NCBI GenBank assembly: GCA_025463745.1
Contig: JAODBB010000005.1
Coordinates: 1 to 64,000, forward strand
DNA from: Subtercola sp.
GTDB lineage: Bacteria > Actinomycetota > Actinomycetes > Actinomycetales > Microbacteriaceae
Length of the DNA: 64,000 bases
Reading direction: 5' to 3'
In this document: positions 1-64,000 of the stretch, piece by piece
Layout: the number at the start of each line of letters is the position of its first letter
Position numbering within the stretch: position 1 is the first letter of the stretch
Notes under the pieces: generated by a model
Database searches by the model: none
Told to the model about the DNA's origin: nothing
The model's input: only the letters and a program-made list of their open reading frames with translations
Program-made: the position numbers and the translations under genes

Positions 1-893
1 CTGCCGGCTGGAATGAGTGCGACAGTGTTGGGCCCCGATTCGCTGACATAAACGTTGTCGTGCGCATCGACCGCGATGCCCATGGGCTCCGCATTCGTCG
101 GCAACGTGTAGCTGGCGACGACGTTCGCGAGCGCCGGCTGCGTGGAGTCGATCTTCACGACGGTGCCGGCCGAGTAGTTCGCCACGTACAGCATGCCGTG
201 ACTGTCGATCGTGATGGCGTCGGGCCCGTCACCTGGAGAGAACTCGGTGAATCGATCGGTGACGACGCCGGCCGGGGTGATCTTCGAGACGGTGCTGTTG
301 AGAGAGTTCGCGGTGTAGACGTTGCCGAGCGAGTCGGTCACGATGCCCTTGGGTGCGGTGTTCGGCGCGAGCAGCGCCCAACGTGCGTTTGTTGTGATGA
401 TGCCTGCCGCCTCCGTGGATTTGGCCACAACGTTATCGGCAGAATCTGCGGTGTAGACGACATCCGAAGGATCTGAGACGTGACTGGCATCAATGGTAAT
501 TGCCGTCGGCCGACTCGTAATTGTGAGCCCAATCGTGCTTGGCGTCGTATGGCCGGGAATGTACTTCGAAATACTATGGTCAGCCGAATTTGCCGTCCAC
601 AGCGCGCCCGAACTGTCTCGAGCTATGGCCGTCGGAGCCTTGAGTGGACCTAGTTGCTGTAGGAAAAGATTCGAACCCGTGACATCGAACGCGGTGATGT
701 CGTTGGCGCCAAAATTCGCCGTATAGAACTCGCCGTTGGGCCCGACTGCGATACTGCGCGGACTCGACCCCGTGCCAGTGAGCGCCAGAGGGTCGTGTGT
801 GACCGGCACGGCCATCGCGCCCGATGCCCCGAACAGTGTCGCGGCAACAAAAAGGGCGCACGCAGGCGCCGTAAGAACTGCAGATCGTCTCAT
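1..893 (-). CDS. Secreted NHL-type beta-propeller protein, 3' end outside window
   Basis: The frame is open from an ATG at 893 to the left edge, so about 297 residues are visible and the C-terminus is missing. Residues 1-27 look like a Sec signal peptide (MRRS, then a hydrophobic run ending near AMA). Behind it are at least six blade-like repeats of about 40 residues, each with a strand of the type FYTANF, LWTANS, VYTADS, VYTANS, LYVANY or VYVSES next to a G-I-A-V-D-like strand. This is the NHL/SMP-30 propeller pattern. Such proteins are exported and often bind or hydrolyse small ligands, but no catalytic residue can be singled out here, so no reaction is assigned. It has its own promoter-like sequence (958-986). 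Confidence 0.8.
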   Translation of the reverse strand, partial: MRRSAVLTAPACALFVAATLFGASGAMAVPVTHDPLALTGTGSSPRSIAVGPNGEFYTANFGANDITAFDVTGSNLFLQQLGPLKAPTAIARDSSGALWTANSADHSISKYIPGHTTPSTIGLTITSRPTAITIDASHVSDPSDVVYTADSADNVVAKSTEAAGIITTNARWALLAPNTAPKGIVTDSLGNVYTANSLNSTVSKITPAGVVTDRFTEFSPGDGPDAITIDSHGMLYVANYSAGTVVKIDSTQPALANVVASYTLPTNAEPMGIAVDAHDNVYVSESGPNTVALIPAG

Positions 894-923
894 GGGTACG
901 CTCTCGGCCGGGTGGCTCGATGC

Positions 924-944
924 CGAACCTCCGGGTGAGGTTCG
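924..944 (-). other. Hairpin in the leader of the beta-propeller gene
   Basis: A perfect 8-bp stem (CGAACCTC / GAGGTTCG) with a 5-nt loop, flanked by a second, imperfect outer stem built from the GGTGGC / GGCCACC words at about 910-950. It ends 31 nt before the ATG and could fold in the leader RNA. There is no T-run, so it is not a classic terminator of the HAD gene. Confidence 0.4.
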
Positions 945-957
945 AGGCCACCGGGTG

Positions 958-986
958 AGCGTACCTCATTAACGAGATAATCTCAA
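958..986 (-). promoter_or_regulatory. Promoter of the beta-propeller gene
   Basis: On the minus strand TTGAGA (986-981) is followed after exactly 17 nt by TACGCT (963-958). Transcription would start near 951, giving a leader of about 58 nt that contains the hairpin at 924-944. The promoter sits in the 99-nt gap behind the HAD gene, so the propeller gene can be transcribed alone. Confidence 0.45.
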
Positions 987-992
987 AGCGCA

Positions 993-1892
993 CTAGACGA
1001 GAGCAGCGAGCGCCTTCGCGAGCCCGTCATCGTAGACCGAGGTCGTCACCTCGGTGGCGGCCTCACGCACGTCATCGGGCGCCTGGCCCATGGCGACCGC
1101 ACGACCATCCGCCCCGGCCCACCGCAGCATTTCAATATCGTTGCGCCCGTCGCCCACAGCGAGCAGACGAGAGGTCGGGATGCCCAGCAGCTCTCGAACG
1201 CGTTCGAGCGAGGTCGACTTGTTCACCCCGTCGGGGGCGATGTCGAGCCACGCCGTCCAGCCGATGGAGTACGAAACGCGGTGCAGCCCCATGTTCTCGA
1301 CGATGGCGAGAAAGTCTTCCATGTCGTGCCCGGGCGAGATGACGACCACGCGTGTCGCATCGATCGAGAGCAGGTCGTCGAACGCGACTTGTTCACCGCC
1401 GATGCCCATCGACGACGAAGGGAACTCGCCGGTGTAGCGAAAATACCCCTCCTCGTCTTCGACGGCGTAGTGCGCGTTCGCGAGGTGCCCGCGAATCTGC
1501 TGCAGCACCGCACCGGGATTGAACGTCTCGACGATTTCGCGCCGATAGCCGAGTGGAGCATCCATGTCGCGCTGCAGGGTGATGGCCCCGTTGGAGCAGA
1601 CCACGTACGACGAGGTGATTCCGAGCAGGTCGAGCACCGGCAGGGTCGCCGCGACGGAACGGCCGGTGGCGAGCATGATTTCGTGGCCCAGGCCGGTGAG
1701 ACGCGCAACCTGGTCGATCACCGCGTCAGAGATCGAGCCGTCTTCGTGCAGAATGGTGCCGTCGATGTCGAGGGTGATGAGCCAGCGCCTGTCGGGGGCC
1801 AGGGCCGGATGCTCGGCGGCGCGAGGAGCGTCGGCCACCGCCTCAGCGGGCACCGACACCTTGCCGGGCTGGGCGGGAACGTCGGGGCTCAT
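993..1892 (-). CDS. Cof-type HAD-superfamily (IIB) phosphatase
   Basis: A 299-residue protein of the Cof/YbiV branch of the HAD superfamily, which dephosphorylates small phosphorylated metabolites in the cytoplasm. Motif I is LDIDGT (D42 and D44, nucleophile and acid/base), a Ser/Thr motif follows in MLATGRS, and motif IV is [10 protein letters not shown] near the C-terminus. The region between them fits a C2 cap. About 35 residues before motif I are Ala/Pro-rich and probably disordered. The ATG overlaps the serS stop by 4 nt (ATGA), so translation is probably coupled and both genes are read from the serS promoter. The substrate cannot be told from sequence. Confidence 0.88.
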
Positions 1893-3196
1893 GCGCGCCG
1901 ACCGGTGCCGGCGGTACTGACTTTGCCGGCGGGGGCCAGCGGCTCGATGACCTCGAGCCCGCCGAGGTAGGGGCGAAGCGGCTCGGGAACCCGAACCGAT
2001 CCGTCGGCCTGCTGGTGGGTTTCGAGAATGGCGACGATCCAGCGCGTGGTGGCGAGGGTGCCGTTGAGGGTGGCGACGGGGGCGGTTTTGCCCGATTCGG
2101 TGCGGTAGCGGGCATCCAATCGCCTCGCCTGGTACGTGGTGCAGTTGGAGGTGGAGGTGAGCTCACGGAAGGTGCCCTGAGTAGGAACCCAGGCCTCGAT
2201 ATCGAACTTACGAGCCGCTGAAGAGCCGAGGTCGCCGGCTGCCACGTCGATCACGCGGTAATTGAGGCCGAGCGAGGTGAGGAGCTCCTCTTGATAGCCC
2301 AGCAGCTTCTCATGTTCGGCCTCGGCGTTCTCGGGCAATACGTACGTGAACATTTCGAGCTTGTTGAACTGGTGAACGCGAAGGATGCCCCGGGTGTCTT
2401 TTCCGCCCGAACCAGCCTCGCGACGGTAGCAGGTCGACCAGCCCGCGTAGCGCAAGGGCCCGTCGGTCAGGTCGAGAATCTCGTCGGCGTGGAAGCCGGC
2501 GAGCGCGACCTCGCTCGTGCCGGTGAGGTAGAGGTCGTCGGCCGGAAGGTAGTAGATCTCGTCGGCGTGCTCGTTCAGAAAGCCTGTTCCGCGCATGATT
2601 TCGGGGCGCACGAGCGTCGGTGTGATCATCGGCGTGAAGCCGGCCTCGAGCGCCTTCTGCAGGGCGAGATTCATCAGCGCGAGCTCGAGGCGGGCGCCGA
2701 TGCCGGTCAAGAAGTAGAAGCGCGCGCCGCTGACTTTCGCGCCGCGCTGCAGGTCGAAGGCGCCGAGCAGTTCGCCGAGTTCGACGTGGTCGCGCGGCTC
2801 GAAATCGAAGGCGGGGCGGGTTCCGACCTCGCGCAGGGTGATGAAGTTCTCCTCGCCGCCGGAGGGCACGCCCGCGATGATGGGGTTGGCGATGAGGCCG
2901 GTCACGGCGAGAAAGGTCTGTTCGGCATCCGCCGCCCGCTGGCTTGCCGCCTTGACCTCGGCGGCCAGCGACTGCGCCTCGGCGACGAGCGCCTTCTTCT
3001 CGGTGGGCCCGGCCTTGGCGACCTTCTTGCCGAAGCTGTTCTGGCTGGCGCGCAGGTTCTCGAATTCGGTGATGGATGCCCGGCGCTCGGCATCGGCCAG
3101 AAGTGCCTCATCGACCAGCTCGGTCGACGCGCCTCTCGCTGCCTGCGAGAGCTTGATGGCTTCGGGGTTTTCGCGTAGAAGAACGGGATCTATCAC
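1889..3196 (-). CDS. serS: Seryl-tRNA synthetase
   Basis: A 435-residue class II aminoacyl-tRNA synthetase that charges tRNA-Ser (and tRNA-Sec) with serine. The first about 110 residues are the long antiparallel coiled-coil arm that grips the tRNA extra arm. Motif 2 is visible as [15 protein letters not shown] and motif 3 as [15 protein letters not shown] followed by [11 protein letters not shown], both typical of SerRS; length is normal. The start codon is GTG at 3196. A TAGGAT box (3209-3204) lies only 7 nt upstream and there is no Shine-Dalgarno sequence, so the mRNA may be leaderless. It heads a two-gene operon with the HAD phosphatase. Confidence 0.97.
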
Positions 3197-3454
3197 CTAA
3201 GCAATCCTAGCCACCGGCGTCCGCGGGGTTCTGCCGCCCCGGGTCGGCGCTCGGGGCCGGTGTTCGGGGCCGTGCCGTAGGGCATCCGCCCCTCGGTTTT
3301 GGTGAGAGCGTCCTCTTCAAACGAGCGCGACCGCCCCGGCGGCTCATCTCGACCGCAAGGGTCGCTCTGACGGCCTCCCGCGCGGATGGTGCGCCGACCA
3401 CAGGAGGGCTGGCGCCGACGGGCGCCCTCCTGCCGCCGTAGTACCGTATGGAGG
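3197..3454. promoter_or_regulatory. Divergent promoter region of serS and the lipid kinase gene
   Basis: The gap contains TAGGAT at 3209-3204 on the minus strand, 7 nt before the serS GTG, and TACCGT at 3442-3447 on the plus strand, 7 nt before the kinase GTG. Both spacings fit leaderless transcripts. A hairpin with 8-bp arms (AGGAGGGC at 3402-3409, GCCCTCCT at 3424-3431) lies between them. I see no T-box or other riboswitch signature here. Confidence 0.45.
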
Positions 3455-4429
3455 GTGACCGTCGCAGGGGAAGCAGAGCCGTCGCGGCATGCTGCCGTCG
3501 TGTACAACCCCCTCAAGATCGACGCCGACCGGCTCAAAGCGCTGGTGGCCATCGCCGCCGAGAAGCACAGCTGGGGCGCAACTGAGTGGTACGAAACGAC
3601 TCGGGATGACGCGGGCCAGCTCTTGACCGCCGCCGCCGTTCTGGCGGGGGCGAGCGTGGTGATGGCCGCGGGCGGAGACGGCACCGTGCGCGCGGTGGCC
3701 GAAGCGCTGCGCGGAACGGGGGTTCCGCTCTCGCTGCTCGCCATCGGAACGGGCAACCTGCTTGCCCGCAACCTCAACGTCTCGCTCAACATCGACGACG
3801 CCATCGAGCTCATGTTCTCGGGGTACGACCGGTCGATCGATGTCGGTCTCATTCAGGTGGGGCGGGCCGACGGCACCGCATCCACTCATGTGTTTCTGGT
3901 GATCGCCGGATTAGGCATCGACGCGAAAATGATTGCAAAGACCAACCCAGGGCTGAAAAAGGCTTTCGGATGGCTCGCCTACATCGATGGAACGATGCGC
4001 GCACTGCCCGAACTGAAGGCCGTCAAGATGAAGGTCAGCATCGATAAGGAGGCGTGGCGCAGCGTGAGTGCGCACTCGGTGATGGCGGGAAACTGCGGGC
4101 TGCTGCCCGGCGGCATTCTGCTGATTCCCGACGCGAAACCCGACGACGGGGTGCTCGACTTTCTGGCCATCAGGCCGCAGGGCGCGCTCGGCTGGGTGCG
4201 GGTGTGGAACAAGGTCACCATCGAGAACGGGGTGCTGCGGCGCTCGGCGGCGGGGCGCAAGCTGATCGACATCTCTCCGAACGTCGACGACGTGATCTAC
4301 CGGCAAGGGCTCGATCTGCGGCTGAAGCTCGAGAGGCCGCAGCACATTCAGCTCGACGGCGACGAGTTCGGCGAGGCGACCTCTATTCACGTGTCGATCG
4401 ACCCGGCGGCGCTGAAGGTGCGCGTCTGA
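3455..4429 (+). CDS. Diacylglycerol kinase family lipid kinase
   Basis: A 324-residue member of the DAGK/sphingosine-kinase-like family, which phosphorylates a lipid hydroxyl such as diacylglycerol with ATP at the inner membrane face. The N-terminal catalytic fold starts at VVYNPLK, with the nucleotide-binding motif AAGGDGTVR and the characteristic AIGTGNLLARNLN. The C-terminal beta-sandwich includes AGNCGLLPGG and QLDGDEFGEA. The start is placed at GTG 3455 because homology begins right after it and a TACCGT -10-like box lies 7 nt upstream; an upstream in-frame ATG (3386) would add 23 residues of Arg-rich sequence unlike the family. It faces pheA tail to tail. Confidence 0.87.
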   Translation: MTVAGEAEPSRHAAVVYNPLKIDADRLKALVAIAAEKHSWGATEWYETTRDDAGQLLTAAAVLAGASVVMAAGGDGTVRAVAEALRGTGVPLSLLAIGTGNLLARNLNVSLNIDDAIELMFSGYDRSIDVGLIQVGRADGTASTHVFLVIAGLGIDAKMIAKTNPGLKKAFGWLAYIDGTMRALPELKAVKMKVSIDKEAWRSVSAHSVMAGNCGLLPGGILLIPDAKPDDGVLDFLAIRPQGALGWVRVWNKVTIENGVLRRSAAGRKLIDISPNVDDVIYRQGLDLRLKLERPQHIQLDGDEFGEATSIHVSIDPAALKVRV

Positions 4430-4458
4430 GGGCGCGTGTGCGAGTGAGCTTGTTGCCA

Positions 4459-4521
4459 AATGGGCGGCGCTGAGTGAAACCTTGGCGTATATGGGCGAGG
4501 TTTCGCTCAGGGCCGCCCATT
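4459..4521. terminator. Long hairpin between convergent genes (bidirectional terminator candidate)
   Basis: Two 24-nt arms (4459-4482 and 4498-4521) pair almost perfectly around a 15-nt loop. The arms begin AATGGGCGGC and end GCCGCCCATT. The element lies between the converging lipid kinase and pheA genes. There is no U-tract on either strand, so its role as a terminator rests on position and stem strength. Confidence 0.6.
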
Positions 4522-4570
4522 GCGTTCTGCTCGTGCGGCTGAGTGCGTGGGGTGGTGCGGATGCTCGCGC

Positions 4571-5548
4571 TCAGGCCTCGGGTTCGCCGCTGATCAGCGA
4601 GCGCAACCAGTCGCGCGCCTCGATGAACACCTCGTCGTCGTACCGCTCGACGTATTCGACCGGCGCGCGGTCGGCCCGAGGATAGGAACCCAGGAAGATC
4701 AGGTTGGGGCTGAACCGCCGCACGCCCATGAGGGCGTCGGCGACACGTTCATCCAGCACGTGGCCGTCGGCATCGATCACGAAACGGTACCGGCCGAGGG
4801 CGTCGCCGATAGGCCGTGATTGCAGCAGGCTGAGGTTCACCCCGCGGGTGGAGAACTGCTCCAGCAGTTCGAGCAGTGCGCCGGAACGGTCATCCGGAAG
4901 CTCGGCGATGATGCTCGTCTTGTCGGCCCCGGTCGGTGCGGGCAGCGCCGAGTTTCGCCCCACGAGCACGAAACGCGTGACGGCGTTGTGGTTGTCGCCG
5001 ATGTTCTCCGCGAGCACCCGCAGCTCGTGATGCTCGACGATGCGCGGCGGGGCGATCGCCGCGTCGGCCAGATCGCTCTCGAACAGATTCAGCGCGCTCG
5101 CCACGTTCGAGGTCGAGGGAATGTGCCCGTGCGTCGGCAGATTCGTCTCGAGCCAGCGGCGGCACTGCGCATACGCGACCGGATGCGCGTTGATCACGTG
5201 CACGTCGGCGAGCTCGATGCCGGGGCGCGCGACCAGCGCGAACTGCACCTTCACGAGGTACTCGCCGATGATCCGCAGGTTCGGGATGCTCGCCAGCGCA
5301 TCTTGGGTGGCGCTGACCCCGCCCTCCACCGAGTTCTCGATCGCGATCATCGCGGCCACGCTTCGACCGCTTGTGACGTCGTCGAACGCCTCGCCCACGT
5401 TGTTGACGCTCCGCCACGTTTTACCGTCGGCCTCGGGAACCTGCGCGAGCGCCGCCTCGGTGAACGTGCCGGTCGGGCCCAGGTAACTGTACGTCTCGTT
5501 CGGCGTTGCTTCCGCCGCGCTGGCAGGGTTCATAGGCACGTCAGGCAT
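4571..5548 (-). CDS. pheA: Prephenate dehydratase
   Basis: A 325-residue monofunctional prephenate dehydratase, which turns prephenate into phenylpyruvate in phenylalanine synthesis. The PDT domain opens with YSYLGPTGTFTEAAL and contains the conserved AMIAIENSVEGGVSAT and the catalytic Thr-Arg-Phe motif (AVTRFVLVG). The C-terminal ACT domain (DRSGALLELLEQF, then VNLSLLQSRP) is the site of feedback inhibition by phenylalanine in this family. The start is taken as ATG 5548 because TAGGCT lies 7 nt upstream; GTG 5554 would add two residues. Confidence 0.95.
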   Translation of the reverse strand: MPDVPMNPASAAEATPNETYSYLGPTGTFTEAALAQVPEADGKTWRSVNNVGEAFDDVTSGRSVAAMIAIENSVEGGVSATQDALASIPNLRIIGEYLVKVQFALVARPGIELADVHVINAHPVAYAQCRRWLETNLPTHGHIPSTSNVASALNLFESDLADAAIAPPRIVEHHELRVLAENIGDNHNAVTRFVLVGRNSALPAPTGADKTSIIAELPDDRSGALLELLEQFSTRGVNLSLLQSRPIGDALGRYRFVIDADGHVLDERVADALMGVRRFSPNLIFLGSYPRADRAPVEYVERYDDEVFIEARDWLRSLISGEPEA

Positions 5549-5555
5549 GCCCACG

Positions 5556-5561
5556 AGCCTA
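5556..5561 (-). promoter_or_regulatory. -10 box for leaderless pheA
   Basis: TAGGCT on the minus strand ends 7 nt before ATG 5548. No Shine-Dalgarno sequence precedes that ATG. The same TANGCT-N6/7-start arrangement recurs at several other genes in the window. Confidence 0.4.
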
Positions 5562-5717
5562 CTGCGCCGCCGCAGGCAAGAAATTTTTCAGTGAATTCGC
5601 TTATTCGGCGTAATGAATGCCCGGCAACCCACTCTCTCTTTCATAGAAGCACCTCCCGGCGCACCGAGCCGAAGGTCTCACCCCCTATTCGGGTGACAGT
5701 TGAAAAGGATCACAGCT

Positions 5718-7337
5718 ATGAAGATTTCGAAGAAGGTGGTCGCGCCTGTACTTGCCTTACTTGCCGCAATCGCTATTGCAACTGCGGGGGCGAGCTCCGC
5801 GCAGGCCTCACGGCCCGTGGGGCCCAATCACAAACCCATCGTCTGCATGCTCGGAGGCGGTTCAGGCATCTCAATCGAATGGGGATGCGGGTGGACCAAC
5901 GTCGGCGGTGGTGGAACAGCCGATAACGCGTGGGGCTACGACCGAACGAACTTCGTCGACACCAAAGACTTCAGCCCGTGGGAAGTCGTGAACAATCCGC
6001 GCCTATTCCCTAATTCGGATTCCGGATACAACTGTGTCGCGGGTGACGAGGGTTCGGCCCTCTGTACGCGGAGCAGCGCAGCGGCGCCGAAGCCAGGAAT
6101 TGACAATGCAAAAGTCTCTCAGTTGGCGAACGGGACGATCGCCAACACGGGAAGTGTTCTCAATTGGGAGGAACGGGACCAAATTCAATGCACCGACCAC
6201 GAGTACTGTTTCGAGACGATGGTCGATTACACCAAGTATCACGCGCTGGCACGATACGCCTACGACTCACCGGGTGGCACTCCTTACGTCACAGGGGTCT
6301 GGTGGTACAAGAACGATGGCAAAGGTGCGCACGGACAGGGCACCTTCATAGGAACATCGAAGCACTTCTTGACCTCTTCGGTCGACGATCTCACCGACGC
6401 CGCCACGATGATCGCGGGCGACGGGATCTCTGCGAACACCGCAACGACGACCGGCGGTGACGTCGCATATCAGCTCAATGTCATGGCACAGACGGCCGGT
6501 TCGGCCATCGTGCACGTCAAAGCCGCAGGGTTCACGGTGACTGACAACCGGCAGATCCCAGCGGGTTGGATATCGCTGCCGACCACAGACCTGTCCGAGG
6601 CTGCCTACCTGGTGCCGAACCTTGCTGTCAACGAGCCGCAGACGGCGTGGATCCACTTCACGGTCACTGGAGCGTCGGGCGACATCATCACGGCAGACGT
6701 GAACGGCGTGCAGACCAGCCAGACTCTGACCGTTCGTCCCGATGCGCCGACGTGCACGACCGCGGACCGTGCTTACAACGGGCGGGCCGTAGTGCCGACC
6801 GGCGGTGCCGTAACTGTACTCGATGGCGTGTTCTGCTCGTTCCAGTCCGATTCGACCTTGAAGGTGTGGACCGGTGACCAGCGCGGCGCTGGCACGCTGG
6901 CACTTGTCGGTACGGGCAACACCCGTGCGATCACCTACCAGGCGCCGAGCGCCGACTACGCCGGTGACGACACCGTGTACGTCTACGCCGTGAACTCTGC
7001 CGGAGTCGCCAGCCAGCCGACAGCAGTGCCGGTCACCGTCGCCGCGCCGGCCACGGCCGCCGCCGACAGTTACACCGTCGCACCGGGTGCCACTCTGAAC
7101 GAAGACGCCGGTCACGGGATGCTCGCCAATGAGCAGTTCAACACGGGCACAGAGGGCTGGACTCTTCAGCAGGGCTACGCTCCGGCCAACGGCGATCTGT
7201 CGGCGCACCCCGACGGTTCGTTCAGCTACACCCCGCACGCCGGCTTCGCCGGAGACGACACATTCCGGTACCGGCTGAATGGCCCGCACGGGCAGGTCAG
7301 CAACGTGGTGACGGTGACGATCCACGTCGCGAACTGA
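5718..7337 (+). CDS. Secreted protein with C-terminal Ig-like (Big_9/cadherin-like) domain
   Basis: A 539-residue exported protein. The N-terminus (MKISKK, a hydrophobic core, AQAS cleavage site) is a Sec signal peptide. The ATG at 5718 has AAAAGG 9 nt upstream; a TTG at 5700 is in frame but lacks a ribosome site. Residues about 30-220 form a Trp-, Tyr- and Cys-containing domain (for example VCMLGGGSG, WGCGW, CTDHEYCFETM) that I do not recognise. The C-terminal part has beta-sandwich repeats; the last one (ADSYTVAPGATLNEDAG, then GSFSYTPHAGFAGDDTFRYR) is a bacterial Ig-like Big_9/VCBS-type domain. No sortase motif or membrane anchor is seen at the C-terminus, so it is probably released or wall-associated. 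Ligand unknown. Confidence 0.8.
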   Translation: MKISKKVVAPVLALLAAIAIATAGASSAQASRPVGPNHKPIVCMLGGGSGISIEWGCGWTNVGGGGTADNAWGYDRTNFVDTKDFSPWEVVNNPRLFPNSDSGYNCVAGDEGSALCTRSSAAAPKPGIDNAKVSQLANGTIANTGSVLNWEERDQIQCTDHEYCFETMVDYTKYHALARYAYDSPGGTPYVTGVWWYKNDGKGAHGQGTFIGTSKHFLTSSVDDLTDAATMIAGDGISANTATTTGGDVAYQLNVMAQTAGSAIVHVKAAGFTVTDNRQIPAGWISLPTTDLSEAAYLVPNLAVNEPQTAWIHFTVTGASGDIITADVNGVQTSQTLTVRPDAPTCTTADRAYNGRAVVPTGGAVTVLDGVFCSFQSDSTLKVWTGDQRGAGTLALVGTGNTRAITYQAPSADYAGDDTVYVYAVNSAGVASQPTAVPVTVAAPATAAADSYTVAPGATLNEDAGHGMLANEQFNTGTEGWTLQQGYAPANGDLSAHPDGSFSYTPHAGFAGDDTFRYRLNGPHGQVSNVVTVTIHVAN

Positions 7338-7354
7338 CCGAGCGAGCACGATCG

Positions 7355-7396
7355 AATGGTTCTCTCCTCCTGCACATTTTGGAGGAGAGAACCATT
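7355..7396 (+). terminator. Perfect 16-bp hairpin after the secreted Ig-like protein gene
   Basis: Arms AATGGTTCTCTCCTCC (7355-7370) and its exact complement (7381-7396) enclose a 10-nt loop, 18 nt after the stop codon. Only a short TT follows the stem, so it is a strong-stem terminator without a clear U-tract. Confidence 0.7.
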
Positions 7397-7454
7397 TTGC
7401 ACATCGTCGCCAAAGTGCCTCGCTGCGGGGTGCGCAGAGTGCCAGACTTGGGGC

Positions 7455-9080
7455 ATGAACGAGCGCGCTGGGCTGCAGGCCCTCCCCGAAGATCTGGTCG
7501 ACATCGACGCTCTGGTGAGCGCGTACTACGACCTCAAACCCGACGTCGAGAACCCGGAGCAGAAGGTCATTTTCGGCACGAGCGGTCATCGCGGCAGCTC
7601 GCTCGACACCGCCTTCAACGAGAACCACATACTCGCCATCACGCAAGCGATCGTGGAGTACCGGGCAACGCAAGGCGTAACGGGTCCGCTGTTCATCGGC
7701 CGCGACACGCACGGGCTGTCGAAACCCGCCGAGGTGACCGCGCTCGAGGTGCTGAACGCCAACGGCGTCACGGTGTGGACCGACTCTCGCGACTCGTGGA
7801 CGCCCACACCCGCCGTCTCGCACGCCATCCTCCGCTACAACCACCCTGAAACCGGCCATGTCGACCAGGCCGACGGCATCGTGATCACTCCGAGCCACAA
7901 TCCGCCGCGCGATGGCGGCTTCAAGTACAACCCTCCGCACGGCGGGCCGGCCGACTCCGACGCCACGAGCTGGATCGCCGGCCGCGCCAACGAGATCATC
8001 GCCGCCGGGCTGGTCGATGTGCTGCGGGGTGAACCGATTCCCAGCGACACCTACGATTTTCGCGAGAACTACGTGTCAGATCTATCGCGAGTCATCGACA
8101 TGACGAAGATCGCCGAGTCGGGCATCCACATCGGCGCAGACCCACTCGGCGGCGCGAGTGTGGAGTACTGGGAGCTCATTCGCGAGCGGTACGCCTTGAA
8201 CCTCGACGTGGTGAACACCACGGTCGACCCGCAGTGGGCGTTCATGACGCTCGACTGGGACGGCAAGATCCGCATGGACTGCTCGTCGCCCTACGCCATG
8301 GCCTCGCTGGTCGCGCGCCGGCACGACTACGACATCTCGACCGGAAACGATGCGGATGCCGACCGGCACGGGGTGGTCACCCCCGACGCCGGCATCATGA
8401 ACCCGAACCACTACCTCGCCGTGGCGATCCAGTACCTCTACGCGAACCGCTCCGACTGGCGAGCGGATGCAGCGATCGGCAAGACCCTCGTATCGAGCTC
8501 GATGATCGACCGAGTGGCGACCTCGCTGGGCCGGCGGCTGTGGGAGGTTCCGGTGGGCTTCAAGTGGTTCGTTCCGGGGCTGATCGACGGCAGCGTGGCG
8601 TTCGGCGGCGAGGAATCGGCGGGCGCGTCGTTCTTGCGCTTCGACGGCAGCGTGTGGACCACCGACAAAGACGGCATCATTCTCGCGCTGTTGGCCTCGG
8701 AGATTCTCGCGGTCACGGGTAAGACACCCTCGCAGCACTACGCCGAGTTGGTCGAGCAGTTCGGCGACCCGGCCTACGAGCGCATCGACGCTGCAGCCAC
8801 GAAAGCGCAGAAGGCGCAACTGGCCAAGCTCGACGGAGACGACATTCCGGCCGATACGCTCGCGGGTGAGAAAATCACCGCGAAACTCAGCCATGCGCCT
8901 GGCAACAACGCCCCGGTCGGTGGAGTGAAAGTCACCACCGAGCACGCCTGGTTCGCGGCACGTCCGTCTGGCACCGAAGACGTCTACAAGATCTACGCCG
9001 AGTCATTCTTGGGCGCAGATCACCTGAAAAAGGTGCAGGCCGAGGCAAAACTCATCGTTGACGCCGCACTCGGCGCCTGA
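7455..9080 (+). CDS. pgm: Phosphoglucomutase (alpha-D-glucose phosphate-specific)
   Basis: A 541-residue enzyme interconverting glucose 1-phosphate and glucose 6-phosphate, linking glycogen and cell-wall sugar nucleotides with glycolysis. The phosphoserine loop ITPSHNPP (S147) is followed by [14 protein letters not shown], the Mg-binding loop is [10 protein letters not shown], the sugar-binding loop [12 protein letters not shown] and the phosphate-binding loop [15 protein letters not shown], all in the order of E. coli-type Pgm. The start ATG 7455 was chosen because family similarity begins with the next residues; a CAGACT box lies 6 nt upstream. The gene is flanked by a terminator-like hairpin upstream and a small gene downstream. 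Confidence 0.96.
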
Positions 9081-9100
9081 ACTCTGACCGGGGGTCTGAC

Positions 9101-9307
9101 ATGCCTGCTGCAAACATGGCAGCGAACATCTACGTCTCCATCGTCGACAACCTCGAGTTGCTGCAGCGCCTGCACGCCGAGGGCAAAATCGTGATGACTC
9201 CCGACGAGTACAACGAAGAATGGCGAGACGAGACCGTTGCCGTCGAGGTGGCCACCAAGGCGCTCGAGTGGGCAAGAGACGCGGTGAAGTGGATGATCAC
9301 TCAGTGA
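9101..9307 (+). CDS. Small hypothetical protein
   Basis: A 68-residue open frame starting 20 nt after pgm, with GGGGG about 7 nt before its ATG. The sequence is predicted to be mostly helical and acidic at first (VSIVDNLELLQRLHAEGKI), ending with KALEWARDAVKWMITQ. I do not recognise the family. Its position suggests co-transcription with pgm. A second in-frame ATG at 9116 is possible. The frame could still be spurious, though its ordered composition argues for a real protein. Confidence 0.5.
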   Translation: MPAANMAANIYVSIVDNLELLQRLHAEGKIVMTPDEYNEEWRDETVAVEVATKALEWARDAVKWMITQ

Positions 9308-9388
9308 GGTGAAACGTCATCGAGCGTGAAACGTCGGGTGAGGTGCGATTGGCCCGCATGATGATGCCGATCGCCCGCGTCGAGCCGA

Positions 9389-10324
9389 TCAACCCGCGTA
9401 GTCGGGCGCCGGTGGCAGGCCGAAGAACTCTTCGAGGGTCTCGACCCCGGTGTTGTGCATCTCGGTCGCCAGATCGACTCCGATGTAGCGGAAGTGCCAC
9501 GGCTCGTACTCGTACCCGGTGACCGCGGTCTTGTCGGCCGGGTACCGCAACAAGAACCCGAAGCGGTAGGCGTTCGCGGCCAGCCACTGCCCCGCGTTGG
9601 TCTTGCTGAAGCAGAGGCCGTCGGTCGAGCATCCGCTCGTCGTGTCGAGAATGTCCATCGCCAGGCCGGTCTGATGCTCGCTGTAACCGGGCCGGGCGCT
9701 GGTCTGATCGGCGCCGGCGACCCCGTCGAGGTTAACGTAAGTGTGGTAGGCGTCGACCTGAACGCCGTAGTCGCGATACCCGCTCTGCGCGACGAGCTGG
9801 GTGTTGATCTCGGCCTTGGCCGCGTCGAACATCGTCGCCATGGCCTGCTCGGCGTCGCCGCGCATCTGGTAGCCGTTCGGGTTCGGAATATCTGGCGGAA
9901 GGTCGACCAGATTCGGCGGCACGAAGTTCGCGGCGTCGGGAATCGGCCTCAACTTGTTTACGACGAACCAGATGCTGTTCGGGTCGTCGATCGAGTATTT
10001 TGTCTTGTCGAATCCGGCGGGCGCTGGTGGAGCGGCTGAAGCGGAGGCGGGCGCTACTGTCGGGGTCGGTGAGGGTGGCGCCGTGGGCTGCACGGATGCC
10101 GCGGCGCTCGCCGGTGCGGATGGCGCTCCTGTTCCAGCCACCGCCGCGAGCTCCTTCGGGCCGGCGACCTTGACCACGACCACCGTCACGATGACGAGCA
10201 GCGCCACCACGATCACAACGAGAGACGCCGCTACCACTCGCCTCGCGGTGAGGCGGGAGCGGGCATCCGGACCCGCCGACGGCGAAGGCGCGGAAGGCGG
10301 AGCAGGCTGCGGCGAGTTCGACAC
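9389..10324 (-). CDS. D-alanyl-D-alanine carboxypeptidase, VanY/peptidase M15 family, membrane-anchored
   Basis: A 311-residue cell-wall peptidase. Residues 1-30 are cytoplasmic and Pro/Ser-rich, 31-53 form one membrane helix (VVAASLVVIVVALLVIV), and a Pro/Ala/Ser linker of about 70 residues leads to the catalytic domain outside the cell. The zinc-site motifs of the M15B family are present: SEHQTGLAMDI (His and Asp ligands) and EPWHFRYIG (catalytic Glu-x-x-His). It trims the terminal D-Ala from peptidoglycan stem peptides. The start is GTG 10324, 24 nt after the lipoprotein gene; TAAGCT at 10336-10331 lies 6 nt before it. Confidence 0.9.
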   Translation of the reverse strand: MSNSPQPAPPSAPSPSAGPDARSRLTARRVVAASLVVIVVALLVIVTVVVVKVAGPKELAAVAGTGAPSAPASAAASVQPTAPPSPTPTVAPASASAAPPAPAGFDKTKYSIDDPNSIWFVVNKLRPIPDAANFVPPNLVDLPPDIPNPNGYQMRGDAEQAMATMFDAAKAEINTQLVAQSGYRDYGVQVDAYHTYVNLDGVAGADQTSARPGYSEHQTGLAMDILDTTSGCSTDGLCFSKTNAGQWLAANAYRFGFLLRYPADKTAVTGYEYEPWHFRYIGVDLATEMHNTGVETLEEFFGLPPAPDYAG

Positions 10325-10330
10325 CCGCTC

Positions 10331-10336
10331 AGCTTA
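10331..10336 (-). promoter_or_regulatory. -10 box for leaderless VanY-type gene
   Basis: TAAGCT on the minus strand stands 6 nt before GTG 10324, in the 24-nt gap behind the lipoprotein gene. It would allow separate, leaderless transcription of the carboxypeptidase. Confidence 0.4.
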
Positions 10337-10348
10337 TGCGCCCACTCG

Positions 10349-11233
10349 TCAATCGGCGATGCTGTAGAAATGCGCCGTGCCACCCGGATTGTCGACGGTG
10401 ATCGCCTGGTCGAGGTCGCGGTACTGCGCGTCGATCGTGTGCCCGACGAGCTTGATCGACGTGGACCCGTCGGCGTTCGGCACCACCGCCGACACCACCA
10501 TGGTGTGGTCGGGGCCGTTGTCATTCTGCGGATCCCAGTCGAACATGACCACGTCGCCCACCTTCAGGGCAGCCCGGTCGGCCAGCTCGAGCCGCGTTGT
10601 ATCGGGCCGTGAGGCCAGGTAGTCATCCATTTCGGTGCCGCGAATCCAGCTCAGGCTGTAGGCGCCGTTTTTCACATAGTCGCTGTACCAATCGGCGTTC
10701 TGCGCCCAGCCGCGCGCCACCAGGGTCTGATTGACGAAGTTGCCGCAGTCGTTGTCGCTGAAGATGCCCCACTCGGCGAGGTTGTAGTTCTGCCAGTACG
10801 TGAACGCGTACTGCAGCTGCTTGTCGACGGGGGTGACGGCCTCGTACGAGAACTGCTTCGCGGGGTCGATCACGGTTCCGTCGGCCTGGGTCAGCGTGAT
10901 GGGAGCGTTCGCAGGTTGGTAGTCGACGGCTGCGGGTGTCACGAAGCTCACGGTGTTCTCGTCGATCACGGCGACGGATGCCGCGGGGTTCGCCCCGACC
11001 GTGACGGCAACTACATCGGCGAGCGCCGAGCCTGTCAGCCGCACCGTCGTTCCTCCACTGAGCGGGCCGATCGCGATGCTCGCGGCAGTCACGACCGGGC
11101 CGGGTGACAGCGTCGGAGTAGGTGTGCCCGCCCCCGATTCCTGCCCCGCCGCGCTGAGCGCGGCGCAACCGGCCAGCCCCATCAGGCCGGAACCGGCGAC
11201 GAGGGCGAAAAAGGCACGTCGTGTAGCTATCAC
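10349..11233 (-). CDS. Lipoprotein with IPT/TIG-like and amidase-like (Amidase_6) domains
   Basis: A 294-residue exported lipoprotein; the lipobox is LAGC (Cys near residue 23) after a twin-arginine-like TRRAFFALV start. Residues about 45-125 resemble an IPT/TIG Ig-like fold (ASIAIGPLSGGTTVRLTG). The C-terminal half matches the Amidase_6 pattern: Trp-rich segment, SDNDCGNFVNQTLVARG with the probable catalytic Cys, then DHTMVVSAV with the probable His. Such domains are thought to cut cell-wall or peptide amide bonds, but the exact reaction is unproven. GTG 11233 is preceded by GGGATG. It lies upstream of, and possibly co-transcribed with, the VanY-type gene. Confidence 0.75.
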   Translation of the reverse strand: MIATRRAFFALVAGSGLMGLAGCAALSAAGQESGAGTPTPTLSPGPVVTAASIAIGPLSGGTTVRLTGSALADVVAVTVGANPAASVAVIDENTVSFVTPAAVDYQPANAPITLTQADGTVIDPAKQFSYEAVTPVDKQLQYAFTYWQNYNLAEWGIFSDNDCGNFVNQTLVARGWAQNADWYSDYVKNGAYSLSWIRGTEMDDYLASRPDTTRLELADRAALKVGDVVMFDWDPQNDNGPDHTMVVSAVVPNADGSTSIKLVGHTIDAQYRDLDQAITVDNPGGTAHFYSIAD

Positions 11234-11314
11234 TGATTCATCCCATCACGTGAAGCTATGAATTCTGTGTGGTGGACGTGTGAGGCACAGGAGAGTGAGG
11301 GCGATGCTCTCAGC

Positions 11315-11361
11315 TTGCACCCAAGTTTCCGGGGGTGTAACTTTGCAGTCACCGCAAACTT
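11315..11361 (+). promoter_or_regulatory. Promoter with overlapping operator for the DHA2 exporter
   Basis: TTGCAC (11315-11320) and TAACTT (11338-11343) are separated by exactly 17 nt. An inverted repeat AACTTTGC-N7-GCAAACTT (11339-11361, one mismatch) covers the -10 box and start site, which is where a TetR- or MarR-type repressor would bind. No regulator gene is adjacent. A second palindrome, CGTACG, lies at 11366-11371. Confidence 0.55.
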
Positions 11362-11402
11362 TTTTCGTACGTTCATTTTGCCGTTTTTGGTCAGGAACTC
11401 TC

Positions 11403-13397
11403 ATGTCACGCGCTTCAACATCCGGTAAAGCCCGGGCCCAACAGATCAAAGACGCCGGCGGGGTGATGAGCCACCGGCCGATTCTGGTGATCATCGGGGC
11501 CCTGATGGCCGGCATGTTTCTCTCAGCGCTCGATCAGACCATCGTCGGTACGTCGATGCGCACCATCTCCGACGATCTGCACGGGCTGAGCCTTCAGGCG
11601 TGGGTGACCACGGCCTATCTGATCATGTCGACGATCTCGACGCCGATCTACGGCAAGCTCTCTGACATCTTCGGGCGGCGCCCACTGTTCATCATCGCAA
11701 TCACCATCTTCTTGGTGGGGTCGTTGCTGGCGGGCCTCTCGACATCGATGTACGAATTGGCCGTGTTCCGCGGCATCCAGGGCCTCGGCGCCGGTGGGCT
11801 GATGGCCTTGCCGCTCGCGATCATGGGTGACATGCTCGCGCCCCGCGAGCGCGCGAAGTACCAGGGGTACTTTCTCGCCACCTTCGGTATCGCCAGCGTC
11901 ATCGGCCCGTTGCTCGGTGGTCTGCTCTCGGGCACGAACGAGATTCTCTTCATCAGCGGCTGGCGCTGGGTCTTTCTGATCAACCTGCCGATCGGCATCA
12001 TCGCTCTCGGCGTCGTGATGCGCTACCTGCACTTGCCGCACACGAAGCGTTCGGCTCGCATCGACTGGTGGGGCGCGGCGATGGTCATTCTCGCCCTTGT
12101 TCCCTTGCTGTTGATCGCCGAACAGGGCCGCGAATGGGGCTGGGGTTCTGGTGGCGCGTGGGCGTGTTACGCGCTATCGTTCATCGGCATCATCGCCTTC
12201 ATCTTCGTGGAGCGCCGGATGGGCGACGATGCGCTGATTCCGCTGAAGCTGTTCAAGTCGTCGACCTTCTCAATGGCCACGATCTTGGGAGTCCTCGTCG
12301 GTTTCGGTATGTTCGGGGCGCTGCTGACCGTTCCGTTGTATCTGCAGATCGTGCAGGGTCGTACTCCGACCGAGTCGGGGTTTTTGATGCTGCCGATGAT
12401 TCTCGGGCTGATGATCGCGTCGATCGTGTCGGGCCAGCTCATCGCCCGCACCGGCCGGTACAAGAAGTTCCCGGTACTCGGCACGGCCTTCATGGCCATC
12501 GGCTTCTACATCATGACGTTCTTGACGGTCGACAAGCCGCTCTACTTCGTGATGATCGGCATGTTCATCATCGGGCTCGGTCTCGGCCAGATGATGCAGA
12601 CGCTCACGATCGCGTCGCAGAACTCGGTGGGGCCACGCGACATCGGGGTGGCGACGAGCGCCTCGACCTTCTTCCGGCAGATCGGTGGAACGCTCGGTAC
12701 GGCCGTGGTGTTCTCCTTCATCTTCACGCGGCTTCCGCAGACCGTGGCCGACGCGTTCGCTCTGCCGTCGACCCAGGCGGGAATCGCTGCGGCGGCCACC
12801 GACCCCTCTGTGACGGGCAACCCTGTCAACACGCAGGTGCTGACCTGGATTCAGACGCAAGACACCGCGGCCATCGGCGCCGCGCTCGATGGTGACACGG
12901 CGTTCTTGAACGTCATCGACCCGCGCCTGGCATTCCCGTTCTTGAGCGGGTTCTCATACGCCATCGCCTCGGTGTTCTGGATCACCCTCGCCGTGGTCAT
13001 CGTGGCGTTCGTGCTGGCCTGCTTCTTGAAAGCCCCGCCCCTGCGCGCCAAGTCGGCCATGCAAGAGGCGAGCGATCTGGATGCCCGCGACGATGTTCTC
13101 GCGGCCGAAGCACTCGCCGCGGCCAACCTCACGGGCGCCATGATCGAGCCGGGCACCTCGTCTGAACAACTCGATCGCGAGCCGGTGACGGTGGATTCCA
13201 TCGGCGCCGAGGCACCCGGATACGCCGGCGCGGCGGGGTCAGAGACGGGGTCGGGTTCGGTAGTGGCTTCCGGGCCGGATTCGTCGGCGGCTTCTGGCGA
13301 GGCGACATCCGCGCCCACGGCGACGCCGCCGGCGCCTCCTGCCGCCAACACCGAAGGCCCAGGTGCACCCGAGCCGCGAAGCCCGCGCCACGGCTGA
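11403..13397 (+). CDS. MFS exporter, DHA2 (EmrB/QacA) family
   Basis: A 664-residue, 14-helix drug:proton antiporter in the cytoplasmic membrane. Motif D1 is seen as LDQTIVGTSMRTI in helix 1, motif A as GKLSDIFGRRP between helices 2 and 3, and the antiporter motif C as FGIASVIGPLLGGLL. ATG 11403 has AGGA 6 nt upstream; longer in-frame starts lack this. The last about 110 residues after the final helix are cytoplasmic, rich in Ala, Gly, Ser, Glu and Pro, and probably disordered. The promoter region carries an operator-like repeat, so expression may be substrate-induced. The substrate cannot be inferred. Confidence 0.93.
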   Translation: MSRASTSGKARAQQIKDAGGVMSHRPILVIIGALMAGMFLSALDQTIVGTSMRTISDDLHGLSLQAWVTTAYLIMSTISTPIYGKLSDIFGRRPLFIIAITIFLVGSLLAGLSTSMYELAVFRGIQGLGAGGLMALPLAIMGDMLAPRERAKYQGYFLATFGIASVIGPLLGGLLSGTNEILFISGWRWVFLINLPIGIIALGVVMRYLHLPHTKRSARIDWWGAAMVILALVPLLLIAEQGREWGWGSGGAWACYALSFIGIIAFIFVERRMGDDALIPLKLFKSSTFSMATILGVLVGFGMFGALLTVPLYLQIVQGRTPTESGFLMLPMILGLMIASIVSGQLIARTGRYKKFPVLGTAFMAIGFYIMTFLTVDKPLYFVMIGMFIIGLGLGQMMQTLTIASQNSVGPRDIGVATSASTFFRQIGGTLGTAVVFSFIFTRLPQTVADAFALPSTQAGIAAAATDPSVTGNPVNTQVLTWIQTQDTAAIGAALDGDTAFLNVIDPRLAFPFLSGFSYAIASVFWITLAVVIVAFVLACFLKAPPLRAKSAMQEASDLDARDDVLAAEALAAANLTGAMIEPGTSSEQLDREPVTVDSIGAEAPGYAGAAGSETGSGSVVASGPDSSAASGEATSAPTATPPAPPAANTEGPGAPEPRSPRHG

Positions 13398-13406
13398 CGC
13401 CCCGAG

Positions 13407-14417
13407 TCAGGAGGTGGCGGGCCGCGGGTCGGGCGTCTCGAACGTTGCACCCGGCAGGCGTGTGCGCATGATCGCGATCGCCTCCGGGTTCTGGTCGACG
13501 AGCACGAAGCGGCGGCCGAGCGCCGAGGCGACGGCGCCGGTCGTGCCGCTCCCTGCGAAGAAGTCGAGCACCGCGTCATCCCGTCTCGACGACGCCTGCA
13601 CGATACGGCGCAGCACTCCCTCGGGCTTCTGCGTGGGGTAGCCGGTTTTCTCCCTGCCGGTCGGCGAAACGATCGTGTGCCACCACACATCGGTCGGCAG
13701 TTTGCCCCGGGCGGCGCGCTCGGGCGTCACCAGGCCGGGCGCCATGTAGGGCTCGCGGTCGACTTCTTCTGAGTTGAAGAAGTAAGCATCGGGATTCTTC
13801 ACGTAGACGAGAATCGTGTCGTGCTTCGTGGGCCAGCGGGTCTTCGACTTGGCGCCGTAGTCGTAAGCCCAGATGATCTCGTTCAAGAAGCTCTCGCGAC
13901 CGAAGAGCGCGTCGAGCAGCACCTTGGCGTAGTGCGCTTCGCGGTAGTCGAGGTGCAGATAGAGAGTGCCGTCGTCGGCGAGCAGGCGCCATGCCTCGAG
14001 CAGTCGCGGTTCGAGAAACTTCCAATAGTTCTCGAAGACGTCGTCGTAGCGCAGGAGGTCGCCCTTGATGCGGTCGTAGCTGTTGCCCTTGAATCCGGTG
14101 ATGGTGCCGGTGCCGGCGGATGCCCGAACCGCCGTGGTGCCCTGACGCCGCTGAACGCGACCGGTGTTGAACGGCGGATCGAGGTAGATCAGCGTGAACG
14201 ACCCCGTGGCGAGAGTGGGCAGTACGTCGAGGTTATCGGCGTGGATGATGGTGCCTCCGGCACCGGGCTGCCAATCATGCTGGGCGGCACCGGGCTGCGG
14301 GGCATCCGGAACCGCAGCGGCAGCACTCGTCGCGGCGGAAGAGAGAGCCGGCGTCGCGACTACGGCGTTGCGCGGCGCGACCTTCGCGGCCGGGGCGTTA
14401 GGCGGCTTAGCAGGCAT
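13407..14417 (-). CDS. Orphan DNA methyltransferase, beta class (N6-adenine or N4-cytosine)
   Basis: A 336-residue site-specific methyltransferase using S-adenosylmethionine. The catalytic motif IV LIYLDPPFNTG precedes the cofactor motif I VLDFFAGSGTTGAVA, the order of the beta class (N6_N4_Mtase family). A third conserved stretch, KTGYPTQKPEGVLRRIV, is the usual motif X region. The start is ATG 14417; the frame extends upstream but that sequence overlaps the divergent GNAT gene. A CAGAAT box (14429-14424) lies 6 nt before the ATG. No restriction endonuclease or specificity gene is adjacent, so it may act in regulation or phage defence rather than restriction-modification. Recognition site unknown. 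Confidence 0.88.
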   Translation of the reverse strand: MPAKPPNAPAAKVAPRNAVVATPALSSAATSAAAAVPDAPQPGAAQHDWQPGAGGTIIHADNLDVLPTLATGSFTLIYLDPPFNTGRVQRRQGTTAVRASAGTGTITGFKGNSYDRIKGDLLRYDDVFENYWKFLEPRLLEAWRLLADDGTLYLHLDYREAHYAKVLLDALFGRESFLNEIIWAYDYGAKSKTRWPTKHDTILVYVKNPDAYFFNSEEVDREPYMAPGLVTPERAARGKLPTDVWWHTIVSPTGREKTGYPTQKPEGVLRRIVQASSRRDDAVLDFFAGSGTTGAVASALGRRFVLVDQNPEAIAIMRTRLPGATFETPDPRPATS

Positions 14418-14486
14418 TGCTACATTCTGACAGCCCCCGCGTGGTGCTGGCACCAGCGTGAACCCCGGCGTACCCTCGGGAAGACC

Positions 14487-14774
14487 ATGAGTACCGAGAT
14501 TGCGAACCAGCCGGAGAAGAATCGCTACGTTCTGCTCGAGAACGGCGAAGAGGCCGGGTTCGTCGACTACCACCTGCACGGCGACGAGATCGTCTTCACG
14601 CACACGGAGGTCGATCCGCTCAGGCGCAGAAACGGGATCGCGAGCGCGCTCATCACGGGCGCGCTCGATGACGTGCGCACCGGAACCGGGCTGAAAGTGG
14701 TGCCGGAGTGCCCCTTCGTGGTGCGCTTCATCGATACACACCCTGAGTATCACGAGCTCGTTGAACGCGGCTGA
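14487..14774 (+). CDS. Small GNAT-family N-acetyltransferase (YjdJ-like)
   Basis: A 95-residue protein of the short GNAT_acetyltr_2/YjdJ group. The body VLLENGEEAGFVDYHL, the strand IVFTHTEVDPLRRRNGIASAL with the RRRNGIA acetyl-CoA loop, and CPFVVRFIDTHPEY near the end match the family, which is normally about 90 residues. ATG 14487 has GGGAAG upstream and a TACCCT box 10 nt upstream. It is transcribed away from the methyltransferase. The acceptor substrate is unknown. Confidence 0.85.
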   Translation: MSTEIANQPEKNRYVLLENGEEAGFVDYHLHGDEIVFTHTEVDPLRRRNGIASALITGALDDVRTGTGLKVVPECPFVVRFIDTHPEYHELVERG

Positions 14775-14874
14775 TCACTCGTGACAGCTGCTACGGGCCG
14801 GCACAGCTGGGAGGTGCTCTGGATGAATCCGACCACCGTCGATTCTCCAGACGAGTAAAACTCATTTAATGGCC

Positions 14875-14880
14875 TATGCT
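14875..14880 (+). promoter_or_regulatory. -10 box for the leaderless hypothetical gene
   Basis: TATGCT followed by 7 nt and ATG 14888. The preceding A+T-rich stretch (14855-14874) contrasts with its G+C-rich surroundings, as expected for a promoter. Confidence 0.45.
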
Positions 14881-14887
14881 TGACCGT

Positions 14888-15553
14888 ATGGGTCACATTC
14901 GCCGGTTCGGCCGGGCACCATCGGTCGGCCGGCGCGCGTTCGGCGGCCCTGATCCTGAACTGGTCGCGACCGGAGACCTGGCGCACGGCACCATCAAGCG
15001 CATCTCGCCGTCGAGCCGCGACTACAAGCTGGTGCTCACTCGAGAGGGAATCGACGCCGAATCGTCGTGCGTGCTGCAGATGCAGGTGGTGCGCGAGGGC
15101 GAGATTCCCTACTCCGTCACCACGAACCAAGACATTCCCGCGATCTACCTCGAACACCTGAAGTCGGGCATCGAGACCCGGGCCGTCTGGGTTGCGGCCG
15201 ACGATCGGAACCGCATCTGGGTCGACGTATCGAGGCCCGCGCCGGTGGTGCGAATGGGCCCACTGCCCGAACACGCTCCTCTTCTGTGGATTGCCGAGCG
15301 CGGCAAGCCCGTCACTGTCACGGTGGTCTCGTCGTACTACCTCGGCTTCAACGATGCGCTTGATCGCGAACTGCATTCGGTGACCGTCATGGTGTTCGGC
15401 CCGGGCGCCAAGCCGTATCGCCTCAGCGTGGAGAACCCCGTGAGCGCCGACGGCATGAAACGCCTGTACCCTGGGTCGCGGCTGCCGGCGCGGCGCGGGT
15501 ACTACCACGATGCGGTGGTGATCGATTTCGACGCCGAGCACGTGCCGTTGTGA
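14888..15553 (+). CDS. Conserved-looking hypothetical protein
   Basis: A 221-residue soluble protein without signal peptide or membrane helix. It appears beta-rich, with segments such as DYKLVLTREGIDAESSCVLQ, YYLGFNDALDREL and LPARRGYYHDAVVIDF. I do not recognise the family. ATG 14888 is chosen over an in-frame ATG at 14876 because TATGCT (14875-14880) sits 7 nt before it, a leaderless arrangement. Codon use and G+C content look like the neighbours, and the frame is long and well ordered, so it is very probably a real gene. Confidence 0.75.
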   Translation: MGHIRRFGRAPSVGRRAFGGPDPELVATGDLAHGTIKRISPSSRDYKLVLTREGIDAESSCVLQMQVVREGEIPYSVTTNQDIPAIYLEHLKSGIETRAVWVAADDRNRIWVDVSRPAPVVRMGPLPEHAPLLWIAERGKPVTVTVVSSYYLGFNDALDRELHSVTVMVFGPGAKPYRLSVENPVSADGMKRLYPGSRLPARRGYYHDAVVIDFDAEHVPL

Positions 15554-15670
15554 GTCGCCGCCGTGCGTAGCCGCCACGACGTGCACGAGCGGGGGGGCGA
15601 GATCGAGTGGTGCGCGAGGTGTCACGGGCGCGTCAGTCGAGCACGAGCATCCGCACCGGCCTGCCCACGG

Positions 15671-16720
15671 CTAGGGAACGCGCTCGAGCCACTCGCGGGT
15701 GCCGAACTTTTCGCGCACGAGCTGTTCTGCCTTCGCGTACTCGTCGTCGGTGATGTCACCGGGGGTGGCGCCGTAGAGCGAGGTGAAGGTGGCCATCATG
15801 CGCTCGATGATCTCTTCACGGCTGAGGCCCGTTTGGCTGCGCAGGGGGTCGACCCGTTTCGCGGCCGACTTGGTGCCTTTGTCGCTCATCTTCTCGCGAC
15901 CGATGCGCAGCACTTGCACCATCTTCTCGCCGTCGATGTCGTAGCTCATGGTCACATGGTGCAGCACCGCGCCGTTGCCGAGACGCTTCTGTGCGGCGCC
16001 ACCGATCTTGCCGGTGGGGCTGGAGATGTCGTTCAGCGGCACATACGTCGCATCGATGCCGAGTGACCTCAGCGCGACAAGCACCCATTCGTCGAGAAAG
16101 GCGTATGAATCGGCAAAACTCAGGCCCTGCACCAGGTCGGCGGGGGCGTAGATCGAATACGTCACCACCGAGCCGGCCTCCATGAACATCGCGCCGCCGC
16201 CGCTGACACGTCTCACCACATCGAAACCGTACTTCGCCGCATTCTCGGGGTCGACCTCGTTCTTCAGCGACTGGAAGCTGCCGATCACGACGGCCGGCGA
16301 ATCCCACTCCCAGATGCGCAGCGTCGGCTGGCGTCGCCCCTCACCCACTTCGACGGCGAGCACTTCGTCGAGCGCCATCTGCATGACCGGCCGCACAGCC
16401 TTCGAGTGGATGATCTGCCAGTCGTAATCGCGCCAGCTCGTCGCTTGGGCGAGCGACCGACGGATGGCCACCGCTACACCCTCGGCCGAGAAACCGAGCA
16501 ACGTGGCATCCTTCGGCAACGCCGCTTTGATGGCGGCGGCGATGGTGGCGGCGTCACTGTCGGCGGACAAGCCGTTCACTGCCGCGTTGATATCGTCGAG
16601 CGCGCTGTCGGGCTCGAGAAAGAAGTCGCCGGCCAGGCGGAAGTCGGCGAGCTTTCCGTCTGACACATCGAGGTCGACCACGACGAGCTTGCCGCCGGGC
16701 ACCTTGTATTCACCATGCAT
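15671..16720 (-). CDS. lplA: Lipoate-protein ligase A family protein
   Basis: A 349-residue protein of the biotin/lipoate A/B ligase family, which activates lipoate with ATP and attaches it to E2 and GcvH lysines. The catalytic core (about residues 95-300) contains PAVVIGSFQSLKNEVD, RRVSGGGAMFMEAGSVV and the lysine motif SPTGKIGGAAQKR. The first about 90 residues resemble the accessory domain that is C-terminal in E. coli LplA, here placed first. It could instead be an octanoyl or lipoyl transferase of the same fold. ATG 16720 has TAGGCT (16732-16727) 6 nt upstream. It converges with the hypothetical gene, with a short spacer holding nothing recognisable. Confidence 0.85.
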   Translation of the reverse strand: MHGEYKVPGGKLVVVDLDVSDGKLADFRLAGDFFLEPDSALDDINAAVNGLSADSDAATIAAAIKAALPKDATLLGFSAEGVAVAIRRSLAQATSWRDYDWQIIHSKAVRPVMQMALDEVLAVEVGEGRRQPTLRIWEWDSPAVVIGSFQSLKNEVDPENAAKYGFDVVRRVSGGGAMFMEAGSVVTYSIYAPADLVQGLSFADSYAFLDEWVLVALRSLGIDATYVPLNDISSPTGKIGGAAQKRLGNGAVLHHVTMSYDIDGEKMVQVLRIGREKMSDKGTKSAAKRVDPLRSQTGLSREEIIERMMATFTSLYGATPGDITDDEYAKAEQLVREKFGTREWLERVP

Positions 16721-16726
16721 AGGGAA

Positions 16727-16732
16727 AGCCTA
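16727..16732 (-). promoter_or_regulatory. -10 box for leaderless lplA
   Basis: TAGGCT on the minus strand ends 6 nt before ATG 16720. No Shine-Dalgarno motif lies between. Confidence 0.4.
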
Positions 16733-16805
16733 TTCAATTCGTTGAGCCACCGAAGTCGCAGCCGAGGCATCGCCGCGCCGAACCATGCCTGCCTCAGCCT
16801 ATCCA

Positions 16806-16904
16806 GGCCCCCCTTCCCAGACCCTCCCCAGACCCTCCCCTGACCCTTCCCTGACCCTCCCTCCCTCCCTTCCCTCCCTCCCTCCCGCGCCTCCCACCTC
16901 TCCC
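16806..16904. repeat. Pyrimidine-rich low-complexity tract
   Basis: About 100 nt of almost pure C/T on the plus strand, made of degenerate CCCTCCCCAGA and CCCT units. On the minus strand this is a run of G-tracts. It forms the left half of a non-coding spacer between lplA and the hydrolase gene. Confidence 0.7.
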
Positions 16905-16906
16905 GC

Positions 16907-16970
16907 CCATCCGATTTGCGAAGAAGCACGCTATCCGCGGCCTTAGCGTGCTTCTTCGCAAAATGGATGG
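16907..16970. terminator. 26-bp hairpin between C-rich and G-rich tracts
   Basis: Arms at 16907-16932 and 16945-16970 pair over 26 positions with two mismatches around a 12-nt loop; the shared core includes GCGAAGAAGCACGCT. It lies behind the minus-strand hydrolase gene and is a likely terminator for it, although no U-tract follows. Confidence 0.6.
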
Positions 16971-16977
16971 CGCGAGC

Positions 16978-17063
16978 GGGATGCGCGGGCGGGGGCGGAG
17001 GCGGGGTGCGCGGGCGGGGGCGGGGTGGGGAGGCGTGGGCGGGGCGGGGGTGGGGAGGCGGAA
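16978..17063. repeat. G-rich tract with G-quadruplex potential
   Basis: About 85 nt of GCGGGCGGGGGCGG-like repeats on the plus strand, with many runs of three to five G. Together with the C-rich tract it leaves G-runs on opposite strands on the two sides of the hairpin. It abuts the hydrolase stop codon. Confidence 0.7.
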
Positions 17064-17068
17064 GGCGG

Positions 17069-17929
17069 TCAGCGCGGGGCCGGCGAGACGAGGCGGTGGT
17101 CGAGCCAGGCGATGAGGTCGGCGACGACCTCGTCGCGGTTGGTTTCGCGCAGAACCTCGTGCCGGGCATCCGGGTAGATCTTGACGGTGACATCGTGCAG
17201 TTGCCCGCGGTGGCGGTACGCGTCGGCCAGCTTGAGCACGCTGCGCTCGCCGCCCAGAATGTCGTCGGAGCCCGCGAGAATGAGAATCGGAATGTCGGTG
17301 GCGAACGACGTCGCCGGCTTGCCGAATAGCCGCAGGCCGTCACGCAGGCCGAACAGTTTGAGCACCTTCGCCTCGAACATCAACTCGTCGGCCGCCGCTG
17401 CGGTCTGCACCTCGACGTCGCGGCTGAGCCATTCGTACCCATGACCTCCCCCGCCGGGTGGGCGGTGCCTTCGGCTGAGGTCTCCGCCATCCATCGACCC
17501 GGGCATCCGGTACGCCGTGCCCACGAGCACAACACCGGCGTAGCCAGCGGATGATCGGTTGATGACCTTCTGCGCCATCAACGACCCCCAGCTCTGCGCC
17601 AGCAGCACGATCGGCATTCCGGGGTTCTTCGACCGGATCAGGTCGGTGAACTGCCGAATGCCGGCGATCGTGGCGCGCAGGCCGCCCGGACCGAGCCGCC
17701 CGAGCTGGCTGTGGTCGCCGTTGTACTGCTCGAGCCCGGTCTGGCCGTGGCCGCGGTGATCATTCGCATAGACGCTGTAGCCCGCATCGTTGAGCTCGCG
17801 GGCGAGTTGTTCGTAACGGGTGGCGTATTCACCGAGGCCGTGCGAAATCTGCACGATACCGCGAGGCCGCTCGACCGCCCACACGTAATACGTGATCGAG
17901 ACGCCGGATTCATCGATGAATGTTGGCAC
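17069..17929 (-). CDS. Alpha/beta hydrolase (monoacylglycerol-lipase-like)
   Basis: A 286-residue cytoplasmic serine hydrolase. The oxyanion region is QISHGLGEYATRY, followed by YANDHRGHGQT. The nucleophile elbow reads LLAQSWGSL, where the usual first Gly of G-x-S-x-G is Ala; the acid is probably in AGSDDILG and the His in DARHEVLRE. These features fit the Hydrolase_4/monoacylglycerol lipase group. The start is placed at GTG 17929 because similarity begins at VPTFIDESG; the frame runs 64 codons further upstream without family features and into the repeat element. CATGAT stands 6 nt before the GTG. Substrate unknown. Confidence 0.85.
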   Translation of the reverse strand: MPTFIDESGVSITYYVWAVERPRGIVQISHGLGEYATRYEQLARELNDAGYSVYANDHRGHGQTGLEQYNGDHSQLGRLGPGGLRATIAGIRQFTDLIRSKNPGMPIVLLAQSWGSLMAQKVINRSSAGYAGVVLVGTAYRMPGSMDGGDLSRRHRPPGGGGHGYEWLSRDVEVQTAAAADELMFEAKVLKLFGLRDGLRLFGKPATSFATDIPILILAGSDDILGGERSVLKLADAYRHRGQLHDVTVKIYPDARHEVLRETNRDEVVADLIAWLDHRLVSPAPR

Positions 17930-17953
17930 TCTCCCATCATGCCTCACCCGTCT

Positions 17954-18250
17954 GCTGAAACCGGCGAAGCACAGCTTCGTCGGCGCTGGCGTCGCGCGAT
18001 TGCGATGCAATCGCCGTAGCTCCAGCGCGCAGGCACACCCGACCGGATGCGGCGTGGTTTGCGGTGCCAGCTGAGGATACGGGCCGAGCCGCCCCCGATA
18101 TGTGGCCGGCGAGCCGCACATCCTCAGTCAGTACTGAACAAGCGCGGCAGGATCACGCCTCGCGCGTGCGCGCTGGAGCTTTGAGCGGGCATCCAGTGGA
18201 TACTCGCCGCGACGCGAGTGCCGACGGGGCTGCGCCTCGTCGGTTTCAGC
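17954..18250. repeat. Imperfect inverted-repeat element between hydrolase and transglutaminase genes
   Basis: The 43 nt at 17954-17996 and the reverse complement of 18208-18250 agree at 36 of 43 positions; both begin GCTGAAACCG. Shorter matches continue inward (AGCTCCAGCGCGCA and CTGAGGAT on each side), so two diverged copies of a unit of roughly 130 nt seem to stand tail to tail. A further 18-nt word, ATCACGCCTCGCGCGTGx, occurs at about 18152 and again at the transglutaminase stop codon (about 18260). No gene is seen in this 330-nt spacer. Confidence 0.55.
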
Positions 18251-18260
18251 GACCCAGCGA

Positions 18261-19106
18261 TCACGCCTCGCGCGTGATCTCCACCTTGACGAACAGCCGC
18301 GAGCCGAATGGCCCCGCGTACACCCCGCGCAACGGCGCGACATCGTTGTAGTCGCGCCCGCGCCCCACGGTCACGTGCCGATCGCCGATGTCGATCTGGT
18401 TGGTGGGGTCGAAGCCGCGCCACTCGCCGCAGAACCACTCCACCCATGCGTGCGACTCCCCGGTGACGGTCTCGCCGATGGGTGCCGACGGCTGCGGGTG
18501 CAGATAGCCCGAAACGTAACGCGCCGGAATACCGACCGAACGTAAGGCTCCGAGCGCGATGTGCGAGATGTCTTGGCAGACACCCTTCTTCTCCACCCAC
18601 GCCTCGCTCGCGTTCGTATGCACGCCAGTGACGCCCGTCATGTACTCGACCTGGCGACCGATCTCGGTGCAGATCTCCAGCGCGGCATCGCACGGGCTCT
18701 CATAACTCGCCGCGATCGACGCGGCGAGTTCTGCCACTTCCGAAGGCGGCTCGGTGAGCCCGGTCTGCTTGATCTGCTCGACGGTCGCCGTGATGCGCGC
18801 GGCGTCATCGCTGAGCTGCTGCCACGAGAGACCGTGCGCCGCGTGCTCGCGCGGCCGCACTTCGATCAGCGAGTTGGCCGTGAGTGACAGCTCCTGGTGC
18901 GGCGTCAGCACCTCGAACGACGACACCCGAGTACCCCAGTAGTCGAGGTAGGTGTGGTTCGACGAGATGGGCGTGATGTCGAGGTTCGAGAAGAGAACGA
19001 ATTGCCCCTCAGACGAAACGGGGAGCATCCGCGCCTCGTTGTACGACGCAGCGACCTCGCCTTCATAGCGATACCCGGTCACGTGGCGGATGCGGAGGCG
19101 GGTCAT
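18261..19106 (-). CDS. Transglutaminase-family protein
   Basis: A 281-residue transglutaminase-like cysteine protein. An N-terminal beta-sandwich (about 1-120, RIRHVTGYRYEGEVAASYNEARM) precedes the papain-like core with the triad C177 (KKGVCQDISH), H219 (GESHAWVEW) and D233 (GFDPTNQI). It overlaps the upstream alpha-E gene by 4 nt (ATGA). This gene set (permuted ATP-grasp, alpha-E, transglutaminase) is widespread in bacteria and has been proposed to make or cut peptide or gamma-glutamyl-type linkages, but no product is proven. Here it probably acts as a peptidase or amidase partner of the ATP-grasp ligase. Confidence 0.9.
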   Translation of the reverse strand: MTRLRIRHVTGYRYEGEVAASYNEARMLPVSSEGQFVLFSNLDITPISSNHTYLDYWGTRVSSFEVLTPHQELSLTANSLIEVRPREHAAHGLSWQQLSDDAARITATVEQIKQTGLTEPPSEVAELAASIAASYESPCDAALEICTEIGRQVEYMTGVTGVHTNASEAWVEKKGVCQDISHIALGALRSVGIPARYVSGYLHPQPSAPIGETVTGESHAWVEWFCGEWRGFDPTNQIDIGDRHVTVGRGRDYNDVAPLRGVYAGPFGSRLFVKVEITREA

Positions 19107-20035
19107 ACGTGCTCACCCACCCAGCTCGGAGCGGTGTTCGTAGGAAAGTAGCGCTGCCGAATGGCTTCGGATGCCTCGCTGGTGGCCTCTTGCACCAAAT
19201 CCATCTGGTGCGGCAGGTCGTGCAGTATGTCCATGATCGGTCGGTACTCCAGTTGGCTGCGAATCTGGCCGAGCAGGCGCTGTGCCTGATCGGTGACTGC
19301 GAGCCGGGTGTTGCGCGGTTCGATGTCGCGCAGGCTCCGCTCGGCGCGGGTCACCGAGAACAGAATCGAGCGGGGAAAGAGCCGGTCGAGCAGCAAGAAC
19401 TCGGCGGCATTGCGGGCTGACGGCACGCCGCGGTAGGTGCGCAGGTACGACTCGTAAGCTCCGCACGAGCGCAGAATCGTGGTCCACGAGGGTCCGCTGG
19501 CTTCGGTGAGGCTGCGGGTGGCGAGCAGCCTGGCGGTCATGTCGGCGCGCTCGAGCGAGCGCCCGAGGGTGAAGAAGTGCCACGCTTCGTCACGGGATGC
19601 CGCGGACTCCTGAATCCCGACGGCGAGCGCCGAGCGCTCGCGCACCCAGGCGAAGAACTCGTGCGTCTTCTCGGTGGCGACCTTGCGCGGCATGCGCGCC
19701 CGGGTGGTGTTGAGACACTCCCACAGCTCGGTCGACACAATCTCGCGGGCCCGCCGTGCGTTCTCGCGAGCGGCGCCCAAAGAGTAAGCGATGGATGCCG
19801 GTTGCGTGCGGTCGACGGCCAAAATCGCCAGAACGTCGGCACGGGTTAATTCGTGATCATCCGGTGGTATCTCGCTGCCCATGACAGCCAGAAGTGAACG
19901 GCAGGCGAGGTTCTCTTCGATCCACGGGTCTTCGAGCAGCAGCTGCAGATGCACGTCGAGGATGCGCGCGGTGCCGTCGCTGCGTTCGATGTAGCGCCCG
20001 ATCCAGAACAGCGACTCGGCGATGCGGCTCAGCAT
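19103..20035 (-). CDS. Alpha-E domain protein
   Basis: A 310-residue all-helical protein of the Alpha-E (DUF403) family. It begins with the typical MLSRIAESLFWIGRYIERSDGTARILDVHLQ and keeps ARENARRAREIVSTELWE and HDLPHQMDLVQEATSE. The family has no proven activity and is nearly always encoded next to the permuted ATP-grasp and transglutaminase genes, as here. It overlaps the ATP-grasp gene by 7 nt upstream and the transglutaminase gene by 4 nt downstream, so the three proteins are probably made in balance. Confidence 0.93.
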   Translation of the reverse strand: MLSRIAESLFWIGRYIERSDGTARILDVHLQLLLEDPWIEENLACRSLLAVMGSEIPPDDHELTRADVLAILAVDRTQPASIAYSLGAARENARRAREIVSTELWECLNTTRARMPRKVATEKTHEFFAWVRERSALAVGIQESAASRDEAWHFFTLGRSLERADMTARLLATRSLTEASGPSWTTILRSCGAYESYLRTYRGVPSARNAAEFLLLDRLFPRSILFSVTRAERSLRDIEPRNTRLAVTDQAQRLLGQIRSQLEYRPIMDILHDLPHQMDLVQEATSEASEAIRQRYFPTNTAPSWVGEHV

Positions 20036-21819
20036 GGGGCCGCCTCGCCTTCGGTGGCGACGAGAGAAGCGTTTTCAGACGAGAGCGGCCGCTGCAACGG
20101 CTTCTCTCGTCTGGAAGGGCCGTTCTCGCCGAGCAACCTCTCGCCGAGAAAGAGAGCGGCGCGCTGCTGTTGCTGCTGCTCTTGCTGGTCTTGGTGCGAG
20201 CGCGGCTTGTCGTAGGGCGAATGGTCGGGGGCGTGTTTACCCGAGCCAGTCGGAACGGCCTGCGTGTTCGCCGCCTGATCGGCCACGAGCCCCTGAATGT
20301 TCTGCGCGGCGACCGCGGTGCCGTCGACCGGCGAGAACCCGCCCGCGAACCCCACCACCCAGGTGTCTTTCGACCCGCCGCCTTGCGACGAGTTCACCAC
20401 GAGCTCACCCTCGGGCAGCGCCACACGGGTCAGGCCGCCGGGCAGCACCCACACGTCTTTGCCGTCGTTCACCGCGAATGGTCGCAGGTCGGCGTGCCTC
20501 GGGCGCATGCCGTCTTCGACCAGGGTCGGGATGGTCGACAGCTGTATCACCGGCTGCGCGATCCATCCTCGAGGGTCTTTGATGAGCTGCTTGCGCAGCG
20601 CTTCGAGCTCTTTCGGCGATGCGGCCGGCCCCACAACGAGGCCCTTACCGCCCGAACCATCGACCGGCTTGACCACGAGCTCGTCGAGCCTGTCGAGCAC
20701 CTCTTCGAGCGCCCCCGGGTCTTCGAGGCGCCAGGTGTCGACGTTCGCGATCAGCGGCTCCTCCGACAGGTAATACCTGATCAGATCGGGCAAGTACGTG
20801 TAGACGAGCTTGTCGTCGGCCACGCCGTTTCCGACGGCATTCGCAATGGTGACGTTGCCGAGCCGCGCGGCGAGCAGGATGCCCGGCGAACCCAGCATCG
20901 AATCGGCCCTGAATTGCAGCGGGTCGAGAAACTCGTCATCGACGCGGCGGTAGATCACGTCGACGCGCGTCGGCCCCGCCGTCGTGCGCATCCACACCCG
21001 CCCGCCCGAGCAGAACAGATCGCGGCCCTCGACGAGCTCGATGCCCATCAGGCGCGCGAGCAGGGTGTGCTCGAAGTAGGCCGAGTTGTACACCCCTGGG
21101 GTCAGCACCACCACGTTGGGGTCTTCGACGCCCTCGGGCGCGGCCGCCCGCAGCGCCTGCAGCAACTTGTTCGGGTAGTCGCCAACGGGCCGAACCCGCA
21201 TCGAGACGAACAGCTCGGGCAGCGTCTGCGCCATGACACGGCGGTTCGAGATGACGTAACTCACGCCCGACGGCACACGCACGTTGTCTTCGAGAACCCG
21301 CCAGCCGCCCTTCTCGTCACGAATCAGGTCGATGCCCGAGACCTGGATGCGCACGCCGTTCGCCGACACGATTCCGGCGGCCTCCCGGTGAAAATGACTG
21401 GATGAACTGACGAGCCCAGCGGGAATGACACCGTCTCGCACGGCGTTCTGCGAGCCGTAGATGTCGGCGAGAAACGCCTCGAGTGCCAGAACGCGCTGCT
21501 TGATGCCCTTCTCGACGCCCACCCACTCCCTCTGCTCGATGACGCGGGGAACCGCGTCGAGCGGAAAGGGGCGCTCCTCGCCGGCGAAGTCGAACGTCAC
21601 GCCCTGAGCGAGATACGAACTGGCCAGAGCATCCGTTCGCCCGCGCAGTTCTTCTTGGGTCATGCGGGCAAGGGCTGTGTAAATGTCTTTGTACGCGGCG
21701 CGCGCCTCGACGGGCGATGAGGAGTCTGGCTCGGGGAACATCTCGTCATAGGCGCTCGCCCCCTTGATGGGTTTTCGGGGCAAAAGGGTGGCGCCATATC
21801 CGGCGAACAGGTCAACCAT
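20029..21819 (-). CDS. Circularly permuted type 2 ATP-grasp protein
   Basis: A 596-residue protein of the DUF404/DUF407 (CP_ATPgrasp_2) group, predicted to be a peptide or amide ligase that uses ATP. Recognisable blocks are GVTFDFAGEERPFPLDAVPRV, RVLEDNVRVPSGVSYV, LTPGVYNSAYFEH, VVKPVDGSGGKGLVVGP and WVLPGGLTRVALPEG. The last about 95 residues form a non-conserved tail rich in Gln, Asp, Ser and His, including DQQEQQQQQQ, whose DNA also holds a hairpin. ATG 21819 has TATGCT (21831-21826) 6 nt upstream, suggesting a leaderless mRNA; longer in-frame starts lack support. It is the first gene of the three-gene operon. Confidence 0.92.
   Translation of the reverse strand: MVDLFAGYGATLLPRKPIKGASAYDEMFPEPDSSSPVEARAAYKDIYTALARMTQEELRGRTDALASSYLAQGVTFDFAGEERPFPLDAVPRVIEQREWVGVEKGIKQRVLALEAFLADIYGSQNAVRDGVIPAGLVSSSSHFHREAAGIVSANGVRIQVSGIDLIRDEKGGWRVLEDNVRVPSGVSYVISNRRVMAQTLPELFVSMRVRPVGDYPNKLLQALRAAAPEGVEDPNVVVLTPGVYNSAYFEHTLLARLMGIELVEGRDLFCSGGRVWMRTTAGPTRVDVIYRRVDDEFLDPLQFRADSMLGSPGILLAARLGNVTIANAVGNGVADDKLVYTYLPDLIRYYLSEEPLIANVDTWRLEDPGALEEVLDRLDELVVKPVDGSGGKGLVVGPAASPKELEALRKQLIKDPRGWIAQPVIQLSTIPTLVEDGMRPRHADLRPFAVNDGKDVWVLPGGLTRVALPEGELVVNSSQGGGSKDTWVVGFAGGFSPVDGTAVAAQNIQGLVADQAANTQAVPTGSGKHAPDHSPYDKPRSHQDQQEQQQQQRAALFLGERLLGENGPSRREKPLQRPLSSENASLVATEGEAAPC
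20059..20113. other. Nested hairpins in the coding tail of the ATP-grasp gene
   Basis: Two alternative stems share the GACGAGAG word: a 12-bp stem (GACGAGAGAAGC at 20059-20070 with 20100-20111) and a 10-bp stem (CAGACGAGAG at 20077-20086 with 20104-20113). They lie just before the overlap with the alpha-E gene and could modulate coupling between the two genes. Confidence 0.4.
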
Positions 21820-21825
21820 GGTGTG

Positions 21826-21831
21826 AGCATA
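21826..21831 (-). promoter_or_regulatory. -10 box for the leaderless ATP-grasp operon
   Basis: TATGCT on the minus strand ends 6 nt before ATG 21819. It would drive the ATP-grasp, alpha-E and transglutaminase genes. Confidence 0.45.
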
Positions 21832-21970
21832 GTGCGGGGTTGTTGCCGGAGTGTTTCTGGCAATCGGCCGTTTCGGTTGCTGGTCGCCGGGCCTCTCCTG
21901 CCATCCTCGGTGAATGCGGAATGCATGGCCCACCCACAGGCCGGGCCCACGAGGATCAGACCCTGCTCGA

Positions 21971-21995
21971 CGCAGGGCGATACGCTTACCCTGCG
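21971..21995 (+). promoter_or_regulatory. Promoter/operator of the GntR gene
   Basis: A perfect inverted repeat CGCAGGG-N11-CCCTGCG encloses a TACGCT -10-like box (21981-21986). Transcription would start near 21993, leaving a leader with AGGAGGAG before the start codon. The arrangement suggests autoregulation or control by another factor; the sequence differs from the operator at 22730-22752. Confidence 0.4.
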
Positions 21996-22025
21996 CATTC
22001 AACGGCGCCAAATCGAGGAGGAGTG

Positions 22026-22688
22026 TTGACTGAGTACACGCCAGTCCGGCGGCCGATTGCCGACCAGATGTACGAGGTTCTTCTCGGTCAGTTCATGAAT
22101 GGTTCGCGCGCGCCTAGCGAGACGCTCAATATCGGAGCTCTGTCTCGGGAATTGAACGTCAGTCAGACGCCGCTTCGGGAGGCACTGGCACGGCTCGAAC
22201 ACACTGGTCTCGTCAGGAGGGAAGCGCTTCGGGGGTACCGCGTCGCACCGATCATGAGTCGTGCGGAGATCGCGCAGCTGATGGATGCGCGCCTGTTGCT
22301 CGAGCCGAAACTTGCTGGAGAAGCAGCGAAGCGAGTGTCGCAGGAGTTCCTGAACGAGATCAACCAAACCGTCTCCGACTTTGCCGCCGCCGAGGCAAGA
22401 GCAGACAATGAAAGCGAAACTTTCGGCGTCTATTGGAATGCCGACCACCAATTCCACATGCTCATTGCCGCTCAGGCGGGAAACCCATTTCTGGAGACTG
22501 CATACCAGGCGTTGGGTGGCCAAATCCAGCGATTTCGCCTCTTCTCCAAGATGGGTCACACCGGACTGTCAGCAGCCGTTCCGGAGCACCAGGCGATCCT
22601 CGACGCGTTGAAAGCTCGAGACGCTGACGCCGCCGGCGACGCGATGCGTGCACACATCGAAGGCGCAATTGAGCGCAGCCTGAGGTGA
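22026..22688 (+). CDS. GntR-family transcriptional regulator, FCD subfamily
   Basis: A 220-residue DNA-binding repressor or activator. The N-terminal winged helix (IADQMYEVLLGQFMNGS, then LNIGALSRELNVSQTPLREAL and LVRREALRGYRVAPI) is typical GntR, and the C-terminal all-helical FCD domain (EIAQLMDARLLLEP, then FHMLIAAQAGNPFL and EHQAILDALKARDADAA) binds a carboxylate or sugar acid, often through a metal. The start is TTG 22026 behind the AGGAGGAG ribosome site; GTG 22023 is an alternative. It precedes the tetronate-type operon and probably controls it through the palindrome at 22730-22752. Confidence 0.9.
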   Translation: MTEYTPVRRPIADQMYEVLLGQFMNGSRAPSETLNIGALSRELNVSQTPLREALARLEHTGLVRREALRGYRVAPIMSRAEIAQLMDARLLLEPKLAGEAAKRVSQEFLNEINQTVSDFAAAEARADNESETFGVYWNADHQFHMLIAAQAGNPFLETAYQALGGQIQRFRLFSKMGHTGLSAAVPEHQAILDALKARDADAAGDAMRAHIEGAIERSLR

Positions 22689-22724
22689 CCGGCATGGTCG
22701 GCTCAGCGCTTGCGACTCGTTCGC

Positions 22725-22753
22725 TTGCGCTATACTATTGTCAATAGTATAGT
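22725..22753 (+). promoter_or_regulatory. Regulated promoter of the acid-sugar operon with 23-bp palindrome
   Basis: TTGCGC (22725-22730) and TATAGT (22748-22753) are 17 nt apart. A perfect palindrome with 11-bp arms (CTATACTATTG and CAATAGTATAG, one central base) occupies 22730-22752, exactly the spacer and the edge of the -10 box. A protein bound there would block RNA polymerase. The A+T-rich symmetric sequence resembles operators of GntR/FCD regulators, and such a gene is next door. Confidence 0.7.
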
Positions 22754-22843
22754 TCTCAATGGGCAACGAAGTCATCGAACGCCGTGCCTATCGCAAACCC
22801 GGATACGCCAAGCGCAGTAGCTACGAGGGAGTAGGAATTGATC

Positions 22844-23614
22844 ATGTATACAGCGATTCCGCTCGTTCATGGTTTCCCGGGAAAGTCACACTCACATGGT
22901 GCGTTCGGATGGAGCAGTATATGGCTTCTTCGAAACGACGAACGACGTGTTCTCATCGACGCGGGGCCGCCAGCCTATATCTCCCTGATTCATAAGGGTC
23001 TCGCCGGGGTGGGCCTCACGACGGCCGACATCACCGATGTTGTGATCACTCATCTTCATTGGGACCACGTCGGCAATTTCACCATGTACCCGAACGCGAC
23101 GACGTGGGTCGGTGAGAACGAGCTCGCATGGGCAGCAACGCTGCCAGCAGGAACCGCGTTCATTCCTGATCTGCACATTCAGGAGCTCGTGAGGCGGGGC
23201 GATCACATCGGCCGAATGCATCCAGGGTCTGAAGTTCTCCCCGGCGTCAACGTCATCGCCAGCCCCGGACATACTCCCGGGCACCTGGCGTTCAGCGCGG
23301 AAACGACGACGGGAACGTACATTTTCGCAGGCGACGCCGTCAAGAACGTTTACGAACTGAACACGCTCGAGGTTGATTCCACCATGGATGAGGCTGCCAG
23401 CCGCCGCAGCATCCAACGGTTGAAATCCGTTCTCCGAGACACCAATGGGCTCCTCATCCCTGGCCATGACGTTCCGCTTCATGCGAACGGTACTGAGTTC
23501 ACTCGGATCCAAGCTCAACGAGCACATATCGGTTTCTTCGCCGACGATAACGGCGAGGTCGACCGCAGCATCGCACACGCTGAGTTCAACTGCGACGAAT
23601 CGGAGGAAGCATGA
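22844..23614 (+). CDS. MBL-fold metallo-hydrolase, candidate lactonase
   Basis: A 256-residue metallo-beta-lactamase-fold hydrolase. The metal site is TH70-L-H72-W-D74-H75, with further ligands probably in SPGHTPGH, AGDAVKN and IPGHDVPL. The ATG at 22844 has AGGA 7 nt upstream. Quorum-quenching lactonases and related MBL enzymes share this pattern. It is first in an operon whose next gene encodes an aldose/uronate dehydrogenase-like SDR, the kind of enzyme that yields a lactone, so opening of that lactone is a reasonable role. This is inference from context. It overlaps the next gene by 4 nt. Confidence 0.85.
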   Translation: MYTAIPLVHGFPGKSHSHGAFGWSSIWLLRNDERRVLIDAGPPAYISLIHKGLAGVGLTTADITDVVITHLHWDHVGNFTMYPNATTWVGENELAWAATLPAGTAFIPDLHIQELVRRGDHIGRMHPGSEVLPGVNVIASPGHTPGHLAFSAETTTGTYIFAGDAVKNVYELNTLEVDSTMDEAASRRSIQRLKSVLRDTNGLLIPGHDVPLHANGTEFTRIQAQRAHIGFFADDNGEVDRSIAHAEFNCDESEEA

Positions 23615-24390
23615 AGGTTCTGTACACCGGGTCGGCGGGTCGAATGGCGGCTGTCATTCGCGAAGGGCTCAGCAGCAGATATGAACGAGTCGTGCTCTAC
23701 CAACGCACTGCGGCGTCAGACAAGCTATACGAAAACGAGGAAGTGGTCGTCGGCGACTTGGCAGACCTCGATACCCTCACCGCTGCGGCCGCTGGAATCG
23801 ATGCGATCGTGCATCTCGGTGGTAAAGCCGACGAATCCGACTTCGCTGAGATACTCGACTCGAACATTATCGGTACGTACAACGTGTACGAGGCCGCGCG
23901 ACGAGCCGGCGTGCGGCGAGTCGTATTCGCGAGCTCCAACCATGTCGTCGGCTTCTACCCGGCCGGTCAGCCGATCGACGAAGACGCCCCGCCGCGACCC
24001 GACACTCACTATGGTGCGTCGAAAGTGTACGGGGAAGCCCTCGGACGGCTCTATCACGACAAGTGGGGGTTGGAAGTCGTCTCCGTGCGCATCGGAATTT
24101 TCCGCGAGCGTCCGACCGATCGCCGCCAGCTGGCTTTGTGGCTGAGCCCCCGAGACAGCATTCAGCTCTTTGCGCGGTCGATCGAGGCGGACGGCATCGG
24201 ATACGTCGTCTCCTACGGGTCGTCGGCGAACCGAGACGCCTGGTGGGACAGTACTCGCTCATGGCGCCTACTCGGTTACCAGCCGCAAGACGATGCGGCA
24301 GATTACAGCTCCGAGGTGCCCGACGCCCCGGATCCCCAGCACTATGGCGGAGTATTCACCGCCGATGACTACAAAGGAGGAGTCTGGTGA
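23611..24390 (+). CDS. NAD-dependent SDR, uronate dehydrogenase-like
   Basis: A 259-residue extended-type SDR. The nucleotide loop is YTGSAGRMA, the catalytic Tyr-Lys is YGASKVYGEALGRLY, and FASSNHVVGFYPAG is very like uronate dehydrogenases. Enzymes of this group oxidise C1 of a sugar or uronate to the aldonolactone with NAD. D-erythronate dehydrogenase (DenD), used in tetronate pathways, is another member of the wider family, so oxidation of a tetronate is an alternative. Operon position between a lactonase-like MBL gene and a hydroxyacid dehydrogenase supports a sugar-acid substrate. It overlaps both neighbours by 4 nt. Confidence 0.85.
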   Translation: MKVLYTGSAGRMAAVIREGLSSRYERVVLYQRTAASDKLYENEEVVVGDLADLDTLTAAAAGIDAIVHLGGKADESDFAEILDSNIIGTYNVYEAARRAGVRRVVFASSNHVVGFYPAGQPIDEDAPPRPDTHYGASKVYGEALGRLYHDKWGLEVVSVRIGIFRERPTDRRQLALWLSPRDSIQLFARSIEADGIGYVVSYGSSANRDAWWDSTRSWRLLGYQPQDDAADYSSEVPDAPDPQHYGGVFTADDYKGGVW

Positions 24391-25382
24391 CCGATTCGCG
24401 TACCCCCAGCGTGCTCATCACAACGACATTTTTGAAGGCCGGCGGAGAGGTCGACACCCGCTTGAGGCGCGCCGGTGCGCGGGTGGCGTTCATTCCGAAA
24501 CCCTCCGACGAACCCGACTCGTTTGCCGAGGCCCTCAGCGAAGCGGATGCCATCATTGCAGGCACTCAACCGCTCACCGCTGAATTGATCGACACCGCTG
24601 CGAATCTGAAAGTCATCGCACGCACCGGCGTCGGCTATGACAGTGTTGACGTCGAGGCGGCTTCGCGGCGCGGAATTGCGGTGTGCATCACCCCTGGCGC
24701 CAACCGCCAGGCGGTCGCCGAGCATGTTTTCGCGTTGATGCTGGCTGCGGCCCGTGACGTGCCGGCCAACATGGCTGAGGTGACCGCAGGACGCTGGAGT
24801 CAACGGTCCGGTCGGGAACTCTTCGGTTCTACTCTCGGGATCGTCGGCCTCGGATCCATCGGCAAGACTGTCGCGCTCCTTGCACAGGCGTTCGGGATGC
24901 GAGTCATCGCCTACGACCCGTACTTCGACGCAGAGTTCGGACACGCGAACAACGTTCTGCGAGTCAATCTGAACGACCTGCTGGCCGAATCGGACTTCAT
25001 CACCCTGCACCTGTTTCTGGACTCGACCACCAAGAACCTCATCGACGCCGACGCGCTGTCGCGCACCAAACCGAACGCCGTGATCATCAACACTGCCCGC
25101 GGCGGACTCATCGATGAAGATGCACTGGCCTACGCGATCCAGTCGGGTCGCCTTGGCGGAGCCGGACTCGACGTCTATGAAACCGAACCTCTGCCGACCA
25201 ACTCGCCGCTGATCGGTCTTCCCGGAGCCATCACCACCGGACATGTCGCCGGAGCGACCCACGAAGCTCGCAGCCGTTCCGGTCTGATTGCAGCCGATAT
25301 TGTCTTGGCAGCGCTCAACGGGCAAGAGATCCCTCACAGTGTGAACCGTGACCAACTCGCCGCTCAGGTGGCGCTCCGATGA
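24387..25382 (+). CDS. D-2-hydroxyacid dehydrogenase
   Basis: A 331-residue NAD-dependent dehydrogenase of the SerA/D-isomer-specific 2-hydroxyacid family. The NAD motif is LGIVGLGSIGKTVALLAQ; catalytic Arg is in INTARGGLIDEDALAYAI, Glu in GLDVYETEPLP and His in TTGHVAGATHE. The start is GTG 24387, overlapping the SDR gene by 4 nt. Given the OtnI and OtnK genes downstream, the likely job is oxidation of a tetronate at C2 to 2-oxo-tetronate, but the family has many substrates and this is inferred. Confidence 0.88.
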   Translation: MTDSRTPSVLITTTFLKAGGEVDTRLRRAGARVAFIPKPSDEPDSFAEALSEADAIIAGTQPLTAELIDTAANLKVIARTGVGYDSVDVEAASRRGIAVCITPGANRQAVAEHVFALMLAAARDVPANMAEVTAGRWSQRSGRELFGSTLGIVGLGSIGKTVALLAQAFGMRVIAYDPYFDAEFGHANNVLRVNLNDLLAESDFITLHLFLDSTTKNLIDADALSRTKPNAVIINTARGGLIDEDALAYAIQSGRLGGAGLDVYETEPLPTNSPLIGLPGAITTGHVAGATHEARSRSGLIAADIVLAALNGQEIPHSVNRDQLAAQVALR

Positions 25383-26206
25383 TCGTCGAAACCAGCGCCG
25401 GGCGGCTACGGCTGGCGGCGAACCTGAAGTGGTTGTTCACCGAGCTGCCGTTCTTGGAACGATTCGATGCCGCCGCGGACGCCGGATTCACAGGGGTCGA
25501 ATACGCCTCGCCATATGAGTTCGATTCTGCTGAGCTCAAGCGTCGGCTCACCGATGCCGGACTGACGCAAGTACTGATCAACACTCCGGCCGGCCCGACG
25601 GGTTCACCGACCCAGAATGGTGCAGCAGCTGTCGCCGGGGCCGAAGACGAATTCCGTGATGGGGTACAACGCGCGCTCGAGTATGCAACTGCTCTCGACG
25701 CCAGGTTGGTTCACATCATGGCGGGAGTTCGCCCATCGGGTGTCTCAGCGAGCGACACGGTTTCCCTGTACACAGAGAACATCGCCTGGGCCGCGGAGCA
25801 AGCCGAGGCGACCGGACTGGGCCTCGTGCTCGAAGCGATCAACAAACGCGACGTTCCGGGCTTCGCCGTCGAGTCTTTCGAGGCGGCCGCCGACGTTGCA
25901 CGCACCGTCAACCCGAACGTGGTCGGAGTGCTCTTCGACGTTTATCACGCACAGGTCGACCGGGGAAATCTCATCGAACGATTCAACGACCTTCACCCGT
26001 TCATCTCACACGTCCAAGTCGCTGATAACCCCGGACGAGGCGAACCTGGCACTGGCGAAATCGCCTACCCGAATGTGCTCTCCAGCATCGTTCGCGCAGG
26101 CTACACCGGCTGGATCGGCTGCGAATACCGGCCGGCCACCAACACGATCGACGGACTGACGTGGATCGAGTCCATCGGCGGCAGCGTAGGAGCGAAGACA
26201 GCATGA
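25379..26206 (+). CDS. otnI: Hydroxypyruvate isomerase family protein, candidate 2-oxo-tetronate isomerase (OtnI)
   Basis: A 275-residue TIM-barrel isomerase. The opening LAANLKWLFTELPFLERFDAAADAGFTGVEY, the LVLEAINKRDVPGF strand with its metal Glu, and GVLFDVYHAQVDRGN plus HVQVADNPGRGEPGTGEI are the hallmarks of the Hyi/OtnI family. OtnI converts 2-oxo-tetronate to 3-oxo-tetronate. Hydroxypyruvate isomerase is the alternative, but the presence of OtnK and OtnC homologues just downstream favours OtnI. It overlaps both flanking genes by 4 nt. Confidence 0.87.
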   Translation: MIVETSAGRLRLAANLKWLFTELPFLERFDAAADAGFTGVEYASPYEFDSAELKRRLTDAGLTQVLINTPAGPTGSPTQNGAAAVAGAEDEFRDGVQRALEYATALDARLVHIMAGVRPSGVSASDTVSLYTENIAWAAEQAEATGLGLVLEAINKRDVPGFAVESFEAAADVARTVNPNVVGVLFDVYHAQVDRGNLIERFNDLHPFISHVQVADNPGRGEPGTGEIAYPNVLSSIVRAGYTGWIGCEYRPATNTIDGLTWIESIGGSVGAKTA

Positions 26207-26862
26207 CCAACGAACCTCTCATCGCGCTTATCAGCGCCACGCCAACGGCGATCCCGGCAGCGACGGCAGCCATCCTCGAGCGGATCCCCACCGCGCGGGT
26301 GTGGAACATCGTCGACGATCGCCTGCTCTCCGATGCGCAAATGGCAGGCACAGTGACGCCGCAGCTCGAGGAGCGGATGCAGCGTTTGATCGCGCACGCC
26401 CTTCTTGAGAAGCCAGACTCGGTACTGCTCACCTGCTCCCAGTACGGCGCTGTCGCACGACGGACCACTGCAACAATCCCGGTGCTCCCTCCCGACGACG
26501 CCGCATTCGAGCAGGTCATCGCCGGCGGCTACCGCACCGTTCTCGTACTCGCGTCACTAGAAAGCGCTCGCGACGACACCGTGCGGCGGCTGACGGAAAC
26601 CCTGGCCGCTGCGGGTGTTTCAGCTGATATCGAAAGCCGAGTCGTTGCCAACGCCGCTGAGTATGCCGCTCTCGGCAACACGACAGCCCTCCTCGACGTG
26701 CTGGCCTCCGCCGCTGCAGGCGATCACGACGCCGTGCTCCTCGCCCAATACTCCCTCTCGACGGTTGCCGGCGAACTGGCATCGGCCACTGGAAAGCGCG
26801 TGATCAGCGGGCCGACAGCGGCGGCCGAAAGCATCGACGCCACTCTGAGGCGGGCGCCATGA
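26203..26862 (+). CDS. Aspartate/glutamate racemase superfamily protein with a single Cys
   Basis: A 219-residue protein of the Asp/Glu/hydantoin racemase superfamily. The first half keeps the Cys motif (SVLLTCSQYGAVA), but the second half has VLLAQYSLSTV where racemases carry the second catalytic Cys. No other Cys is present in the protein, so a two-base racemase mechanism is unlikely. Arylmalonate decarboxylase shows that single-Cys members can have other activities. Its place between OtnI and OtnK homologues suggests a role with the same four-carbon acids. The ATG overlaps the OtnI stop by 4 nt. Confidence 0.8.
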   Translation: MTNEPLIALISATPTAIPAATAAILERIPTARVWNIVDDRLLSDAQMAGTVTPQLEERMQRLIAHALLEKPDSVLLTCSQYGAVARRTTATIPVLPPDDAAFEQVIAGGYRTVLVLASLESARDDTVRRLTETLAAAGVSADIESRVVANAAEYAALGNTTALLDVLASAAAGDHDAVLLAQYSLSTVAGELASATGKRVISGPTAAAESIDATLRRAP

Positions 26863-28100
26863 TCGGCATCATCGCCGACGACGTCACCGGCGGAACGGAC
26901 GCCGCCAGCGCCTGCCGTGACGGCGGACTTCGCACGGCGCTATCGTTCGGTGTACCCGACATCGACTCACAGGTTCGGGATGTAGATGCGCACGTCATCG
27001 CATTGAAGACTCGTTCGGTGCCTGCGCGAGACGCAGTCGCCCAGACGCTGAATGCCGCCCACGCCCTTCGACGAGAAGGTGCGGAATCGTTCTACTTCAA
27101 ATACTGCTCCACGTTCGACTCCACCGCAGACGGAAACATCGGCCCTGTGCTCGACGCACTCGCTGCGATGCTGGATGCGGAAACGGTGGTGACCACGCCT
27201 GCAGCGCCGGGTCACGGGCGCACTGTCTATCGTGGTTACCTGTTCGTCGGTGACCGACTGCTCTCCGAATCGCACATGCGCGACCATCCGCTGACACCGA
27301 TGCGCGACTCCTTTGTGCCACGACTGCTCGCAGCGCAAACACGGCACCCGATCGCTTCGCTCGACTACGGGGCAGTGCGCAGCGGGGAGATCGCTCTCCG
27401 CCGGCTGCTCACCGGCTCCAACGTCGCAGGCACTACGTATTTCGTCGCCGACGCCATCGACGACGCCGACCTGGCGACAATCGCAAGCGTCATCAGAAAT
27501 GAGAAGCTGACGGCGGGCTCGGCCGGGCTGATCGGCGCAATAGCCCGTGATCTGGCGACCGACAGCGGGGGCGCAGCCGTGCGGCGGCTACCGACGAGAT
27601 CGGCGGTAGTCGCCGGTAGTTGCTCAGCAGCGACACTTGCCCAGATCGATGCCTTCAAAGGAGCGGGCCTGCCGTGGTACGAGCTGGACATCCTCGCCAC
27701 GCCTGACCCGGCCGTTCTCGCAGACTCCGCCCTGGCCTGGTTCGATCGCCTGATCCCCAACGAACCGGCGTTGATCTACTCGTCGCGCCCGGCGGAGGAA
27801 CTCAGCATCGTGCAGCGAGTGCTCGGTGTTGCACGTTCGGCAGAAATCACCGAACGTGCAACCGCCGATATCGCGGTCGGGCTAGCGGAGCGCGGAGTGA
27901 AACGGATCATCTCCGCCGGCGGAGAGACCTCCGGTGCTGTGGTCGACGCCCTCCACTTGCGTACTGGCATCATCGGGCGCGAAGCCGCCGCAGGTGTGCC
28001 CTGGATCCACGTCGACGACGACATCGCAATCCTGCTCAAGTCGGGCAACTTCGGAGACAGAGACCTGCTGGTGCGTGCAGTCACACAGGAGACCACATGA
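26859..28100 (+). CDS. otnK: Four-carbon acid sugar kinase (OtnK/DUF1537 family)
   Basis: A 413-residue kinase of the family once called DUF1537. The N-terminal substrate domain has IIADDVTGGTDAASA and the typical FYFKYCSTFDSTADGNIGPV; the C-terminal nucleotide domain includes VVAGSCSAATLAQI, IISAGGETSGAVVDAL and GVPWIHVDDDIAILLKSGNFG. OtnK phosphorylates 3-oxo-tetronate at O4. Related family members act on other acid sugars such as 3-oxo-isoapionate, but the adjacent OtnI and OtnC homologues point to the tetronate pathway. It overlaps both neighbours by 4 nt. Confidence 0.92.
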   Translation: MIGIIADDVTGGTDAASACRDGGLRTALSFGVPDIDSQVRDVDAHVIALKTRSVPARDAVAQTLNAAHALRREGAESFYFKYCSTFDSTADGNIGPVLDALAAMLDAETVVTTPAAPGHGRTVYRGYLFVGDRLLSESHMRDHPLTPMRDSFVPRLLAAQTRHPIASLDYGAVRSGEIALRRLLTGSNVAGTTYFVADAIDDADLATIASVIRNEKLTAGSAGLIGAIARDLATDSGGAAVRRLPTRSAVVAGSCSAATLAQIDAFKGAGLPWYELDILATPDPAVLADSALAWFDRLIPNEPALIYSSRPAEELSIVQRVLGVARSAEITERATADIAVGLAERGVKRIISAGGETSGAVVDALHLRTGIIGREAAAGVPWIHVDDDIAILLKSGNFGDRDLLVRAVTQETT

Positions 28101-28702
28101 CCCACCCTCGAGACCAAATCGTTGAGACGGCCCGTTCGATCTACAGCCGCGGACTGACGCACGGAAGCACCGGCAACCTGTCCGTGCGTTCAGGCGACCG
28201 GATATTCATCACCCCGACCGGGTCGAGTCTAGGCACTGTGCAACCTGACGAGATCGCAGAAATTGACCCTGACGGCACCGCGATCACGCAGTGCAAACCG
28301 TCAAAGGAAGCATTCATTCATGCGGCGATCCTCCGCATCCGCCCCGAACTCGGCGCCGTCGTTCACACCCACTCCACCTACGCAACCGCGGTCTCCTGCC
28401 TTCCCGGACTGCACCCCGATTCCACCCTCCCGCCGCTCACGGTCTACTTCGAAATGCGCGTCGGAAGCCTTCCGCTGGTGCCCCGTTTCCGTCCGGGAGA
28501 CACCACTATGACCGCCACAATCGAGAAACTCGCGGCGACCAACGCGGCGATGCTGCTGCAAAATCACGGCCCCGTCGCTGCGGGAACGACACTGCAATCA
28601 GCCCTAGACACGATCGAAGAGATCGAACACACCGCACACATCTTTCTCTTGACTCAAGCCCACAGCGGGCGCACAACAGCCACGATCAAGGACAACCGAT
28701 GA
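28097..28702 (+). CDS. otnC: 3-oxo-tetronate 4-phosphate decarboxylase-like class II aldolase (OtnC)
   Basis: A 201-residue class II aldolase/adducin-fold enzyme. The phosphate-binding segment THGSTGNLSVR, KPSKEAFIHAAI, the metal-binding AVVHTHSTYATAV and the later MLLQNHGPVAAG match the OtnC group, which decarboxylates 3-oxo-tetronate 4-phosphate to dihydroxyacetone phosphate and CO2. L-fuculose-phosphate aldolase-type activity is the alternative for the fold, but context supports OtnC. It overlaps the kinase gene and the next gene by 4 nt each. Confidence 0.9.
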   Translation: MTHPRDQIVETARSIYSRGLTHGSTGNLSVRSGDRIFITPTGSSLGTVQPDEIAEIDPDGTAITQCKPSKEAFIHAAILRIRPELGAVVHTHSTYATAVSCLPGLHPDSTLPPLTVYFEMRVGSLPLVPRFRPGDTTMTATIEKLAATNAAMLLQNHGPVAAGTTLQSALDTIEEIEHTAHIFLLTQAHSGRTTATIKDNR

Positions 28703-29406
28703 ACAAAAACCCAACGACACGGCTCCGCCTTCTCAGCGGCCTTGCCACCCAACAGGCGCTGATCAGTGACATTCTGCCCGCCTTCACAGCGAACACGGGC
28801 ATTCAGGTCGACACCGTTTTCGAGCCCACATCCGTTCTGCTCAACGTGATCAATGACGGTGAGCCTTTCGACGTCCTTCTTGGCGTCACGGGGACAGTCC
28901 AGCAGCTCGCCGACAGTGGACATATCCGCCCGGACAGTGTCAGCGCGGTCGCCCGATCCGGTATAGGGGTCGCGGTAACCGACGCATCAACCGATAGCTC
29001 GTTCACGACCGCAGACGAATTCATCACCACGCTTCGTGGCGCCCGCTCGGTTGCGTACTCACGATCGGGCGCAAGCGGCATCTACTTCGCTGGCCTACTG
29101 GACCGGCTCGGGATCCGAGCTGAAATCGACGCGAAAGCGACGGTACTAGACAAAGGCTTCACCGCGACAGCGCTCTTCGACGGTCGGGCAGACATCGCCA
29201 TCCAGCAGGTGAGCGAATTGCTATCCGTGCCCGGCGCGGTCATTCTCGGAACGCTTCCGCCCACTGTCCAGTTCTACACAGACTTCGCTGCCGGTGTCAG
29301 CGTTGCCAGTCTTGCACCGGCGGAGGCTGTGTTGCTCGCCGGGGCTCTGATCACCGAAGACGCGCAATCCGCGTATGTCGCTACTGGACTGATCCGACCT
29401 GATTGA
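28699..29406 (+). CDS. ModA-like substrate-binding domain protein without signal peptide
   Basis: A 235-residue protein with the fold pattern of molybdate-type (ModA) binding proteins: LRLLSGLATQQALISDILPAF, then PFDVLLGVTGTVQQLADSG and VLDKGFTATALFDGRADIAIQQVSEL. Unlike true ModA proteins it starts directly at the first strand, with no signal peptide or lipobox, so it should stay in the cytoplasm. No ABC permease or ATPase is adjacent. ATG 28699 overlaps the OtnC stop by 4 nt, which also rules out a longer exported form. It may sense or hold a pathway metabolite; its function is unknown. Confidence 0.82.
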   Translation: MNKNPTTRLRLLSGLATQQALISDILPAFTANTGIQVDTVFEPTSVLLNVINDGEPFDVLLGVTGTVQQLADSGHIRPDSVSAVARSGIGVAVTDASTDSSFTTADEFITTLRGARSVAYSRSGASGIYFAGLLDRLGIRAEIDAKATVLDKGFTATALFDGRADIAIQQVSELLSVPGAVILGTLPPTVQFYTDFAAGVSVASLAPAEAVLLAGALITEDAQSAYVATGLIRPD

Positions 29407-29485
29407 CGTGCACTGTACCTCGAGTGGTGCAGCCGCAGAGAGCACCGTACACAACCATAACGACCACCAAAAAAAGGAGAACGGC

Positions 29486-30490
29486 GTGACCCACGACCCG
29501 ATCAACCAACGATTCTTCAACGTCGTCGCCGCGGCCCGCGTCGGCGACGCGATGGGGACACCGACCGAAGGGCTGACCCCCGAGCAAATCGATACCAAGT
29601 TCGGTTGGGTGACCGAATTCGAAGGCGACGGCACCGATGACAGCCTGATGGCTACGATTCTCGCGGAGTCGCTTCACGCGACCGGCGGATTCGCAACCTC
29701 TGACGAATGGGCAGCGCAGATCCTTCAGCATCAGCCTGAAATTCGCGCCAAGCGGAATATGTTTTTCGTCTCGGTTCTGCATCTCGTGACGAAGCTCGAA
29801 CTCGGGTATCGCCCCGCTGATGTCGCGGTTGGGAACATGGCGTCGACGAGCTCGGCGATGTGTATTTGGCCTGTGGCGCTGGTGAATGCAGGCCAGCCCG
29901 AGAATGCCGCCGCGCAAGCGTATGAACTCGCCGGCTTGATCCATGTGAATGAAGTCGACCACTGCACCGACGCTGCGGCAGCGCTGGCCGCGGCGATCGC
30001 GGCAGCGCTGCTGCCAGGTGCATCTATCGGGTCTGCTATCGAAGCGGCTGTGAAGGTCATTCGGCATACCAGCGGAACAGCGTTTCGAGACGTCCTCCTG
30101 GAAGCTGTGCAACTCGCATCCGAGGCCAAAGACTACGCTGAGTTCCGGTCCGAATACCACCACCGCTTCCAACGGCCGCTCTTCTGCGACTCACTGGAGA
30201 CGGTTCCTGCAGCGTTTGCGCTCGCCGTTCTCGCCAACGGCGACGTACGCACCGCGGTGGAATACGGAGCTAACTTCGGTCGGGACGCAGACACCATCGC
30301 AAGCATGACGGGTGCGCTCTGCGGGGCCTTGAGCTCCGACATTCCCGAAGCGTGGATCGAAGGTCTCGGCGAGGGCGCCGTCGCCTCTGCACAACAACTC
30401 GCCGGCGACCTGGTCGTCACGGCCCGCTCCCGCTACGCCACCGAAGCCGAGCGGCTCCGCACGGCAGACACCCTCCTCGGCGGAATCTGA
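29486..30490 (+). CDS. ADP-ribosylglycohydrolase family protein
   Basis: A 334-residue protein of the DraG/ARH fold. The metal-binding motifs are ARVGDAMGTPTEG, EGDGTDDSLMATILAESL and, near the C-terminus, ANFGRDADTIASMTGAL. These enzymes remove ADP-ribose from proteins or split related N-glycosides; some family members occur in sugar and nucleoside operons where their substrate is not known. GTG 29486 has AAGGAG 8 nt upstream. It lies 79 nt behind the ModA-like gene and is followed by a strong hairpin, so it is probably the last gene at full operon expression. Confidence 0.86.
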   Translation: MTHDPINQRFFNVVAAARVGDAMGTPTEGLTPEQIDTKFGWVTEFEGDGTDDSLMATILAESLHATGGFATSDEWAAQILQHQPEIRAKRNMFFVSVLHLVTKLELGYRPADVAVGNMASTSSAMCIWPVALVNAGQPENAAAQAYELAGLIHVNEVDHCTDAAAALAAAIAAALLPGASIGSAIEAAVKVIRHTSGTAFRDVLLEAVQLASEAKDYAEFRSEYHHRFQRPLFCDSLETVPAAFALAVLANGDVRTAVEYGANFGRDADTIASMTGALCGALSSDIPEAWIEGLGEGAVASAQQLAGDLVVTARSRYATEAERLRTADTLLGGI

Positions 30491-30497
30491 TCGTGTG

Positions 30498-30533
30498 TCT
30501 CGGGCGGCGCTGAATACAGAGTGCCGCCCGAGA
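30498..30533 (+). terminator. Hairpin behind the ADP-ribosylglycohydrolase-family gene
   Basis: A perfect 11-bp stem (TCTCGGGCGGC at 30498-30508 and its complement at 30523-30533) with a 14-nt loop begins 8 nt after the stop codon. No U-tract follows. It may terminate or attenuate transcription before the transporter gene. Confidence 0.6.
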
Positions 30534-30609
30534 GCGCCGACGGTCAGCCGCTCACGTGGCCTGTCCACGAAAAAGAATGAATAGCCATCTACGAATAAGG
30601 AAGACAACG

Positions 30610-31983
30610 ATGTCAATATCTTCAGCAGGAAACGTGCGAATGGCGAGGAGAGCCGCGTTCGGTAGCTTCCTGGGCACCGCATTCGAATATCTCGACTTTA
30701 CGATGTACGCAATCGTCTCTGCAGTGATTTTCAGTAAGGTGTTCTTCCCGGCCACCGATCCGGCGTTGGCGAGCATCGGATCAGTTGCGACATTCGGCGT
30801 CGCCTATATCGCGCGACCGATCGGCGCCTTCGTGCTCGGTCCGCTCGGTGACCGGATCGGCAGACAGAAAGTGACGCTGCTGACGATGATCGGGATCGGC
30901 ACTGCAACGTTCCTGATCGGGTGCCTTCCCGGGTATCAGACAATCGGGTTTGCGGCGCCGATTCTGTTGGTGATCCTCCGCCTGGGCCAAGGCTTCTTCG
31001 TCTCAGGTGAACAGGCGGGCACAAGCACACTGACAATGGAACATGCACCCAGCAAACGTCGAGCATTCTTCGTCAGCTGGGTGAATGTCGGCACGGGTGT
31101 GGGTACTGCGTTGGGGCAACTTCTCTTCATTCCCATTCTTGCCCTGCCCACTGATCAACTCCTCTCGTGGGGTTGGCGGGTTCCGTTTCTTCTCAGCGCC
31201 GTGTGGACTCTGATTGTCATTCTGGTGCGCCGAACGCTTCGGGATTCTGAGGCCTTCATTGAAGCCAAGAAGGACGGACAGCTTGAGAAGTTTCCGCTGC
31301 GGAGGCTCTTTGTCGAGTATTGGCCCAACCTCATCCGGGTGGTGCTGTGCTGCCTGATGGCTGCGCCAGGCTCCATCGTGGCCGTATTCGTCCTCTTCTA
31401 CGCAACGAATACAGCGCATATCTCGCCGAGCGCCTATTTGGGTGTCTCACTCGCTACGGGGCTGTTAAGCACGTTCTCCATCCCATTCTGGGCAATTCTG
31501 GCCGACAAGATCGGGCGTCGGCCAGTCTTTGCAGGTGGCCTCATCATCGGCGCAGGGATGATGTTTCCGCTATTCCTCGCCGTGAACACGGGAAACCTGC
31601 TTCTTGTCGGCGTTGTTGCGCTCCTCGGGAACATTTTCATCATGGCGGGCCAAGCACTCCAACTCCCGATGTACACCGAGATGTTCCCGACATCCATCCG
31701 CTATTCGGGTGTCGCGGTGGGCACACAGCTGGGATATCTGCTCGCGGGTTTTGCACCGACCATCAGCTTCGCAATCGCAGGGACGGGACTTAATGGATGG
31801 ATTCCGGTCGCGATCTTCGCCGCATTGTGCCTGGTGATCGCGGCTATCAGTTCACTGACCAGCCGAGAAACGCGAGGCATCATGATCGATGAGATCGATG
31901 ACGGCCCGTCGGAAGCGAGAAGACCGGCAGCGCAGGCGACTCGATTGAACTCGGAAACAAGCGCAACCGTACCTGAAGCTTGA
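30610..31983 (+). CDS. MFS transporter, metabolite:H+ symporter (MHS)-like
   Basis: A 457-residue, 12-helix proton symporter. The start FGSFLGTAFEYLDFTMYAI and IARPIGAFVLGPLGDRIGR follow the MHS (shikimate, alpha-ketoglutarate, proline/betaine) group; the second half has GADK-type AILADKIGRRPVFAGG and MYTEMFPTSIRYSGVAVG. ATG 30610 has AAGGA 9 nt upstream; a longer in-frame start at 30556 lacks one. It is the natural uptake system for the sugar acid or lactone used by the operon. Codons in this gene look somewhat more A/T-rich than in neighbouring housekeeping genes. Confidence 0.9.
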   Translation: MSISSAGNVRMARRAAFGSFLGTAFEYLDFTMYAIVSAVIFSKVFFPATDPALASIGSVATFGVAYIARPIGAFVLGPLGDRIGRQKVTLLTMIGIGTATFLIGCLPGYQTIGFAAPILLVILRLGQGFFVSGEQAGTSTLTMEHAPSKRRAFFVSWVNVGTGVGTALGQLLFIPILALPTDQLLSWGWRVPFLLSAVWTLIVILVRRTLRDSEAFIEAKKDGQLEKFPLRRLFVEYWPNLIRVVLCCLMAAPGSIVAVFVLFYATNTAHISPSAYLGVSLATGLLSTFSIPFWAILADKIGRRPVFAGGLIIGAGMMFPLFLAVNTGNLLLVGVVALLGNIFIMAGQALQLPMYTEMFPTSIRYSGVAVGTQLGYLLAGFAPTISFAIAGTGLNGWIPVAIFAALCLVIAAISSLTSRETRGIMIDEIDDGPSEARRPAAQATRLNSETSATVPEA

Positions 31984-31993
31984 CTCGCTGAGC

Positions 31994-32030
31994 GGCCTGG
32001 GCCAGCACGTTGCTAACGCGCGGCCAGGCC
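31994..32030. terminator. Hairpin between convergent MFS and LacI genes
   Basis: GGCCTGG (31994-32000) pairs with CCAGGCC (32024-32030), and a smaller AGCA-CGT-TGCT stem lies inside the loop. It sits between two converging genes, where a bidirectional terminator is expected. The stem is short, so the call is tentative. Confidence 0.4.
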
Positions 32031-32074
32031 CGTCCGCTGGTGCTCAGACGGCTCTGCGGAGGCGACGCGAGGCG

Positions 32075-33091
32075 CTACTGCTGCGCGACGGTCGAATCGC
32101 GAATGACAAGCTCAGGCTCGAACACGACCTGCTGCGGCTGGTGGCCTTCGGGGTTTTCTGACTCGGCCAGCAGCAGGTCGACAGCCGTTCTGCCGAGCAT
32201 CCCGCTGGGCTGACGAATCGAGGTCAATGGCACCACGGTCGCCGAGGCGAACGCGATGTCGTCGTACCCGACCAAGGCGATGTCGTCGGGAACGCGCAGT
32301 CTGCCCAGCATGGTCAGCCCTTGCAGAAGGCCCGTCGCGAGCAGATCGTTCGCGGCGAAGATGGCATCGGGCCGGTCACGGGGGGCGCGGTTGACGATCA
32401 GCTCGCCGATTCGCCGCCCTTCGAGCACGGTGAGCGACTGCGTACCGAGAACTTCGAGAGTTGCCCCGTTCACAACACTGATCGCGTTGCCGGCGCCTTC
32501 GAGTCGATCAGAAACCTGCCGAATGCGGGTAGGCCCGCCCACGAAGGCGACGCGGCGGCGCCCGGTCGAGAGCAGATGCGAGACCGCGAGCGTGCCGCCC
32601 GCCACGTCGTCGACCGACACCGACGAGAACGATTCGTCAGAGATCGCCCGGTCGACCAGAACGGTCGGAATGTCGCGCGACCGCAGCCGCCTGACCTGGG
32701 GCGAAATGTCGGCGACCGGTGAGATGAGCATTCCGCGCACCCGCTGCTCTTCGAACAGGGCAAGATGGGCGGTTTCGCGAGCCACAGTGCCGTGGCTGTT
32801 GCCGAGAAGCAGCGCAAAACCGGCTTCGGATGCCCGGTCTTCAGCCCCCTCGGCAAGATCGGTGAAGAACGGGTTGCCGATATCGAGCACCACGAGGCCG
32901 ATGCTCCGGCTTCGCCCTGCTCGAAGCTGCCGCGCAGCATCGTTCCGCACAAATCCCAGCTTGTCGATCGCCTCCTGCACGCGGTACAGCGTGCTCGGCG
33001 ATACCCGATCGGGCCGGTTCAGCGCATTCGACACCGTTCCCAGAGAGACCCCGGCCAGTGCCGCCACATCACGTACACTCACTGCCGCCAT
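32075..33091 (-). CDS. LacI-family transcriptional regulator of the rhamnoside locus
   Basis: A 338-residue repressor. The helix-turn-helix and hinge (VSVRDVAALAGVSLGTVSNAL, NRPDRVSPSTLYRVQEAI) are followed by a periplasmic-binding-protein-like sugar domain (GLVVLDIGNPFFTDLAEG, then VDDVAGGTLAVSHLL, PDAIFAANDLLATGLL and VALVGYDDIAFA-like segments). ATG 33091 has GGGGAGA 5 nt upstream. It lies 70 nt behind the GH106-type gene and is probably co-transcribed with it. Likely targets are GAAACGTTTC-type sites in the promoter region at 40408-40615 and possibly at 56882-56891. Confidence 0.92.
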   Translation of the reverse strand: MAAVSVRDVAALAGVSLGTVSNALNRPDRVSPSTLYRVQEAIDKLGFVRNDAARQLRAGRSRSIGLVVLDIGNPFFTDLAEGAEDRASEAGFALLLGNSHGTVARETAHLALFEEQRVRGMLISPVADISPQVRRLRSRDIPTVLVDRAISDESFSSVSVDDVAGGTLAVSHLLSTGRRRVAFVGGPTRIRQVSDRLEGAGNAISVVNGATLEVLGTQSLTVLEGRRIGELIVNRAPRDRPDAIFAANDLLATGLLQGLTMLGRLRVPDDIALVGYDDIAFASATVVPLTSIRQPSGMLGRTAVDLLLAESENPEGHQPQQVVFEPELVIRDSTVAQQ

Positions 33092-33161
33092 CGCACTCTC
33101 CCCTCATCATCGTCGACCGTCTCCCGCCCGACCTCTCTGCGCCTCACTGCCGCCGCCCCGC

Positions 33162-36100
33162 CTACCGTGCCGCGCGCGTTTCGAGCCTTACCGGCCCGAA
33201 CAGCCCGTGCACGGTCTGCCCCGCCATCACAGCAGACGTGGGGGAAGCGTACTGCACGTACGGAGCAAGCGTGCCGCGAACGGTCACGGTGAGTTCGTGT
33301 GCGGAACCGGTGGAGACAAAATCGGTGATGTCGGCGACCCACGGCCCGGCAAACAGCGTTTGCACGGGCTCACCGTCGATGAGGATGCTCGCGGTGCCTC
33401 GAACCACTCCGAGATCGAGCACGGTGCGGGGCGCCGCGCCTGTCGAGCCCGACACCGAGGCGGCGATGGTACGCCGGTAGTGCACGGCACCGCCCAGGGA
33501 GCCCAGCCCGAGCTCCGACCACGGAACGAGCTCGGCCGACGCCTCTTCGGTGACGACCACAAGCGGCCCATCAACCAGCGCCCCCGCCCTGCGCCCGTCG
33601 GCGGGCGAGAACACCAGCGTGATGCGCTGCCCCGCGCGAGCGGGAGTGGCCAGGCGCAGAGTGCTTCCCTCGCGATCGAGAACGAGGCCTGCGGATGACC
33701 CGGCAGCAGCCTGCGCCTCGAACGGTACAACCGTCGGCACCGTGATACTCGTCGCACCAATGGGCACCAGAAACGTGAGGCGTTCGGTGCGCCCGGGGGC
33801 CGGCCGGGCATCCGGAACCAGCCTCACGACCGTGTCGCTCGCCGCCTCGGTTTCGAGCCAGGTTGCGGCCTGCAGCGGGTGCGGTCTGGGCACGATGCAG
33901 CCGTAGCGCGGGTCTTCGAACTGTTCTTTGCGCAGCGCGAGCGGCACCGATGCTCCCTCGCGTGTCGCGTTCCAGTCGGTGCCGGTAGCGATGCCGAGAC
34001 CGCCGGCAGGGCGCGGCACCGAATCGAGACGCAGGGCGACAGGGCGCCCGACGTCGACGCAGTTCACCTCGATGACATTGGTGCCAGTGCGCAGTACCGC
34101 TCGCAGGTCGTAGGGATGCACCCGCGTGAAGCGCTTCACACTGTAGGGGTCGAAGTCACCTTGGCGGCCGACCTCTGTTCCGTTGACGAGGATGATCGTG
34201 GGCGCTTCGCTCGACACCTGGATGCGCGTGTCTGCTTCGGTGCCGTCGACCTCGAAGGTCGTGGTGAACGAGACTCCTGTTGAACGGGCGAACGCGTCGG
34301 TCGGCACGATCCACTCGGGGCGCTGAAACGCGTCGGTGTCGGAGGCGAGCGCAAAGTACGCACGCAGCGGTCGGTCGGAGAGTGCGGTGAACTCGATTTC
34401 GAGCGCGGTCGTGGCGCTGGCGCTGACCGGGGTATGGCTGAGGTAGCCGTCGCCCGAGACGGGTGCTTCTGCGCCGTTCAGCAGCACGCGGCGATCGGCG
34501 TTGCTGCCCACCACGAGGGTGAGGCCATCAACATCGGGGATGGTGATGGTGGCGCGCAGGCGATAGACCTCACCGGCGCGGGCATCCGGCCAGCTCACGA
34601 ATTCTTCTGGAACGTAGCCGTTCGGGCCGAGGCTTTCGTCGTGCACGATGTCGTTCTGGATGCCGCGGGAGAGCGACCAGACGGCGTGCTGCCAGTCGGC
34701 GTCGAGGCCGGGGCCGCTCACCTCGGCGAAGGGGCCGAAGGTGGCGGTGACGGCGGTCGAGCCGGCCAGAGAGCCGGAAGGAGCGGCGGCGCCATCAGCG
34801 CCGGCCTCATCGGTCTCGTGCTCGAACTCCCACACCTGCACCGGAATGATGCCAGTGTCGGCGACCGGCCCGACGTCACCCCACTGGTTGTCGAGCGTCG
34901 ATTCGGCCAGCACGCTCCACTCGCCGTCGAGCGCGATCGACCTCTCGAGGCCTCCGACCCGCGTCGCCGATGGTTCGGGCAGCTCGGGTGCGATCACGAG
35001 AAACTCGAGCGACCCACTGGTGAACTCGGCGTCGACGGTGATCTCACCCTTCGCGTGCGTGAAGGGCACCGCGTAGCGCGAGCCGGTGCGCGGATCCCAT
35101 TGCTGAACGGTCAGCGGCGCGTCGCCGAGCCCGGTCACCCGAGCAGAGAACGTGCGACCGGTGGGCGGCAGAAAGGTGTAGCCGTTTGTGCTCAGCTGAT
35201 GCCAGTAGATCTTCCAATTGAAGCTGCCGCCGCCCTCGACCCAGGCCGAGTCTTCAAAACCGGGCAGCAGAGGCTGAACCGTGCCGGTCTTTTCGTCGTG
35301 AGCGATCAGCGCGATCACGTGTGCGTCGCCCACCGAACGCAACATGGTGGGGGCGTCGGCGATCACCTCGACGCGTGAAGGCACGAGGGTTTGCGCCACG
35401 TCGGCCGGCCCAGCCGTCTGCGTGAGGGAGCCGCTCGCCAGGGCCGCGCCGAATTCGGCCGCGAGCGCATCCGCTTCGGCCGGACTGGCGCCGCTGAAGA
35501 CCGAGGGCACACTGCCGCTCGCCACCAGAACCCCTCCGGCGGCCGCGAAGTCGAGCAGCACCCGAGCCGTTGCGGCACCCAGCACACGCACGTCGGGCAG
35601 AACGACGTTGCGAAAACGCCCGGTGCCGATGGCCAGTTCGCCGTCGATGATGAGCGCGTGGGCAACGGTATCGCTGCCCAGAATATCGTAGTCGATGCCG
35701 GCCGTCTCGAGCAGGCCGCGTCGCTCGGCGAACCACGAGGTGGCGCCGTTCAGTTCGTGGTAATGAGCTGTCGATCGCGTGTCACCGAGGTCACGGCCAT
35801 CCACCGTCACATCGAACTGGGCGCTTTCGGTCGGGTAGAACAGCACAGTGGATGCCCGGTGCACCCCCATCGTCAGCGTCGACGAAATGCGGGCGATCGC
35901 CAGAGCGAACTCACCATAGGCGGGCCAATACGGTTGACGCCAGCACGTCGACGGCGGTGCCCACTCGAACCACCCCGAGCGGGTGGAGTAGTAGACAGCG
36001 TGCGGGTCGTAGAGGTTGGCGCCCCGGCGGAAGTACGGGCTCAGCCAGTCGTAGGTCTCTTCGAGGGTTCCGCCCCAGCCAGAAGAGTGGAACGACTCGA

Positions 36101-37172
36101 TCCAGACCCGCTCGTGACCGTTCGCGTGCGCCATCGAGCTGTGGATCTTCGAGTCACCCCAGTGGTCGCTGCCGGGAATGCCGTACTGCGAATGGGTGGC
36201 GAGGTAGTCGCCGTAGAGGCGGGTGGCGCCCACCGGGTCACCCTCGCGGGCGGGGCTCTGCTGGTCGAATCCGCACTCGAGGCCTGCGCTCGCGAGCCAC
36301 TCGGCGAGAGGAGTGAAGAAGGCTTCTTCGCCGAGCCGAGCACGAGTGCGGTGGTAGTCGACACGCACGGTACCTGCCTCGCGATCGGAGTTCTCGAACA
36401 CGGGGTCGCCCCAGAGCGCGGGCAGCAACGTCACGAGCTCGTACCCGTGCTCGCCCTCGAATTCGCGAGCGAACGAACTCGACCAGCTCGGCATGTCGGG
36501 CAGCTCGTCTTGAAAGACCCCGCCGATGGCGGTGCCGAACCACTGGCCCACATGGCGGGAATAGGCGCCGAAGATCGCGTCGATGAGGGCGGCCGACGCC
36601 GCGCTCGAGAAGTAGTCGAAGCCACGGGTGGCGGCGAACGCGACGACGAGTTCGCCGCCCTCAGCACTGAAGGCCGCTTCGTTGCCGCGCAGCGTCACGG
36701 CGACCGAGGTCGTGGCGCCGGGGCCGACATACCACGCAGCGAGTGCGGTCGAGCCCTCCGGTGCGGCGAGACTCACCTCGCCGTCGACGGGTAGACGTAC
36801 CTGTCCGAGTGATTGGCCGGCGAGGCTCGGGTCTGCGGCCACGAGGTGACCTTGAATGTTCGCCCCCGAGAAGCCGATCTGGTCGTACAACCAGATCTGA
36901 AACCCGAGTTCGTCGGCGTCGCGGCAGGCGCCTTCGAACAGTATCCACCATTCGTCAGACATGAACGCGGGGTCGTCGGCCAGCGCACCGTAGAGCGGCC
37001 CAGTCGGTGCGAGGTTCATGACAACGGCCTGGCGAACGTTCTGCGCAACCAGCTGTTCCATCTGCCAGCGAAGGCGCGCGGGTTCGAGTTTCTCTCCGCT
37101 CCACCACCACAGTGGCACCGGGCCGTACGAGAGAGCCGGAGATTCGAAGCGACGAACGAGTTCTTCAAACAT
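33162..37172 (-). CDS. GH106-type alpha-L-rhamnosidase
   Basis: A 1336-residue glycoside hydrolase. The N-terminus, YGPVPLWWWSGEKLEPARLRWQMEQL, followed by VAQNVRQAVVMNL and WLYDQIGFSGANI, is the opening of the GH106/Glyco_hydro_106 fold; later segments such as SDHWGDSKIHSSMAHANG and a galactose-binding-like domain near the C-terminus fit the large multidomain members. GH106 enzymes release L-rhamnose, including from rhamnogalacturonan side chains. No signal peptide is present, so substrate must be imported. Position in a rhamnose locus supports the specificity. A terminator separates it from the ABC importer genes upstream; it runs on into the LacI gene. Confidence 0.87.
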   Translation of the reverse strand: MFEELVRRFESPALSYGPVPLWWWSGEKLEPARLRWQMEQLVAQNVRQAVVMNLAPTGPLYGALADDPAFMSDEWWILFEGACRDADELGFQIWLYDQIGFSGANIQGHLVAADPSLAGQSLGQVRLPVDGEVSLAAPEGSTALAAWYVGPGATTSVAVTLRGNEAAFSAEGGELVVAFAATRGFDYFSSAASAALIDAIFGAYSRHVGQWFGTAIGGVFQDELPDMPSWSSSFAREFEGEHGYELVTLLPALWGDPVFENSDREAGTVRVDYHRTRARLGEEAFFTPLAEWLASAGLECGFDQQSPAREGDPVGATRLYGDYLATHSQYGIPGSDHWGDSKIHSSMAHANGHERVWIESFHSSGWGGTLEETYDWLSPYFRRGANLYDPHAVYYSTRSGWFEWAPPSTCWRQPYWPAYGEFALAIARISSTLTMGVHRASTVLFYPTESAQFDVTVDGRDLGDTRSTAHYHELNGATSWFAERRGLLETAGIDYDILGSDTVAHALIIDGELAIGTGRFRNVVLPDVRVLGAATARVLLDFAAAGGVLVASGSVPSVFSGASPAEADALAAEFGAALASGSLTQTAGPADVAQTLVPSRVEVIADAPTMLRSVGDAHVIALIAHDEKTGTVQPLLPGFEDSAWVEGGGSFNWKIYWHQLSTNGYTFLPPTGRTFSARVTGLGDAPLTVQQWDPRTGSRYAVPFTHAKGEITVDAEFTSGSLEFLVIAPELPEPSATRVGGLERSIALDGEWSVLAESTLDNQWGDVGPVADTGIIPVQVWEFEHETDEAGADGAAAPSGSLAGSTAVTATFGPFAEVSGPGLDADWQHAVWSLSRGIQNDIVHDESLGPNGYVPEEFVSWPDARAGEVYRLRATITIPDVDGLTLVVGSNADRRVLLNGAEAPVSGDGYLSHTPVSASATTALEIEFTALSDRPLRAYFALASDTDAFQRPEWIVPTDAFARSTGVSFTTTFEVDGTEADTRIQVSSEAPTIILVNGTEVGRQGDFDPYSVKRFTRVHPYDLRAVLRTGTNVIEVNCVDVGRPVALRLDSVPRPAGGLGIATGTDWNATREGASVPLALRKEQFEDPRYGCIVPRPHPLQAATWLETEAASDTVVRLVPDARPAPGRTERLTFLVPIGATSITVPTVVPFEAQAAAGSSAGLVLDREGSTLRLATPARAGQRITLVFSPADGRRAGALVDGPLVVVTEEASAELVPWSELGLGSLGGAVHYRRTIAASVSGSTGAAPRTVLDLGVVRGTASILIDGEPVQTLFAGPWVADITDFVSTGSAHELTVTVRGTLAPYVQYASPTSAVMAGQTVHGLFGPVRLETRAAR

Positions 37173-37249
37173 GAGGGAACAATGCTTCTTTCAGTGTGAG
37201 GTGTAGGAAGTCGAGGTGTTGCGAAGAATGACGAAGTTGCGATGAATAA

Positions 37250-37287
37250 GGGAGGGCCCGGTTCGAGAGAGCGAACCAGACCCTCCC
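37250..37287 (-). terminator. Terminator behind the ABC substrate-binding protein gene
   Basis: 16-nt arms (37250-37265 and 37272-37287) pair with two mismatches around a 6-nt loop; the core is GGGAGGG / CCCTCCC plus GGTTCG / CGAACC. On the minus strand the stem starts 11 nt after the stop codon and is followed by TTATTCAT. It should separate importer transcription from the GH106-type gene. Confidence 0.75.
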
Positions 37288-37298
37288 CGAGTGGATGC

Positions 37299-38576
37299 TT
37301 AGCCTTCACCCTCGGCGTAAGCGGCATCCATCTGCTTCAGAGCGTCAGTCGAGCTCAGCGATCCGGCGAGCAACTGCTGCAGAACCTCGAAGTGAACCTG
37401 CTGAACCTTCGAGTTCGGCCACAGCTGATCCATGAACGGGTCGGTCTTGCCGTCGGTCTGGAACTGGATGAAGGTCGCCAGCAGCGGGTCGGCCTTGAAC
37501 GTGGTGCTCGGAATGGCGGGGATACCGGCAACGGCCGTCGCGTAGACCGACGATCCTTCATCAGAGGCGAGCCAGTCGATGAACTTGATAGCTGCGGCCT
37601 GGTTCTTCGACGAGGCGTTCACCGCGTACGAGGCACCGACGGCACCGGCCATGCGGGTCGAGGTCGCGTTGTCGTTGGCGGGCATCGGCAGGTAGGAGAA
37701 CTGCGTTCCGCTTGCGGCGTCTTGCTGCATGGCGGCGATCGAGGAGTTGACCTGCACCGAACCGAAGGCGTCACCGGTTGCGACGAGCTTCAGCGCATCT
37801 TCGTACGACGTACCGAGGTCACCGTCTTGGAAGCAGCCGGCATCTTGCATCTGCTTGTACTTGTCGAAGGCGGTCTTCCACTCGCTGTCGGCGAACGTGA
37901 CCTTGCCTGCCGACATCTGAGCCGCGAAGTCGGGGTTCGGGCCGTAGACCAGGGTCGGGGTCAGCGCGTAGGGAATCAACTGCGTGTTCCAGGGGGTGCC
38001 GGCGGCGAGCGCGAAGGCCGACTTGCCCATCGACTTCGCCGTGCCGCAGAAGGCCATCAGCTCGGTCCAGGTGGTGGGTGCCTTCAGGCCCGCGGCATCC
38101 ATCGCCGTCTGGTTGTAGGCGGCGCCGATGCCCGAGAAGGTAATGGGTGCGACATAGGTCTTGCCGTCGATCGAGGTGACCGGTGCGATGCCCGTCGGGA
38201 TCTTCGAGGCGAACGGTTCATTCGACAGGTCGACGATGAGGCCGGCCTTCTGAACGACTGTCATGGCCATCGGGTTGCCATCACCTGCCCACGTGTAGAT
38301 GACGTCGGGTGCGGTGCCGCTCGACAGCTGCGTGCGGGTGGTGGTCTGGTAGTTGTCGACGTCAGAGACGGTGTAGTTGATCGTCACGCCGGGATTCGCC
38401 TTTTCGTACGCTGCCTTGACGACGTCGGCCGCCGGCTTCTCGCTGGTCAGAAGGGCCCAGGTGACGGTGCTTGAGCCACCGGAGCTGCTGGAGCTGCCGG
38501 TGTCGTTCGAACAGGCCGCCAGACCAGCGATGAGCAGGGTGCTCGCCGCTAGGGCGCCTACAACTTTGTAGCGCAT
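37299..38576 (-). CDS. Sugar ABC transporter substrate-binding lipoprotein
   Basis: A 425-residue family 1 extracellular solute-binding protein. The signal peptide ends in the lipobox LAAC (Cys22), followed by a Ser/Gly linker. The mature part shows the usual pattern YEKANPGVTINYTVSDVD, TAPDVIYTWAGDG, GIGAAYNQTAMDAAGL and a C-terminal KQMDAAYAEGEG. ATG 38576 has AAGGAG 7 nt upstream. It is the third gene of the importer operon (permease, permease, binding protein). In this locus the likely ligand is a rhamnose-containing oligosaccharide. No ATPase gene is present, as is common for actinobacterial CUT1 systems that share an MsiK-type ATPase. Confidence 0.93.
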   Translation of the reverse strand: MRYKVVGALAASTLLIAGLAACSNDTGSSSSSGGSSTVTWALLTSEKPAADVVKAAYEKANPGVTINYTVSDVDNYQTTTRTQLSSGTAPDVIYTWAGDGNPMAMTVVQKAGLIVDLSNEPFASKIPTGIAPVTSIDGKTYVAPITFSGIGAAYNQTAMDAAGLKAPTTWTELMAFCGTAKSMGKSAFALAAGTPWNTQLIPYALTPTLVYGPNPDFAAQMSAGKVTFADSEWKTAFDKYKQMQDAGCFQDGDLGTSYEDALKLVATGDAFGSVQVNSSIAAMQQDAASGTQFSYLPMPANDNATSTRMAGAVGASYAVNASSKNQAAAIKFIDWLASDEGSSVYATAVAGIPAIPSTTFKADPLLATFIQFQTDGKTDPFMDQLWPNSKVQQVHFEVLQQLLAGSLSSTDALKQMDAAYAEGEG

Positions 38577-38639
38577 GTGATTGTCTCCTTTGTGATGGGG
38601 ATGCCCGAACTGACGCTCGAGCCGTTCTCGCCGAAGCGG

Positions 38640-39461
38640 TCAGCCTTTGAGGCCGCTGGCGAAGCCTTGAATAACGGTCTTCTGAAGCAGGAAGTACACG
38701 AGCAAGATCGGGAAGATGCTGATGATGAGGCCGGCGAACACGAGGTTCCATTGCGACACGTACTGGCCGACGAAAGCGTAGATCGCGACGGGAACCGTTT
38801 GTTGACCGCTGCCGCTCAGATAGAGCAGAGGGGTGAGGAAGTCGTTCCAAATGGTGATGACGTTCAAGATCGCCACCGTGCCGGTGATCGGGCGCAGCAG
38901 CGGAAACAGCACGCGCCAGAACGTGGTCAAGAGGCCGGCGCCGTCGATGGCGGCCGCCTCTTCGTATTCGATCGGAAGGGCGCGCAGAAAGCCGGTGTAC
39001 AAGAAGATCGAGAACGGCATCTGCAACCCGGCGTAGAACAGCACCAGGGCCCAGACCGTGCCGAGCAGGTGCAGGTCGCGCATGGTCTGATAAAGCGGAA
39101 TGAGCGCGAGCTGAAAGGGCAGCAGCAAGCCGATCATGAAGCCGATGAACGCCAGTTTCGACCAGCGCTTGGTGATCCGCGCGAGTGGGTAGGCCGCGAG
39201 CGACGAGAACACGATGAGAATGACGACGCTGCAGATCGTGACGATGGCACTGTTGCCGAGTGCGTTGCCCAGATGCCCCTGGTTCCAGGCATCGGCGAAG
39301 TTCTGCAGCGTGACCTTGGCCGGCAGGGCGAGCGAGCCGCCCGGGTCGTTCGGCTCTTTGAGAGCGGTGACGATCAATACGTACAGCGGAATGAAGAAGA
39401 CGACCGCCGTGAGTATCATCACGGCCTCGAGGATGCCCGTTTTCCAGGTATAGCGCTGCAT
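38640..39461 (-). CDS. Sugar ABC transporter permease (MalG-like)
   Basis: A 273-residue inner-membrane permease of the CUT1 class with six predicted helices. The EAA loop, which contacts the ATPase, is YEEAAAIDGAGLLTTFWRV; the N-terminal helix is AVMILTAVVFFIPLYVLIV. The ATG at 39461 overlaps the stop of the first permease by one base (TAATG), with GGGAG upstream. It forms a heterodimer with the MalF-like permease and works with the lipoprotein encoded next. Confidence 0.94.
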   Translation of the reverse strand: MQRYTWKTGILEAVMILTAVVFFIPLYVLIVTALKEPNDPGGSLALPAKVTLQNFADAWNQGHLGNALGNSAIVTICSVVILIVFSSLAAYPLARITKRWSKLAFIGFMIGLLLPFQLALIPLYQTMRDLHLLGTVWALVLFYAGLQMPFSIFLYTGFLRALPIEYEEAAAIDGAGLLTTFWRVLFPLLRPITGTVAILNVITIWNDFLTPLLYLSGSGQQTVPVAIYAFVGQYVSQWNLVFAGLIISIFPILLVYFLLQKTVIQGFASGLKG

Positions 39462-40372
39462 TACTTGCTCCCACGATTCTGACGGCCGAGTATGACGAAC
39501 TGGCCTCCGGAAATGATGCCGACCAGAATCGCGAGCACGACGGCGATCGCGATGCCGTAGGCGAAGTCGCCGAACTGAAAGGCGTTCTTGTACAAGAAGG
39601 TCGACATCGTCTCGGTGGAGCCACCCGGCCCGCCGCCCGTCATGACCCACACTTGGTCGAAGATCTTGAGGCCGCCGATGATCGACAACATCAGGTTGAT
39701 GGTGATGGAGGGCGCCAGCTCGGGCCGCACGATGCTCCAGAAGCGGCGGATGGGGCCCGCGCCGTCGACCATCGAGGCCTCGATGATCTCTCGAGGGATG
39801 CCCTGCAGGTTGGCGAGGAAGATCACCATGGAGTAGCCGGCGAACTGCCAGATGATGACCACGCAGATGGCCCAGATCGCTGTGCTCTGATCGCCCAGCC
39901 AGGTGGTGGGCGGCACGCCGAAGAACGAGAGGAACTCGTTGACGGCACCCTTTTGACCGAGCAGGTTCTGCCAGAGGTAGCCCGTCGCCACCGGAGTGAT
40001 CACGGCGGGGGCGAAGAAGATCACGCGAAGCACATTGCGCGATTTGATTTTCGAGTTCACACCGAGGGCGATCAGCAGGCCGACCAGGTTCTGAACGATC
40101 ATGATCGTGATCGCGATGACCAGCGTGTGCCACACCGAGGCGAGAGCCTTCGGGTCGTGAAAGAGCTTGACGTAGTTGTCCCACCCGATGAAGTTCTTGA
40201 CCGGGTCGAGGCCGTTCCAGTCGGTGAACGAAAGGGCCGCACCCTGAATGCTCGGATAGAGCACGATGAAGATGTAGATCGCTGCTGCCGGAATCAGAAA
40301 CAGCCAGAGGCCGCGCCTGCCGTTCAGATCGATGCCGCCTTTGCGCCGCCGTGCAGGTCGGTCCAACGCCAT
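39461..40372 (-). CDS. Sugar ABC transporter permease (MalF-like)
   Basis: A 303-residue CUT1 permease. Helices begin at LWLFLIPAAAIYIFIVLYP; the EAA loop reads IIEASMVDGAGPIRRFWSIV. ATG 40372 has GAGGAGG 5 nt upstream, an unusually strong ribosome site that fixes the start. It is the first gene of the importer operon and is read from the TTGACT/TAAGTT promoter in the divergent region. Confidence 0.94.
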   Translation of the reverse strand: MALDRPARRRKGGIDLNGRRGLWLFLIPAAAIYIFIVLYPSIQGAALSFTDWNGLDPVKNFIGWDNYVKLFHDPKALASVWHTLVIAITIMIVQNLVGLLIALGVNSKIKSRNVLRVIFFAPAVITPVATGYLWQNLLGQKGAVNEFLSFFGVPPTTWLGDQSTAIWAICVVIIWQFAGYSMVIFLANLQGIPREIIEASMVDGAGPIRRFWSIVRPELAPSITINLMLSIIGGLKIFDQVWVMTGGGPGGSTETMSTFLYKNAFQFGDFAYGIAIAVVLAILVGIISGGQFVILGRQNRGSK

Positions 40373-40407
40373 TACGACCTCCTCGTCGTTTGTGATTCGC
40401 GAACTGT

Positions 40408-40464
40408 GATTCGTTTCAAGTTTGAACTCTGCACAACTTACGCAGGATGCCCGCGAATAGTCAA
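40408..40464 (-). promoter_or_regulatory. Promoter and LacI-type sites of the ABC importer operon
   Basis: On the minus strand TTGACT (40464-40459) and TAAGTT (40440-40435) are 18 nt apart. Just downstream lie a near-palindrome GTTTCAAGTTTGAAC (40413-40427) over the expected start site and the word GATTCGTTTC (40408-40417), 8 of 10 like the GAAACGTTTC operator at 40594. It fits repression by the local LacI protein. The rest of the 300-nt divergent spacer (40465-40593) shows nothing further. Confidence 0.55.
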
Positions 40465-40593
40465 GTCGGAATCGAAATTGCATTCCGATCGAGACTATTG
40501 TGGATACATCCCTTTGTTCATCAGCATTTTTGAGCATCTTGGACTCGCAGAGCGTGCAACGATACGGGCGCTAATTTGGTTCAGAGACTTTGT

Positions 40594-40615
40594 GAAACGT
40601 TTCGATTGTGATAAT
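40594..40615 (+). promoter_or_regulatory. LacI-type operator and extended -10 of the rhamnose operon
   Basis: The perfect palindrome GAAACGTTTC (40594-40603) lies just upstream of an extended -10 box, TGT followed by GATAAT (40610-40615). The -35 region is poor, as often with extended -10 promoters. A repressor on the palindrome would cover the -35/-10 spacer. It would drive the plus-strand genes from 40674 onward. Confidence 0.6.
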
Positions 40616-40673
40616 TGTTGTCATGCAGAGTCACCGGAGACCTGCTTTCGACGATGAAGGATCACCACGCACA

Positions 40674-43337
40674 ATGAGCTCTCTTCAGGCCTACGATCTG
40701 CGTACTGAATACCGCGACACCCCGCTGGCAATCGACACCACGAACCCGCGACTCTCGTGGAGACTGCGCAGTGCCGCTGCGGGTTCGCACGCCCTCGCCG
40801 CCCGTGTCGTGGTTCGCAGTACCAGCGGCGGCAGTGACAGCAGCAGCAAAGACAGCACCGAGCTCTGGTCATCGGGCTGGGTTTCGTCGTCAACCGGAGC
40901 AGGCGCCGTCGGCATCGCCTACGAAGGCCCGCTGGCATCGCGCACCCGCTACGACTGGACTCTTGAACTGCGTGATGCTGACGGCGCCGAGTTCGAGGGC
41001 GGCAGCTCGTGGTTCGAGACGGCCCTGCTCCAGCGCTCTGACTTCGCCGGAGCCTTCATCTCCGTCGACAACACGTACGACATTCCCGACCGCGAATTCG
41101 ATCCGCCCGTCGATGATGACATTCCCACCGCGGTGCGCCACGTGCCCCCGGCCGCCCACCTTCGGAGCTCCTTCACAGCCCGGGCCGGTGTGGCGCGAGC
41201 CCGTCTGTATTCCACGGCGCACGGCATCTATACAGTGCACCTGAACGGTGAACGCCTCGGCACCGCCGAGCTCGCTCCCGGCTGGACCGACTACACCGAA
41301 CGCTTGCAGTACCAGACCTACGACGTCACCGCCGCGCTGCGCGAGGGTGACAACGCGCTCGGCCTGCTGCTGGCCGACGGCTGGTGGGCGGGCTACGTCG
41401 GGTTCGACGCCCGTCGACAGGGAAATCACTATGGAGTCGCCGCCGAAGCGTGGGTGCAACTCGAGATCACCTATGACGATGGCAGCACCGAGACCGTCGT
41501 CACAGATTCATCGTGGCAGACGGCCAATGGCCGCATCCACTACACCGACCTGCTGATGGGCGAGTACGTGGATGCTCGGCGCGACCTCGGCGACTGGACC
41601 ACTCCCGGCTATGACGCGTCAGGCTGGGCCCCCGTCTCTGTGCGCACCGATGACTTCGCCACGTTCGTCGCCGAAGTCGATGCCCCGATCGAGATCATCG
41701 ACGAGGTGACGGCGAAGTCGGTGGTCATCGATGCCCAGGGCCGTGCGCTCTACGACTTCGGCCAGAACCTGGTGGGGCGTGTTCGCGTCGAACTGGGCTC
41801 TCTCGGGGTGGATCAGTCGATCATCCTGCGCCATGGCGAAGTGCTCGAGAATGACGCTCTGTACACAGCGAACCTGCGCACCGCGCAGCAGCGTGATGTC
41901 TATGTGTCGGCGGGCGCCGACGAGAACACGTTCGAGCCGACCTTCACCATGCACGGCTTTCGTTACGTCGAGATCTCGGGCCTGAGTTCGCCGGTGCCCG
42001 TTGAGAACGTCGTCGCCAGAGTCATGTCGAGCGCCACGCCGCCCGCGGGTGACATCACCACGTCGAGCGACGACGTGAATCAGCTGATCAGCAACATCCG
42101 CTGGGGTCAGCGCGGCAACTTCGCCGGCCTGCCCACCGACTGCCCGCAGCGTGATGAGCGGCTGGGCTGGATGGCCGACGCCCAGGTGTTCTTGCCCACC
42201 GCGGCACTGAACGCCGACGTCGCGTCGTTCTTCACCCGCTGGCTGGCGGATGTTCGGGGCGCCCAAACGGCAGAGGGATCGTTTCCCGATGTCGCCCCCG
42301 TGGTTTCGCAGTTCTTCTTCGACGGGGCGCCGGCTTGGGCCGACGCCGGTGTCATCATTCCATGGCACCTCTACAAGGTGTACGGCGACCTCCGTCTGCT
42401 CGAAACGTCGTACGAGTCAATGCGCCGCTGGGTCGACTTCGTCGAGAAGCACAACTCCGACCTGATCTGGACCAAGCGGGTGGGCAATCACTACGGCGAC
42501 TGGCTGCAGATCGACGCGCTCACTCCTCGCCCACTGATGGCCACCGCCTACTTCGCCCACTCGGCCGAACTCGTTGCTAAGTCGGCGGCAGCCCTTGGCA
42601 AGAGCGCCGATGCTGAGCACTACGCAGACCTCGCCGCGCGCATCAAGTCGGCCTTTCGCGACACCTTCACGGGTGCGGATGGCCGGCTCGACGGTGACAC
42701 GCAAACCGACTACCTGCTCGCACTGGCCTTCGACCTCGTCGACGGCGAACAGCGTGAAGCCGCGAAGAAGCACCTCGTCGAGGCGATCGAAGCGCACGAC
42801 GGCCTGCTGACCACCGGCTTCGTCGGTGTTTCGTTGCTCTGCCCCGTGCTCAGCGAAATCGGCCGCGACGATCTCGCCTATGCCCTGCTCGAAACCGACC
42901 GCTACCCGAGCTTGCTCTACTCCGTGCGCCAGGGCGCGACCACGATCTGGGAGCGCTGGGACGGCTGGACCGAGCACGCGGGGTTCCAGTCGGTGGAGAT
43001 GAACTCGTTCAACCACTACTCGCTCGGCTCGGTCGGCGAATGGCTGTACCGCTACGTTGCGGGCATCGACCAGACCGCCGACTCGATCGCGTACGAGCAC
43101 CTGCTGATCGCGCCGCGCGTGGGCGGTTCGCTCACCTCGGTTTCGGCGCACTACGAGAGTTCACGAGGCCGGATCTCGAGCGCATGGACGCTCGAGGGCG
43201 ACCGGTTCGCGCTCGAGATCGAGGTTCCGCCTGGAGCGGTCGCGACGGTGGTCGTACCCGGCGGAGAAACCGTCGAGGTGACCTCGGGGCGGCACCACTT
43301 CGATTCGATCATCCCCTCGGCCGCACCGGTCGGCTGA
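40674..43337 (+). CDS. GH78 alpha-L-rhamnosidase
   Basis: An 887-residue inverting glycosidase that frees terminal L-rhamnose. GH78 landmarks appear in order: NPRLSWRL at the N-terminus, LMGEYVDARRDL, YDFGQNLVGRVRVEL, ILRHGEVLEN, MHGFRYVEISGL, LPTDCPQRDERLGWMADAQVF with the probable general acid E495, then TTIWERWDGW and SFNHYSLGSVGEWLYR. There is no signal peptide. ATG 40674 has AAGGA 11 nt upstream and is where family similarity begins; in-frame ATGs at 40608 and 40623 are alternatives. First gene of the rhamnose operon. Its code shares little repeat identity with the second GH78 gene, so they are not a recent duplication. Confidence 0.95.
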   Translation: MSSLQAYDLRTEYRDTPLAIDTTNPRLSWRLRSAAAGSHALAARVVVRSTSGGSDSSSKDSTELWSSGWVSSSTGAGAVGIAYEGPLASRTRYDWTLELRDADGAEFEGGSSWFETALLQRSDFAGAFISVDNTYDIPDREFDPPVDDDIPTAVRHVPPAAHLRSSFTARAGVARARLYSTAHGIYTVHLNGERLGTAELAPGWTDYTERLQYQTYDVTAALREGDNALGLLLADGWWAGYVGFDARRQGNHYGVAAEAWVQLEITYDDGSTETVVTDSSWQTANGRIHYTDLLMGEYVDARRDLGDWTTPGYDASGWAPVSVRTDDFATFVAEVDAPIEIIDEVTAKSVVIDAQGRALYDFGQNLVGRVRVELGSLGVDQSIILRHGEVLENDALYTANLRTAQQRDVYVSAGADENTFEPTFTMHGFRYVEISGLSSPVPVENVVARVMSSATPPAGDITTSSDDVNQLISNIRWGQRGNFAGLPTDCPQRDERLGWMADAQVFLPTAALNADVASFFTRWLADVRGAQTAEGSFPDVAPVVSQFFFDGAPAWADAGVIIPWHLYKVYGDLRLLETSYESMRRWVDFVEKHNSDLIWTKRVGNHYGDWLQIDALTPRPLMATAYFAHSAELVAKSAAALGKSADAEHYADLAARIKSAFRDTFTGADGRLDGDTQTDYLLALAFDLVDGEQREAAKKHLVEAIEAHDGLLTTGFVGVSLLCPVLSEIGRDDLAYALLETDRYPSLLYSVRQGATTIWERWDGWTEHAGFQSVEMNSFNHYSLGSVGEWLYRYVAGIDQTADSIAYEHLLIAPRVGGSLTSVSAHYESSRGRISSAWTLEGDRFALEIEVPPGAVATVVVPGGETVEVTSGRHHFDSIIPSAAPVG

Positions 43338-43387
43338 CGCACCCCCACCACCCCACACCAACGGTTCTGACGAAAACGAAACCTGAC

Positions 43388-44827
43388 ATGACTGAAAACA
43401 CCGCACTGCACCCCGCACTGGTGCCGTTCGAGCGCCGCAAGACGCGCATCGGGCTCGTCTCGGGTGGGCTCGGCACGTACTGGCCGCAGTTTCCCGACCT
43501 CTTGCCCCAGCTGAAGCTCTCGGCGGCGTACATCACCGATCGGTTCAACCAACTCGATGCCGAGGTGGTCGACGCGGGTTTCGTCTCGGATGCCCCTGAG
43601 AGCCTCGTGGCAGCCGAGAAGTTGCGCGTGGCCGACTGCGACCTGATCGTGATCTTTCTCTCGACCTACCTCACGAGTTCGATGGTGCTGCCGATCGCGC
43701 AGCGCACCAAGACGCCCGTGCTCGTGATCGACCTGCAGCCCACCGAGGCCATGGATCACGCGAACTTCGACACCGGCAAATGGCTCGCGTACTGCGGGCA
43801 ATGCCCCGTGCCCGAGGTTGCAAACGTGTTCCGCCGGGCGGGAATCCCATTTCGTTCGGTCTCGGGGTATCTGAAGCAGGAGTCAGCCTGGCAGCGCATC
43901 GAGCAGTGGGTGCATGCGGCCGGGGTCAAGGCGCGGTTGAACAACGCGCGGCACGGGCTGATGGGGCACCTCTACCCGGGCATGCTGGATGTCTCTGCAG
44001 ACCTCACCACGGTATCGACCACCTTCGGCTCGCACATCGAGATTCTCGAGTTCGACGATCTGCGAGTGCGGGTGGATCAGGTCACCGAGGCCGAGGTCGC
44101 CGAACGGATGGCGCTGGCCCGCGACGTCTTCACCCTCGACGAGTCGGTGAACGACGAAGACTTCGCGTGGGGCGCGAGAGTCTCGGTGGGGCTCGACCGG
44201 CTGGTCGACGACTTCGATCTCGACTCGCTGGCCTACTACCACCGCGGTCTCGGTGGTGAGCTGCACGAACGGCTCGGTGCGGGCATGATTCTGGGGGCAT
44301 CCCTTCTGACCGCCCGCGGAATACCGGCGGTCGGCGAATACGAATTGCGCGCGAGCATCGCGATGCTCGCCTCGCACGCGCTCGGCGCCGGCGGCTCATT
44401 CACCGAGATTCAGGCGCTCAACTTCTTCGACAATGTCGTTGAAATGGGGCACGACGGGCCGGCTCACCTCGCCATCAGCGCGCAAGAGCCGTTGCTGCGT
44501 GGACTCGGTGTCTTTCACGGCAAGCGCGGGTACGGCGTGAGCGTCGAGTTCGACGTGAAACAGGGGCCAGTGACTCTGTTCGGTGTGGGTCAAGACCCGG
44601 GCGGCGCGTACGTCTTCGTCGCGTCGCAGGGCGAGGTCGTGCCCGGCCCGCTGCTCGCCATCGGCAATACGACCTCGCGCGTCGACTTCGGCTGCGACCC
44701 CGGTGAGTGGGTCGACGAGTGGAGCGCCACCGGCACTGGCCACCATTGGTCCCTCGCCGTGGGGCATCGAGCCGCAGATTTCCGCGCCGCAGCAAGCCTG
44801 CTCGGCGTCGAATTTCGTCAAGTCTGA
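43388..44827 (+). CDS. L-fucose/L-arabinose isomerase family protein
   Basis: A 479-residue member of the fucose/arabinose isomerase superfamily: IGLVSGGLGTYWPQFPDLLPQ at the start, CDLIVIFLSTYLTSSMVLPIAQ, then QCPVPEVANVFRRAGIPF and HGLMGHLYPGMLDVSADLT, with MGHDGPAHLA and FHGKRGYGVSVEFD later. The family converts aldoses to ketoses with a divalent metal. Since a separate L-rhamnose isomerase follows directly, this one may act on another deoxy- or pentose sugar released with rhamnose. ATG 43388 is preferred; only a weak GACGAAAACG precedes it. Co-transcribed with the GH78 gene 50 nt upstream. Confidence 0.85.
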   Translation: MTENTALHPALVPFERRKTRIGLVSGGLGTYWPQFPDLLPQLKLSAAYITDRFNQLDAEVVDAGFVSDAPESLVAAEKLRVADCDLIVIFLSTYLTSSMVLPIAQRTKTPVLVIDLQPTEAMDHANFDTGKWLAYCGQCPVPEVANVFRRAGIPFRSVSGYLKQESAWQRIEQWVHAAGVKARLNNARHGLMGHLYPGMLDVSADLTTVSTTFGSHIEILEFDDLRVRVDQVTEAEVAERMALARDVFTLDESVNDEDFAWGARVSVGLDRLVDDFDLDSLAYYHRGLGGELHERLGAGMILGASLLTARGIPAVGEYELRASIAMLASHALGAGGSFTEIQALNFFDNVVEMGHDGPAHLAISAQEPLLRGLGVFHGKRGYGVSVEFDVKQGPVTLFGVGQDPGGAYVFVASQGEVVPGPLLAIGNTTSRVDFGCDPGEWVDEWSATGTGHHWSLAVGHRAADFRAAASLLGVEFRQV

Positions 44828-44854
44828 AGTGAAGAGAAAAAGGATCACGACACC

Positions 44855-46024
44855 ATGAGCACCCTCAGCAGCACCGTTCTCAGCCAACTCGAGTCGCAGG
44901 CCATTGAATTGCCCTCCTGGGCGTTCGGCAACTCCGGCACGCGCTTCAAGGTATTCACCACTCCGGGAACCCCCCGCACCATTCAAGAGAAGCTGGCCGA
45001 CGCGGCTCAGGTGAACAAGCTCACCGGTCTCGCACCCCGGGTCGCACTGCACATTCCGTGGGACAAGGTCGATGACTACGCGGCGCTGAAGAAGACGGCC
45101 GCAGACCTCGGGGTGTCGCTCGGCACCGTGAACTCGAACACGTTTCAAGACGACGTATACAAGTTCGGCAGCCTGACTCACATCGACGCGGGCATCCGCC
45201 AGAAGGCGATCGACCACCACTTCGAGTGCATAGACGTGATGAATGCGGTCGGCTCGCAAGACCTCAAGATCTGGCTCGCCGACGGCACCAATTACCCGGG
45301 TCAGGGCGACCTGCGCGGCCGCCAGGATCGCCTGCAGGATTCGCTCGAGAAGATCTACGCCCGCATCGGCGAAGAGCAGCGCCTGGTGCTCGAGTACAAG
45401 TTCTTCGAGCCAGCTTTTTACCATACGGATGTTCCTGATTGGGGCTCCTCGTACGCCCAGGTTTCGGCGCTCGGCGACCGCGCCATGGTCTGCCTCGACA
45501 CCGGTCACCACGCCCCCGGCACCAACATCGAATTCATCGTGATGCAGTTGCTGCGTCTTGAAAAGCTCGGCTCGTTCGATTTCAACTCGCGCTTCTACGC
45601 CGACGACGACCTCATCGTGGGCGCCGCCGATCCGTTCCAGCTGTTCCGTATTCTGTTCGAAGTCGTGCGCGGCGGCGGGTACGGCCCCGGCTCACCGGTC
45701 GCGTTCATGCTCGACCAATGCCACAACGTCGAAGACAAGATTCCCGGGCAGCTTCGTTCGGTGCTGAACGTGCAAGAGATGACGGCTCGCGCGCTGATCG
45801 TCGACCGCGATGCTCTCGACGCGGCCCAGAACGCCGAAGACGTCATGCTCGCCAACGGCATTCTGATGGATGCGTTCTACACCGACGTTCGCCCCGACCT
45901 CGCCGCCTGGCGGGAATCGCGGGGGCTGCCGGCCGACCCGATGAAGGCCTACGCTTCGTCGGGATACCAGACGCAGATCGCCGAAGACCGTGTCGGCGGC
46001 ACGCAGTCGAGCTGGGGCGCCTGA
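44855..46024 (+). CDS. rhaI: L-rhamnose isomerase
   Basis: A 389-residue enzyme of the RhaI (Pseudomonas stutzeri-type) family, converting L-rhamnose to L-rhamnulose. Visible blocks are VALHIPWDKVDDYAALK, LKIWLADGTNYPGQGDLRGR, LVLEYKFFEPAFYHTDVPDW, MVCLDTGHHAPGTNIEFIV and FMLDQCHNVEDKIPGQ, which carry the Glu, Asp and His metal ligands. ATG 44855 follows AAAAAGGA. It is the third gene of the operon, 27 nt after the previous stop. Confidence 0.95.
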   Translation: MSTLSSTVLSQLESQAIELPSWAFGNSGTRFKVFTTPGTPRTIQEKLADAAQVNKLTGLAPRVALHIPWDKVDDYAALKKTAADLGVSLGTVNSNTFQDDVYKFGSLTHIDAGIRQKAIDHHFECIDVMNAVGSQDLKIWLADGTNYPGQGDLRGRQDRLQDSLEKIYARIGEEQRLVLEYKFFEPAFYHTDVPDWGSSYAQVSALGDRAMVCLDTGHHAPGTNIEFIVMQLLRLEKLGSFDFNSRFYADDDLIVGAADPFQLFRILFEVVRGGGYGPGSPVAFMLDQCHNVEDKIPGQLRSVLNVQEMTARALIVDRDALDAAQNAEDVMLANGILMDAFYTDVRPDLAAWRESRGLPADPMKAYASSGYQTQIAEDRVGGTQSSWGA

Positions 46025-46179
46025 CGAGGCTCTCCAACGAGACGCACTGACGCACGACGCAGACGCAGACCTAGACGCAGGCGAGAGGGTCGACCGAAAC
46101 GGCACATCGGCAGTCCGGCAGCTCCGGCGCATCGCATACATCGAACCACATCGCTCAGTCGAAGGGGCAGGTAGACAGC

Positions 46180-47055
46180 ATGACCAGACACGTCGGCGAT
46201 CGCGCCACCAGCTTGGTCGGCCTGGGCGGTGCGTCGTGGTCGATCCACGACGAGGTTGATGAGCCGGGCGCGATAGCGACGATTCATGCCGCGCTATCGG
46301 CGGGCATCACCCTGATCGACACGGCGCGTGCCTATACGACGGTCGATCATCCAGCCCATAACGAAGCCGTGATCGCCCGGGCACTGGCCTCATGCGGTGC
46401 CCCGGTCGACGACGTCTTCATCGTGACGAAGGGCGGGCACTTTCGCGCCGATCACGACACCTGGGCCGAAGACGGGCGCCCCGAGGCCCTGCGGGCCGAC
46501 GTCGAGCGCAGCCTTCTCGCACTCGGGCGCGAATCGCACGACCTCTATCTGCTGCACAAACCCGACGCCTCGGTTGCGATCGACGAGAGTGTCGGGGCAC
46601 TGGCCGAGCTGCAGCGCGAGAGCAAGATCGTTCGACTCGGCGTCTCGAACGTGTCTGACGAACAACTGACCCAGGCTCTTCGTATCGCCCCGATCAGTGC
46701 GGTCGAGAACAGCTTTTCGCCCTTTCGACAGGATGATCGGCCGCTGCTCGAGCGATGCACGTCGCTCGGCATCGCCTATCTCGCGTATTCGCCCCTGCGC
46801 TCTGGGCGCGGGTTCGCCACCGATCGCACGATCTTCGCCGATTCGCTCGCCCTGGCCGACGAGGCCGGAGTCTCGGCGTATCAGCTCTGGCTCGGCTGGC
46901 TGTTGCACCAGGCGCCCGGGCTGATTCCCATCGTCGGAGCGAACTCGCCTCGCACCATCACCGATTCCGCCGGAGCCGCGTGCATCGAGTTCGACCCCGA
47001 GTGGTGGGCGAGCGTCGATCGCGAACTGGCCGCGGCATCCCTTCTCGTTTCGTGA
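46180..47055 (+). CDS. Aldo/keto reductase
   Basis: A 291-residue NAD(P)H-dependent TIM-barrel reductase. The catalytic tetrad is D47 and Y52 (LIDTARAYTT), K84 (IVTKGG) and H126 (YLLHKPD). The C-terminal phosphate-binding stretch is GLIPIVGANSPRTI. In a rhamnose operon it may reduce L-lactaldehyde to 1,2-propanediol or act on the sugar itself; both are guesses. The ATG has GGGGCAGG upstream. The 155-nt gap before it contains a short GACGCA hexamer repeat (about 46055-46080) and nothing else recognisable. Confidence 0.88.
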   Translation: MTRHVGDRATSLVGLGGASWSIHDEVDEPGAIATIHAALSAGITLIDTARAYTTVDHPAHNEAVIARALASCGAPVDDVFIVTKGGHFRADHDTWAEDGRPEALRADVERSLLALGRESHDLYLLHKPDASVAIDESVGALAELQRESKIVRLGVSNVSDEQLTQALRIAPISAVENSFSPFRQDDRPLLERCTSLGIAYLAYSPLRSGRGFATDRTIFADSLALADEAGVSAYQLWLGWLLHQAPGLIPIVGANSPRTITDSAGAACIEFDPEWWASVDRELAAASLLVS

Positions 47056-47124
47056 CCGTTGCCTGTATGTTTCGACCCCATTTTCACCTCACCTTCTGAC
47101 CTCGCACAGATCAAGGACATCTCC

Positions 47125-49161
47125 ATGACGAACCCCACCGCCGCTGAACTGATAGCCCGGTCGAACCGGCTCGGCTCCGACGCGAAGAACACGAACTACG
47201 CGGGCGGCAACACATCGGCGAAGGGCGTCGAGACCGACCCGGTGACGGGTGAGGATGTCGAGCTGCTCTGGGTCAAAGGCTCGGGTGGCGACCTCGGCAC
47301 CCTGACAGAATCGGGGCTCGCGGTGCTGCGACTCGACCGGCTTCGCGCACTGGTGAACGTGTACCCGGGTGTCGAACGCGAAGACGAGATGGTCGCCGCG
47401 TTCGACTACACCCAGTTCGGGAAGGGCGGCGCGGCACCCTCGATCGACACGGCGATGCACGGCATCGTCGACGCGGCACACGTCGACCACCTGCACCCCG
47501 ACTCAGGCATTGCGATCGCGACGGCGGCCGACGGCGAAGAACTCACCGGCCGCATCTTCCGCGGCAAGGTCGTGTGGGTGCCGTGGCGGCGCCCCGGTTT
47601 TCAGCTCGGGCTCGACATCGCAGCGGTCAAGCAATCGAACCCCACTGCGGTCGGCTGCATTCTCGGCGGCCACGGCATCACGGCGTGGGGAGATACCTCT
47701 GCCGAGGCCGAGGCGAACAGCCTCTGGATCATCGACACTGCGGCGGCGTACATCACTGAGCACGGGCGCGAACTTCCATTCGGCCCGGCGCTCGAGGGCT
47801 TCGGCGCTTTGCCTTCGGCCGAGCGGCGGGGGAAGGCGGCGGCACTCGCCCCGACGATTCGCGGGCTCGCGTCGGCCGACAAGCCGATGGTCGGGTCGTT
47901 CACCGATGCTGAGGTAGTACTCGATTTCTTGGGGTCTGCCGAGCATCCGCGGCTCGGCGCGCTGGGTACGAGCTGCCCCGACCACTTCTTGCGCACCAAG
48001 GTCAAGCCGCTGATTCTCGACCTGCCGGCATCGGCATCGGTCGAGGAGTCGATCACGCGGCTGAAAGAGCTGCACGCCGCCTACCGCGAGGAGTATGCGG
48101 CGTACTACGACCGCAACAAGACGCCCGACTCCCCCGCCATGCGTGGGGCCGACCCGGCGATCGTGCTGATTCCGGGCGTCGGAATGTTCTCTTACGGCGC
48201 GAACAAGCAGACCGCGCGGGTCGCCGGCGAGTTCTACATCAACGCGATCAACGTGATGCGTGGTGCCGAGTCCCTGTCGACGTACGCGCCGATCAGCGAG
48301 GCCGAGAAGTTCCGCATCGAGTACTGGGCGCTCGAAGAGGCCAAGCTGGCCCGTCTGCCGAAGCCGAAGTCGCACGCCACCCGGGTCGCCCTGGTGACCG
48401 GTGCGGCATCCGGAATCGGAAAGGCCATCGCCACCCGACTCGCGGCCGAGGGTGCGTGCGTGGTGATCGCCGACCTCGACCTCGCGAAGGCTCAGGATGC
48501 CGCGGCAGAACTCGGCTCGACCGATGTCGCCATCGGGGTGCAGGCCAACGTCACCAGCGCTCTGGAGATTCAGGCCGCCATCGACGCGACCGTGCTGCAA
48601 TTCGGCGGCCTCGACCTCGTGGTGAACAACGCCGGACTCTCGCTTTCGAAGCCCCTGCTCGAGACCACCGACGCAGATTGGGACGTGCAGCACAACGTCA
48701 TGGCCAAAGGGTCGTTCATGGTCTCGCGCGCCGCGGCGAAGGTGCTGATCGACCAGCAGATGGGCGGCGACATCATCTACATCTCGTCGAAGAACAGCGT
48801 GTTCGCCGGCCCGAACAACATCGCCTACTCGGCGACCAAAGCCGACCAGGCCCACCAGGTGCGGCTGCTCGCGGTCGAACTCGGTGAGCACGGCGTGAAA
48901 GTGAACGGCATCAACCCCGACGGCGTCGTGCGCGGTTCGGGTATCTTCTCCGGCGGCTGGGGCGCCAAGCGCGCTGCCGTGTACGGCGTGCCCGAAGAAG
49001 AACTCGGCGCGTACTACGCCAAGCGCACTATTCTCGGCCGCGAGGTACTGCCCGAGCACGTCGCGAACGCCGTCGCCGTGCTCACCGGCCACGACCTCAC
49101 CCACACCACGGGCCTGCACATTCCCGTCGACGCCGGCGTCGCCGCCGCCTTCCTGCGATGA
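47125..49161 (+). CDS. rhaD: Bifunctional rhamnulose-1-phosphate aldolase / short-chain dehydrogenase
   Basis: A 678-residue fusion. Residues 1 to about 410 form a class II aldolase domain with NTNYAGGNTSAKG near the start and the metal motif VDHLHPDS (H122, H124) followed by CILGGHGITAWG. Residues about 418-678 are an SDR with LVTGAASGIGKAIA (T425), NNAGLSLSK and Y568-SATK572. The aldolase splits L-rhamnulose 1-phosphate into DHAP and L-lactaldehyde, and the SDR would oxidise lactaldehyde to lactate, so the two steps are channelled. ATG 47125 has AAGGA 7 nt upstream. It pairs with RhaI and RhaB in the same operon. Confidence 0.94.
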   Translation: MTNPTAAELIARSNRLGSDAKNTNYAGGNTSAKGVETDPVTGEDVELLWVKGSGGDLGTLTESGLAVLRLDRLRALVNVYPGVEREDEMVAAFDYTQFGKGGAAPSIDTAMHGIVDAAHVDHLHPDSGIAIATAADGEELTGRIFRGKVVWVPWRRPGFQLGLDIAAVKQSNPTAVGCILGGHGITAWGDTSAEAEANSLWIIDTAAAYITEHGRELPFGPALEGFGALPSAERRGKAAALAPTIRGLASADKPMVGSFTDAEVVLDFLGSAEHPRLGALGTSCPDHFLRTKVKPLILDLPASASVEESITRLKELHAAYREEYAAYYDRNKTPDSPAMRGADPAIVLIPGVGMFSYGANKQTARVAGEFYINAINVMRGAESLSTYAPISEAEKFRIEYWALEEAKLARLPKPKSHATRVALVTGAASGIGKAIATRLAAEGACVVIADLDLAKAQDAAAELGSTDVAIGVQANVTSALEIQAAIDATVLQFGGLDLVVNNAGLSLSKPLLETTDADWDVQHNVMAKGSFMVSRAAAKVLIDQQMGGDIIYISSKNSVFAGPNNIAYSATKADQAHQVRLLAVELGEHGVKVNGINPDGVVRGSGIFSGGWGAKRAAVYGVPEEELGAYYAKRTILGREVLPEHVANAVAVLTGHDLTHTTGLHIPVDAGVAAAFLR

Positions 49162-49433
49162 CCTCGCCTGCCGTGCGACTCGCGGGCGCCACCCTCCCCC
49201 TGCGGGCCACCCCCTCCCCGCTCCTCGCCCGCGTCCTCCTCCTCGCCCGCGTCCTCCTCCTCGCACGCGTCCTCCTCCTCGCCCGCGTCCTCCTCGCCCG
49301 CGTCCTCCTCCTCGCACGTGCCTGCTCGCCGCGGAATCGAGTTGCCGAAAAAGCCCCCAAAGTCTCGGGTTTGCAGCACATTTCGGCAATTCGATTGGCA
49401 GCGCGGGGTAGAGAGGGCCTGAGGGCGGCATGA
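49158..49433 (+). CDS. Possible 91-residue bridging peptide with (LLARVL) repeats
   Basis: An open frame whose ATG overlaps the aldolase/dehydrogenase stop (ATGA) and whose TGA overlaps the rhaB start (ATGA). Its middle is a run of LLARVL units, hydrophobic with an Arg every five or six residues, encoded by a 15/18-nt minisatellite; the rest is unremarkable. It could be a membrane-active peptide, a translational coupler carrying ribosomes to rhaB, or merely an open repeat. Codon use gives no independent support, and all frames of the repeat are open. Treat as uncertain. Confidence 0.3.
   Translation: MTSPAVRLAGATLPLRATPSPLLARVLLLARVLLLARVLLLARVLLARVLLLARACSPRNRVAEKAPKVSGLQHISAIRLAARGREGLRAA
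49221..49322 (+). repeat. Minisatellite of 15/18-nt units between aldolase and rhaB genes
   Basis: Six head-to-tail copies of CTCCTC(CTC)GCCCGCGTC, of lengths 15, 18, 18, 18, 15 and 18 nt, with two copies carrying GCACG in place of GCCCG. All unit lengths are multiples of three. Confidence 0.85.
49335..49396 (+). terminator. 16-bp hairpin upstream of rhaB
   Basis: AATCGAGTTGCCGAAA (49335-49350) pairs along its full length with 49381-49396, with one G-U pair, around a 30-nt loop. It stands 34 nt before the rhaB ATG and could terminate, attenuate or act as an mRNA processing site inside the operon. Confidence 0.5.
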
Positions 49434-51118
49434 GTGCGCAACGAGGTGGCACGGTTGCCGCGGTCGACTTGGGGGCGACGAGCGGGCGAGTGATGGTGGG
49501 GAACGTGGGCCCGCGCACGCTCGAGTTGCGCGCCGTCGCTCGCTTTCCCAACACTCCGGTGCGAGTGCTCGAGCACGCTGGCACGGGACCGGACCCCGAC
49601 CGCGCACGTTTTGAAGGCGCTGGTGACGATAGCGCGGGCGCCACGAGCACGACCGATGGCACGGGCACCCGCGGCATCAACGACACCGACGGCACCGACG
49701 GCACCGACGGCACGGCACGGTACGGGCTGCACTGGAACATCCTCGAGCTGTACCGCAACGTGCAGGGCGGCCTGCGCGCAGCCGTGCACGACGAACCCGG
49801 CATCGCATCGATCGGCCTCGACTCCTGGGCCGTCGACTACGCGCTGCTGCGCGGTGGCCGGATGCTCGGAACCCCCTACAACTACCGCGACGACCGCACC
49901 GCGGCCGGCGTCGAGGCCGTGCGGCAGCACATCAGCGCCGAAGAGCTCTACGCTCGCAACGGGCTGCAACATCTGCCGTTCAACACCGTGTATCAGCTGG
50001 CTGCCGACCGGGCATCCGGAGACCTCGCTACCGCAGACCGCATGCTGCTGATTCCCGACCTGCTCGGGTACTGGCTCACCGGGCAGCTGCGCGCCGAGAT
50101 CACGAACGCCTCGACGACGGGGCTGCTCGACCCGAATGCCCGGCAGTGGGATACGGAGCTGCTCAACCGCGTCGGCATCCCCGCGACGCTGCTGCCTGCG
50201 CTCATCGAGCCGGGTCAGGTGCTGGGGTCGGTGCTGCCCGGGGTGGCCGCCGAGCTCGGGCTGGGTGTGACGGAGAATGCCGGCCCGGGTTCGCATGAGC
50301 TGAACGTGGTCGCGGTGGGGTCGCACGACACCGCGTCGGCCGTGGTGGCTGTTCCGGCGACGGGCGACGACTTCGCCTACATCTCCAGCGGAACCTGGTC
50401 GCTCGTGGGGGTCGAGCTCGAGCATCCGGTGATCAGCGAAGCGGGCCGCGCCGCGAACTTCACCAACGAGGGAGGAGTCGACGGTCGGGTTCGGTACCTG
50501 AAGAACGTCTCGGGACTCTGGCTGCTCTCGGAGTCGGTGCGCGCCTGGGAACGCGAATCCGGGTCGGCCATGGACCTGCCGACGCTGTTGGCGCAGGCCG
50601 CCGCCGTGACCACCCTGGGCTCCGGCGGAGGTGACGGCTCGCGCGCCAGCACCGGCAGGGGCACGGGCATCGGCACCGGCCCCGTTATCGCGACCTTCGA
50701 CACCGGAGACGACCGGTTTCTGCCTCCCGGCGACATGCCCACCCGTATCGCCGCGTGGTTCACCGAGCACGGGATGCCCGCTCCGCACTCGCCGGCAGAA
50801 TTCACCCGCACCATCATCGAGAGCCTGGCGGCCGACTACGCTGGCACCATCGCTCAGGCTGAAGAGCTGACGGGCAAGCGCATCACGACCATCCACATCG
50901 TCGGCGGCGGCTCACTCAACACACTGCTCTGCCAGCTCACCGCCGACCGCACCGGCCGTACCGTGCTCGCCGGCCCGGTCGAGGCAACCGCCCTCGGCAA
51001 CGTGCTCGTTCAGGGCCGGGCGGCCGGGATGATCGGCGGCACCCTCGAGAGCATGCGCTCCCTCGTAGCCTCCACCTTCGCACCCCGCCGCTACGACCCC
51101 GCCACCCGCCGCTCCTGA
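49430..51118 (+). CDS. rhaB: Rhamnulokinase with low-complexity insertions
   Basis: A 562-residue FGGY kinase that phosphorylates L-rhamnulose at O1. Family blocks are VAAVDLGATSGRVMVG, GLHWNILELYRNVQGGL, SIGLDSWAVDYALL, YNYRDDRTAAGVEAV, VVAVGSHDTASAV, YISSGTWSLVGVEL and IHIVGGGSLNTLLCQLTADRT. Two insertions make it longer than the usual about 480 residues: a Thr/Asp/Gly-rich stretch at about 65-100 (three GACGGCACC units give DGT repeats) and a Gly/Ser/Thr stretch near 400. Both fall in loops between conserved blocks. ATG 49430 has GAGGG upstream. Confidence 0.94.
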   Translation: MSAQRGGTVAAVDLGATSGRVMVGNVGPRTLELRAVARFPNTPVRVLEHAGTGPDPDRARFEGAGDDSAGATSTTDGTGTRGINDTDGTDGTDGTARYGLHWNILELYRNVQGGLRAAVHDEPGIASIGLDSWAVDYALLRGGRMLGTPYNYRDDRTAAGVEAVRQHISAEELYARNGLQHLPFNTVYQLAADRASGDLATADRMLLIPDLLGYWLTGQLRAEITNASTTGLLDPNARQWDTELLNRVGIPATLLPALIEPGQVLGSVLPGVAAELGLGVTENAGPGSHELNVVAVGSHDTASAVVAVPATGDDFAYISSGTWSLVGVELEHPVISEAGRAANFTNEGGVDGRVRYLKNVSGLWLLSESVRAWERESGSAMDLPTLLAQAAAVTTLGSGGGDGSRASTGRGTGIGTGPVIATFDTGDDRFLPPGDMPTRIAAWFTEHGMPAPHSPAEFTRTIIESLAADYAGTIAQAEELTGKRITTIHIVGGGSLNTLLCQLTADRTGRTVLAGPVEATALGNVLVQGRAAGMIGGTLESMRSLVASTFAPRRYDPATRRS

Positions 51119-51219
51119 CTCACGAGCCGAGATCACAAAAACTCACGCAAATTGCGCCCGGAACACGACTTATCGCGATCTCACCTGACCCGAAGACCCA
51201 GCCACCCCGAGGAGACACC

Positions 51220-54027
51220 ATGACGGTGACCGTCGCCGCCCCCACGTTCGAACACCACCAGTCAGTGAGCGGAACCAGTGCGCTCGGCATCGGCGAGGCC
51301 GAACCGCGGCTCTCGTGGAAGATCGCCGGCGAGGCCGGCTGGGTGCAATTCGCATACGAGATCTCGGTCGAGAGCGACGGCACAACGGTGTCGACCGGGC
51401 GCGTCGAATCGGCCGAGTCGGTGCTCGTGCGCTGGCCGGCGATCGCCGGCTCGCTCGTGTCGCGGCAGCGCGCCGCCGTGCGGGTGCGTGTCTGGGGTGG
51501 GGGCAGCGGGGGCGAGTTCGGGCACGGCACACCGGTCGACCCCGAGAACGCGGATGCCCGTGAGCACGTCGGCGAAGGTGCCAACACTCCGCTGCGCGCC
51601 GCGGAGGCCGTCGCGTCGGAGTGGTCGGTCCCAGGCATCGTCGAAGCCGGCCTGCTGCAGCCCTCCGACTGGACAGCTCTCGCCGTGGGCCCCGCCTGGC
51701 CCGAAGACCCCGACACCGATCGGCGGCCGCCGCTGGTCAGACGCGAGTTCGAGCTTGACGGCGACATCGCTTCGGCACGGCTGTATGTGACTGCCCACGG
51801 ACTCTACGAGGTCGAGATCAACGGTGCCCGCGTCGGCGACGACGCCCTCAGCCCCGGCTGGACCGTCTACGGCGAACGCCTGCGCTACTACGCCTACGAC
51901 GTCACCTCGCAGCTCGAACCCGGTGCCAATGCCATCGGCTCGTGGCTCGCCGACGGGTGGTACCGCGGTCGGTACGGGTTCAAGGGAGGCCACCGCAACC
52001 TCTACGGCACCGACATCGCGCTCATCGCGCAGCTCGAAGTGACGTATGCCGACGGACGCATGCAGACCATCTCGACCGACGAGTCGTGGCAGGCGGGGTT
52101 CGGGCCGATCGTCACGACCGAGCTCTACGACGGTGAAATCTACGACGCACGCATCACGTCGGCCGGCGCACACGGCGACTCGGTCTCGACGAGTGTCGAC
52201 CGTTCGGCCGCCGCCGGGCATCCGCTCGCCTCACCCTCGGTCGCCTCGCACTCGCTGGCCTCGTACTCGGTCGCCGGATGGTCGCAGCCCGGGTTCGACG
52301 CAAGCGCCTTCTCCCCCGTGGCCGTCGCTTCGCACGACACGACGGTGCTCATCGCCCCACAAGGGCCGCCCGTACGCTGCACCGATGAGCTGTCGCCGGT
52401 GACGACCACGACGACGACGAGCGGGGCGACCATTCTCGACTTCGGGCAGAACTTCTCGGGGCGTCTGCGAATTCGGGTGAGTGGATCGCGCGGTGACGTC
52501 ATCACGCTGCGTCACGCCGAGGTGCTGCAGAAAGGCGAGTTGTACCGTCGCCCTCTTCGGAGCGCCGCGGCCGAAGACACGTACATTCTCTCGGGCGAGG
52601 GCGAAGAGGTGTGGGAGCCGCGGTTCACGATCCACGGTTTTCGCTACGCCGAGGTGAGTGGATGGCCGGGGGTGCCGGCCCCCGGCGACATCGTTGCGCG
52701 GGTCTACCACACCGACATGCAGCGCACCGGATGGTTCGAGAGTTCCGACCCGCTGGGGAACCGGCTGCACGAGAACGTGGTCTGGAGCACCCGCAGCAAC
52801 TTCGTCGACATTCCCACCGACTGCCCCCAGCGCGATGAACGTTTGGGCTGGACGGGCGACATCCAGGTGTTCGCACCCACCGCCTCGTTCTTATATGACT
52901 GTTCAGGCATGCTTTCATCTTGGTTGCGCGACGTGGCCGCAGAGCAACTCGACGACGGCACCGTGCCCTGGTACGTACCGGTCATTCCGGGGGGCGAGAT
53001 GTGGAGCCCGATTCGGCCCGGCGCGGTCTGGGGCGACGTCGCCGTGCTCACTCCGTGGGTGCTCTACGAGCGCTTCGGCGACGCGAGCGTGCTGGCCGCA
53101 CAGTACGACAGTGCGAAGCGGTGGGTCGACCTCGTCGACCGGCTCGCCGGGCCCTCTCATCTCTGGAATTCGGGCTTTCAGCTCGGTGACTGGCTCGACC
53201 CGGCCGCCCCGCCGCACGACCCCGCCGACGCCCTGACCGACCGTTACCTCGTGGCGACGGCGTACTTCGCCTGGTCGGCCCTTCACCTGGCGAAATCGGC
53301 TGAAGTGCTGGGGCTCGCCTCAGATGCAGCGCACTATTGCGCACTGGCGGCGCAGGTGCGAGCTGCTTTCGCCGCTGAATACGTGCTTCCGGATGGCCGG
53401 CTGACCTCCGACGCCCAGACAGCGTATTCGCTGGCGATTGAGTTCGACCTGGTGCCCTCCGACGTGCAGCTGGCCGGCGCCGGCGCTCGCCTCGCCGAAC
53501 TCGTCGCTGCCGCGGGCAACCGCATCGCAACGGGGTTCGCCGGCACCCCGGTCGTCTCCGACGCTCTCACCGACACGGGGAACGTCGCCCGGGCCTACGA
53601 CCTGCTGCTCGAGCAGGAGTGCCCCTCGTGGCTCTACACCGTCGTGAACGGCGCAACCACGATCTGGGAGCGCTGGGACAGCCAGCTGGCCGACGGCACC
53701 GTGAACCCGGGCGAGATGACCTCGTTCAACCACTACGCTCTCGGGGCTGTTGCCGACTGGCTGCATCGCGTCGTCGCCGGCCTCGCGCCGGCCGCACCAG
53801 GATACCGCTCGATCGCCTTCCGGCCCCGGCCAGGCGGCGGCCTCACCAGCGCGTCGGCTCGGCACGAGACGCCCTACGGCGAGGCCGCCATCTCGTGGTC
53901 GCTCGCTGCGGGCCGACTGACGGTCGACGTGACAGTGCCGATCGGCGCGACGGCCACCGTCGACCTGCCCGATGGTCGTCTGCTGCACGTCGGCCCGGGC
54001 ATCCATTCGTTGACCGCGACGGTGTGA
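51220..54027 (+). CDS. Second GH78 alpha-L-rhamnosidase
   Basis: A 935-residue GH78 enzyme, last gene of the rhamnose operon. Landmarks: GIGEAEPRLSWKI, LYDGEIYDARITS, LDFGQNFSGRLRIRV, LRHAEVLQKGELYRR, IHGFRYAEVSGWPG, IPTDCPQRDERLGWTGDIQVF with probable general acid E540, TTIWERWDSQ and SFNHYALGAVADWLHR. No signal peptide. ATG 51220 has GAGGAG 5 nt upstream. A Ser/Ala-rich loop (about 325-350) is specific to this copy. Differences from the first GH78 in the active-site neighbourhood (GDIQ for ADAQ, WDSQ for WDGW) suggest a different linkage or aglycone. The 100-nt gap before it holds the palindrome CGCAAATTGCG (51146-51156). Confidence 0.95.
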   Translation: MTVTVAAPTFEHHQSVSGTSALGIGEAEPRLSWKIAGEAGWVQFAYEISVESDGTTVSTGRVESAESVLVRWPAIAGSLVSRQRAAVRVRVWGGGSGGEFGHGTPVDPENADAREHVGEGANTPLRAAEAVASEWSVPGIVEAGLLQPSDWTALAVGPAWPEDPDTDRRPPLVRREFELDGDIASARLYVTAHGLYEVEINGARVGDDALSPGWTVYGERLRYYAYDVTSQLEPGANAIGSWLADGWYRGRYGFKGGHRNLYGTDIALIAQLEVTYADGRMQTISTDESWQAGFGPIVTTELYDGEIYDARITSAGAHGDSVSTSVDRSAAAGHPLASPSVASHSLASYSVAGWSQPGFDASAFSPVAVASHDTTVLIAPQGPPVRCTDELSPVTTTTTTSGATILDFGQNFSGRLRIRVSGSRGDVITLRHAEVLQKGELYRRPLRSAAAEDTYILSGEGEEVWEPRFTIHGFRYAEVSGWPGVPAPGDIVARVYHTDMQRTGWFESSDPLGNRLHENVVWSTRSNFVDIPTDCPQRDERLGWTGDIQVFAPTASFLYDCSGMLSSWLRDVAAEQLDDGTVPWYVPVIPGGEMWSPIRPGAVWGDVAVLTPWVLYERFGDASVLAAQYDSAKRWVDLVDRLAGPSHLWNSGFQLGDWLDPAAPPHDPADALTDRYLVATAYFAWSALHLAKSAEVLGLASDAAHYCALAAQVRAAFAAEYVLPDGRLTSDAQTAYSLAIEFDLVPSDVQLAGAGARLAELVAAAGNRIATGFAGTPVVSDALTDTGNVARAYDLLLEQECPSWLYTVVNGATTIWERWDSQLADGTVNPGEMTSFNHYALGAVADWLHRVVAGLAPAAPGYRSIAFRPRPGGGLTSASARHETPYGEAAISWSLAAGRLTVDVTVPIGATATVDLPDGRLLHVGPGIHSLTATV

Positions 54028-54075
54028 CGCGGGCTTCGTCAGCCGCTCTTCCAGAAGCAGCAGCCATACACCTCA

Positions 54076-54149
54076 TGTCAGGTCTGACGGACATGCTCGG
54101 GGATGTCAGCCTTGACGGACATCGGGAGCCGTGTCAGACTTGACGGACA
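54076..54149 (+). promoter_or_regulatory. Three HipB-type operator repeats over the hipBA promoter
   Basis: Three 18-nt copies of TGTCAGNCTTGACGGACA (first copy TGTCAGGTCTGACGGACA) start at 54076, 54104 and 54132, exactly 28 nt apart. Each is partly palindromic (TGTC...GACA ends). The TTGACG in the second copy (54112-54117) is followed after 17 nt by CAGACT (54135-54140) in the third, so the repeats contain the -35 and -10 boxes. Binding of HipB would shut the promoter. Confidence 0.7.
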
Positions 54150-54168
54150 TCTACAACGGAGGTGAGAC

Positions 54169-54390
54169 GTGATTGCCGACGAGGCGCGCGATTGGGCGAA
54201 TATTGCACGCGATAGGCGCACGGAACTCGGTCTCACCCAGGCCGAGGTCGCCGACGCGCTCGGTAAGAGCAGGCAGTGGCTTGTCAATTTCGAGTCAGGT
54301 TCCAGCGCCGCGGTCGCTCAACTCGATGCCGTTCTGGCGTTGCTCGACGTGTTGAAGCTCACTCCCGACCTCAGCAGTGACGACCGATAG
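54169..54390 (+). CDS. hipB: HipB-like antitoxin (XRE helix-turn-helix)
   Basis: A 73-residue DNA-binding antitoxin. The helix-turn-helix is visible as RRTELGLTQAEVADALGKSR, then QWLVNFESGSSAAVAQLDAVL. The start is GTG 54169 with a perfect GGAGG 7 nt upstream. The stop overlaps the hipA start by one base (TAGTG). HipB proteins neutralise HipA and repress their own operon through repeated operators, which are present upstream. Confidence 0.92.
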   Translation: MIADEARDWANIARDRRTELGLTQAEVADALGKSRQWLVNFESGSSAAVAQLDAVLALLDVLKLTPDLSSDDR

Positions 54391-55796
54391 TGGCACAGTC
54401 GGTTACTCAGCTCACCGCCTATCTGCACGGCCTTCGTGTGGGTTGGTTTCGTCAAAGAGACGGCGTTATCAGTTTCGATTTCGACGAGGAATGGCGCGAA
54501 ACGAGCGGGCGTCTTCAACTTTCAGAGTCGCTCCCAAAATCGCGAAGGGTGCACGCAGGCACGGCCCCAGAGAGTTTTCTGTGGGGCCTGCTGCCCGACA
54601 ACAGCGCGGTACTCGTTCGTTGGGGCGAGATGTTCGGGGCGAATCCGCGCAACGCACTTTCGCTGCTGCGTCACGTCGGGCTCGACACCGCAGGCGCCGT
54701 ACAGCTTTCAGAAGCCGACGACACGGTGCTCGAAGCGGCTGGCGGCTCAGACCCGCTCGACGACCACGTCATCGCCGCTCATCTTCGTGCCATGCACGGT
54801 GATCCGCTTGCGTGGCTGGTGCCGTCGCTTCACGACGGCAACTTCAGCCTGGCCGGAGCACAGGCGAAATTTGCCCTGCTGCGAGACGCCGACGGGTGGC
54901 GATTGCCGTGGGGCGGTGAACCGACGACACACATCGTCAAGCCAGGCGTGGCGGGTTTCTCCCACCAAGACGTCGATGAACACCTCTGCCTGGCGGCGGC
55001 TGCACAACTCGGATTGACCGCCGCAAAGTCTGAAATGCACGATTTCGACGGCGAGACGGCGATCGTGGTCGAACGATACGACCGCGAGATCGCGAATGGT
55101 CGCATCGAGCGAATACATCAAGAAGACGTCTTGCAGGCGGCGGGAATCCACCCTGCCTTGAAATATCAGAACGATGGCGGCCCAGGTATCACGACCGCCG
55201 CAGCCATCGTTCGAGCCGCCGTGAACCGCAGCGAGCGCGACGACGCCGTGAGCAGATTCTTCGAGGCGAACGTCTTCAACTGGATCATCTCCGGCACTGA
55301 TGCCCACGCAAAGAACTACTCGCTTCTGCACACCACGCGGGGCACGACACTGGCGCCGCTCTACGACGTGGCTAGTTCACTTCCCTACGACGATCTACCC
55401 GCCCGAAAGGTGAAGCTCGCCATGTCGATGGCGGGGCGTTATCGCGTGCATGAGATCGAGCCACGACACATCCTTCGGGAGGCGGCGGGCATCGCGCTCG
55501 ACACAGACGCTGTACGCGAGCGCATGGTCGAGCTCTGCCAGAGCGTCGCCGACGCCTTCTCGGCCGCGGCCTCGGCATCCGCTCTGGGTGCCGACGACCG
55601 CGAATTCGCAGCCCGGCTGACTGACTCGGTCGCGCGCCGAAGCGCCGAGCTTTTGCCGAAGATTGACGCGACCACCGTGCGTTCACTCGGCGCGCACATT
55701 CGGCCCGAGGCGCGAGCGATAACACAACCGCGTCGCAAGAACGTCGGCCTCAGCGGTAACGGGGGCCGCTTCGCCTCCAAGCAGCCGAGCACCTGA
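54390..55796 (+). CDS. hipA: HipA-like serine/threonine kinase toxin
   Basis: A 468-residue toxin kinase; E. coli HipA phosphorylates glutamyl-tRNA synthetase and promotes persistence. The N-subdomain (LTAYLHGLRVGWFRQRDG, FLWGLLPDNSAVLV) is followed by the ATP loop SLAGAQAKFALL, the catalytic loop SGTDAHAKNYSLL (D303) and the metal motif LAPLYDVASSLPY (D about 327), so the active site looks intact. The C-terminal about 40 residues (ITQPRRKNVGLSGNGG) are basic and extra. GTG 54390 overlaps the hipB stop. The target in this organism is unknown. Confidence 0.93.
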   Translation: MAQSVTQLTAYLHGLRVGWFRQRDGVISFDFDEEWRETSGRLQLSESLPKSRRVHAGTAPESFLWGLLPDNSAVLVRWGEMFGANPRNALSLLRHVGLDTAGAVQLSEADDTVLEAAGGSDPLDDHVIAAHLRAMHGDPLAWLVPSLHDGNFSLAGAQAKFALLRDADGWRLPWGGEPTTHIVKPGVAGFSHQDVDEHLCLAAAAQLGLTAAKSEMHDFDGETAIVVERYDREIANGRIERIHQEDVLQAAGIHPALKYQNDGGPGITTAAAIVRAAVNRSERDDAVSRFFEANVFNWIISGTDAHAKNYSLLHTTRGTTLAPLYDVASSLPYDDLPARKVKLAMSMAGRYRVHEIEPRHILREAAGIALDTDAVRERMVELCQSVADAFSAAASASALGADDREFAARLTDSVARRSAELLPKIDATTVRSLGAHIRPEARAITQPRRKNVGLSGNGGRFASKQPST

Positions 55797-55815
55797 CACA
55801 GCGCGAAGGCAGCCG

Positions 55816-55980
55816 TCAGAGGTCGAGGCGCCAGGCACCCTCGTAGCCGAGGGGGGCTGAAGCCGGCGTCTTCGTTGACGTCGAGCATGGGGCGGTTCTC
55901 TTCGGCGTTCCAGGTGAGAACGGAGGGATGCCCGGGGGCGGTAGCTTCGAGAAACTCGAGGTTCGCGGTCTTCAGCCTTC
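55816..55980 (-). pseudogene. Remnant of a GNAT acetyltransferase C-terminus, frameshifted
   Basis: On the minus strand the sequence translates as LKTANLEFLEATAPGH, then SVLTWNAEENRPMLDVNEDAGF, which is split here only by wording and is the typical last helix-strand unit of GNAT enzymes. After GFSP the frame breaks in a run of C; shifting by one base restores LGYEGAWRLDL and a stop at 55818-55816, a common GNAT ending. No N-terminal half exists, because the upstream DNA is the end of the SDR gene. It is a decayed or insertion-truncated fragment. Confidence 0.65.
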
Positions 55981-56829
55981 GCTCGGCTGCACGTCGCGCC
56001 ACGAATGCTGCGGATCGTAACCGAGCACCCGACGCGCCTTCGTGATCGACAGCAGCGTGGTGTTCTCACCAAGCTCGCCGCGAATGGGCGTATCGGGGAA
56101 CACCTCGGCCACCAGCTCCGCGTTCGACCGGCTCATCACGGTGTCGGCGGCAGCGATGATGAAGCGCTCGAAGCCCTTTCCGTTCCATTCGAGAGCCTTC
56201 AATACGGCCTGGGCGCCGTCTCGCGAGTCGATGTAGCCCCACATGTTCCATTTGCGGGCGCGGGCATCGGCGTCGAAGCTGGGGAACTCGGCATAATCCT
56301 CGTCGTACATCACGTTCGAGAAGCGCAGTGCGACGATCTTCAGTTCGGGATCCCAGCGCGTGAGCTCGATCTCCAGTTGCTCTTCGAGGTGCTTCGTCAG
56401 CGAGTAGACGCTCTCCGGGCGGGCGGGGTACTCCTCGTCGACCGGAATATAGGGCGGCGGCACATCGAACGGCAGCCCGAGAACCGTCTCGCTCGAGGCG
56501 ACCACGATGTTCTTGATTCCCGCGCGCTTGGCGCCCTGCAGCACATGAAACGTCGACACCATGTTGTTGTCGAAGGTTGCGACATCGCTCAGGATGCTCG
56601 GCGCAGGTATCGCGGCCAGGTGCACCAGGGCATCCAGGCCGTCGTAGCGGTCGTTCACGCCCATCAGCGCGTCGACCGTTTCGCCGTAGTTCGTGAAATC
56701 GACGCGAATGGTGCCATACTCTCGTGCGCCCTTCACATCGAGGTTGAACACCTCGTTGCCCGCTTCGCGCAGGTATGCGACGACGGTCGAGCCGAGCTTT
56801 CCTGATCCGCCGGTTACTGCAATACGCAC
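55972..56829 (-). CDS. NAD-dependent epimerase/dehydratase family protein
   Basis: A 285-residue extended SDR. The nucleotide loop is VRIAVTGGSGKLGSTVVAYL, the active site VVASSETVLGLP with Tyr-Lys in SVYSLTKHLEEQ, and RFSNVMYDEDYAEFPSF plus ITKARRVLGYDPQHSWRD lie near the end. The start is GTG 56829 with GAGGAG upstream. Substrate unknown; proteins of this sort act on sugars or sugar acids. The spacer before it has a GACACGTTTC word close to the LacI-type operator of the rhamnose locus, so it may belong to that regulon. It overlaps the GNAT remnant at its 3' end. Confidence 0.85.
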   Translation of the reverse strand: MRIAVTGGSGKLGSTVVAYLREAGNEVFNLDVKGAREYGTIRVDFTNYGETVDALMGVNDRYDGLDALVHLAAIPAPSILSDVATFDNNMVSTFHVLQGAKRAGIKNIVVASSETVLGLPFDVPPPYIPVDEEYPARPESVYSLTKHLEEQLEIELTRWDPELKIVALRFSNVMYDEDYAEFPSFDADARARKWNMWGYIDSRDGAQAVLKALEWNGKGFERFIIAAADTVMSRSNAELVAEVFPDTPIRGELGENTTLLSITKARRVLGYDPQHSWRDVQPSEG

Positions 56830-56881
56830 TGTCTCTCCTCGGTAGTGGATGATCGCGGTCGCAGCCCTTGCACGCCGCTGT

Positions 56882-56891
56882 GACACGTTTC
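56882..56891 (-). promoter_or_regulatory. Candidate LacI-type operator before the SDR gene
   Basis: On the minus strand GAAACGTGTC, 9 of 10 identical to the palindrome GAAACGTTTC at 40594-40603. It lies 53 nt upstream of the GTG start. A fully palindromic CTCTCGAGAG (56933-56942) stands further upstream. Confidence 0.4.
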
Positions 56892-57017
56892 AATTGTCTC
56901 ACCTCCGCCGCTTTGCGCACTCCCCCTTCCCTCTCGAGAGCGACTCTTTCGGTCGAGGGCGACCGCCTGGGCGGATCATCTCGTCCGCAGCCATCGCTCT
57001 CACGATCGGTGGAGGGT

Positions 57018-57992
57018 TCAGGCGGCGAGAAAGCGGGCGGTCGCGGCGTCGGTGATGAGCACGTCGATCCAGCCGCCACGGGCAGCGGCGCGGATGGCCT
57101 CGTGTTTGCGCTCGCCACCGGCGATGCCGATGGTACGGGGTATCGCCCGCAGCTCATCGACCGAGATGCCGAGAACGCGGTCGTGCAGTTCGGTCTGCAC
57201 CAAGACCCCGTCGGCGTCGAAGAAGCGCAGGCAGACGTCGCCGACGGCTCCGGATGCGCGCAACTGCTGCTGGTCATCCGCTGTCACCGCGTTACCCGAG
57301 CTCTGCAAGAGCGTCGACGGCTCGAGGCTGCCGATGCCCACCAGCAGCGTCGTGAGCGAGGGCCAGGCCGCCACGGCCTGCGCGATGTAGGTGTCGGCCA
57401 GCAAGGCGTCGCGGGCTGCCGCACTGCCGACGATGCCGGGCGCCGGAAAGAAGACGGGCTTCGCGCCCGTCACCCCAGCGAGACGGTCGGCGAGTCGGGT
57501 CGCCTGAATCTGCACCGTGGCGTTGCCGACTCCGCCCAGCACCTGCACCACGCTGGATGCCGTGCGAACCGTGCGCGGAGCCATTGCGTCGACCGTGGCG
57601 AGCAGGGTGGACGACCACGATGAGATACCGACCCGGTCGTTGCCGGTGAGCGATGTCTCGAGGTAGGCGGCGCCGGCGCTGCCTAGCGAGGCGAGCAGGC
57701 CCTGCTCGGTGGGCGCTTCGTCGGCGACCACCACGTCGGCGAGATCGTATTTCGCGCGAACCGCATCTTCGAGGTCGGAGTGCACACCCTCGGGCGCCAC
57801 GACGATCGTGCGCACGATGCCCAGTGTCACGGCCTCTTTCAAGAATCGCGACACCCGCGACTGCGAGATATGCAACCGCTCGGCGATCTCGGGCTGGCGC
57901 AGACCCTGCTCGTGGTACATGCGCGCGATCTTCGTGAGCAACGAGAGGCGATCGACAGGCAGCCTCGAGGCTGCACTACGGTCGAAGGTCAT
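57018..57992 (-). CDS. SorC-family (sugar-binding) transcriptional regulator
   Basis: A 324-residue regulator. The N-terminal helix-turn-helix (LLTKIARMYHEQGLRQPEIA, ERLHISQSRVSRFLKEA) is followed by the sugar-phosphate-binding domain (VGISSWSSTLLATVDAMAP, VVQVLGGVGNATVQ, GDVCLRFFDADG and AIPRTIGIAGGERKHEAI). The start is taken as ATG 57992 because TACGCT (58004-57999) lies 6 nt upstream; GTG 57998 is the alternative. SorC proteins sense phosphorylated sugars. It most likely controls the transketolase/kinase/isomerase operon next to it. Confidence 0.92.
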   Translation of the reverse strand: MTFDRSAASRLPVDRLSLLTKIARMYHEQGLRQPEIAERLHISQSRVSRFLKEAVTLGIVRTIVVAPEGVHSDLEDAVRAKYDLADVVVADEAPTEQGLLASLGSAGAAYLETSLTGNDRVGISSWSSTLLATVDAMAPRTVRTASSVVQVLGGVGNATVQIQATRLADRLAGVTGAKPVFFPAPGIVGSAAARDALLADTYIAQAVAAWPSLTTLLVGIGSLEPSTLLQSSGNAVTADDQQQLRASGAVGDVCLRFFDADGVLVQTELHDRVLGISVDELRAIPRTIGIAGGERKHEAIRAAARGGWIDVLITDAATARFLAA

Positions 57993-57998
57993 GCTCAC

Positions 57999-58004
57999 AG
58001 CGTA
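57999..58004 (-). promoter_or_regulatory. -10 box for the leaderless SorC gene
   Basis: TACGCT on the minus strand, 6 nt before ATG 57992, within the A+T-rich word CAATATACGCT. A hexamer repeat CCCGTG/CCCGCG (58034-58063) lies upstream. Confidence 0.45.
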
Positions 58005-58074
58005 TATTGATGCGCCGCCGCCGCTGCGTGCTGTGCCCGTGCCCGTGCCCGCGCCCGCGCCCGCGACGACAATA

Positions 58075-58133
58075 CGGAGGAAATTTCAAGGGGGTGCCGC
58101 CGTATGCGGCCCACCCCCACGGATTCTCCTCCG
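58075..58133 (-). terminator. Two-tier hairpin behind the isomerase gene
   Basis: Outer arms CGGAGGA (58075-58081) and TCCTCCG (58127-58133) enclose an inner stem GGGGGTG-CCGC with GCGG-CACCCCC (58090-58118, two-base bulge, 5-nt loop). It begins 12 nt after the isomerase stop on the minus strand and should end the operon before the SorC gene. Confidence 0.65.
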
Positions 58134-58144
58134 AAATCACCAAC

Positions 58145-59133
58145 CTACTCGGCGTAGCTCGAGAAAAGGGCCTGCTGCGCCAACGCCAGTGCGGTGAGGG
58201 AGTCGTGGTTGTCTTGCGCCGCCTGAATCGCCGCGAAGTCGAGCTTCTCAAGGCCGCGGTCTGCCGCCTTCAAGAAATCGATCGCATGGTTCGCCGCCTG
58301 CACGCTGTCTTCGCGAAAAGGAAACTGGTCGAGCTGCCACACGCCCTCCCAGTTGTTCTTACGCAACGTGTAGAAGAACTCGAACAGCTCGATGGGGTGC
58401 ACGGTGCCGGCGACCATGTCGTCGTCCCACTGGCGCAGGTTGTCGTTCACGTCCATGCCGAACAGGCGCCCGTAGTCGATGGCGAGCTGGGCCGAATCCG
58501 CCGGCGACTCCCGCCGAACAGGGCGTGGCCGAAGTCGAGCAAGATGCCGACGTTGGGCAGCCCGATCTTCTCGATGCCGAGCAGCGTGCGCGACACAGAG
58601 TCGAAGCTCATGTGCACGCGCGGCTCGCGCGGCTTGTACTCGATGACGAACTTGAGGTCGGGGTTCTCGCTGGCGAGCTGGCCGACGCCGTCGAGTGAGT
58701 TCTTCCACAGCGCGCCGTGGTCGACCTGGAAGGGGTAGTCCCAGCCGTCTTGGCCCGGCCAGAGCTTCACATAGTCGGCACCGAAGAAGCGCACCACATC
58801 GGCGGCCTCGTTGATGAGCTCGTTCGCGCGGCGCCGCACGCCCGGGTCGGGGTTGGTGAACGCGCCCTTGGCGAATTCGCGGGTGTACATCTCGGGCGTG
58901 ATGCCGATGACACCGAGGTTGTTGCGGTCGAGCGCCTCTTTGACCTGCTCGTTGCTGAACTCTCCGCCGAAGTAGGGGTAGTTCAGGTCGACGACCGAGA
59001 GGTCGCGCACCTGACCGGCGATGTCGATGGCGTCGATCACACTGCGCGGTTCGCCGTAGCCGTCGGTGGCGTAGCGGTCGACGTAGGTGGCGAAGTGCCA
59101 GATGCCGGCCCCGTACTTCTGGTTGCTTGTCAT
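58145..59133 (-). pseudogene. TIM-barrel sugar isomerase/epimerase, interrupted by a one-base frameshift
   Basis: Read with one base added near 58510-58512, the gene gives a 329-residue AP-endonuclease-2/xylose-isomerase-like TIM-barrel protein: [63 protein letters not shown], then in the other frame [31 protein letters not shown] and [14 protein letters not shown]. Metal ligands (Glu, Asp, Asp/His) are kept on both sides of the break. The raw frame from ATG 59133 stops at 58447 after 228 residues. The length 989 nt is not a multiple of three. It may be a real mutation or a sequencing error in the CCC run. The start overlaps the kinase stop by 4 nt. Confidence 0.8.
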
Positions 59134-61295
59134 GGGGTGCTCTCTTTCATCGGAAACGGGTGGTGTGAGACTGCGGGGTCGCTGTCCGCGTGCGGGCCCG
59201 GTGTCGGGTCGTGCGGTGCGCGGGCAACCGATGCACGTGGAGCGAGTTCGGGTGCAACGGGTATGCCGGTAGCGGGTTCATCGGGGCTGAGTGCACTGGC
59301 GCCGGGTTCGCGGGCGTTGGGTTCGCTGGTGCTGGGTTCGCTGGTGCCGGGTTCGCGGATGCTGGGTTCGCGGGCACCGGATGATCGGGCCAGGCCCACG
59401 GCGTCGAGCCAGCGTGCCCGGCGGGCTGCCGCGTGCGCCGCGCTGACGTGTGGCACGAAGGTCGTGCTGCCGCGGTCGAACGCGAGCACTTCGTCGTCGG
59501 TGAATACGCCGGCGGCGATACCCGCGAGATGAGCGGCACCGAGGGCCGAAAGCCCGGCGACCGACGGCCGCTCGACACGGCGCTGTGTGAGATCGGCGAG
59601 CAGCTGTGCGAGTTCGTCGTTCGCGGCGGGGCCGCCGTCGATCACGATCGTGTCGAACCTCCCGCGGTTCGCCTCTGCCGCCGACAGCACGTCTTCGACC
59701 TGCAGAACGATCGACTCGACTGCCGCACGCGCAAGCTGATCGCGACCCGCGCCGAGGTCGAAGCCGGTGATCACGGCTCGTGCGGATTCGTCCCACCAGG
59801 GCGCGCCAAGGCCTGCGAAGGCAGGCACCAGATCGACGCCGGCGTCGGGAGTGAGCGGCGTGGTCGCTGCCAGCGCGAAGACGTCGGCGGGCGCGATGCC
59901 GAAGAGGCCGGCGAGCCAGGTGACGGTGGAACCGCTCGAGAGAATGTTGCCCTCGAAGGCGAGCCGAGCATCCGGTGCCCCCCAGGCGACGGTGGTGACG
60001 AGGCCGGCGGGCGCGAGTGGCGGCACGACTGACACGGCCTGCGGCGCGGGGGTGCCGTGGCCAACGGGCAGTGAGCTGGGAAGGAGGCCCATGATCGACG
60101 ACCCGGTGCCAAGCGTGACCTTCACCGCGCCCGGCTCCCGGGTACCGTGGCCGAAGAGTGCCGCGTGACTGTCGCCGAGAACGGCGTGAAAGCGTGTGTC
60201 TGGGGGCAGGGCATCCACCCCGCGCACCGGCGCCGACGGTTCGTTCGACGCCGCTATTCTCGGCAGCGCCTCGCGCGGAATGCGAAAGATCGAGAGCAGC
60301 TCAGCGCTCCAGTCGAGCGTCGCGAGATCGAGCAACTGGGTGCGGCTGGCGTTGCCCAGTTCGATGCGGTGCTCGCCTGTCAGCGCAAACAGCAGAAATG
60401 TGTCGACGGTACCCAGGGCGATCTCGCCGGCACGCGAGCGTGATCGGTCGGGATCGACCTCGTCGAGCAGCCAGGCGAACTTGAGGGCCGAGAACATGGG
60501 GTCCAGTGGCAGGCCCGTTATCTCGCGCACGCGATCACCAAAGCCGGCCGCCGCGATCTGTTGCGCTGCGGCGATGGTTCGGCGGTCTTGCCAGCCGAGC
60601 ACGGGGCCGAGGGGTTCGCCGGTGACGGTGCTCCAGATAAGGGCGGACTCGCGCTGGTTGGAGAGAGCGAGCGCTGCCACTCGGTCGCCAGCGGTGACTC
60701 GGTCGCCCGCGGGGCGAGTTTCTCCCGAAACGCTCGCTACCTCGCGGTGGCCAAGTGCTTGGGCTCGGGCGCCCTGTTCACCCGCGCCGTGGTCCTGTCC
60801 ACCCACGCCGTGGTCCTGTTCACCCGCCCCGTGGTCCTGTCCACCCACGCCGTGGTCCTGTCCACCCGCCCCGTGGTCCTGTCCACCCACGCCGTGGTCC
60901 TGTCCACCCGCCCTGTGGTCGCGTTCACCAGCGCCGTGGTCGCTTCCGCGCACGCCCTCGGCGCTTTCACTCTGGTCTGATGCACTCGCGGCCGCCGCAG
61001 CCAAGGCTGAACCGATGTCGGCGAGGGCTTGGTGCACGCTCGCGAGCAGCTGCCGGGCATCTTGCTCGACCCAGCCGGGAGCCGGATGAGACTGCTCGAG
61101 CGGTACAGACGCCGTGGCGATGACTCGCCCAGCGCTGTCTAGAGCGATGGCTTTGGTCGAACTCGTGCCCTGGTCGATGGCGATCACGACGTCGCGGCCA
61201 GCCTCGACATTCGCGGTTGGCGCGGTCGGCACGGTTCGCACGGTCGGCACGGTCGGCGGCGTGACTTCAGTGGCGCGCGACCCGGCTTCAGGCAT
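59130..61295 (-). CDS. FGGY-family carbohydrate kinase with minisatellite-coded insertions
   Basis: A 721-residue sugar kinase; usual length is about 500. Conserved blocks are [88 protein letters not shown] and [19 protein letters not shown]. An insertion of roughly 90 residues after about residue 95 consists mainly of [14 protein letters not shown] heptads (DNA repeat 60787-60954). The about 75-residue C-terminal tail includes [13 protein letters not shown] repeats (59299-59373). ATG 61295 lies 9 nt after GGAGG and overlaps the transketolase stop by 8 nt. With a split transketolase and an isomerase, D-apulose or a similar ketose is a candidate substrate. Confidence 0.9.
59299..59373 (-). repeat. 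15-nt repeat in the kinase C-terminal tail
   Basis: Five tandem units of the form GYGYYGGGTTCGCKG (plus-strand reading) encode REPxx/SEPxx pentapeptides. The unit length preserves the reading frame. Confidence 0.75.
60787..60954 (-). repeat. 21-nt minisatellite inside the FGGY kinase gene
   Basis: Eight tandem 21-nt units, preceded by part of a ninth. Units alternate between endings CACG and CGCC, giving a 42-nt higher order; the last two are more diverged. The kinase frame reads QDHGVGG and QDHGAGG/E heptads. All frames through the repeat are open. Confidence 0.9.
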
Positions 61296-62283
61296 CGGCA
61301 AGCGCCTCCCTGGCGGCAGTAACGAGGTGAGTCGCGGTCAAGTTGAAGTACTCGAGCAAGAAGTCGGTGTTCCCAGTCGGCGCGAACTCGGTGAGTCCCA
61401 GAATACGCAGCGGAACCCTCGCCCCGCGTTCGAGCTGGCTGACCACGCCGGCAACGGCAGCCCCAAGGCCGCCCGCGATGTTCGCCTCTTCGGCGGTCAC
61501 GATGGCACGTGTCTCGCGCGCCGCCCCGATGATCGCTGCGATGTCGAGAGGGGCGATGTACGACGCGTTCAGCACCCGCACGCTGACACCGGCAGCCTCG
61601 AGTTCGGCAGCAGCGACGAGAGCGCGAGATACCAGGGTTCCGGTGGCGATCAGGGTGACGTCATTCCCGTCGCGCAGCGTCTGGAACTCGCCCCGCACCA
61701 GCGGGGCACCCTCGATAGACACATCGGGCACCTTGTGGCGGCCAACGCGGATGAACGTGGGCCGCGGGTTCGCCACCGCCGCCTGCACGGCCTGCCGGGT
61801 CTGCTGCCGGTCGGCCGGAACCACGATGTCGAGCCCCGGCAGTGCACGCAGCCATGACAGGTCTTCTACCGAGTGGTGCGTCGGACCGAGTTCGCCGTAG
61901 GCCATGCCCGGGCTCATTCCGCAGAGGATGACCGGGTGCTGGCTATAGGCGACGTCGGCCTTCACCTGCTCGAGCGAACGGCCGGTGAGGAAGGGCGACG
62001 CACCGCAGACGAAAGGGATGAGGCCAGAGCTGGCCAGCCCTGCTCCGACGCCCACCATGTCTTGTTCGGCGATACCCACGTTGATGAGCCGGTCGGGAAA
62101 TTCGTCGCGAAAGGCCGTCAGGTTGGACGAGCCGACGGAATCGTTGCACACGGCCACGATGCGGGCATCCGTTCTCGCCAGCCGAATGAGCTCGTCGGCG
62201 AAGGCGGTGCGGTTGTCGTACGTTGGGGCGGCGGAGAGGCGCTCGGCCTCGGTCTGCACCGGCTGGGTCGTTTCGATGCTCAC
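61288..62283 (-). CDS. Transketolase C-terminal subunit
   Basis: A 331-residue protein with the pyrimidine-binding and C-terminal domains of transketolase. FADELIRLARTDARIVAVCND, RLINVGIAEQDMVGVGAGLA with the catalytic Glu that activates thiamine diphosphate, MAYGELGPTHHSVEDLSWLR and RVGRHKVPDV are seen. GTG 62283 overlaps the stop of the N-terminal subunit gene by 4 nt. Both subunits together make one active transketolase. Split, operon-borne transketolases are used in specialised pathways such as apulose-4-phosphate or sulfosugar breakdown rather than in the housekeeping pentose phosphate pathway. Confidence 0.93.
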   Translation of the reverse strand: MSIETTQPVQTEAERLSAAPTYDNRTAFADELIRLARTDARIVAVCNDSVGSSNLTAFRDEFPDRLINVGIAEQDMVGVGAGLASSGLIPFVCGASPFLTGRSLEQVKADVAYSQHPVILCGMSPGMAYGELGPTHHSVEDLSWLRALPGLDIVVPADRQQTRQAVQAAVANPRPTFIRVGRHKVPDVSIEGAPLVRGEFQTLRDGNDVTLIATGTLVSRALVAAAELEAAGVSVRVLNASYIAPLDIAAIIGAARETRAIVTAEEANIAGGLGAAVAGVVSQLERGARVPLRILGLTEFAPTGNTDFLLEYFNLTATHLVTAAREALADA

Positions 62284-63161
62284 GCGAGCTCCTCCAATGC
62301 CAGGCGAACCTGTTCGGCCGACGGCACTTTGTGATGCCATTCGACGCGGTCTTCGATGAACGAAACGCCCTTGCCCTTGATGGTGTTGGCGATCACGGCA
62401 ACCGGTTTGCCGGTGGTCGACGGGGCGAAAGCGGTGATGAGCGAGGCGTAGTCGTGCCCGTCGGCGATGCGCACCTCGCAACCGAACGACGCGAGCTTCT
62501 CGTCGAGTGGATCGAGCGCGTTCGTCTCTTCGGTTCGGGCGCCCTGCTGCAGGCGGTTGCGGTCGACGATTGCTACGAGATTGTCGAGCTTGTACTGCGA
62601 GGCCGACATGAGCGCCTCCCAGTTGCTGCCTTCTTGCATCTCGCCGTCGCCCATCACCACGAACACTCGGGCGCCGCTGCCCGCGAGTTTCGCCGCGATG
62701 GCCTGGCCGACGGCGACGGGTAACCCGTGGCCGAGCGGGCCGGTGTTGGTCTCGACGCCCGGCACTTTGTTGCGGTTCGGATGCCCGTTCAGAGCACTGA
62801 GCGGAGCCATGAACGTCGACAGCTCAGCCGGGTCGAAATACCCACTGAAGGCGAGGGTCGAGTACAGCGCTGCTGCGCAGTGCCCTTTGCTGAGGATGAA
62901 CCGGTCGCGCCCCGCCTTACCCGGATCGGCCGGGTCGATGCGCAGGGTGTAGTCGAACAACGTGGTCAGAATGTCGGTGACAGAGAAGTCGCCCCCGATG
63001 TGCCCGAGGCCCGCGCTCGAGATCATGTTCACCACGCTGCGGCGGGTGCGCTTGGCCGAACCGGCGAGCTCGGCGTCGCGCTCGACGGCGCTCGACGCGT
63101 TCTCGACGCGCACGCGCAGCTCACGCCACTGCTCGACCTGGGCTGGGTCTGTGGTCAACAT
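62280..63161 (-). CDS. Transketolase N-terminal subunit
   Basis: A 293-residue protein holding the pyrophosphate-binding domain. VVNMISSAGLGHIGGDFSV, FILSKGHCAAALYSTLAFSG, VETNTGPLGHGLPVAVG and the thiamine motif MGDGEMQEGSNWEALMSA ending in VAIVDRNRLQQG (GDG...N) are clear. The start is placed at ATG 63161 with GAGGGAA upstream, because the promoter at 63213-63242 would begin transcription downstream of the other in-frame ATG at 63212. It is the first gene of a four-gene operon with the second subunit, the FGGY kinase and the isomerase. Confidence 0.93.
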   Translation of the reverse strand: MLTTDPAQVEQWRELRVRVENASSAVERDAELAGSAKRTRRSVVNMISSAGLGHIGGDFSVTDILTTLFDYTLRIDPADPGKAGRDRFILSKGHCAAALYSTLAFSGYFDPAELSTFMAPLSALNGHPNRNKVPGVETNTGPLGHGLPVAVGQAIAAKLAGSGARVFVVMGDGEMQEGSNWEALMSASQYKLDNLVAIVDRNRLQQGARTEETNALDPLDEKLASFGCEVRIADGHDYASLITAFAPSTTGKPVAVIANTIKGKGVSFIEDRVEWHHKVPSAEQVRLALEELA

Positions 63162-63212
63162 TCGGTTGGGGTTCCCTCTCGTACCAGTGGGGGTTGTGGG
63201 TTTTAGTTGCAT

Positions 63213-63242
63213 ATCTATTCACTATTGAACGGACATACTCAA
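63213..63242 (-). promoter_or_regulatory. Promoter and operator-like palindrome of the transketolase operon
   Basis: On the minus strand TTGAGT (63242-63237) is followed after 18 nt by ATAGAT (63218-63213). The inverted repeat TTCA-CTAT-TGAA (63218-63229) lies in the spacer next to the -10 box, a position suited to the SorC regulator. The match to known SorC sites is not close. Confidence 0.4.
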
Positions 63243-63270
63243 TCGTGACAGCATTCTTCGCTCGTGTCAA

Positions 63271-63319
63271 CGTGTTGGGCTCCGCGAGGCACCAGCGATT
63301 CGCACGTGAGACCAACACG
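63271..63319 (-). terminator. Hairpin candidate behind the PfkB gene
   Basis: CGTGTTGG (63271-63278) pairs with CCAACACG (63312-63319). An alternative stem pairs GTGAGACC (63306-63313) with GGTCTCAC (63360-63367). The region 63243-63504 holds no gene. Confidence 0.35.
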
Positions 63320-63389
63320 CCGTCGTGAGGCGGCTATAGCGGTCTCGATTGGGCGCAGTGGTCTCACGAGTCAGGTCGTGGGCACGTGA

Positions 63390-63520
63390 GACCCGGGCAC
63401 TGCGCGTCAGGCTGGCTTCGAGTCAGGCGGGCTTCGCGCCGGGCTGGCACTGCGCGTCAGGTGGGCTTCGCGTCAGGTGGGCTTCGCGTCAGGCGGGCTT
63501 CGCGTCAGGCGGGCTGCGCG
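63390..63520 (-). repeat. 16-nt tandem repeats over the PfkB stop codon
   Basis: On the minus strand six or seven units like GAAGCCCGCCTGACGC follow each other, starting inside the last codons of the PfkB gene; the TGA stop is part of the unit. The word CACTGCGCGTCAGG occurs twice, 50 nt apart, giving a second-order repeat. Confidence 0.75.
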
Positions 63521-64000
63521 CCCAGCCACGAGACGGAGCGGCCTGCGGCAGCGCTGGCAGCGTGCATGGCCTGCTCGCGCGAGTCGCCGGCGGCTAGACG
63601 CGCGGCGAGAGTGCCGCAGTACGTGTCTCCGGCGCCAGTGGTGTCGACCACCGTCTCGGCCGGAGCCGACGCGACCGACACGTCGCCCCAGCGTGAGCCC
63701 GCGGAACCGAGCGTGACGAGCAGCGAGGGCAGGTCGGCTCCGGATTCCCGCAGTTCACCCGCCTCGAGCTCGTTCACCACCACGGGGTCGGCCATCGCCA
63801 GCACGTCAGCGGGCAGCAGAGCGAACGGCGCGAGGTTGAGCACGACTCGCGCACGGGCATCCGCTGCGATTCGTATCGCAGCCGCGACAACCTCGAGGTC
63901 GAGTTCGAGGGAGACGAGCAGCACGTCTTCTGCGCTCAGGCCCGAGGGCTCGGAGTCGTAGGCGGTGTCGGTGGTGTCGGGGCCGCCCGAGCCGCGCAGA
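63505..64000 (-). CDS. PfkB-family carbohydrate kinase, N-terminus outside window
   Basis: The frame is open from the right edge to a TGA at 63507-63505, so 164 C-terminal residues are visible. VVLNLAPFALLPADVLAMAD, VVVNELEAGELRESG and the PfkB signature VDTTGAGDTYCGTLAARLAAGD, given here in its core DTTGAGDTY, identify a ribokinase-like sugar kinase with the catalytic Asp intact. The gene lies upstream of, and in the same direction as, the transketolase operon, separated by about 340 nt of repeats and a promoter. The substrate cannot be told. Confidence 0.9.
   Translation of the reverse strand, partial: LRGSGGPDTTDTAYDSEPSGLSAEDVLLVSLELDLEVVAAAIRIAADARARVVLNLAPFALLPADVLAMADPVVVNELEAGELRESGADLPSLLVTLGSAGSRWGDVSVASAPAETVVDTTGAGDTYCGTLAARLAAGDSREQAMHAASAAAGRSVSWLGAQPA

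Follow-up and report, generated by a model that had tools for sequence, protein, structure and literature searches.

Which compound enters the catabolic operon at positions 22026-31983 of the window (the whole 64,000-nt stretch of Subtercola sp. DNA analysed here), and by what route might it reach DHAP? The ten-gene operon is real, and the gene order and coordinates assigned to it in a first-pass annotation were confirmed. The genes named there all stand, but the list was incomplete, as the ModA-like gene and the ADP-ribosylglycohydrolase (ADPRH) gene had been left out of the span. The 4-nt overlaps reported for most of the genes occur at seven successive junctions, from the MBL gene through the gene after OtnC, a count that presupposes internal ATG starts rather than longest-ORF starts for the RAC and ModA-like genes. 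Family labels differ in strength, referring to NCBIfam curated cut-offs or to Pfam cut-offs. The features are as follows.

22026..22688, + strand: GntR/FCD-family regulator, TTG start (Pfam GntR and FCD)
22730..22752, no strand: operator candidate, perfect 11-nt inverted repeat between regulator and operon
22844..23614, + strand: MBL-fold hydrolase, proposed aldono/aldaro-lactonase (Pfam Lactamase_B)
23611..24390, + strand: uronate-dehydrogenase-like SDR that would oxidize C1 of a free aldose/uronate (nearest structures, active-site residues)
24387..25382, + strand: D-2-hydroxyacid dehydrogenase (HADH), proposed C2 dehydrogenase of the acid (Pfam 2-Hacid_dh and 2-Hacid_dh_C)
25379..26206, + strand: OtnI/hydroxypyruvate-isomerase-like TIM barrel, proposed to isomerize the 2-oxo to the 3-oxo form (NCBIfam and Pfam profiles)
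26203..26862, + strand: Asp/Glu-racemase-fold protein (RAC) with one catalytic-type Cys, proposed epimerase/decarboxylase (Pfam Asp_Glu_race, near cut-off)
26859..28100, + strand: 3-oxo-tetronate kinase OtnK (NCBIfam OxoTetrKin, over cut-off)
28097..28702, + strand: OtnC-like protein (best NCBIfam match OxoTetrPhDc, under cut-off)
28699..29406, + strand: protein with a ModA-like binding-protein fold, no signal peptide evident (Pfam SBP_bac_11)
29486..30490, + strand: ADPRH-family protein, proposed N-glycosidase (Pfam ADP_ribosyl_GH)
30610..31983, + strand: MHS-family metabolite:H+ symporter (NCBIfam 2A0106, below cut-off)

No description of this gene order was found in the portion of the literature that our searches reached, and a search for a phage link returned one weak match only.

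Linkage of N-glycosidase genes to the SDR and MBL genes

We compared 20 core loci (the window and 19 fetched), comprising 11 with SDR and MBL and 9 with the core alone, together with 32 control loci. SDR and MBL co-occur in these 11 loci, every one of which also carries OtnI, RAC and the ModA-like gene, and no SDR-MBL pair without these three was seen in the loci fetched. This is the outcome of the neighbourhood search for MBL, SDR and Otn genes that had been suggested earlier, and the linkage supports the accompanying proposal that an aldose dehydrogenase and a lactonase would act upstream of OtnI, OtnK and OtnC. A close SDR (at least 49% identity) occurs in 12 loci, the window included; MBL is missing in one of them only (L059), a 5.2-kb contig in which the SDR gene reaches the contig end.

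An N-glycosidase gene is present in 9/11 SDR-MBL loci, against 0/9 core-only loci (Fisher P = 3e-4, relatedness ignored) and 0/32 control loci. Its type varies: the window encodes an ADPRH-family protein (135 bits against the Pfam cut-off of 26.2), which we propose to be an N-glycosidase, and seven relatives encode nucleoside hydrolases. Those of L084 carry AEFN and ASFN segments, and six other loci have one nucleoside hydrolase each with a remodelled RRFRVSRDPN loop. The ADPRH family is distinct from the nucleoside hydrolases, and L087 and L088 combine SDR and MBL with no N-glycosidase match; both observations count against the explanation that we favor. The linkage nevertheless makes a nucleoside-like N-glycoside a more likely entry compound than a free tetrose.

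Transporters scanned in these loci belong to the MHS, DctM and GntP types, so that most are, by family, acid types. The one exception is an ABC carbohydrate-type binding protein adjoining the second ADPRH gene of L039, which does not suggest an acid. The window's MHS transporter scores 323.9 against a cut-off of 443, with the shikimate transporter as second match.

A shared candidate operator motif

The operator candidate at 22730-22752 reads CTATACTATTG-t-CAATAGTATAG. Its half-site motif, CTATAsTATAG with at most 2 mismatches, occurs ahead of pathway genes in 17 of the 20 core loci (window included) and is likely the GntR operator. At this tolerance the core loci contain 35 sites, compared with 3, 5 and 4 in shuffles; at most 1 mismatch being allowed, the window's own assembly (4.08 Mb) holds only the two sites of 22730-22752 and one on another contig (C102:2187). 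Of the 19 core loci fetched, 17 have a relative of the GntR/FCD regulator (53-80% identity), and the two without the regulator gene, L084 and L089, lack the motif too. One locus, L040, has the regulator and no operator match, which counts against our preferred explanation.

Besides MBL or the core genes, the motif precedes MHS, which in L044 and L048 is followed on the same strand by a nucleoside hydrolase gene and one resembling cytidine deaminase. In L039 it lies between a mutarotase gene and an ADPRH gene homologous to that of the window. Elsewhere it is found before a TRAP-type permease (L024) and before SDR and LhgO (L087, L088).

Active-site signatures of the upstream enzymes

Among solved structures, the SDR comes closest to 3RFT, a uronate dehydrogenase (E = 1.8e-66), and to the related entries 6MFH and 3AY3. 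Alignment of 13 rows places S109, N110, H111, Y134, K138 and R172 in the SDR, the first five providing the catalytic Ser/Tyr/Lys and SNH motif of uronate dehydrogenases. Asn110 and Arg172, which match carboxylate-site residues of uronate dehydrogenase (Udh), are present in 12/13 rows; the Asn/Arg contrast among the SDRs comprises a single exception, L084, in which both positions are changed. We take Arg174 to have a role in uronate binding and Ser165 of Udh to be another carboxyl-side residue; the equivalent of Ser165 is Ile in the window SDR, which counts against a uronate reading. Published work on Udh links uronate binding to an Asn and stresses the importance of the C6 carboxyl.

The best curated NCBIfam family for the SDR is the Azf glucose-6-phosphate dehydrogenase (170 against a cut-off of 400); assignment as this haloarchaeal enzyme was rejected because the score, while the top match, falls far below the cut-off. 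That this is the top match nevertheless counts against our preferred explanation. D-erythronate dehydrogenase (DenD) was likewise rejected (33.5 against 325), and no Udh model was among the NCBIfam matches listed. In Rhizobium sp. Q54, a homologous SDR (40%) clusters with a non-homologous SMP-30/gluconolactonase, and an Erwinia cluster contains a beta-propeller lactonase.

The MBL protein carries lactonase-type metal ligands, namely HLHWDH as its HxHxDH motif and the further His, Asp and His, in 13/13 rows, the window's own included. Among its relatives of known structure are AHL lactonases and organophosphate hydrolases; it reached no curated lactonase equivalog, the best being AiiA (59.8 against 375). 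Near neighbours on plasmids (L081, L092) lack OtnK and for that reason gave no pathway clue.

HADH retains R238 and H286 in 16/16 rows and E267 in 17/17 (both sets including the window's own), residues that we take to be the catalytic Arg, His and Glu; position 265 varies and position 267 is constant. Its NCBIfam matches show a likeness to glyoxylate reductases and phosphoglycerate dehydrogenases. Four core loci have no HADH; three of them (L022, L087, L088) carry LhgO (L-2-hydroxyglutarate oxidase) together with an Ldh-family gene, a pair found in 0/15 core loci with HADH. LhgO scores 535 against a cut-off of 299 in L087, although the substrate of such an oxidase might be a different 2-hydroxy acid. 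An FMN oxidase stands in for HADH in some relatives. In L089 neither HADH nor LhgO, Ldh or an FMN oxidase was matched, which counts against our explanation.

The Otn enzymes and two additional proteins

OtnK exceeds the curated OxoTetrKin cut-off (436.9 against 350), as it does in 4/4 clusters scored, and is the only match in its own genome at E <= 0.001. OtnI, with 38% identity to E. coli YgbM, scores 284.8 against a cut-off of 325 and ranks second to hydroxypyruvate isomerase (288.1 against 353). OtnC, with 45% identity to E. coli YgbL, has OxoTetrPhDc as best match below the cut-off (232.2 against 250); its absence from L022, L024 and L039 counts against our explanation. An LtnD/DenD entry dehydrogenase was not found, no operon protein matching E. 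coli LtnD at E <= 1e-3.

RAC scores 30.3 bits with Pfam Asp_Glu_race, slightly below the cut-off of 31, and its predicted model matches the Asp/Glu-racemase superfamily. Cys78 is present in 30/30 rows. Position 182, presumably (from motifs) the second-Cys site of two-cysteine racemases, is Gln or His in 29/30 rows and unaligned in one, so that RAC apparently lacks the second catalytic Cys.

The model of the ModA-like protein (pLDDT 92.5) is nearest to ModA. Judged by eye, the protein has no evident signal peptide, and in the aligned cluster members the first strand is preceded by a few residues at most; none of the operon's proteins is an ABC transporter partner. The export signal and ABC partners of an exported ModA are thus both missing, the former by eye, and the protein may serve in ligand binding or catalysis. 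Relatives in L078 (a chlorophenol plasmid), L090 and L094 were rejected as pathway members, lying outside Otn clusters; that of L094 has an apparent signal peptide. Homology alone therefore does not imply the pathway. A phylum-wide ModA-like profile search matched the window's own genome only (1/396) and an order-wide MBL search 2/396 genomes (its own and G851), low counts that are weak evidence of rarity because few candidates per genome were scored first.

A proposed route from an N-glycoside to DHAP

From the observed genes, their order, motifs, linkage and shared operator motif, we infer the reactions and substrate that follow. As a whole, the data are compatible with a GntR-controlled operon for the breakdown of a nucleoside-like N-glycoside, probably acidic, that the cell imports; we hold this explanation at somewhat under an even chance. 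Its general scheme, leading from an N-glycosidase through C1 oxidation and a lactonase to 3-oxo-tetronate and DHAP, is probable. The N-glycosidase (ADPRH here, a nucleoside hydrolase in relatives) would free a furanose sugar, the SDR would oxidize it at C1 to a lactone, and the MBL protein would open the ring to an acid. HADH would then oxidize C2 to give a 2-oxo acid, and the OtnI-like isomerase would move the keto group from C2 to C3. OtnK would phosphorylate 3-oxo-tetronate, and OtnC would decarboxylate the product to DHAP, which would enter glycolysis.

The identity of the sugar is more tentative. A five-carbon uronate is favored because the SDR is nearest to uronate dehydrogenase and has its carboxylate-site residues, most transporters scanned are of acid type, and LhgO and Ldh replace HADH in three relatives; this version may well be wrong. 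The freed sugar would be a pentofuranuronate, e.g. D-riburonate, the acid a pentarate and its 3-oxo form a beta-keto di-acid. Loss of one CO2 from 3-oxo-pentarate would yield 3-oxo-tetronate, exactly the OtnK substrate, and RAC or the ModA-like protein would aid this decarboxylation or set stereochemistry. By reasoning on paper, a hexuronate would not yield a 3-oxo-tetronate after decarboxylation, and such versions were rejected on this ground. We consider possible, albeit doubtful, a new route in which nucleoside-like pentofuranuronosides are imported as acids, split by an enzyme of the nucleoside hydrolase or ADPRH type, oxidized to a pentarate and converted via 3-oxo-pentarate and 3-oxo-tetronate to DHAP by OtnK/OtnC. 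The decarboxylation would fall to a racemase-fold enzyme with one cysteine, to a ModA-fold protein that has become a cytoplasmic enzyme, or to both. No natural pentofuranuronate N-glycoside serving as a growth substrate was found, which counts against it.

The first-pass annotation had instead suggested a free tetrose or tetronolactone at the entry; in this version SDR and MBL would make D-erythronate or L-threonate, with HADH replacing DenD/LtnD before OtnI/OtnK/OtnC. Every step suits a four-carbon chain, OtnK exceeds its cut-off, and HADH families act on 2R acids, as D-erythronate and L-threonate both are, yet this entry is no longer the first choice and appears rather unlikely. It leaves without a role the N-glycosidases, which are tied to SDR-MBL loci and in some through the shared motif, and RAC and the ModA-like protein would be idle in a plain tetronate route. 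Both of their genes are absent where an LtnD match lies beside OtnI/OtnK/OtnC (L072, L074 and E. coli L096); weak LtnD matches in L086 (23%) and L090 (31%) are several kb from pathway genes. The retained uronate-dehydrogenase residues of the SDR and the replacement of HADH by LhgO and an Ldh-family dehydrogenase in three relatives also argue against it.

Splitting of an ordinary nucleoside, with D-ribose passing through ribonolactone, ribonate and 2-oxo-/3-oxo-pentonate and OtnK and OtnC forming tetrulose phosphate, would suit the nucleoside hydrolases and cytidine-deaminase-like gene of relatives, as well as L084, which pairs an AEFN nucleoside hydrolase with an SDR without the Asn/Arg pair; it is improbable in that OtnK scores as a four-carbon enzyme and ribokinase presumably already serves ordinary ribose. 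The nine core-only loci would fit a tetronate/pentarate operon that merely has a common regulator with SDR, MBL and N-glycosidase genes for a separate compound. The seven successive overlaps, the operator motif covering both parts and the constant company of OtnI, RAC and the ModA-like gene with SDR-MBL in fetched loci render this quite improbable. Finally, OtnI might be a hydroxypyruvate isomerase (288 versus 285 bits) and HADH, given its resemblances, a hydroxypyruvate/glyoxylate reductase, the front half serving C2-C3 acids. Neither enzyme would need OtnK, which is present in 18/19 fetched core loci and, for the 19th (L088), on another contig of the same genome (L065), making this reading highly improbable.

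Significance and comparison with known systems

If the N-glycoside route is correct, the range of DUF1537 kinase pathways would widen, since besides free four-carbon acids they would handle sugars that are split off N-glycosides. The route would also define substrates on which to test uronate-dehydrogenase-like SDRs, the racemase-fold family with a single cysteine and the cytoplasmic ModA-like family; several acid-sugar clusters of actinobacteria, and some of proteobacteria, contain members of each. The shared operator motif renders the regulon directly testable.

The end of the pathway resembles the known four-carbon acid route, whereas the novelty seems to lie in its front end and in two additional proteins. 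Like the L-threonate/D-erythronate pathway (LtnD or DenD, OtnI, OtnK, OtnC), the operon would arrive at DHAP through enzymes of the OtnI, OtnK and OtnC types; unlike it, HADH (Ldh with LhgO, or an FMN oxidase, in relatives) takes the place of LtnD/DenD, RAC and the ModA-like protein are added, and SDR, MBL and N-glycosidase stand in front. A three-step L-threonate bypass is described as using 2-OtnK and 2-OtnC, an OtnK-type kinase and a decarboxylating OtnC giving DHAP (PMC12540250). As described there, it lacks OtnI and has an F_bP_aldolase-type OtnC, whereas the operon has OtnI and an Aldolase_II-type OtnC. With the bacterial oxidative uronate pathway (uronate dehydrogenase, aldarolactone, aldarate), the operon shares a Udh-type SDR beside a putative lactonase, including catalytic and carboxylate-site residues; in contrast, NCBIfam and Pfam reveal no aldarate dehydratase in the operon, and the acid is proposed to pass to a hydroxyacid dehydrogenase and OtnI/OtnK/OtnC. 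The ModA-like protein shares fold and sequence family with the molybdate-binding protein ModA and differs in having no evident signal peptide or ABC partner and in being kept within acid-sugar clusters.

Operon layout and neighbouring genes

The operon described in the first-pass annotation at 22026-31983 is present as claimed. Every gene named there was confirmed, but two genes within the span had been missed:

28699-29406, ModA-like SBP_bac_11 protein (SBP), assigned by Pfam family match
29486-30490, ADP-ribosylglycohydrolase-family protein (ADPRH), with a GTG start and an aaaaaaggag-type ribosome site ahead of it

Seven 4-nt overlaps link the genes for the MBL-fold hydrolase (MBL, a proposed lactonase), the uronate dehydrogenase (Udh)-like SDR, the D-2-hydroxyacid dehydrogenase (HADH), OtnI, the Asp/Glu-racemase-like protein (RAC), OtnK, OtnC and SBP, which follows OtnC, when the RAC and SBP starts are taken at internal ATG codons rather than at the longest ORF. 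Only a few residues precede the first strand of SBP, leaving no evident signal peptide by eye. OtnK passes its curated cut-off, and OtnI and OtnC score below theirs; identities to E. coli are 38% (YgbM), 39% (YgbK) and 45% (YgbL). A single OtnK match occurs in the genome of origin (4.08 Mb, 253 contigs, 86% complete).

Two further gene groups lie in the window:

19103-21813, minus strand, Alpha-E domain protein adjoining a circularly permuted ATP-grasp protein
32075-38576, minus strand, LacI regulator, 1336-aa protein and ABC-type extracellular binding protein

The former pair often occurs with transglutaminase-like genes. The latter group, whose 1336-aa protein has a weak GH106 alpha-L-rhamnosidase match (28.3 versus 29 bits), is probably a separate glycan-use cluster.

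Distribution of the gene cluster

We searched 199 genomes of the family for OtnK, obtaining matches in 39, own genome included, and a separate search of genome_contigs gave 18 loci. We took the neighbourhoods of the 38 other family hits plus five more found with MBL or SDR profiles. For plasmid loci, 14 regions were examined among the 117, 597 and 37 records matching in SBP, MBL or RAC searches. Gene content was mapped by tblastn.

The core HADH-OtnI-RAC-OtnK-(OtnC)-SBP lies under a GntR regulator in seven fetched loci (L021, L023, L024, L025, L027, L077, L040) from genomes that include Actinosynnema, Kibdelosporangium, Nonomuraea, Streptomyces and Streptantibioticus. The neighbourhood search proposed at first pass revealed SDR and MBL added jointly in 11 loci with core genes: the window, L036 (Microbacterium sp. 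GCS4), L039, L042, L044, L048, L084, L085, L086, L087 and L088. An Ldh-family dehydrogenase with L-2-hydroxyglutarate oxidase (LhgO) replaces HADH in Rhodoglobus (L022) and again in L087 and L088, the L087 LhgO scoring 535 against a cut-off of 299, and tblastn of the Rhodococcus koreensis locus (L089) matched neither HADH nor an Ldh/LhgO-type substitute. Among the 19 fetched core loci, 15 carry HADH; Ldh plus LhgO accompanies three of the four HADH-less loci and none of the 15 HADH-bearing ones.

In Pseudomonadota, clusters of Rhizobium Q54, Agrobacterium vitis and Erwinia E602 combine an alpha-hydroxy-acid oxidase with SBP, RAC, OtnK and OtnC, tblastn returning no OtnI match in them; Q54 also carries a Udh-like SDR, an SMP-30 lactonase and a TRAP transporter, and E602 a beta-propeller lactonase. 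Agrobacterium sp. S7/73 (L091) holds SBP, RAC, OtnK, OtnC and an OtnI match at 36%. OtnK exceeded its cut-off in all four cases scored (window, Q54, L087, L091). RAC is found in 23 of the 26 fetched loci with SBP, the remaining three (L078, L090, L094) also lacking OtnK, and neither RAC nor SBP was matched in the LtnD-type loci L072, L074 and E. coli L096.

Because SDR occurs in 10 of 398 family genomes, own included, and in none of the 10 other same-genus genomes listed, the operon appears sporadic in the family and was probably acquired horizontally.

The closest relative (L039:11993-17549) has no OtnC in the cluster; it carries two ADPRH genes together with a gene resembling L-fucose mutarotase and one for an ABC-type binding protein. 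Seven other loci (L041, L043, L045, L047, L082, L092, L093) pair OtnK/OtnC, RAC or MBL genes with an isocitrate/isopropylmalate-type dehydrogenase; SBP was unmatched in all of them, OtnI absent or weak, and OtnK missing from L092. They perhaps represent another way to 3-oxo-tetronate.

Entry substrate

Uronate dehydrogenases are the closest solved relatives of SDR (3RFT profile, E 1.8e-66). One study of Udh enzymes describes the C6 carboxyl as the apparent chief interaction point and activity on glucose or galactose as low, and it implies that the beta5 Asn stabilises this carboxyl (PMC4476818). In the alignment, SDR retains the catalytic Ser, Tyr and Lys. The beta5 Asn and the equivalent of Udh Arg174, which we take to act at the carboxyl, are kept in 12 of 13 SDR rows (counting the window SDR), the exception being L084, with His and Asp at these positions. 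At Udh Ser165, presumably a second carboxyl-side residue, the window SDR has Ile163 and its relatives Ser, Thr, Ile or Val. For a related haloarchaeal enzyme, a modelling study describes R193, H117 and H186 contacting the sugar phosphate (PMC8506132). Residue conservation makes an anionic sugar likelier than a neutral tetrose as SDR substrate, L084 excepted. L084:7456-15921 is a variant cluster from another family of the order, with a more divergent OtnK (42%), and probably handles a different sugar.

Genes for a nucleoside hydrolase or ADPRH occur in 9 of the 11 SDR+MBL loci, against none of the nine loci with the core alone (Fisher P 3e-4, without allowing for relatedness) and none of 32 control OtnK loci that lack the core; in L087 and L088, with SDR and MBL, neither type was matched. 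This tie to SDR+MBL loci casts doubt on a free tetrose as the entry compound. Of the upstream chemistry initially proposed, the logic of SDR and MBL preceding the Otn steps is backed by gene linkage, but a tetrose is not the best-fitting substrate given the N-glycosidase link and the SDR residues.

Six loci (L036, L042, L044, L048, L085, L086) each hold one nucleoside hydrolase that keeps the DTD..DD metal motif and has RRFRVSRDPN plus an insertion where RihC has AEFN. The other type, represented in the alignment by L036 and L044, carries ASAN in this region, and L084 has two nucleoside hydrolases, one AEFN and one ASFN. We assume that E and N of AEFN are Glu166 and Asn168 in Crithidia enzyme numbering and contact O5'. 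Our literature search found no source of penturonate N-glycosides; capuramycin-type uridine-5'-carboxamides are a candidate.

Proposed pathway

A pentarate (2,3,4-trihydroxyglutarate) would be the acid intermediate, and since it differs from 2-hydroxyglutarate only by two extra hydroxyls, LhgO standing in for HADH would fit. By chemical reasoning, 3-oxo-pentarate would have its keto group beta to both carboxyls, and release of a single CO2 would yield 2,4-dihydroxy-3-oxobutanoate, the OtnK substrate. Some rhizobial exopolysaccharides are known to contain D-riburonic acid residues (PMC8227245), and the 2-hydroxyglutarate racemase LarAH32 additionally epimerises ribarate, arabinarate and xylarate (PMC11770544).

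RAC has a single invariant Cys (30/30 rows), with Gln or His at the expected second-Cys position, and its model groups with the racemase superfamily, which includes arylmalonate decarboxylase. As a one-base enzyme it might isomerise, decarboxylate or epimerise the 3-oxo keto acid. The SBP model (pLDDT 92.5) has ModA as its nearest structure, with PEB3 and AcfC further down the list, and SBP may bind or transform the acid intermediate. At L078:7968-8690, on a plasmid that also encodes maleylacetate reductases, an SBP relative with no evident signal peptide lies directly 3' of an intradiol dioxygenase gene; the ModA-like family therefore also serves outside acid-sugar clusters.

Candidate operator

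A perfect inverted repeat at 22730-22752 includes the motif CTATAsTATAG. With at most one mismatch, the 368,723 bases of the 19 fetched core loci hold 17 sites, spread over 13 of these loci; three Markov shuffles gave none apiece, and the 618,659 bases of the 32 control loci gave one. At most two mismatches give 35 sites in core loci, whereas the shuffles gave 3, 5 and 4 and the control loci 8. All these counts are partly circular because the motif derives from the same loci. At the two-mismatch threshold, 17 of the 20 core loci, counting the window, have a site upstream of a pathway gene, and none was found in L040, L084 or L089; the GntR gene is missing in L084 and L089 and present in L040.

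Candidate sites precede genes for MBL, HADH, OtnI, the MHS transporter, a TRAP-type permease, SDR and LhgO, and in L039 one lies between the divergent mutarotase and ADPRH genes. In L044 and L048 a site is followed by the MHS gene, after which come genes for a nucleoside hydrolase and a cytidine-deaminase-like protein; no separate site is listed for the other nucleoside hydrolase gene, which lies next to SBP. In the own genome the motif matches only at the two half-sites of this candidate operator and at one further position, which lies on a different contig.

Comparison with known pathways

We found no description of this gene order in the literature searched, although subscription journals may hold one. 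Published work describes three-step and four-step routes of L-threonate catabolism (PMC12540250) and a Brucella erythronate cluster (PMC10580937). We regard the operon as a variant of the DUF1537 acid-sugar pathways, in which the ending is known and the front end and two proteins, RAC and SBP, look new.
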